Shown: positions 1-20,728 of the stretch, one piece after another | Position numbering within the stretch: position 1 is the stretch's first letter | Layout of the letters: the number at the start of each line of letters is the position of its first letter | IMG/VR virus record: IMGVR_UViG_3300013120_000153 | Span: 1-20,728 of that record | Strand: one strand, 5' to 3' | Length of the DNA stretch: 20,728 nucleotides | Origin: a virus | Program-made: the position numbers and the translations under genes | Notes under the pieces: model-generated | Database searches by the model: none | What the model was told of the DNA's origin: nothing | Seen by the model: the letters and a program-made list of their open reading frames with translations, nothing else

Positions 1-1175
1 GAGGTTAGTTTCATCTGGACTGTACCAGTTCCTGTACCAGTATAAAACCATAACGCACCTCTTACTCCGTCGTGTCCTCCGCCAAAGTCAGTTACCCAAT
101 CTATGCTTGCGGGAGTGCTAGAGCTGTCATCAGAATAGAAATCTATTGCTCCTAAGACTTGGTTTCCAGAAAATCCATCAACTTTCTCACTATACAATGT
201 TAAAGTTGAAGTCGTTGTTGCTTTTATTTTGACATCTTCACCGGCGGTGCTAATGATTAAGTCACCTGCTCCTACATTGAATAAAGCATCTGTTTGATTA
301 TGAGTTAATTCCCAATAATCTGCTGCTACTGTTTCATCTGCGGAATATCCACGCACTACAGGGTTAGCACTTGTACCGGAAGGAGAACGATTAGCATTAC
401 CCATATCAGCTTTTTGCATAAATGAGAAATATCCAGAGCCGTCTGCTGTTCCTACATTAGTTCCAAATTGCCAGTTATCATTACCCGTAGTTTCCCAAGC
501 CCAAGCTGCGTCTTGTCCTGTACCTACGAGGAAAATAACATCATCAAATAAATAAGGTGAGGCTGTCCACTTGCAGAGGACTTCTATTTTTAACCCTGCA
601 CCTGTGGTAGAATTTATTAAAACATCATCAGGGTCAGTTTCAAAATCGAGTGTAAGATTTTCATTATTTGCCCCGCCAACCCCACCGATAGTTAATATTC
701 CAGAAGAAGCTGCACCTGCCAAGAAATCGACATTAACATATATATTATCAGCACTTGCGTCTACTACAAAAGCATAAGCTTGATTATTAGTTTCTACTCG
801 AAAGTCATCGTTGCCAGTATTACCACCTGCTTCATTTACCGTAAGACCTGCGTCTATCGTTGATATACCTGCTGAACCTGTTGTTACTATAATAGCACCA
901 GTAAAAGGCATATTAGCAGCATCTAGACGTGCATATATGGTATCTCCCTCAGTCTCGTTTATATAATCAAGAGTACAGGTTAGATCTCCATTATCGGTAA
1001 GAGTAGAATTAGGTACTAGTAGTGTAATGGGTGTGTAAACTGTAGGACTACCGTCTTCCTCTGCTACATCTAACATTAGCTGTAATTCGCCTGTATGCGG
1101 ATTATTAACATCGCCAGCAAAAGCAATACTACTAATCGCAAACAAGAAAACTACAGCTAATAATAGTTTTTTCAT
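1..1175 (-). CDS. Fibre-like beta-rich protein with Sec signal peptide (partial, C-terminus beyond the window)
   Basis: The open frame begins at ATG 1175 and runs through the left edge without a stop, giving at least 391 residues. Residues 1-20 are a signal peptide (MKKLLLAVVF... ending SIAFA before G). The rest is beta-rich and repetitive in style: DDFRVETNNQAYAFVVDASA, ILTIGGVGGANNENLTLDFE, DNWQFGTNVGTADGSGYFSF and the final visible GALWFYTGTGTGTVQMKLT. These short strands with VDASAD and TIGG-type turns are typical of phage tail fibres and long surface proteins; a C-terminal tip or chaperone domain may lie outside the window. GAGGGG precedes the ATG. It is the third signal-peptide protein of the operon. 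The call as an adhesin or fibre is moderate. Confidence 0.68.
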   Translation of the reverse strand, partial: MKKLLLAVVFLFAISSIAFAGDVNNPHTGELQLMLDVAEEDGSPTVYTPITLLVPNSTLTDNGDLTCTLDYINETEGDTIYARLDAANMPFTGAIIVTTGSAGISTIDAGLTVNEAGGNTGNDDFRVETNNQAYAFVVDASADNIYVNVDFLAGAASSGILTIGGVGGANNENLTLDFETDPDDVLINSTTGAGLKIEVLCKWTASPYLFDDVIFLVGTGQDAAWAWETTGNDNWQFGTNVGTADGSGYFSFMQKADMGNANRSPSGTSANPVVRGYSADETVAADYWELTHNQTDALFNVGAGDLIISTAGEDVKIKATTTSTLTLYSEKVDGFSGNQVLGAIDFYSDDSSSTPASIDWVTDFGGGHDGVRGALWFYTGTGTGTVQMKLT

Positions 1176-1445
1176 TTACCCCTCGGCAAAAGCTGTATTT
1201 GGATTATTATAACTAAGAGCTGCTCTACCAGTCCAACCAGTTGCGGCACTTGTATTTACCGGTGTTGTATAAGTATAGGTTGTAGTATTCGTAGATCTTA
1301 CCTGCTTCATAATATACCAATACCCAGTGCTATTCATATACTGGTAATACGAGGTGGCAGCTACTTCTTGTTTAATCGCAAACCAAGTAACTAGGGTACC
1401 ACCTCTGTTATGGTATTGAAATAAATGGTCATTTATTTCGGGCAT
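1176..1445 (-). CDS. Small aromatic-rich tail-region protein
   Basis: An 89-residue protein rich in Tyr, Thr and Asn, with SYYQYMNSTGYWYIMKQV in the middle and TGWTGRAALSYNNP near the end. Such tyrosine-rich, GYWYI-containing small proteins sit next to tail-fibre genes in several phages. The role is unknown, but a tail-associated component is plausible. The ATG directly follows the coiled-coil gene's stop (TAAATG), with GGAG eight bases upstream. Its own stop directly abuts the next ATG (TAAATG), so the three genes are tightly coupled. No signal peptide or membrane segment. Confidence 0.6.
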   Translation of the reverse strand: MPEINDHLFQYHNRGGTLVTWFAIKQEVAATSYYQYMNSTGYWYIMKQVRSTNTTTYTYTTPVNTSAATGWTGRAALSYNNPNTAFAEG

Positions 1446-1895
1446 TTAGCTTACTCCAAACTTCTGTTTCATCTCCTCAATAAACTTAGCTTTCCAAGTT
1501 TTCTTTTCTGCATCAAGACTAATCCACTCACCTTGAATCATCTTTAGTGCATCTTCAGATTTCTTAAAGTTAATAGCTGTCTGTTTCTTAGATGTTTCCG
1601 TAGCTTCTTTATCGGCTTGGACATTTGCTGCATGAGTATCCTTTGCCTTTGCAAGAGCTTTTTGGTCTAATTCTAGTTTTTTAATATCTTCGTCAATTCT
1701 CTTTCTTAAAACAACTACGTTTTCTATACCTTTTATTTCGTTTTCTCTTTTTACTAATTCTCCTTCTTTGGAAGTAACTTCTGCAGTACGCAAATCTAGT
1801 TTTTCGGTACGTTCTTTTTCTAGTTTATTATACTGAGTAACTTTTTCCTTAAGAAGTCTTAGTAATTCTTCAATACCTCTTAGTAATTCTTCCAT
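1446..1895 (-). CDS. Coiled-coil protein
   Basis: A 149-residue protein that is almost all charged and helical, with heptad-like spacing: MEELLRGIEELLRLLKEK, then EKERTEKL, ENEIKG, LRKRIDEDIKKLELDQKALAKAK and a C-terminal AEKKTWKAKFIEEMKQKFGVS. A 15-base direct repeat at 1857-1871 and 1878-1892 with a 21-base period encodes the repeated heptad (M/I)EELLR(G/L). There is no signal peptide or membrane helix. GGGGGG lies before the ATG. Likely roles are a trimerising tail-fibre adaptor or chaperone, judged from location between tail genes and the fibre-like gene. No family is recognised. Confidence 0.6.
   Translation of the reverse strand: MEELLRGIEELLRLLKEKVTQYNKLEKERTEKLDLRTAEVTSKEGELVKRENEIKGIENVVVLRKRIDEDIKKLELDQKALAKAKDTHAANVQADKEATETSKKQTAINFKKSEDALKMIQGEWISLDAEKKTWKAKFIEEMKQKFGVS
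1857..1892. repeat. 21-base-period direct repeat (heptad duplication)
   Basis: The 15-base unit TCTTAGTAATTCTTC (plus strand) occurs at 1857-1871 and again at 1878-1892. The 21-base period equals seven codons, one coiled-coil heptad, in the first residues of the coiled-coil gene. Confidence 0.8.
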
Positions 1896-1904
1896 AAACC
1901 CCCC

Positions 1905-2342
1905 TTACTTATCTTCAACTACAGTTACTGTTATATCAGCATTCTCGCCTATAGCTCCAGTTGACGTTGCTCTTATCCTAATATGTGGAGCTGTAATTTT
2001 TGTATCCAACCATCCAGCATAAGTAGCATCATCAGTAAGCTCTTCTGAAGTTTGAGCTGTTGCTCCACCTGCTACGTCAAACCAAGAAACATCATGCCAG
2101 TTTGTTCCATCTGCTGAAATTGCTACTGTTATGGTAGTAGTTATACCAACAGTAGTACCGTCTTGATCGTAAGTAATAAAAAATGTTACTCTTTTAGAAT
2201 CACCTACATAAATGTCTCCTGAAGTCGTATCGGAAACACCCGTTAGAGTTTCAGTTTCTATTACCTCTGTCTGAAGCTGATTAGCAAAAGACAGATTTGC
2301 TATGAAAACCAGTGCTAACAAACAAATTACTAACTTCTTCAT
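1905..2342 (-). CDS. Secreted beta-sandwich-like protein with Sec signal peptide
   Basis: A 145-residue protein. Residues 1-20 are a clear signal peptide (MKK, hydrophobic core, NLSFA before N). The mature part is Thr-rich and beta-predicted, with VGDSKRVTFFITYDQDG, TITVAISADGTNWHDVSWFD, and HIRIRATSTGAIGENADITVTV at the end. This pattern (SADGTNW followed by a RIRATS strand) is common in small phage structural or baseplate-type beta-sandwich proteins. AGGAGG precedes the ATG, and the gene lies 13 bases after the large ejection protein. A second signal-peptide protein in the same operon suggests deliberate export. Function unknown; it may coat the cell surface or be a tail component that passes through the membrane. 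Confidence 0.7.
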   Translation of the reverse strand: MKKLVICLLALVFIANLSFANQLQTEVIETETLTGVSDTTSGDIYVGDSKRVTFFITYDQDGTTVGITTTITVAISADGTNWHDVSWFDVAGGATAQTSEELTDDATYAGWLDTKITAPHIRIRATSTGAIGENADITVTVVEDK

Positions 2343-2355
2343 GCTACCCTCCTTT

Positions 2356-5300
2356 TTATCGTAAACTTAAATACTTCCTATATAGTGTCTGCGTTAACAG
2401 TTTATCTTCTACCATTTGCGCTAGAACTTTCTTCAATGCTTCGCCTTTTAACTTAGCTGTCTTTTCTATAGCAATAGCAATCCTAGCAGTATTTTGAGCA
2501 TCGGTTATAAACTTGTTTATTCTTTTAGTTTTAATATCATCCGGTATTGCTTCGTAATTCTCATCGCTCATAAATTCTAATATTCTTTCGTAAGCAACTC
2601 TTCCAGATTCTTTCCACAGTTTAGTATTCTCTTGTTGTGTCAATGATTTGTAACCAAACTTAGTACCTAGTTGTGTAGTTTTAATTTTGTTATCATTATT
2701 TACTAATCTACGTATTTCTTCTACAACTGGGTCATGTTTTATCTTAGATGGCCTTGTAGGGTCAACCATAGATTCAATAAAATGCGTAGTTCTTTCTACT
2801 TCTCTACCAAATACATCTATTCTAGGTTCGAGTACTTTTCTTAATATAGGAATCCTAGAAATAAGTCTTTGCGTTAATCCTTGCGCCACTCTTATTTTTG
2901 GGTCAGTAGATACAGCAACATCTTTTACTATTGTAGGTACTACAGAAGATACAAAACTACTTACAAAATTACCGGCACTTCTTTTTGGATCGTCTATAGC
3001 ATTTAGAAATCTATTTACACTTTGCAAGAAAGTCTGTTCTGTAAATGACCTTATTCCACCAAATGTGCCTTGTGCTAAAGCTCCTGCTATACTTCCTTTA
3101 TCTTCGTATGCCTTAGCAAAATGCCCACCTATTAAAATAACATTACCTAACGGCCCAAAGGTTTGTACAGTACGCCACTTGCCACCTACTTTTATAGAAT
3201 TAGGTTTTTTACCTTCAAGATGCCATAAACGCCGTTCTGCTTCAGTTTTAGGTCTATCTAAACTTACCATACCTTTCTTATATAAGTATGCGCCAAAGCC
3301 AAGTATAGCAGTTCCTATAGCACCTCTACCCATACCCTTAGAAAAATCTCTTTGATCGAACTTACCTTTACCCATATTCTTGAATAAAGTCTTAAATACT
3401 CCAACTGGAGTATAGTTTAGAATCTGCGTAGCTACAGCTGATGGTGTTCTTCCAAACGGTAATATAAGGTGAGCACCAGGGCCTAAGTTCTGGAATTTCT
3501 TAGCTAAATTACCAAGTGCAGTTTCATTCTGATATACTGCGATCTTAGCATCTTCTATAGAATATAAAGCCATTTCTTCTGTAGGATTCATTACTAGATT
3601 ATCAATAAAGTCTTGAGCTTCTTTACCTTTTAGGCCTTTATTAATCGCGGCTACTTTCGCTTGTTCATATAGTGAGCGCATTTTAGCGCCATAATAAAAA
3701 GGTTGGTCTTCAGTTCCCAATATATTAAAGATAGTTTCTTCATACTTTTGCAAACCCTTTGCAAATTTACTCGAACCCATATTAACACGCTTATAATCAT
3801 ATTTAGACAATACATTTCTTTCATCGTATCCTGTTTTTAAGAATCGCCAACCTTTATCCGCACCCTCTTTAGTACCTTTGAATATTCCTTTAATAGTAAA
3901 AGCCACTGACCTTTTACCGGTTCCCACAGAGGCTATAATATCTATAACTGTAGCTGGAAAGTCTTTAATAGTTTCTGATATTGCATGGGCTATATTTGAG
4001 AATATATTTAAGCCGCTAGTTTTAATTCCAGTTAAAAGTCCTGCTTTCCATACAGTAATTATTTTTTCTATCAAAGGCGTAGGTACAAGATCCGTAATAT
4101 AGTCTTGCAGCTTCTTAAACTGTATTCCTTTTTCTTCACCTGCGGGCATCTTTTCTATAGCATTCATTCTAGTAATAATTTCTTTTGTCTGCGCTGGAGT
4201 TAATTCTGGTATTTTCTTTCTTAAACCAAGAGCACCACCTTTTGTCTTTTCTATTTGTTCGTTATATTTTTGTATACCCTTAGCTGCGAATCTTATCTGT
4301 CCTTCTGGTGTAAGTCTAGCTACAATAGAGGCCGCTTGAACTGACCTACCTAGTTCAGTTAATCTATGCGCCATTGAATGGGCTAATTCTGCAGCTTTCT
4401 CATATACGGCATCTTTAATCGTTTCGTCGGTTACGCCTTCTGCGTCTTTTGCATACTTCTTTAATAGCTCGGCACCTACTGCTATAGAAGCGTCATCAGT
4501 TCCTGTAGCTGCCATTTTTTGAGCTGTAGTTAAATTGTCTTTAATTAAATTCTTCGCCTTTATAGCAAGAGCATCTGTTTCTCTTGGGATATATTGTCCT
4601 GCTACTTTTATAGATGGTAATGCTCCCTTTACTGTTGATACAAAGCCACGTTCTTTAGGTTCTGGTTTTACTATAGTTTCTTTAGGTACTTTTGTAGGAG
4701 TAATACCAAGAACGGTTAATTCTCCTATAAGTTGTTTAGATAATCCTTGTAAATTACCACTCTCAATAGCCGATACTTGTTTAGGTGTAAGATTATATTT
4801 CTTAATTAAATCTTTTCCTATAAATACACCTCGTTGACTTCCTAGCTTAGAGTTTTTATATAATCTACCTACGTGCTTGTATATAGATTCTCTAGTAATT
4901 TTTATTAGCTTATATGCTTCTGTAGTCTGACCAAACTTAACTGGATCTCCGCCTCTATCTGGGTGTTGTTCTAAAGATAATTTCCTATATTGTTTCTTGA
5001 TTTGAGTTTCAGAACTTTTAGGATCTATACCTAGAGTCTTAAATGCTTGATTAAGTTTTACTTTATTGCCACCTATTTCTTTTGTGAGTAGATTATACAA
5101 ATCTGGATTCGTAGATCTTAGTCGTGTTAATGCTGCAGGTATCTTTTTGAATCCTGCTCCTATTGTCCACGCGATTAGCAAAGCTGTAGGATCAGTAACA
5201 AATTCAGTTAAACTTTCAGCTAGTTCTATTGGTAGATTCTTTAATGTTTCTTTATTTATTCCCTCTGGTACTTTTAACTTATCCAAAAATGGTTGCAAAG

Positions 5301-5739
5301 CAGGATTAGCACCAACTAGAATAGATCTTAATCCAGCATCTAAAGTTTCTCCTATAGCAGTTCGCATATCTTCTGACCAAGAACTCTTATAAATTAAATC
5401 TGCCCAACTAGAACTTTCAGCTTTCTCTATACTTTCTAAATCTTTTGGCATACCCATAGCAACCCACTTAAACGATGCAGCTCGTTCTGCATTAGGCCCA
5501 ACAAGAAAGTTTGCAGTTTCTATTTGTCTTGGAGAAAATGCACCAAGTATCGGCATATTATATAACATATCCATAGTAGTTTTTACAGCAGTTTGTAAGA
5601 CTGTAGGTTTTACTGGCTTTTCTACTAGCTCACCCTCATATACTGGTTCTGCCGTAGCCAAATCGATAGTCTCAGATGGTTCGATAATACCACCTGTTCG
5701 TTCTACTACCGGTTGAGCTGTTTTTAGATTAAAACCCAT
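2356..5739 (-). CDS. Large internal virion (ejection) protein, gp16-like, with a J domain
   Basis: An 1127-residue protein, the largest helical one here, in the position of T7 gp16. Residues about 229-285 match a DnaJ J domain: KTLGIDPKSSETQIKKQYRK, then LEQHPDRGGDPVKFGQTTEAY, with the HPD triad at 259-261 (encoded at 4957-4965). J domains stimulate Hsp70/DnaK ATPase through HPD. Helical regions follow, including KAGLLTGIKTSGLNIFSNIA (565-584), which resembles large phage ejection or polyvalent proteins, and GPGAHLILPFGRTPSAVATQ (753-772). Hydrophobic stretches at about 582-605 and 806-820 could contact membrane. No lysozyme-like transglycosylase motif was found at the N-terminus, unlike T7 gp16. 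The start overlaps the previous stop (TAATG). The J domain is clear; the ejection role is from context. Confidence 0.8.
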   Translation of the reverse strand: MGFNLKTAQPVVERTGGIIEPSETIDLATAEPVYEGELVEKPVKPTVLQTAVKTTMDMLYNMPILGAFSPRQIETANFLVGPNAERAASFKWVAMGMPKDLESIEKAESSSWADLIYKSSWSEDMRTAIGETLDAGLRSILVGANPALQPFLDKLKVPEGINKETLKNLPIELAESLTEFVTDPTALLIAWTIGAGFKKIPAALTRLRSTNPDLYNLLTKEIGGNKVKLNQAFKTLGIDPKSSETQIKKQYRKLSLEQHPDRGGDPVKFGQTTEAYKLIKITRESIYKHVGRLYKNSKLGSQRGVFIGKDLIKKYNLTPKQVSAIESGNLQGLSKQLIGELTVLGITPTKVPKETIVKPEPKERGFVSTVKGALPSIKVAGQYIPRETDALAIKAKNLIKDNLTTAQKMAATGTDDASIAVGAELLKKYAKDAEGVTDETIKDAVYEKAAELAHSMAHRLTELGRSVQAASIVARLTPEGQIRFAAKGIQKYNEQIEKTKGGALGLRKKIPELTPAQTKEIITRMNAIEKMPAGEEKGIQFKKLQDYITDLVPTPLIEKIITVWKAGLLTGIKTSGLNIFSNIAHAISETIKDFPATVIDIIASVGTGKRSVAFTIKGIFKGTKEGADKGWRFLKTGYDERNVLSKYDYKRVNMGSSKFAKGLQKYEETIFNILGTEDQPFYYGAKMRSLYEQAKVAAINKGLKGKEAQDFIDNLVMNPTEEMALYSIEDAKIAVYQNETALGNLAKKFQNLGPGAHLILPFGRTPSAVATQILNYTPVGVFKTLFKNMGKGKFDQRDFSKGMGRGAIGTAILGFGAYLYKKGMVSLDRPKTEAERRLWHLEGKKPNSIKVGGKWRTVQTFGPLGNVILIGGHFAKAYEDKGSIAGALAQGTFGGIRSFTEQTFLQSVNRFLNAIDDPKRSAGNFVSSFVSSVVPTIVKDVAVSTDPKIRVAQGLTQRLISRIPILRKVLEPRIDVFGREVERTTHFIESMVDPTRPSKIKHDPVVEEIRRLVNNDNKIKTTQLGTKFGYKSLTQQENTKLWKESGRVAYERILEFMSDENYEAIPDDIKTKRINKFITDAQNTARIAIAIEKTAKLKGEALKKVLAQMVEDKLLTQTLYRKYLSLR

Positions 5740-7256
5740 TATTTTCCTTTTAACTCCTTAAAGGTAAAATCTCCAAGTTCTTCTTTTGTTTCTTGCTTAG
5801 GTTTTTTTATTGCTTTGTTTTCTACATCTTTTAATTCGCCTGTAGGAAAACCAATTTTCATATTACCATTTTTATCTATTAACATTTGTCCTTCTTTGGG
5901 GTAGTTTGCCATTCTAGGATTAAGTTTTAGATTTGCTTCGTTAGTTACTCTCTTATAAGCATTTAGAGGAGTTTCGTTTTTCTCTAAACCTTTCATATAT
6001 TCCGATATTACAAAACCATGTTGATCTTCAGTAACAGACCCATCCCTGGCCCAACGTGCTATTGCATTGATTCCATAGTCTACTTGTTTCTGATAAATTT
6101 CAGCTTCTGTAGTTTCGTCACCTATTGGGCCAACTAGCTTTTCTGATAACTGAAGATTAACTGATTTCTTTCTAGCATAAAATAATATAGCACCTAACTT
6201 ATCAGCGCTAATATTTTTATTCCTATATATAGCACTTGCTGCAATTCTACTTAAAGAATCTCTAGTCTCTGCTTTGCTGGCTTCCTTAAATACTTTTACA
6301 ATACCCTCGTTTGCTGTGTCAGCGTAATAGCCAGTTCTAGACCTTGTGGCTTTACTTACAGCTTCTGCAAGAACATCGTCGCTGTTAATTAACTCTTGTG
6401 CCTCTGGACTTAGTTCATAAAGAGATTCTTGGCCGGTTGCTATAGCTTCTACTAAATCATATCTACCATTTACTTTATTCAACATTACGTCTTTATCTTC
6501 TAAATTTTTATAATGGTTCAAAGTAGATAATGCTGTATCAGTTTCTTTTTGGTCAAACCCAAATTCTCCATTTTCTAACATTTGCTTTGCTTTATCTCGG
6601 TCTATCTTAGCAGTACGTCTAAACCAATTCTGGTTACCTAGCTTTAATGCTTTCTGTTCTTCATCATAAGCTTTTTTGGTATCCCATATATTACTTGCTA
6701 CTGCTTCTGCGGTTAAATCTTTTATTCCTTTAATAGCTTCTTTAGAGCCATCAAAAAATTCTGACTTCTTTTGTAAGGCACTTCTTGTATTTACATCACC
6801 AACAACGGCCATATTTTTGTAGCGTTCTTTTATTACGTCATTAGTTAAAACTATACTATCTTTATCCCAATTAGCTTGAGCTACAACTAAATCAGTACTA
6901 TCTGTATAAATAGTTGTAAGATTTTCTCTACCTCTATTTAATCCCTCTTGAAAATCTGATAAATCTAAATCAGTTAAAGGTGTTCCATCCGCATTACGTT
7001 TCTGACTTTCTGATAATCTTAATTGAGCCATATAATCTGTTTTATAAAGATCAGCTCTTGAGTTTTCAGTAAACCTTCTAGAGTCGTCTAGTTTCTTATA
7101 AAGTACATTAGCGGTTTGTGCTATAGTTCCACCAAGCGACTTTAGGCCACCACTTATACCTATAGGTCTTCCTTGTTTAGCTTGTGGCGATTGAGTTGAT
7201 ACTTGAGGACTTACTAATTGCGCTGAGCCTGGTCTTATTACGGGTATTCTAGCCAT
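5739..7256 (-). CDS. Internal virion (ejection) protein, gp15-like
   Basis: A 505-residue protein that is almost entirely charged and predicted helical after a flexible N-terminus (MARIPVIRPGSAQLVSPQV). It includes helices such as LYKKLDDSRRFTENSRADLYK and repeated Lys/Glu-rich stretches, and ends in a basic-acidic tail (KKPKQETKEELGDFTF). No catalytic motif is visible. T7 gp15 is larger but has the same position and helical character, acting in the periplasmic tunnel through which DNA passes. AGGTG precedes the ATG, and the stop overlaps the next start (TAATG), so it is coupled to the large ejection protein. The assignment is positional. Confidence 0.65.
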   Translation of the reverse strand: MARIPVIRPGSAQLVSPQVSTQSPQAKQGRPIGISGGLKSLGGTIAQTANVLYKKLDDSRRFTENSRADLYKTDYMAQLRLSESQKRNADGTPLTDLDLSDFQEGLNRGRENLTTIYTDSTDLVVAQANWDKDSIVLTNDVIKERYKNMAVVGDVNTRSALQKKSEFFDGSKEAIKGIKDLTAEAVASNIWDTKKAYDEEQKALKLGNQNWFRRTAKIDRDKAKQMLENGEFGFDQKETDTALSTLNHYKNLEDKDVMLNKVNGRYDLVEAIATGQESLYELSPEAQELINSDDVLAEAVSKATRSRTGYYADTANEGIVKVFKEASKAETRDSLSRIAASAIYRNKNISADKLGAILFYARKKSVNLQLSEKLVGPIGDETTEAEIYQKQVDYGINAIARWARDGSVTEDQHGFVISEYMKGLEKNETPLNAYKRVTNEANLKLNPRMANYPKEGQMLIDKNGNMKIGFPTGELKDVENKAIKKPKQETKEELGDFTFKELKGK

Positions 7257-7263
7257 TATTCAC

Positions 7264-7818
7264 CTATCCTATCGTTTCTTTTGGCGGCTGCGGAGCTGGT
7301 TTAGTTACAGCTGCTTTAGGTTTTAAGAATTGTGCAGAACTTAACAATGTTCCACCTGCTTGTAAAGTAGCAGAAGTAGCCATAGCTCTACCAGTTAATC
7401 TGGTTATTACTGCACTTGATCTTTTACTACTTGCTGCTATATCCGCATTATATTTAGCAATAGCTATTTGATTTTTTGCATTAAATTGTCCTATAGCAAT
7501 TTCAAGTTCCGCGTTAGATATTGAATCGGCAATTACATCTACAGGACTTCCAGTTTCTACGGCTACACCACTGGCCGCAAATGCACTGACTTGTTCTCCT
7601 GTTGTAGTTGCTAAATTTTTTCTTTGTCGATATTCATTGAGTGCTGCATTTTCTTTTACTATTTTTGTTTCTCTTTCTACGCCAGCTAATATAAGTTCCA
7701 CATTCTGTTCGTCAATTCTAGCATTGTATTCTGCTTGTATCTTAGCTTCTTGTCCAGCTGTATATTGTCCTATAGCCGTTAATCCTATTCCTGCTACTGC
7801 TATATAAGTAAATGACAT
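7264..7818 (-). CDS. Internal virion protein, gp14-like
   Basis: A 184-residue Ala-rich helical protein in the position of T7 gp14, which exits the capsid first and makes an outer-membrane channel. The N-terminus (about 3-20, FTYIAVAGIGLTAIGQYT) is hydrophobic. A long amphipathic helix follows (QAEYNARIDEQNVELILAGVE). The segment GEQVSAFAASGVAVETGSPVDV is characteristic of a widespread podovirus structural protein. The C-terminus is Pro/Lys-rich (KPAPQPPKE). GAGGGG precedes the ATG. Assignment rests on order, size and this conserved middle segment; membrane-pore activity is inferred from the T7 analogy. Confidence 0.72.
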   Translation of the reverse strand: MSFTYIAVAGIGLTAIGQYTAGQEAKIQAEYNARIDEQNVELILAGVERETKIVKENAALNEYRQRKNLATTTGEQVSAFAASGVAVETGSPVDVIADSISNAELEIAIGQFNAKNQIAIAKYNADIAASSKRSSAVITRLTGRAMATSATLQAGGTLLSSAQFLKPKAAVTKPAPQPPKETIG

Positions 7819-7819
7819 A

Positions 7820-10800
7820 TTACCCCTCTTCCACGGCGCTTCTAAGTATAATTGCCAGAATATTCGCCGGTAATGGTTTAGTTTGTTTTATGTATATCTC
7901 ATCTTCTCTATTCCATGTAGTCTGAAATACTTCAGCCATATCCCCTGTAAATAAAGCTTCGTCATCTGTTTCGTCGACATAACTTAAACTTTCTAGTTGA
8001 TCTTCATCTCTACCTATAGATAATCCTTGAGTACGATCTAATCTTAAAGTACCCTTAAAGATTCTACGCATTCTTGATTGACCAGTTCCAGTAGGACTAC
8101 CATCTGATAACTTCAATAGCTGTATAGTTCCAACATAACGAAGTCCTACGTGTACTACAGCGGCAGCAGCCGATAAAGTAATACCTCCACCAGATACAAG
8201 ATAAGTTTCTGTTGAAGGAATATATCCGTCTACTTGAGCATATACAGTTTCTCCCTCTAGATGATCAAGACCTGTTATAGCAGTTACCATCTTTCTTACT
8301 TCGCCACCAGAAATATAAGTAGTATAAGCCGAGCCGTCTAAGTCAACTCCAACTGAAGTCTGTAATTCAAAAGTGTCATCTGTTTTATCGGCTACATAGT
8401 AAGTATTACCATTTAACTCCGTCATACCCACAATACCATTTATCTTAACCTGGTCTCCGTTAGAGAAACCATGGCTTACTGCCGTTACAACCACAGGGTC
8501 AGCTACTGTAGCACCGGTAATAGTTATTGGACTATCTAGCGTTAATGAGGAGTCAACTCTTACAGCATCCCAATCTTCATCAAAATCTTCGTTAGAGAAA
8601 TATTCAATAAACCTTTTATCTGTACCATTTATATTACGTTTAACCACAACCCAAACTTGATCAGCTTCTTCTGATTTTGGTATTACTGCTACTGATTCAA
8701 AAGTACCATTTCCTTGAGCATCAGCTCCTGCTACAAATCTACACCAACCCATAACTTCTTGTTCTGGATTGCGCGTTAAAACAGACATCTCGCCATCTTC
8801 CCTTACGCAGTAAATTCTATCGTTAGGTGATTGCTGGTGGTCTAAGTCTACTACAGTTCCACCGTCTTTTAGAATATGCTCTGCTAACAAAGTCATATCG
8901 CTTGAGATAGTAGAGTCTACTTGAAAAGAATAAGACAATTCTCTTAACCTTGAAAAATCTCTTTGTATATAATATAAATAAGAAGATATTCTTTTTGGTG
9001 GAAAACTTGCTACTCCATAATTGGTGTCTCTTTTTACTACTATATTTGTAGGTGAAATTGAAGCTGTAGTATCTCCAGCAGAAGCAGAAAAAGTTCCACC
9101 TATAGTACCTAAAGACAATACTCTATTGCCAGAGGACAACCATCTAATAGCATTTCGTTGTTCGGTAGCAACTTCAAAAGTCAAAGAATAATTAGCTGTT
9201 GTAGCTGTAGTATCAAAACTATCATAAGCTTTTGTATATGAACCCCAAAACTTTTGTGGCTCATGGTCTGTATTAGCATAATATAATTTCTGTTCGTGAA
9301 AAGCAATAGCTGACGGCCATCCTCTGTAATCCGAGAAAGCACCCTCAGCCCAATCTGTTACAGCGCCAGGGCCTGTATTCAAATCTCCTGCAGTTCCATC
9401 TGGTTCTGCTTCTACATCACCAGTTACAACAGTAGTAGAAGTATATGCCGTTATCTTTACCATACCCTCTTTAACTCTAAAAAAAGCGCCTATATGCAAA
9501 ACATCAAAGATAGCTGTAGAAGCAGTTAAAGTTATACCGGCGCCGGTGTCGGCTGAAGGCGTTATAGTTGTAGCAGTAGTGTTGGTATCCTTTAGTGGAG
9601 CTCTAACAAAAGATACAAGAGATAAGCTAAAAGCACTAGCACCAGTTCTTGATAACTTTCTAGGAGCATAGTCTGGGTGAACTATATACATAACATCGTT
9701 ATACTGCGCTACCTGTAAATCAAAGACATCAGCTACAACATAGGGAGTAGAAATTTCTGTTTGTTGTGAAGCAGCAGCCGTATGAGCAGAAGTAGGAATT
9801 ACTATAGTATCCGTATTGTCTGCGTTGGGGTCTGCGCTAAAAGCATTTGAATTGATAATCCTTACATCGTCTATACTTCCCTGGAAATAATCACCTGGTA
9901 CTCCTGTAGCACCTATATATACGTCACCAGCAAATGTATCGGTACTACTATCCTGCACGTATGCGACTTGAGTTCCATCCTTATAAAGACCATATTTGTC
10001 TGCCCTTTTGCAAACAGCTATATGATGAAAAGTGGTATTATCTGTAATCTCGCCACCGTAACCCGTAGTTATAATCGTCACTCCACCTGAAACCGCAATA
10101 AATCTAAGACCGGACCCGTGAACATGCTGCAATAGCCAGTAGTTATTAGCGTCCTCCCACTGTACGATTAAAGTTTCTGTTCCAACATGGTCCGCAAATT
10201 TCACCCATAAATCAATAGTCCAGTTATCATCAGCAGATTTTATTACGTCAAATTCCGCGCTATCGGATATTTGCAGATAATCGGAATCACCATCGAGAAG
10301 AAGCGAAGCTGTACCAAATTTCTTAGCGTCTGTATCTAACAAAGCCGTTCCTTGAAATTGCGTTCTATGAAATGAAGCTGAAGCATCCTGAGAGTTGCAG
10401 TGAAGCAATAACGAAGTATTAGCATCAGAGGTATGCGCTGCTGTTGGTGCTGTAAAATCAGTAGACCACCTCGCTACACCTTTTGATACACGGATTTCGT
10501 CCATATATCCATCCATATATCGAGCTGATGTATTTCCTAATCTACCTATAACTAAATCAGCAGCCGTTCCGCCTATATCATAAGCAACAGCCCAAGTAGC
10601 GCCTATCTGCGTACCGTCTATAAACACCTTTACATTTGCGCCGGTTATTCCTACTACTGTTACATGATACCAAGTATCTACAACAGGAGACCAAGCAAAG
10701 TTCTGATTATCACCTTCTAAATCTACTCGAATGCCAGTACCAGAAATAAATCTTACACCCCAAGAGTTTCCCCAGTCACCATCATAGTTGGTAATAAACG

Positions 10801-11371
10801 CATATTCTATGGCTGCTACGACGTCCATACGAATCCAAAAGTCAACTGTAAAACTACCTGTTCCAAAATCCCAGTCAGCGTGGTCTGGTACTGTTAGATA
10901 GTCACTATTTCCGTCAAGAAGAAGTGAACCGCTACCAAATTTCTTTTGAAGGGTAGACATCTGTGCAGTAGCAACAGTTGAAACAACGTGTCCTGTATTT
11001 CCACTGTCTATGAACTCTTTTGAACCGTCTACGCCTGCATCGTTAGGCAATAATAGTTTCGTTAAGTCAACTGTCTGTTCGATAAGGTCTGCACCATTAG
11101 AATATAGCCTAAAATACTGGTCTCCTGCTTCTACTACATAATCTTGGTCAGCAGAATATTGAAAAGGAAATATCTTAGCTACTCCATTATCTTTAGTTGA
11201 AGCAAGATATTTAAGGCCTGGCCGAAAAGAAACTCCACCTAATTGGTTTATTAAAAAATTCTCTATCTTAGCTGCACCAGAAGAATATTTGGCTAAATCA
11301 AACCGGCCTTTACCTTTAGGCGACCATTCTCCACTTGTTAAAGCATTTACTACACTAGTTGCTTTAGGCAT
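7820..11371 (-). CDS. Tail tubular protein B (gp12-like nozzle) with two LamG-like domains and one FCCH-like module
   Basis: An 1183-residue nozzle protein, much longer than T7 gp12 (about 790). Core parts are recognisable: the N-terminus (VVNALTSGEWSPKGKGRFDLAKY, GGVSFRPGLKYL), STPYVVADVFDLQVAQYNDVMYIVHPDYAPRKLSR at about 541-575, and YRGWPSAIAFHEQKLYYA. Residues about 105-308 and 320-538 are two LamG/concanavalin-like domains, each with FGTASLLLDG-type and DYL motifs, a WYHVTV or FHHIAV strand and a closing MDEIRVS or IDDVRII strand. A FCCH-like module lies at about 951-1030. A GTG at 11392 could extend the frame, but the ATG at 11371 has GAGG upstream and overlaps the previous stop (TAATG), so I used it. 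LamG domains usually bind glycans, so host-surface contact is inferred. Confidence 0.88.
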   Translation of the reverse strand: MPKATSVVNALTSGEWSPKGKGRFDLAKYSSGAAKIENFLINQLGGVSFRPGLKYLASTKDNGVAKIFPFQYSADQDYVVEAGDQYFRLYSNGADLIEQTVDLTKLLLPNDAGVDGSKEFIDSGNTGHVVSTVATAQMSTLQKKFGSGSLLLDGNSDYLTVPDHADWDFGTGSFTVDFWIRMDVVAAIEYAFITNYDGDWGNSWGVRFISGTGIRVDLEGDNQNFAWSPVVDTWYHVTVVGITGANVKVFIDGTQIGATWAVAYDIGGTAADLVIGRLGNTSARYMDGYMDEIRVSKGVARWSTDFTAPTAAHTSDANTSLLLHCNSQDASASFHRTQFQGTALLDTDAKKFGTASLLLDGDSDYLQISDSAEFDVIKSADDNWTIDLWVKFADHVGTETLIVQWEDANNYWLLQHVHGSGLRFIAVSGGVTIITTGYGGEITDNTTFHHIAVCKRADKYGLYKDGTQVAYVQDSSTDTFAGDVYIGATGVPGDYFQGSIDDVRIINSNAFSADPNADNTDTIVIPTSAHTAAASQQTEISTPYVVADVFDLQVAQYNDVMYIVHPDYAPRKLSRTGASAFSLSLVSFVRAPLKDTNTTATTITPSADTGAGITLTASTAIFDVLHIGAFFRVKEGMVKITAYTSTTVVTGDVEAEPDGTAGDLNTGPGAVTDWAEGAFSDYRGWPSAIAFHEQKLYYANTDHEPQKFWGSYTKAYDSFDTTATTANYSLTFEVATEQRNAIRWLSSGNRVLSLGTIGGTFSASAGDTTASISPTNIVVKRDTNYGVASFPPKRISSYLYYIQRDFSRLRELSYSFQVDSTISSDMTLLAEHILKDGGTVVDLDHQQSPNDRIYCVREDGEMSVLTRNPEQEVMGWCRFVAGADAQGNGTFESVAVIPKSEEADQVWVVVKRNINGTDKRFIEYFSNEDFDEDWDAVRVDSSLTLDSPITITGATVADPVVVTAVSHGFSNGDQVKINGIVGMTELNGNTYYVADKTDDTFELQTSVGVDLDGSAYTTYISGGEVRKMVTAITGLDHLEGETVYAQVDGYIPSTETYLVSGGGITLSAAAAVVHVGLRYVGTIQLLKLSDGSPTGTGQSRMRRIFKGTLRLDRTQGLSIGRDEDQLESLSYVDETDDEALFTGDMAEVFQTTWNREDEIYIKQTKPLPANILAIILRSAVEEG

Positions 11372-12192
11372 TACAACCTCGCTTCTTCCCACTCAGACAT
11401 TTCTAATTCTTCTGGGCTACCCTGCGAGCTATCGGCTCCCATAGCTCTTGGTAAATCTATATTCTCATATTTTGCTACAAGATCTTTTGTTCTATTGGCA
11501 GACTGTGTAAGCGAGAAACATATCTCCGAAGCAATTTTAGTAGCCAGCGCCGTAACAAACTGTGATGAATAAAGTGTAGGGTCTTCATTTCTATAGGTGT
11601 ATATCATTTTTAAGCTATTAGTATCAGAATAAATATAACCGGCTTCTACAGTCCAATAAGCATCTCTATTTGAAAGTATATTCACTCTTATAAAGTCAGT
11701 AGGTAAAGTATATTGATAAGTAGATTCGTCGTCGTCCATTGAAAGGTCAGATAACTTTGTTATGTAACCATTTTCGGTATAAGCGGTATAACCCGAACCA
11801 TCTACATCTGTACCTACCGCTGACTGTAGCTCAAAAGTATCAGCTGTTTTACTTGCTACAAAATAAGTCTCACCGTTTACTTCTGTCATACCATCAACTG
11901 AAGTTATTATTACTTCGTCTTCATCGGAAAAACCATGCGCCACAGAAGTTACTACTGGTGGGTTAGCTGCTGTTATACCAGTAATTACTTTAGCTAAATT
12001 CATTCTTTTCTGAGCAAAAGTCCATGGGTGTTCTGATAAGACTTGATCTAAAGCATAGGCATAGCTATCCTCAATACGTTTACTTTCTTGAGATACAGGT
12101 GTAGTTAATTCAGCAGAGGTTATTCTCTTTGATCCTATCATACTTAAAGCTAAGTTACATATTTGTAATTTAGTTACAGTTCCTGTAGCCAT
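11371..12192 (-). CDS. Tail tubular protein A (gp11-like adaptor) with FCCH-like insertion
   Basis: A 273-residue protein that should form the adaptor ring between the connector and the tail nozzle. The N-terminal part, MATGTVTKLQICNLALSMIGSKRI then RIEDSYAYALDQVLSEHPWTFAQKR, is the hallmark of the podovirus tail tubular A family. The C-terminal part (YTYRNEDPTLYSSQFVTALATKIA, then LTQSANRTKDLVAKYE) is also typical. Between them, residues about 70-147 are an extra beta module: PPVVTSVAHGF, then EVIITSVDGMTEVNGETYFV and TFELQSAVG. This resembles the FCCH-like repeats (named from E1 enzymes) seen in phage proteins. The same module occurs in tail tubular B. AAGGAG lies six bases before the ATG. 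Confidence 0.88.
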   Translation of the reverse strand: MATGTVTKLQICNLALSMIGSKRITSAELTTPVSQESKRIEDSYAYALDQVLSEHPWTFAQKRMNLAKVITGITAANPPVVTSVAHGFSDEDEVIITSVDGMTEVNGETYFVASKTADTFELQSAVGTDVDGSGYTAYTENGYITKLSDLSMDDDESTYQYTLPTDFIRVNILSNRDAYWTVEAGYIYSDTNSLKMIYTYRNEDPTLYSSQFVTALATKIASEICFSLTQSANRTKDLVAKYENIDLPRAMGADSSQGSPEELEMSEWEEARL

Positions 12193-12195
12193 AAT

Positions 12196-12561
12196 TTACT
12201 CCTTATTCATTTCACGCCATTTATCAGCTAGTGCTTTATTGTTATTACAAAATTCTATTGCCAACGCTATATCTTCTATCCTTAATGCGTTGCCGCCACC
12301 TGCGGCCATACGTAATTTTTCTTGTATTGAAAATTTATCCCATGGTACATCAGTTACTATATATGTTTTGCCACCTCTGCCATCTGCAACAACAGGTACT
12401 TCGCATCCTCTAAATTCTTCGGTTCCCATAGGTGTTCCTGCAGCTGGATAATTATTGTATACTACCTCAACTTTTTTTGGTTGTAACAAAAAATATGTTG
12501 ACAAAGATAAACTTATAATAAGCATCACAAAAATAATAATATTTCCCCATTTATTAAACAT
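12196..12561 (-). CDS. Single-pass membrane protein downstream of the Wzy/WaaL-like gene
   Basis: A 121-residue protein with a short basic head (MFNKWGN), one membrane helix at about 8-27 (IIIFVMLIISLSLSTYFLL) and a soluble C-terminal domain predicted outside the cytoplasm. The domain contains GTEEFRGCEVPVVADGRGGKTYIV and EFCNNNK. Its two cysteines could pair in the periplasm. The ATG at 12561 follows AAGGAG by six bases and overlaps the end of the Wzy/WaaL-like gene by eight bases. An in-frame ATG at 12582 lacks such a site and was not chosen. I recognise no family. The tight overlap suggests a shared role with the upstream enzyme. An inner-membrane spanin is an alternative, but the domain does not look coiled-coil. 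Confidence 0.65.
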   Translation of the reverse strand: MFNKWGNIIIFVMLIISLSLSTYFLLQPKKVEVVYNNYPAAGTPMGTEEFRGCEVPVVADGRGGKTYIVTDVPWDKFSIQEKLRMAAGGGNALRIEDIALAIEFCNNNKALADKWREMNKE

Positions 12562-13618
12562 AATATTCTCCTTGTTTAGCACAATAAGCTAAAAACATTA
12601 TAATAATCAGCACCGACTGACACATTCTATCTGGAAAATGAACTGCCATATTTACACCTACAACAATAAGACCAGACTGCTTTACTGGGTCTCTTGTTCG
12701 CCAGGCAATAGTACCTATTAAACCTAGTAATAAAATAAACCCTGGTACACCTATTTCAAAAGGTATTTGCAACCAAGAGTTATGCGCTCTTGCCCATTTA
12801 GCACCTACTTGCTGACCTCTTACAAAGTTACTACAAAGATATTGAAATAATATTTTATATGTAGCTATACCATAACCCATAGGATTTTTAACTACTAATT
12901 CTGCTGTTTCTTTCCATACAGGTCCTCTGCCAGCTACGGTAAATACCCTAATGTCGTCGGTCTTATAAGCAAACAATAAAGGAAAAACAATAGCAACTAT
13001 TATTATAGGAATCCTAAGCTTTCTAACTGTTCTAAATAAAAAGTATCCAGCGCCTAAAACTATCGATAGCATCATGCCGCTTGAACCAGATATAAATGCT
13101 ATAATAGCTATGGGGAGCCAGTTTAATTTCTTATGTATAAGGAAAGGTGTTAATATACAAACAAAAGAAGATAACATCATCTTGTTACCTATCGTACCTA
13201 ATATAACCGGTGTTTTTAATCCAAAATTAAGAAGTGTATCTTTACCAAATAATTGCATTATGATAAGTAAGGTTATAAAAAAGAATATAGCTTGAATAGT
13301 TCTTTTGACTGGTTCAAAATCTTCTATCTTAGTACAGGCCACGTAGTAATAAGTACAAACTACTACCGTCCAAAACATTGTAAAAGACATGTAAGGTGCT
13401 CTTGAGATAAAACAAGATACAAAACACCATATCAAAAGTAACTTAAGAAAAACATTTGTCTTAAAGTTTATTAGCGCAAAAGAAAGGAATCCAGAAGTAA
13501 ATACTGTCCATACCCAAACCAAAGAGTTAAAACTACAATCAAGCTTAAACTCCCAGGGCGGAGTAAGAGCAAACAGTACTAGAGGAAATAATAATATATG
13601 AGTCAAGTATTTTTTCAT
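12554..13618 (-). CDS. O-antigen ligase/polymerase-like (Wzy/WaaL) membrane protein
   Basis: A 354-residue polytopic protein with about eleven hydrophobic segments and one large loop between segments 8 and 9 (about 219-291). That loop carries the family signature: GRGPVW (R231, W235), NPMGYGIATYK and AHNSWLQIPFEIGVPG (H279, N280). In WaaL and Wzy enzymes, a loop Arg and a His in the His-Asn pair are needed for joining glycan repeats to lipid A core or to each other. The role here is inferred: changing host surface polysaccharide during infection or lysogeny. It starts eleven bases beyond the terminator-like hairpin with no clear Shine-Dalgarno sequence, suggesting low expression. It sits among virion genes, which is unusual. 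Whether it polymerises, ligates or inhibits the host enzyme cannot be told. Confidence 0.78.
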   Translation of the reverse strand: MKKYLTHILLFPLVLFALTPPWEFKLDCSFNSLVWVWTVFTSGFLSFALINFKTNVFLKLLLIWCFVSCFISRAPYMSFTMFWTVVVCTYYYVACTKIEDFEPVKRTIQAIFFFITLLIIMQLFGKDTLLNFGLKTPVILGTIGNKMMLSSFVCILTPFLIHKKLNWLPIAIIAFISGSSGMMLSIVLGAGYFLFRTVRKLRIPIIIVAIVFPLLFAYKTDDIRVFTVAGRGPVWKETAELVVKNPMGYGIATYKILFQYLCSNFVRGQQVGAKWARAHNSWLQIPFEIGVPGFILLLGLIGTIAWRTRDPVKQSGLIVVGVNMAVHFPDRMCQSVLIIIMFLAYCAKQGEYYV

Positions 13619-13620
13619 AC

Positions 13621-13650
13621 TTAAAAGTGAGGGTGTTAAGGCACACCCTC
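13621..13650 (-). terminator. Terminator-like hairpin after the capsid cistrons
   Basis: On the minus strand, GAGGGTGT (13650-13643), loop GCCTTA and ACACCCTC (13636-13629) form a perfect 8-base-pair GC-rich stem, followed by ACTTTTAA. The T-run is short, so termination may be partial. It lies between the signal-peptide protein and the Wzy/WaaL-like gene, where it would lower expression of downstream genes relative to the capsid cistrons. On the plus strand the stem has no T-run after it. Confidence 0.55.
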
Positions 13651-13664
13651 GGAAGCCTTGATGG

Positions 13665-14198
13665 TTATGTTACAGTTACCCCAGTCTGGCCGATAATTAT
13701 CCAACCAGTAGTGTCGTCTGCATATAAAAGAGTCACTGTATCTAATATTGAATCAAAAGCAATATCATCCCAGCCAGTCTCAACAACTGCTGCTTGACCC
13801 GAACCGCCCAGGCCATCATCTGAGATGGTGATAGCTGCACCTATGGAATCCAAGGTAATGGTAACCATTTGTCCAGCTGTACCTGCTGCAAGCGATATTG
13901 TCTTAGGTGCTCCTACCCCCTGAAGTTTTATAACTCCATAGGCTAAGGAGGCAGCAGTCAACCCAGATGCTGTTGAGGCATGGGTTGTAACCCCGTCCTT
14001 GTGTCCATTTGCAAGTATGGTTACTCGTGAACCATCTAAGGTAAGATCTTGACCTTCGATATTTAGCTGGATAGCTTCTCCAACGTAAGTCTCGACACTA
14101 GCATCAAATTCTTCCTCGATTGAGACCGTCCCTGCAAATGCTACATTAACAAAGGATAGGAGAGCGATACACATCGCTATTCCGATAAATTTTCGCAT
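13665..14198 (-). CDS. Secreted beta-rich virion-like protein with Sec signal peptide
   Basis: A 177-residue protein. Residues 1-22 form a textbook Sec signal peptide: MRK, a hydrophobic core, then NVAFA before G. The mature part is Gly/Ala/Thr-rich, with an acidic start and a C-terminal domain (GQMVTITLDSIGAAITISDDG, GWDDIAFDSI, DTVTLLYADDTTGWIIIGQTG). That C-terminal pattern is typical of beta-sandwich or fibre-head modules in phage tail and head proteins. AAGGAG precedes the ATG, and the gene belongs to the capsid cistrons, so it is probably abundant. A terminator-like hairpin follows its stop. It could be an exported surface-binding protein or a virion protein that uses the hydrophobic N-terminus for membrane contact. 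Function unknown. Confidence 0.7.
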   Translation of the reverse strand: MRKFIGIAMCIALLSFVNVAFAGTVSIEEEFDASVETYVGEAIQLNIEGQDLTLDGSRVTILANGHKDGVTTHASTASGLTAASLAYGVIKLQGVGAPKTISLAAGTAGQMVTITLDSIGAAITISDDGLGGSGQAAVVETGWDDIAFDSILDTVTLLYADDTTGWIIIGQTGVTVT

Positions 14199-14212
14199 GT
14201 TATTCTCCTTCG

Positions 14213-14629
14213 TTATTCTACTGTGTAAAATACTATTAACGTAATAACGCCAGCACTTGTAACCGCTGCGTCAAGAGTTAATGTAAACTGTGTAGTCGTC
14301 GATGCGATTTCTTTGTTTATACTATCAACAGCTGTAAACGGTGTAACTGTGTTATCCGTAGCTTCGTCAAGATATAAAGCTGCGGTTACACCATCGCCCA
14401 AGTCGGGTGTGTTGCCAGTGGTATCTAGTCCTAGCATTCCGTATAGAACCTTTGCACCTACTGGTAAAGCTCCACCCAGAGCAATTGTTTCAGCTGCACT
14501 TTCGGTACCTAGACCTACATAGGTATCGACCAAACATCTTACATTTCCACCTTGTTCTCCTGGATCAAGAACGGTGGCCGGTGTAATAGCCGCAATCTTT
14601 GCTGCATTTACTCCATTATACGTTGCCAT
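14213..14629 (-). CDS. Capsid decoration/stabilisation-like protein
   Basis: A 138-residue beta-rich protein immediately after the capsid gene, where podoviruses often encode a cement or decoration protein. It begins MATYNGVNAAKIAAITPATV and has NVRCLVDTYVG, then LPVGAKVLYGMLGLDTTGNTPDLGDG, a pattern I associate with phage head-region structural proteins. It ends in a beta strand (VITLIVFYTVE). There is no signal peptide. AGGAGG lies six bases before the ATG. Likely soluble and bound to the outside of the shell. The assignment depends on position and general resemblance; binding to the capsid is inferred. Confidence 0.7.
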   Translation of the reverse strand: MATYNGVNAAKIAAITPATVLDPGEQGGNVRCLVDTYVGLGTESAAETIALGGALPVGAKVLYGMLGLDTTGNTPDLGDGVTAALYLDEATDNTVTPFTAVDSINKEIASTTTQFTLTLDAAVTSAGVITLIVFYTVE

Positions 14630-14663
14630 TAAAAACCTCCTGTTTGTATTTTACTAACTTAAA

Positions 14664-15527
14664 TTATGCTTCGTAGCATGCAATTTCTACACATTTCGCC
14701 TCGTCCATACGAGTCGCGCCGGCAGATAACGATGCATACGCCTGCGTTGCATGATGCTTCGTAGGAATAATATCTAGCTTGGCTACCATGCCTGTACGCT
14801 TTGCTAGAGTTACACCTGACTTTGCCCATGCAAGAACAGTTCTTGTCGTGCCAGAAAGTACAATCCTCTGGGTTCTAACAAACTTGAAGCCCATGAATGT
14901 GTCTACTCTGCCTTCAACAAGCGCTTTGATAGAATTATAATCGATTGATTTAACTTCAGCGGTGTTTAATAGGTTGGAAATCTGTGCTGCAGAACAGGCA
15001 ATATATCTTTCCTCGTCAGGATCTACTTCAGCTGCGTCAAGTAACTGCTTCGCGCTGATAAGTTTTGCTAAAGTAAGCCCTGCTGTTCCGTTAATTGCTA
15101 TCTGGTTTGCTGATGTAAACGTGGTAGAAGTTCCACCTGCTTTGCCAGTATAAGCAGTACCGGAAAAAGCTGCTATAATCATGTCGTCTATCTTTCTTCC
15201 GATTGCCCATGCGCCGGCTTTCATCAACCCTGAAGTTGGGTCAAGAAGCATAGCAAGCTTATCTTCTTTGTCAATAAGCTTTGACCAGTATACATCTATA
15301 AACGATACTCTACGTCTCTTATAATCGTCTGCTGCATACTTTACATCTACATTACGCGTGTCCTTTTCACTTGCTGTATCTTCGCCGTACTGGTCGAAAT
15401 ACTCTTCCTCACCATACGAACCAGTCTCAACATTTACGCAATCGGTGAGTCTTGAGCCTTTTTGCTGTGAAAGCAAATCCATCGTACTACCGAATTGCTT
15501 CACAAAGGCAGTGGTTATATTAGCCAT
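14664..15527 (-). CDS. Major capsid protein
   Basis: A 287-residue protein expected to form the icosahedral shell, probably with an HK97-like fold. It begins MANITTAFVKQFGSTMDLLSQQKGS and has an N-terminal arm rich in acidic and aromatic residues (EEEYFDQYGED). A P-domain-like region with IGRKIDDMIIAAFSGTAYTG follows. Later come ISNLLNTAEVKSIDYNSIKALVEG and FMGFKFVRTQRI, the pattern of podovirus capsid proteins of the BPP-1 and marine podovirus type. It ends KCVEIACYEA. The ribosome binding site is strong and follows an A-run (AAAAAAAAGGAG), suitable for the most abundant virion protein. Position after scaffold and before a decoration-like protein supports the call. Confidence 0.9.
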   Translation of the reverse strand: MANITTAFVKQFGSTMDLLSQQKGSRLTDCVNVETGSYGEEEYFDQYGEDTASEKDTRNVDVKYAADDYKRRRVSFIDVYWSKLIDKEDKLAMLLDPTSGLMKAGAWAIGRKIDDMIIAAFSGTAYTGKAGGTSTTFTSANQIAINGTAGLTLAKLISAKQLLDAAEVDPDEERYIACSAAQISNLLNTAEVKSIDYNSIKALVEGRVDTFMGFKFVRTQRIVLSGTTRTVLAWAKSGVTLAKRTGMVAKLDIIPTKHHATQAYASLSAGATRMDEAKCVEIACYEA

Positions 15528-15548
15528 TAGATACTCCTTTTTTTTATG

Positions 15549-15667
15549 CTACACTCTTTCAAATACTACAGGGTATCCGTAAGGGCCTGTTACTACTTTG
15601 CGAAGCGTCGTTTAGTTAACTTCGGGCCATAGGGTTATCCTAGGTTAACTTCAGCGGGTAGCTTCAT
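15549..15667 (-). pseudogene. Possible broken or recoded mini-gene between scaffold and capsid
   Basis: The 136 bases between scaffold and capsid genes are not random-looking. An ATG overlapping the scaffold stop (ATGA) opens MKLPAEVNLG and stops at TAA (15635). The same frame continues past that stop as PYGPKLTKRRFAK. A shift of one base back near 15600 continues as KVVTGPYGYPVVFERV to TAG at 15549. The pieces together would give a plausible protein of about 40 residues. It may be a decayed gene, a chance reading, or a case of stop readthrough plus frameshift. The 9-base direct repeat GAAGTTAAC (minus strand) occurs at 15644-15652 and 15615-15623. The call is weak because no homologue is known to me. 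Confidence 0.25.
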
Positions 15668-16506
15668 TTTCCTGCGCTAAAATCGATGTCAGGGTTAGCG
15701 ATTGCCTGAAGTGCTTTCATTTCTTCTATCGCTTCTTGATGTCCTACACCCTGTTTCCAATAAGCATGTTCCTTATTGAGTAATATATCGTTAATCTTTT
15801 TCTGAGCGTCTTTTATTGCAGTTTGATCTTCTGGGCCACCTTTTATAAAACCGTCTTCAGAAAAACTGCCTGCTATTTTAGCTAAAATTCTTAATGCTCC
15901 AGGCTTACCACCTAGGTCTCCAAAATCAACTATTCCAGTATCTCCGCCAAACTTCTTGATTAACCTACTAGCTTGGTTAAGTTTAGTTTCGTAATCAGCA
16001 CCCCATTCTGTTTTGAGTGTCGCTACTGCTTCGTCAAATGCTTTCTTTGACGTTTCATCCTTCTTAGCTAACTTACCAGAAACACCAGTATACAAATCTT
16101 TATATAAACCATCAGCAGCTTTTTGCGACAAGCCATGCTTATGGGCTAATTCTTTGAATGCTTTATTTGCTTCGTCGTCGAGCTTCATTGACGGATGTAA
16201 TCCCTCTATTGGTGTCAGTTTATAGTCATCTGACTTTACTGGCCTACCTAAAGAGTTATGGAATTTGTCTACTTCTTCTTGTGAAGCGTTTTCTGCTGGT
16301 ATTACTACACCTTTAGCGCCTATTAACTTTTGAGCTTCTCCGTAACCTTTGAAAACTTCCCCAATTGTTTTATATTTACCTACTGCTGTATCTTTGTAAC
16401 CCTCTGGTATTGGAGTTCCCTCGAACTCGTCATTTCCAAAGTTAAAACCCATGAATAGAAAGGGCATAAGGTATGGGAGCATCCCGCTTATGGTATCCTT
16501 AAACAT
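15664..16506 (-). CDS. Capsid scaffolding (assembly) protein
   Basis: A 280-residue protein that probably guides assembly of the major capsid protein into proheads and is then lost. Support comes from position (directly before the capsid gene), high charge and a mostly helical make-up. It also has a recognisable internal region: IPEGYKDTAVGKYKTIGEVFKG, VVIPAENASQEEVDKFHNSLGRP and the later ATLKTEWGADYETKLNQASR, typical of phage capsid assembly proteins. AGGAGG lies six bases before the ATG. Oddly, residues 6-22 (ISGMLPYLMPFLFMGFNF region) are strongly hydrophobic, uncommon for a soluble scaffold; it might anchor assembly to the membrane. The stop overlaps an ATG (ATGA) that opens the small broken frame downstream. 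Confidence 0.82.
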   Translation of the reverse strand: MFKDTISGMLPYLMPFLFMGFNFGNDEFEGTPIPEGYKDTAVGKYKTIGEVFKGYGEAQKLIGAKGVVIPAENASQEEVDKFHNSLGRPVKSDDYKLTPIEGLHPSMKLDDEANKAFKELAHKHGLSQKAADGLYKDLYTGVSGKLAKKDETSKKAFDEAVATLKTEWGADYETKLNQASRLIKKFGGDTGIVDFGDLGGKPGALRILAKIAGSFSEDGFIKGGPEDQTAIKDAQKKINDILLNKEHAYWKQGVGHQEAIEEMKALQAIANPDIDFSAGK

Positions 16507-16507
16507 G

Positions 16508-16765
16508 TTAATCCTCCTTCTTTATTTCTGGCGCTACTGCGCCAAGTAACCGCGTATGGATTGTGAGCCACGCAGCTCGCATTCCCTCTTTAATATCGCT
16601 ACCGTTTGTAGGTTCGAATATATAACATCTGTCAGCTAGGTCTTGCATAACCAATTCACCATTAGATGTTGTAAATACTTGCTGATATATTTTCTGTAAA
16701 TCTTCAACAGACATTTTCTTTAGCTTTTCTCTGCGGTCATTTATATCTTTTAAGCTATCTATCAT
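16508..16765 (-). CDS. Bbp19-like phage protein
   Basis: An 85-residue protein resembling the small family named after Bbp19 of Bordetella phage BPP-1. It has a helical N-terminus, then IYQQVFTTSNGELVMQDLA (28-46), the turn CYIFEP and the helix EGMRAAWLTIHTRLL. Its members sit between portal and scaffold/capsid genes in many podoviruses, as here. Their function is not established; a minor structural or assembly role is assumed from position. The ATG overlaps the connector stop (TAATG) with AAAGG upstream. It lies two bases before the scaffold gene, so all three genes are probably translated from one message. Confidence 0.75.
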   Translation of the reverse strand: MIDSLKDINDRREKLKKMSVEDLQKIYQQVFTTSNGELVMQDLADRCYIFEPTNGSDIKEGMRAAWLTIHTRLLGAVAPEIKKED

Positions 16766-18393
16766 TATTTACCTTTCTGTGCATTAGCTATATCACTAGC
16801 TGCAGCTGCCGCTACTGCACCAGTATCTACTTGCTGTTTCCTGGCTTGTGCTTCTGCGTCAGCTATTGCAGCTTCGGCTCTAAGCTTTCGAATTTTTCTA
16901 ACTACGCTGTCTGATTTTATAATCTCTGGAGTAATACCTCGTATCTTAGCTACTTGATTTAGAGCTTCATCTGCATCAAACTTGTCCGTTACGTCAGGAG
17001 CTATAGCACCTATCGAGCCTAGATCCTGCATAAAAGCTTGTAGAGAGAATACTTCGCTTTCTTTCTGCGCCCTTGCCAAAGCAGAGATATAGACTATCTC
17101 TAGTTCTTGATCTTGAACACTTAAAGGTGGCTCTGGTATCTCGCCTTGAGCAAATAGAAGATCGAATACCCTTAGTATAATAGGGTCCATTACTTCTTGG
17201 GTAAATCTACCTACTACTGGCCCTAAGAGAACCATATTCTCAGATACTCGCCTTTGTACTTCTGGGATAGTCATCTGCTTGGTAATATTTGATATAGCCT
17301 GGAATAAAGGTACAAAGTATGCCTTCTCAATATTCCTTTGTGTCTCTTGAATCATCTCTAGGGTTAAGTTCGCATTAGAACCAGTAGGAAAAGCCGCAAT
17401 AGCATCACTCTTAGTTTTTGAGTCGTAGTAATTAATCTTGCTAGGGTTAGCATTAAGCGGTGCTATAAAACCTCTACGTGGTGCTATTAGAGGTGGATCA
17501 GCTTGTTTCATAGCGCTACGCAGTAGTGTTTTAACCATAGCGTTTACAAGTTTAACATCAGGTAGTATATCCATAGACGGGGAGTAACCAAATACATCGC
17601 TTGTGTCTTTAGAAAATCTACCTACAGCAAACGGGTTACTTAGGTACCCGCCCTCGCCTATAAGGTGTCTTTTGGACTTCTCAACCCATACGCTCATCCA
17701 GGGCATGTTAAGATTATCTTCTTTGCTAGGGTCTCTTTTGTCGCGTGGCCCAACGTAGTGCATAAACTTCATTTTCTCGTTAGGCTTCTTTACATACGTC
17801 TTTAACACTTCTTCGCCGGCCTGGTCTCCCCATAAGTCGTAAGCCTGTTGTGCCGTTAAAGGAAATGTCCTGTAAACTCTATTTACTCTACCATAGGCAT
17901 CTTCTTCAAATACTATCTGGTCTATGGGTATTTCAGTAAAGCGTATCTTTTCTTTAACATCTTCAAGGGTTAATATTGCACTGGTACCAAAGCAGCCGGA
18001 GTTAACATAAAACTCTTGCATAGTAGTATCAAAGTTAGAATTAGATAACGCTGCAAATATAATATCCTCGACGTCCTTAAACCATATTTGGACTTCTTTT
18101 TCTTTCATTGTATCTTTGTTCTGTATTCTTAGGTTAAACCACTTACTTACAGGATTAGTCAAATGCGAGTGAAAACCAGCAGCCATCATCTTTAATCCCC
18201 TAGGTGCCGTAGAATCATAAAGCTTAGTGGCATCGGTCTTTTGTCCTTTAGACTTGGTGCGAGTTACATAAGACTTTCTAGGCAATACCCATTCGGCTAG
18301 TTCTTGAAATAAAGACTTCCATGGCGCATTAAGGTCAACTAACTCTTGCTCTCTGGTACAAAGCTTTTCAATATCTTTTTTACCCATTGACAT
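16765..18393 (-). CDS. Head-tail connector (portal) protein
   Basis: A 542-residue protein that should form the dodecameric ring at the capsid vertex, the docking site for the terminase and later the short tail. It matches the podovirus head-to-tail connecting family (Pfam Head-tail_con type): N-terminal helix with NAPWKSLFQELAEWVLP, then the characteristic KLYDSTAPRGLKMMAAGFHSHLTNP and WFNLRI, then a helical stem and crown ending in an Ala-rich helix (VRKIRKLRAEAAIADAEAQARKQ region). Length is normal for the family. AGGAG lies six bases before the ATG. The stop overlaps the next start as TAATG. Both neighbours (Bbp19-like protein and scaffold) fit the standard order. Confidence 0.93.
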   Translation of the reverse strand: MSMGKKDIEKLCTREQELVDLNAPWKSLFQELAEWVLPRKSYVTRTKSKGQKTDATKLYDSTAPRGLKMMAAGFHSHLTNPVSKWFNLRIQNKDTMKEKEVQIWFKDVEDIIFAALSNSNFDTTMQEFYVNSGCFGTSAILTLEDVKEKIRFTEIPIDQIVFEEDAYGRVNRVYRTFPLTAQQAYDLWGDQAGEEVLKTYVKKPNEKMKFMHYVGPRDKRDPSKEDNLNMPWMSVWVEKSKRHLIGEGGYLSNPFAVGRFSKDTSDVFGYSPSMDILPDVKLVNAMVKTLLRSAMKQADPPLIAPRRGFIAPLNANPSKINYYDSKTKSDAIAAFPTGSNANLTLEMIQETQRNIEKAYFVPLFQAISNITKQMTIPEVQRRVSENMVLLGPVVGRFTQEVMDPIILRVFDLLFAQGEIPEPPLSVQDQELEIVYISALARAQKESEVFSLQAFMQDLGSIGAIAPDVTDKFDADEALNQVAKIRGITPEIIKSDSVVRKIRKLRAEAAIADAEAQARKQQVDTGAVAAAAASDIANAQKGK

Positions 18394-18409
18394 AATTAAC
18401 TCCTACTGG

Positions 18410-18577
18410 TTAACTTCCTACACTGTCTGCTACATAATGAGATTTACAAACCAAAGTATCCATTCCTTTATATTTAGTCATCTTAAACTCGGTTTGGTAA
18501 TTTTCATCGGTAATTAACTTCATGCAAATAGGACACAAACCTCTGTTTCTTCTAACAAGTATTATATCTATCGCCAT
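18410..18577 (-). CDS. 55-residue Cys/His protein (zinc-ribbon-like)
   Basis: A short gene in the space between the 100-residue protein and the connector. It reads MAIDIILVRRNRGLCPICMK at the start and ends VADSVGS. It has CPIC (C15, C18) and CKSH (C44, H47), which could form a four-ligand zinc site with a 25-residue spacer. It also has a basic N-terminal patch (VRRNRG), suggesting nucleic-acid or protein binding. AAGGAT precedes the ATG, and the stop lies 17 bases before the connector start. No family is recognised. The frame, ribosome binding site and paired metal-binding motifs make it likely to be a real gene, although it is very short. Confidence 0.65.
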   Translation of the reverse strand: MAIDIILVRRNRGLCPICMKLITDENYQTEFKMTKYKGMDTLVCKSHYVADSVGS

Positions 18578-18585
18578 AATTATCC

Positions 18586-18888
18586 TTATCCTAGTAGCGT
18601 TTTAACGCCACTCCCTGTAGGTGCTACCTCTGTAGTAAGTATAGTCTTGCCACCAGATAAATCTACTAAACGTCTACGTTTCTTTTCTGCTTCCCTTGCT
18701 TTAGCTTTGGCATCTTCCGGTGTTGGTGCCTTTGGGCCAGTTAAAAGAGTTTGCATAAATTTCCTTTGTTCTGTTTCCCTTTGCTTCGTAGTACGTATTG
18801 CTTTAGTCTTTTTTGCTTCAGAACTAATAATAGCAGTAGCAATACCGCCTGCCGCTAACCAGCCTAATGCCGAATATACAAAGCTCAT
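18586..18888 (-). CDS. Small virion-associated protein with hydrophobic N-terminus and KTLLG tail
   Basis: A 100-residue protein. Residues 4-22 are a hydrophobic, glycine-rich helix (VYSALGWLAAGGIATAIIS), followed by a long basic and charged helical region and a C-terminus ending GGKTILTTEVAP...GSGVKTLLG. This arrangement (membrane-compatible N-terminus, charged helix, then Arg/Lys cluster, ILT and KTLLG) recurs in small uncharacterised proteins of podovirus structural clusters. It may be a minor virion or ejection-related component; that is inference. The ATG overlaps the cupin stop (ATGA) and has GGAG upstream. The hydrophobic helix has no cleavage site, so this looks like a membrane- or virion-inserted segment rather than a signal peptide. 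Confidence 0.65.
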   Translation of the reverse strand: MSFVYSALGWLAAGGIATAIISSEAKKTKAIRTTKQRETEQRKFMQTLLTGPKAPTPEDAKAKAREAEKKRRRLVDLSGGKTILTTEVAPTGSGVKTLLG

Positions 18889-19364
18889 TTCATCTCCTTG
18901 ACTTTATCTAACTCATCAAAGTCTTTAGCAATTATGTCTTTCTCTATCTCTGCTATGTCCGTTTTCTTGGTAACGTGTACAGTTACCCAAACAGTATCTT
19001 CATGCATATATAAAAGACGCTTCGTACCCGCTGGAGTCATTCCAGAATATGGCGCTTTAATTTGTATAACGCCCTTTTCGGTTAAGACCGAGACCTTCCC
19101 CTTGAGTACGAAGTACGGATGCTTTATTTTATGAATCTTACTTACGATTAGGGTACCTTTAGGCATAAAGATTTCTCTTATATAACAGCCATCACCAAAC
19201 GAATGTTTTAACGGGCATAAACCATTAGCGCTATCACACTCCGGTGTACCACCCATTACTGCGTTAGGATGCTTGATCATACGATCTTGAAAAGCCATCA
19301 ACAAAGCTCTTGCTTCTTGAGTTGATAAATCTCTAGGCATTTTGCTAATTAATACCTTATTCAT
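18885..19364 (-). CDS. Phage cupin-like (RmlC-fold) protein
   Basis: A 159-residue protein with the cupin-like core often found near phage terminase and portal genes. The core runs CYIREIFMPKG (60-70), IHKIKHPYFVLKGKV (77-91, with H78 and H82 as possible metal ligands), a glycine-rich turn and APYSG (104-108), then PAGTKR and EDTVWVTVH (122-130, H130). Three cysteines lie before the core (C43, C50, C60). An upstream in-frame ATG at 19391 would add nine residues but has no ribosome binding site. The ATG at 19364 follows GAGGTG and overlaps the preceding small ORF as ATGA, so I chose it. The stop overlaps the next gene as ATGA. The C-terminus is charged and probably helical. The role is unknown: a virion or assembly protein, or a small-molecule or metal-binding enzyme. 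Confidence 0.75.
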   Translation of the reverse strand: MNKVLISKMPRDLSTQEARALLMAFQDRMIKHPNAVMGGTPECDSANGLCPLKHSFGDGCYIREIFMPKGTLIVSKIHKIKHPYFVLKGKVSVLTEKGVIQIKAPYSGMTPAGTKRLLYMHEDTVWVTVHVTKKTDIAEIEKDIIAKDFDELDKVKEMK

Positions 19365-19486
19365 AAACACCTCAAGTACCAAGTACCACATTGAGAATAT
19401 ATTATAAAAGCTGGTATATCGCAGAATATAACAAAGCGTGTTTGCATTGTTATTTCGGGTGCTTTATATCCTTGACGCTTGTTCAT
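19361..19486 (-). CDS. 41-residue translationally coupled small ORF
   Basis: This small reading frame fills what would otherwise be a roughly 120-base gap. It starts MNKRQGYKAPEI and ends CGTWYLRCL. Its ATG shares a base with the previous gene's stop (TAATG), and its TGA stop overlaps the next gene's ATG (ATGA). Both junctions match the coupling used throughout this operon, which is the main argument that it is translated. There is a basic head, a hydrophobic middle (FVIFCDIPAFIIYS) and three cysteines. I do not recognise a family. It could instead be a leader that only delivers ribosomes to the cupin gene. Confidence 0.5.
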   Translation of the reverse strand: MNKRQGYKAPEITMQTRFVIFCDIPAFIIYSQCGTWYLRCL

Positions 19487-19743
19487 TATGCACTCTCATA
19501 AGTTTGTTCGAATATATCAGGTTTGCAAGGATAAAACTCACCCTTGACACCTTTGATAACATAGTCGCCAAACCGAACTATCATATCACCTTCTAAAGTT
19601 TGTATAATCAATTTATTCGTAGTTGTAATACTTGCTACCTTAGAAAACTCATCTCCCCAGTCTGCTTGCATTTCTCGGAAAGAAATAACACCCATAAATC
19701 TTGAAGCTTCTATTACAACTGGTTTCTTTCTAAACTTTTTCAC
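19486..19743 (-). CDS. Small conserved phage protein (GEFYPCKPDIF type)
   Basis: An 85-residue soluble protein of a type common in tailed phages, recognised by its basic start (MKKFRKKPVVIEA) and the C-terminal signature FGDYVIKGVKGEFYPCKPDIF. Its biochemical function is not known to me. The start codon is GTG, not ATG, and overlaps the terminase stop as GTGA; the conserved N-terminus beginning exactly there supports this start. GAGG lies upstream at a workable distance. Placement between the terminase and connector genes is not diagnostic, because homologues occur in many parts of phage genomes. No membrane segment or signal peptide is visible. Confidence 0.75.
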   Translation of the reverse strand: MKKFRKKPVVIEASRFMGVISFREMQADWGDEFSKVASITTTNKLIIQTLEGDMIVRFGDYVIKGVKGEFYPCKPDIFEQTYESA

Positions 19744-20728
19744 ATTCCATCCTCTGTCATAGCGTATTCAGCTGGCATTGAAGTATCTACTTTATCAGTA
19801 GGGTTAAGCGACTCATCCTTATAACACACAGCCATGGCTAAAGCATCGGCCCTGTCTGGGGATTTAACCTGCAGCTTGCGCATTTCATCTTTAGTTAGGA
19901 TAGCTTTCTTGCCGCCTTGTGAATAGTATTTATACCGGATAGATAATAGCTGGGTTTGAAGTATATTGTCTCTAAGTATCTTTAGGTTTTTAGCTGCAAG
20001 CATATCTTTTAGCTTAAAGAAAGCATCACTGCGCAAGTTTGTGTATAGTTCATTAGAGGATTTACCAGCACCAACAAACGGTGTAACCGGTATGCGCAAC
20101 TCGCCAAGCCTATCTGTTACACCACCGCCTACCCCTGTGTCATCTACTACAACATGGTCTAAATCCCAATCCCTAGTCAACTCTACTATTTTACCTACTG
20201 TTTCCATGGTTGATTTGTTCTTCCAGGTGTCTTGGTATATTTGTACCCACTTGGTCACGTTGTAGCTCTCTATTATGGAAAATACAGTTTCGTTATCCCC
20301 AAACCTTGCTACGTCTACCCCTAGTATGCGTTTTCTTGCACCTGGGTGCATAAACACAAGCTTAGGCGAGCCATATACCTCCTCTGTGGTATACAGGTTG
20401 TCAGCACCCTTTTTAAGCGGCTGGCCCAACCAAATATGATTATAGTCATCTATGTTTTGTGCCTTACATTCCTCTGCTTCTTTAACCATTACTGCTGGGC
20501 AAAATGGGTTTTCGTGGTAGTCAATGTGTATATGTAAACAATCCTCTCTGCCGGCCATAGCTATGTAAACAGGGTCATGCTCTACATGCCGGTTCATAGA
20601 CCAGATAACTTTGGAGTTTGTTTTACGTATGGTAGGTATAATAACGTCTAGCGTTCTTTTGGTAATGGCCTGGGCTTCTTCAACCCATAGTATATCAACA
20701 CCCTCAAGGCCCTTAATATTCAAAGCGC
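19740..20728 (-). CDS. terL: Terminase large subunit (partial, N-terminus beyond the window)
   Basis: This is the DNA-packaging motor ATPase/nuclease that moves phage DNA into the prohead through the portal and cuts the concatemer. The frame is open to the right edge, so the Walker A part is missing. Visible near the start is a Walker B-like stretch (VDILWVEEA, with the catalytic Glu), then WSMNR, a likely coupling motif. The C-terminal RNase H-like nuclease shows the three expected acidic sites: ILGVDVARFGD, VVVDDTGVGGG and SPDRADALAMA, about 137, 194 and 293 residues from the first visible in-frame TTG at 20723. That TTG is not the true start. The stop overlaps the next gene's GTG start (GTGA), indicating translational coupling. 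Location directly upstream of the connector genes fits a BPP-1-like order rather than T7, where the terminase is at the end. The family call is firm; the packaging type (cos or headful) cannot be read here. Confidence 0.93.
   Translation of the reverse strand, partial: ALNIKGLEGVDILWVEEAQAITKRTLDVIIPTIRKTNSKVIWSMNRHVEHDPVYIAMAGREDCLHIHIDYHENPFCPAVMVKEAEECKAQNIDDYNHIWLGQPLKKGADNLYTTEEVYGSPKLVFMHPGARKRILGVDVARFGDNETVFSIIESYNVTKWVQIYQDTWKNKSTMETVGKIVELTRDWDLDHVVVDDTGVGGGVTDRLGELRIPVTPFVGAGKSSNELYTNLRSDAFFKLKDMLAAKNLKILRDNILQTQLLSIRYKYYSQGGKKAILTKDEMRKLQVKSPDRADALAMAVCYKDESLNPTDKVDTSMPAEYAMTEDGM

Follow-up and report, generated by a model that had tools for sequence, protein, structure and literature searches.

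Why should the late operon of a tailed phage, whose structural proteins are expected to be cytoplasmic, encode proteins that begin with a signal peptide (SP)? The question is raised by a stretch of 20,728 nucleotides (positions 1 to 20,728 of virus record IMGVR_UViG_3300013120_000153), analysed at full length and here called the window, which in its entirety represents the late module of an uncultivated, BPP-1-like podovirus: terL, portal, major capsid protein (MCP), gp11, gp12 and internal virion proteins follow in order, according to PHROG matches and comparison with L009 and L012. The initial annotation had singled out three SP-bearing ORFs and suggested that the phage combines the export of beta-rich, fibre-style proteins with a Wzy/WaaL-like enzyme. 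The genes concerned are the following.

14664..15527, minus strand: MCP (phrog_3437), by which the clade is defined
14213..14629, minus strand: cement-type protein without SP, upstream of P0001 (genomic context)
13665..14198, minus strand: P0001, predicted SP (MRKFIGIAMCIALLSFVNVAFA, cleaved before GTV), N-terminal module and phage-fibre-type beta domain
12554..13618, minus strand: Wzy_C / O-antigen-ligase-family multi-TM enzyme (Pfam PF04932)
12196..12582, minus strand: small protein, a single TM segment at its N-terminus, gene 3 of the envelope cassette; L005 has a homologue
11371..12192, minus strand: gp11-type tail protein (phrog_394), downstream limit of the envelope cassette
1905..2342, minus strand: P0002, predicted SP (MKKLVICLLALVFIANLSFA, cleaved before NQL) and jelly-roll domain
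1446..1895, minus strand: coiled-coil protein of 149 aa without SP, kept between SP genes in L176 and L184
1176..1445, minus strand: 89-aa protein without SP; L184 has a similar gene at this position
3..1175, minus strand: P0003/P0007, predicted SP (MKKLLLAVVFLFAISSIAFA, cleaved before GDV) and fibre-like protein, truncated by the window end

The three SP-bearing ORFs are indeed where they had been placed and share the minus strand (13665-14198, 1905-2342 and 3-1175). Each starts with ATG and has a purine-rich ribosome site upstream, which is strong in P0001 and P0002 (AAGGAG/AAGGAGG) and weaker in the third gene (CCGAGGGG). The features of a Sec/SPase I SP, namely a charged n-region, a hydrophobic core of 7-15 residues and small residues at -3/-1, were evaluated by a rule-based scorer that had been tuned on 15 SPs of E. 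coli; against a threshold of 5, the scores were 6.17 (P0001), 6.17 (P0002) and 6.62 (third gene), with cleavage predicted between VAFA and G, LSFA and N, and IAFA and G, respectively. The threshold is attained by 0.3% of shuffled N-termini and by 9 of 916 spurious ORFs, and a score of 6 is attained in 0.1-1.4% of each peptide's own shuffles. All predicted sites resemble A-x-A, and the residue at +1 is G or N, never Cys. As far as sequence can tell, these are genuine-looking signal peptides of the Sec/SPase-I type. Lipoprotein sorting was considered and rejected, the SPase II lipobox being absent, and neither a beta-barrel nor a lipobox that could hold these proteins at the outer membrane was seen. 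A reading of the N-termini as TM anchors is disfavoured by their short uncharged cores (11-18 residues in the four called SP proteins of the window phage) and A-x-A ends.

P0001 lies between cement and gp11 and represents a family of slot proteins (124-1202 aa) composed of an SP, a conserved N-terminal module of about 30 aa and one of five swapped bodies. The bodies fall into five unrelated clusters, and a single N-terminal HMM covers them all, an arrangement that appears to be the modularity of receptor-binding proteins. Clustering and the HMM were used instead of a contrast between N- and C-terminal pairwise identities, which was uninformative because global alignment inflates the identity of unrelated bodies. 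A constant N-terminal module with a variable tip would be seen in a virion-docked fibre too. AlphaFold models P0001 poorly (pLDDT 54); only the C-terminal domain is usable, and the model's matches are predicted phage tail/fibre proteins.

An SP slot gene next to MCP/cement is present in 16 of the 18 rows of one MCP clade versus 0 of 70 outside it, and the slot genes of the outgroup have no SP. All 14 slot proteins keep the SP, although its identity to that of P0001 is 24-55% and the relatives share 36-80% MCP identity; in simulations of neutral drift to 50% identity, the SP survives in 14% of runs. Since the SPs are kept across such distant relatives, the phage very probably ships these fibre-like proteins out of the host cytoplasm.

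The set extends beyond the genes first listed: all three bear an SP, but the list was incomplete because the phage encodes at least four fibre-like proteins with a clear predicted SP, probably five. In a longer copy of the genome (contig IMGVR_UViG_3300009314_000252), P0007 is complete with 936 aa (L006, 11168-13978) and is followed by a 485-aa beta-helix-like protein with a clear SP and by a small SP-like protein of 117 aa; P0009 was not called by the rule-based scorer. Orthologues of P0002 with an SP occur in L176 and L184 (31-33% identity), and the other SP proteins also have SP-bearing orthologues in L176/L177 and L184, in unchanged order and adjoining an SP-less tail fibre. A relative whose MCP is 45% identical has orthologues of these proteins too, SPs included, and their order is unchanged. 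P0002 itself has a weak F5/8 type C match, under the curated cut-off, and its moderate model (pLDDT 70, three sequences) matches the PDB weakly, namely the needle of cyanopodophage Pan3 (TM 0.31) and jelly-roll and CBM-like folds.

Cultured phages offer a parallel. BcepC6B gp19 and PBR31 orf35 are SP proteins encoded between the tail fibre/spike and the holin; the last ~140 aa of both match the tail-fibre tip of KpV74, and those of gp19 also that of Peat1, and the intact fibres of KpV74 and Peat1 start with an SP-less N-terminal part. A term search of the PBR31 paper met no discussion of orf35. Searches of INPHARED (tblastn) with P0001, P0002, P0007, P0008 and the L106 slot protein gave no relatives. 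Among GTDB genomes (prophage hosts), the P0001-family alignment had no match, and the MCP alignment gave 60 loci, the best with 51% identity and none placed in the SP clade; an integrase, looked for in four records, was not found.

The Wzy_C gene is the usual partner of the slot gene. Its product matches PF04932 with 50.5 bits (cut-off 31.7), and those of L096, L104, L106 and L112 likewise exceed the cut-off. The family's invariant Arg and His-Asn were found by alignment: R231 and H279 are invariant in nine Wzy_C proteins with a spacing that matches R288/H338 of E. coli WaaL, and in the same alignment no counterpart of the third WaaL residue (R215) was identified. In 9 of 12 loci the Wzy_C gene follows the slot gene, on the same strand and adjacent or near-adjacent to it; this occurs 0 times in the outgroup. 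L102 has the Wzy_C gene directly after cement, with no SP gene in between, while L107, L109 and L111 have an SP gene without Wzy_C. All these enzymes lie outside any LPS locus.

Export most likely serves to mask the cell surface or to change it, and a receptor mask is the best-fitting reading of the SP proteins, which we favour. The SP genes are apparently co-transcribed with capsid and tail genes, so that their products would appear late in infection and undergo translocation and cleavage; their site of action would be the periplasm or the outer envelope of the host, which is probably diderm. The mature proteins would occupy the surface receptors or glycans that the phage itself uses, the Wzy_C partner would alter or re-ligate surface glycan, and together they could block superinfection and keep progeny off lysed debris. 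For this complete scheme, a mask in the envelope joined to a glycan change, we put the chance somewhat short of even. An export programme of this kind, as initially proposed, is well supported: the genes are conserved, their order is kept and cultured phages show parallels. Proteins of 936-1202 aa exceed the size that a mask needs, which counts against the masking scheme, as do the missing lipobox and beta-barrel, the SP-like peptide with which the core nozzle protein gp12 of L107 itself starts and the Wzy_C gene of L102 with no SP gene upstream.

An unlikely alternative, though one that several observations fit, is assembly in two compartments, in which the SP proteins are virion fibres or head decorations; once exported by Sec, they would fold in the periplasm, and at lysis they would attach to the released particles. 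They fill canonical fibre/decoration slots, a constant module behind the SP carries exchangeable bodies, as would suit an end that docks on the virion, the P0001 model resembles tail/fibre proteins, no separate T7-gp17-type fibre gene was identified in the window's own phage, and the gp12 of L107, once mature, would begin exactly as an ordinary gp12. However, gp12 must already be in the tail when the cell lyses, dilution would follow for fibres set free by lysis, and a separate SP-less fibre or adaptor is present in L106, L184, vir555 and BcepC6B (in L106, L184 and BcepC6B a fibre with a T7-gp17-type N-terminus). We know of no tailed phage that completes its particles by periplasmic fibre folding and docking at lysis; that this podovirus lineage does so, with fibres perhaps O-glycosylated by Wzy_C, seems rather unlikely.

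Less probable still is that Wzy_C is a PglL/PilO-like O-oligosaccharyltransferase and the adjacent SP protein its periplasmic acceptor, exported because the transferase faces the periplasm. The pairing of the genes in 9 of 12 loci, the invariant R and H, the position outside LPS loci and the known adjacency of PglL-type enzymes to their acceptors (PMC3643930) all agree with it. Against it stand the unpaired genes of L102, L107, L109 and L111, and PglL_A (PF15864), which gave no match at E<=1 in P0005 and four other Wzy_C proteins, but PilO has no PglL_A either (PMC3643930).

It is improbable that these are ordinary, unexported virion proteins whose hydrophobic N-termini anchor them in a membrane or serve as handles during assembly. 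Such N-termini are common among phage internal virion proteins, two of which scored weakly on the SP scorer; yet the uncharged cores, A-x-A-like ends and positively charged n-region are kept across several unrelated families, and the outgroup slot genes lack them. Functionless leaders, fortuitous or recently captured from secreted host proteins, are very improbable: tail fibres do recombine freely with other genes, but retention in several families at this divergence is hard to square with neutral drift.

If the masking reading is true, a conserved secreted fibre-like set and a surface-glycan enzyme form a dedicated late envelope programme within the virion operon, whose proteins current annotation files as 'tail fiber' or 'hypothetical'; a protein that is annotated as 'tail fiber' and has a signal peptide does not necessarily belong to the virion. 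With BcepC6B gp19 and PBR31 orf35, export and masking become directly testable in cultured phages.

No account of SP-bearing tail-fibre sets turned up in literature searches, and comparison is with systems that share some of the features. BPP-1-like and HTVC010P-like podoviruses have the same gene order, with portal, MCP, gp11, gp12 and internal virion proteins, but in BPP-1 and HTVC010P the corresponding slots hold no SP protein. BcepC6B gp19 and PBR31 orf35 share an SP on a fibre-type protein; unlike in the window phage, there is one such gene per phage, and no sequence homology to the window's proteins was detected. PglL/PilO enzymes share a Wzy_C protein encoded next to an SP-exported one (PMC3643930), but in the window the PglL_A motif was not detected and the putative acceptor is not a pilin. 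Oac of phiV10, annotated as acting in superinfection immunity, is likewise a phage surface-glycan enzyme, encoded beside the tail fibre of a related podovirus, and Pseudomonas phage D3 converts O-antigen through Iap, a beta-polymerase and an O-acetylase (PMC12373910); the window enzyme differs from both in being Wzy_C, in lying between cement and tail-tube genes and in its pairing with a fibre-like protein that is predicted to be exported. Finally, Llp of T5/BF23, as well as Cor of lambdoid phages, is an SP-bearing phage protein encoded beside receptor-binding genes. In T5, llp adjoins the receptor-binding gene, and exported Llp blocks the phage's own receptor (PMC4728585), as the window proteins may do. 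Llp is a small lipoprotein, whereas the window's SP proteins have no lipobox, are fibre-like, number four or five per phage and, unlike llp, are encoded within the late structural operon.

The phage lineage to which this IMG/VR virus contig belongs appears to put Sec-type signal peptides systematically on fibre-type proteins, a conclusion that stands on several independent sequence tests. All main genes of the 20,728-base contig lie on the minus strand and are transcribed in the order large terminase, short-tail-fibre-like protein, portal (phrog_332), scaffold, major capsid protein (MCP; phrog_3437), cement-type protein, P0001, Wzy_C enzyme, small TM protein, gp11-type and gp12-type tail proteins, internal virion protein, two large proteins, P0002, a coiled coil, an 89-aa protein and P0003. 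The genes considered here are:

13665-14198, minus strand: P0001, in the slot between cement and gp11
12554-13618, minus strand: Wzy_C enzyme (O-antigen-ligase family, PF04932)
11371-12192, minus strand: gp11-type tail protein
7820-11392, minus strand: gp12-type tail protein, with two inserted LamG/concanavalin-like domains (PF13385) and an inserted domain matching PF16190 (E1_FCCH)
2356-5739, minus strand: large internal-virion-type protein with a DnaJ domain (PF00226, 1.2e-09)
1905-2342, minus strand: P0002
3-1175, minus strand: P0003, cut by the window end

The LamG-type insertions are possibly the gp12-type protein's own carbohydrate-binding receptor module, and the two tail proteins carry a similar inserted domain with a common phrog_584 match, suggesting intragenomic domain copying.

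The initial annotation had proposed that P0001, P0002 and P0003 are virion-like proteins with signal peptides, either exported to the host envelope, for example as receptor masks, or forming a part of the particle that is assembled outside the inner membrane. The three reading frames and their signal-peptide-type N-termini are real: ribosome sites are present, and all three score at least as high as a typical E. coli signal peptide. The scorer is home-made and rule-based, not SignalP, and was tried out on a set of 15 signal peptides from E. coli; its threshold of 5 is reached by chance in 0.3% of shuffled N-termini and 1% of spurious ORFs. Run on 50 kb of E. coli with each ORF taken from its longest start, it flagged nothing; with annotated starts MlaC and LptA were recognised and DacB was narrowly missed, so that the scorer undercounts. 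On a near-identical 38-kb contig (L006) P0003 is complete (P0007, 936 aa) and is followed by P0008, a 485-aa signal-peptide protein, and by P0009 (117 aa), whose signal-peptide-like start is not called by the rule. The same contig holds a further signal-peptide ORF of 138 aa (17005-17421, minus; MKKTLVLCVVFVVCFSMFVFA followed by EEV), which lies on the other strand from the late operon and converges with it, and a DUF1353 protein (16297-16962, plus; phrog 'tail assembly chaperone') whose C-terminal extension, with the lipoprotein-like start LMLGLTGC, is possibly an embedded o-spanin.

Relatives of P0001 with some 50% identity still have the signal peptide and still sit after cement. Profile searches with MCP and gp12 gave 88 rows with usable MCP and slot. 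Of the 18 rows that belong to one MCP clade, 16 have a signal peptide on the slot gene, versus 0 of the 70 others, counted over rows that are not independent, some being near-copies and most relatives metagenome fragments; mapped onto the MCP tree, this label requires no more than three changes, against 14.9 when shuffled. The slot proteins have five unrelated C-terminal bodies and total lengths of 124 to 1202 aa. When the 30 residues that follow the signal peptide were made into a profile, from the window's group only, and 2,760 proteins were ranked by it, members of the other groups came out above all the rest (E 5e-12 to 0.03, against 0.46 for the best non-member), with the exception of the L106 slot protein, which was not listed. 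Signal peptides 24-55% identical to that of P0001 are kept in all 14 distinct slot proteins, counting L096 at 4.97, just below threshold; in simulations of neutral drift no more than 14% would still score once identity has fallen to 50%. Judging from sequence, the signal peptides are under selection. The main alternative to receptor masking, that these proteins attach to virions outside the cytoplasm, draws on this conserved N-terminal module and on a single case, the gp12-type nozzle protein of L107 (8815-11394, plus), where an in-frame signal-peptide-like MNRFRRIFTILLVGALVFCNTPSAFG stands directly ahead of the ordinary gp12 start, the predicted mature start (AKVTSAKTNFTAGEL).

The place behind the slot gene is visible in 12 loci; in 9 of them it holds a Wzy_C gene, either immediately or with one small gene in between, and none was found in outgroup slots. 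R231 and H279-N280 are kept down to 17% identity with the window's enzyme, and R231/H279 have the spacing of the functional residues R288/H338 of E. coli WaaL (PMC3643930). That the signal-peptide protein is a glycoprotein acceptor of this enzyme is possible, but the PglL-specific motif was looked for in the window's enzyme and four other phage Wzy_C proteins and not found, and the pairing has exceptions (L107, L109 and L111 lack Wzy_C; L102 has it without a preceding signal-peptide gene). The Wzy_C partner and a lipobox-like LTGC in a downstream gene may point to a diderm host. The cement-gp11 interval looks like a preferred site of glycan-related cargo: L111 (8211-8708) has a weak MptE-like match, L132 a similar gene, and L146 genes judged by eye to be acetyltransferase-, aminotransferase- and glycosyltransferase-like.

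The distal set recurs in contig 3300005613_000183 (L106; MCP 44-45% identical), in the order fibre without signal peptide and with a T7-gp17-type N-terminus, signal-peptide-bearing P0002 orthologue (E 1.5e-28), coiled coil, fibre with a signal-peptide-like internal start, signal-peptide-bearing beta-helix-like protein (45% identity, E 5e-97) and small signal-peptide protein; its first part recurs in L184. Outside the clade with the signal-peptide slot, vir555 and a Manatee Spring podovirus also have signal-peptide fibres after an adaptor lacking one. In vir555 (BK063671; host recorded as Methanomicrobiales) several signal-peptide-like proteins lie in the fibre region, and one more, between cement and gp11, has a longer uncharged core and could be a membrane anchor. 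A scan of control podophages found BcepC6B gp19 (20959-22032; annotated tail fiber), a signal-peptide protein directly after gp18, a fibre without one, and before the holin. Its orthologue in the same place of Xanthomonas phage PBR31, orf35 (5932-6741; 'putative structural protein'), is 52-55% identical over two blocks, signal peptide included. Over their last ~140 residues gp19 and orf35 match the tip at the C-terminus of the one tail fibre that Klebsiella phage KpV74 has (37-46%); gp19 has a second match, to the tip of the Pectobacterium phage Peat1 fibre (39%). The N-terminal part of these two fibres has no signal peptide, so that in gp19 and orf35 a signal peptide occupies the position expected of the virion-anchoring N-terminus and is joined to a receptor-binding-type tip, an arrangement of which we found no mention in the searchable literature.

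At the level of sequence, then, the signal peptides, the operon position beside MCP (presumably giving high late expression), the fibre-type modularity and the linked Wzy_C are in evidence. Slot and distal proteins would be exported by the Sec pathway, cleaved, and then act in the envelope, where they may mask the phage's own receptor or glycan, with the help of glycan modification. We favour masking because canonical fibres without signal peptides coexist in L106, L184 and BcepC6B, because gp19 and orf35 join signal peptide and tip with no virion anchor, and because there are known phages in which a gene that blocks the receptor or converts a glycan neighbours the receptor-binding genes, as with T5 llp (PMC4728585) and phiV10 oac. 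The gene order of the window is that of BPP-1 and HTVC010P, among the closest cultured phages by portal (29-35% identity), whereas the interval between cement and gp11 holds P0001, Wzy_C and the TM protein in the window and one small protein in those two phages.

Follow-up and report, generated by a model that had tools for sequence, protein, structure and literature searches.

The gene at 2356-5739 on the minus strand of a podovirus genome (IMG/VR record IMGVR_UViG_3300013120_000153, positions 1 to 20,728; this whole stretch of DNA is called the window below) contains a genuine J domain with an intact HPD and a predicted J fold, in a protein that is probably ejected into the host cell with the DNA. 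Judged from comparison with its relatives, the J domain is specific to its lineage and sits in a slot whose content is exchangeable; it is neither ancestral nor vestigial. The reading that we favour, with about even confidence, is that it is a delivered accessory domain, carried in an exchangeable N-terminal cassette of a "polyvalent"-type ejection protein, and that it recruits host DnaK. Such an arrangement would put a DnaK recruiter in the cell ahead of phage transcription. The exchange of cassettes also allows a comparison supplied by nature: the ejection module stays constant while the J domain is present or absent, and the role of ejected proteins in the cytoplasm thereby becomes directly testable.

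The virus and its virion genes

The window encodes a terminase (presumably; it is named by eye from its sequence), portal, capsid, tail tubular proteins A and B, a gp14-like and a gp15-like protein, and then a protein of 1127 aa. The order portal, capsid, tail tubular A, tail tubular B, gp14, gp15, J-domain gene is given by the following genes.

16765-18393, minus strand: portal (head-to-tail connecting) protein (PF12236, E 4.2e-127)
14664-15527, minus strand: major capsid protein (PF19821, E 2.3e-79)
11371-12192, minus strand: tail tubular protein A-like (phrog_394, E 8e-37)
7820-11392, minus strand: tail tubular protein B-like, with two Laminin_G_3 matches (phrog_376, E 3e-168; Pfam PF13385)
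7264-7818, minus strand: gp14-like internal virion protein (phrog_418 "internal virion protein", E 1.4e-11)
5739-7256, minus strand: gp15-like gene, 505 aa, assigned by position
2356-5739, minus strand: open reading frame of 1127 aa, probable ejection (internal virion) protein, D-like, with a J domain (phrog_6651)

For the gp15-like gene, no Pfam family matches, and the only similarity, a weak one, is to its counterparts in two related loci, L011 and L012. A second IMG/VR record (38,142 bases) matches the window without a difference over all 19,475 bases compared (an overlap of about 19.5 kb). Since the two records are identical base for base, they are taken as one virus and not as two independent witnesses. 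No phage-encoded Hsp70 is found in the 38,142-base record.

Some other genes in this region deserve mention. A gene for an O-antigen ligase/Wzy_C-type membrane protein (12554-13618, minus strand; PF04932, 50.5 bits, cut-off 31.7) sits within the virion-gene block, with the capsid gene on one side and the tail genes on the other, and L011, L012 and L014 have open reading frames of comparable size with a hydrophobic start at the equivalent position. Signal-peptide-like starts (e.g. MKKLLLAVVFLFAISSIAFA), which are unusual in virion parts, are present in three genes in or beside the block (3-1175, 1905-2342 and 13665-14198, all on the minus strand). The small domain E1_FCCH (PF16190) is common to the adjoining tail-tube genes at 7820-11392 and 11371-12192 (minus strand). 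Elsewhere in the same virus (locus L219, 10011-11516, plus strand), a DNA methyltransferase-like open reading frame holds, in frame and in its middle, a stretch that resembles a LAGLIDADG endonuclease (AWLAGIVEGEGCIHI...); intein-type end residues around this stretch are not obvious by eye.

The J domain

The 1127-aa protein is divided into the following parts, all on the minus strand.

4642-5739: N-terminal cassette, residues 1-366, in which relatives of the C-terminal module differ in sequence
5128-5184: hydrophobic segment ALLIAWTIGAGFKKIPAAL, residues 186-204, just N-terminal to the J domain (Kyte-Doolittle mean 1.31 over 19 residues)
4864-5064: J domain, residues 226-292 (Pfam core, residues 233-279, at 4903-5043)
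4957-4965: HPD tripeptide, residues 259-261, read from the sequence (codons in plus-strand numbering)
2356-4641: conserved C-terminal module, residues 367-1127, with relatives in IMG/VR

The preliminary description of this DNA, made by eye, had placed a J domain with an intact HPD in QYRKLSLEQHPDRGGDP (residues 250-266 of the open reading frame 2356-5739) followed by FGQTTEAYKLI (residues 269-279), and both motif and positions are correct. PF00226 (DnaJ) matches residues 233-279 with 38.5 bits against a gathering score of 27.8 (E 1.2e-9), and a search at the DNA level finds the J domain at 4903-5046 (minus strand, E 7.3e-13), with no stop codon interrupting the frame. A sequence search of the PDB also matches J domains, with E-values down to 2e-7. 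The HPD lies between helices II and III, helix II being basic (IKKQYRKLSLEQHPDR), and is invariant in all 22 rows of an alignment of the window J domain with 21 free-standing viral J domains.

The predicted structure agrees with this assignment. AlphaFold2 models residues 216-345 with helix I, helix II, an HPD loop and helix III (helices at positions 29-43 and 51-87 of the model), and pLDDT in the J core is mostly above 90 (92-97 in the blocks covering it). Searches with Foldseek and VIA-align return J domains as the top structural matches, among them Tim14/Tim16, CbpA and Hdj1. The model of the full-length protein, with a mean pLDDT of 54.8, is too poor for a structure search.

The window J domain keeps 15 of the 18 positions that are invariant among the 21 free-standing viral J domains, which were retrieved by a pattern fixing part of helix II, so that columns 31-39 of the alignment are biased; when these columns are left out, 10 of 12 invariant positions are kept by a hand count. 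In the other alignment columns, it has the majority residue in 24%. By this measure, conservation of the J positions is far beyond chance, and the domain keeps the positions expected of a working J domain.

Family of the ejection protein

The protein is assigned to the ejection proteins by a match of residues 803-935 to phrog_6651 "internal virion protein" (E 2.7e-10) and by its position after the gp14-like (phrog_418) and gp15-like genes, and it is on this gene order and this family match that its probable ejection is based. Weak matches are also found by tblastn to "internal virion protein D" of Desulfovibrio phage ProddE, Roseobacter phage CRP-403 and KM23-C739. The preliminary description had called it gp16-like. 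The gene order and phrog_6651 uphold this name; sequence similarity to T7 gp16 is not detected, and "gp16-like" is, as far as sequences tell, a statement on gene position and probable role.

The protein of locus L078 is 53% identical from about residue 367 onwards, and all before that point is unrelated. The proteins of L212, L213 and L214 follow the same pattern, in which the C-terminal modules are alike (45-53% identity over these four loci, and up to 54% across all relatives) and the N-terminal parts are unrelated. A wider scan of IMG/VR gives 34 loci with this module and 32 open reading frames over the profile threshold including that of the window virus, leaving 31 relatives, of which 29 are distinct because L227, L228 and L239 have identical scores and lengths. 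L216 and L217 fall under the profile threshold and are left out of this count. The podovirus portal PF12236 is matched in 10 of the 32 records with the module (in nine above the cut-off), the other 22 including some short contigs, a tail-tube gene lies upstream of the module gene in 10 of the 32 loci, and a P22-type portal is found in none of the 32 records. The C-terminal module may thus not be confined to the podovirus virion type. Among plasmids, there is a weak match to the module in a Bordetella record, and the J matches there are separate from it.

Exchange of the N-terminal cassette

In all relatives, a single junction joins the C-terminal module to differing N-terminal cassettes of about 180-890 aa, the shortest of which (about 180-210 residues) are those of L223, L226, L231 and L227. 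The 30 cassettes compared fall into ten groups with no detectable similarity between groups at E 1e-4, and PF00226 is matched in one of the 30, that of the window. A scan with the window cassette returns only the window virus, so that no kin of the cassette is found other than through the J domain; its comparison by hhalign with two groups of other cassettes is negative, and residues 1-226 have no homologue at the N-terminal end of other cassettes.

None of the 31 relatives of the C-terminal module has a J domain in the same open reading frame. A Pfam J domain is likewise missing from the six phrog_6651-type proteins ("internal virion protein D") examined and from seven further relatives from other loci, and none of 50 records that carry related genes for tail tubular B contains a J domain. 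Whole-record Pfam searches give a J domain in one of 27 records with the C-terminal module and a weak one in one of 16 records, in each case on a separate open reading frame (in the phages of L246 and L216, respectively). The former phage (G082) encodes a separate protein of about 195-205 residues with a C-terminal J domain (L248, 1075-1662, plus strand; HPDKGG, 37.9 bits), and a J match is similarly placed in phrog_9210. The nearest relative by tail tubular protein B (68%) is L011, the sequence of which stops within the counterpart of the J-domain gene. The single HPD of L011 (VGLHPDKDEIG) was considered as a J domain and rejected, being no J domain by Pfam; it recurs at the same place in L078. 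The N-terminal cassettes of the two proteins (L011, 11149-12081; L078, 8076-11519) are related, at 41% identity, and HPDKD is conserved in them.

The J-domain cassette is known from one virus only. This could be expected if the J domain were a functionless relic captured by recombination, or if the gene were an assembly chimera, and yet the frame is open through the junction of cassette and module, G+C is 0.31-0.37 in the cassette against 0.36 in the module, and synonymous codon use does not differ significantly between them (p 0.059). The J positions are kept far above background, and there is no difference between the two records across 19.5 kb, although they possibly derive from the same underlying data. 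A relic or chimera is therefore very improbable. The preliminary description had held that homologues lacking the HPD would point to a vestigial insertion. The homologues do lack it, but they lack the whole domain and carry unrelated cassettes in its place, and the window J domain keeps most of the invariant positions; taken together, these features point to a lineage-specific gain and not to decay.

Contents of other cassettes

Most of the cassettes match nothing, and the recognized domains are mostly weak. "DarB-like antirestriction" (phrog_10089) is matched in three of the 30 cassettes (best E 6.5e-14), two of which were identified as L222 (6.5e-14) and L237 (8e-10) when ten cassettes were rescanned. 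Endolysin matches are found by PHROGs in two of the 30, including L222, where they overlap the DarB-like match; the L222 cassette also matches phrog_2563 over most of the profile (E 2e-19). Matches to PARP in the L234 cassette (18.5 bits, E 0.0015) and to PBECR2 in the L235 cassette (19.1 bits, E 0.0016) are under the Pfam cut-off and serve as leads only. Phage_Mu_Gp36 is matched by Pfam in one of the 30 at E <0.01. The L234 cassette carries YHTT and GSYFSTTPEEA, which by eye look like motifs of an ADP-ribosyltransferase, and the L230 cassette has a HELWH motif, which is metallopeptidase-like as a motif only. A sequence search of the PDB with these ADP-ribosyltransferase-like and metallopeptidase-like cassettes (L234 and L230) gives no useful match. 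As far as these similarities go, what fills the slot in relatives resembles delivered effectors more than chaperones.

This bears on the possibility that the protein chaperones itself, in which case DnaK, recruited by the J domain inside the infected cell, would keep this large protein in solution up to its packaging into the head, and the J domain would have no role after ejection. J domains are described as obligate partners of DnaK (Perrody et al., PMC3486835), according to a prediction in a survey of jumbo phages, host HSP70 is recruited by phage DNAJ proteins to assist folding and assembly (PMC7824862), and no assumption on topology is required. On the other hand, 31 relatives with a similar C-terminal module and cassettes of up to about 890 aa do without a J domain in the open reading frame, and the effector-like neighbours in the slot do not suggest a chaperone. 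We regard self-chaperoning as rather doubtful. The DarB-like sequence in three of the 30 cassettes might be taken to favour counter-defence, in which a delivered J domain acts as a decoy that diverts DnaK or a DnaJ-dependent sensing of infection; phage sensing by bNACHT25 has been reported to need DnaJ (PMC12169576). A role as a decoy seems distinctly improbable.

Possible role of the J domain in the ejected protein

The preliminary description had proposed that DnaK is recruited as part of core ejection, or of assembly of the inner core. This does not fit the 31 relatives: since they manage without a J domain, an obligate role in which DnaK pulls the ejectosome is disfavoured. The same relatives weigh against an import motor, as which that proposal may be read, in which the J domain is placed where the entry channel opens into the cytoplasm and recruits DnaK to trap, refold or pull the ejected chains or the DNA-protein complex, much like Tim14 or Sec63 at translocons. 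The J domain does follow the hydrophobic segment 186-204, which may have a role at the membrane, T7 gp16 has been modelled as crossing the inner membrane and refolding (PMC8954989), and among the structural matches is Tim14/Tim16 (2guz), part of the mitochondrial import motor. The latter match, however, is not clearly apart from other J domains (Z 7.2, below the "clear" level of the tool, against 4-6 for the others), and the membrane topology of the window protein is extrapolated from that of T7. An import motor is thus unlikely.

We prefer a delivered accessory domain. The C-terminal approximately 760 residues would be the constant part for the virion and DNA entry, and the N-terminal approximately 180-890 residues, swapped among phages at one junction, would carry optional host-acting domains. 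Given an intact HPD in the J domain of what is probably an ejection protein, recruitment of host DnaK is the natural expectation. Following entry of the protein into the host cell, its J domain would dock host DnaK via helix II and the HPD and stimulate its ATPase, so that DnaK might be tethered at the entry site, or steered to clients chosen by the phage, at the very start of infection. Recruitment of DnaK would be an optional aid or a takeover function and not a core part of DNA entry. In the model of T7 gp16, the N-terminal 228 residues are periplasmic and are followed by a membrane region and then a cytoplasmic part (PMC8954989). If the window protein had a T7-like topology, its J domain would lie on the cytoplasmic side, and hence on the side of DnaK; this orientation is borrowed from the T7 model. 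Packaging, ejection, exposure to the cytoplasm, binding of DnaK and an effect on the host are all presumed steps of this scheme.

In a bolder and tentative form, to which we give a low probability, the protein would be a virion-delivered Hsp70 co-chaperone at the inner membrane face, either serving as a Tim14/Sec63-like import motor for ejected phage proteins or reprogramming DnaK before phage genes are expressed, and its J domain would be the first found as an exchangeable effector of an ejection protein.

Comparison with known systems

To our knowledge, phage J domains known or found so far belong to small proteins of their own that are produced in the course of infection. Among the best 80 matches, there is no second J-bearing ejection protein, and all J-bearing open reading frames other than that of the window virus itself have 381 aa or fewer. 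No J domain on an ejection protein is found in the eight examined among the matches listed (60 of 268 phage records) or in three further records, and in the open PMC literature we found no paper joining J domains or DnaJ with ejection or internal virion proteins. A high-listed J match in a podovirus-sized record, that of Pseudomonas phage Y6 (L016, OQ572408), was rejected; the 27.9 kb examined reads as Pseudomonas chromosome, with dnaK followed by dnaJ and other housekeeping genes.

T7 gp16 (phrog_342) resembles the window protein in its position after gp14 and gp15, in size and in its proposed role. The similarity ends there: hhalign gives a probability of about 0.1 %, phrog_342 is matched by T7 gp16 and not by the window protein, and the lytic transglycosylase domain that is N-terminal in T7 gp16 has no Pfam match in the window protein. 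The phrog_6651 family (ProddE, CRP-403 and KM23-C739) shares the gene order and has detectable similarity over residues approximately 558-1063, but none of the six members examined has a J domain.

Phage RB43 encodes a J domain in 057w, which is described as a separate protein made in the infected cell and was studied in chimeras with DnaJ, H38Q serving as the control (Perrody et al., 2012, PMC3486835), whereas the window J domain is fused to a probable virion ejection protein. DNA polymerases of the HMO-2011 type are also reported to have a DnaJ-derived segment fused into a phage protein, although this consists of the CXXCXGXG motifs of the central domain of DnaJ and not of the J domain (PMC6918029).

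A close parallel is found in the polyvalent proteins of phages and conjugative elements (Iyer et al., 2017, PMC5512222), described as large multidomain proteins that are thought to be injected with the DNA and that have swapped domains. The words "DnaJ", "J-domain" and "Hsp70" do not occur in the main text of that paper. The window protein differs from polyvalent proteins in having just one recognizable accessory domain; Pfam finds no LPD domain in it, and LPD38 is present in the examined proteins of ct8d5349 and HTVC010P. The catalogue of injected polyvalent proteins includes ADP-ribosyltransferases, zincin metallopeptidases and PBECR nucleases (PMC5512222), some of which are echoed, weakly, in the cassettes of relatives of the window protein. 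The exchange of disparate domains within one family of long polypeptides, which is characteristic of polyvalent proteins, is seen here as well, one C-terminal module being joined to ten groups among 30 cassettes, several of them with differing domain matches, some weak.
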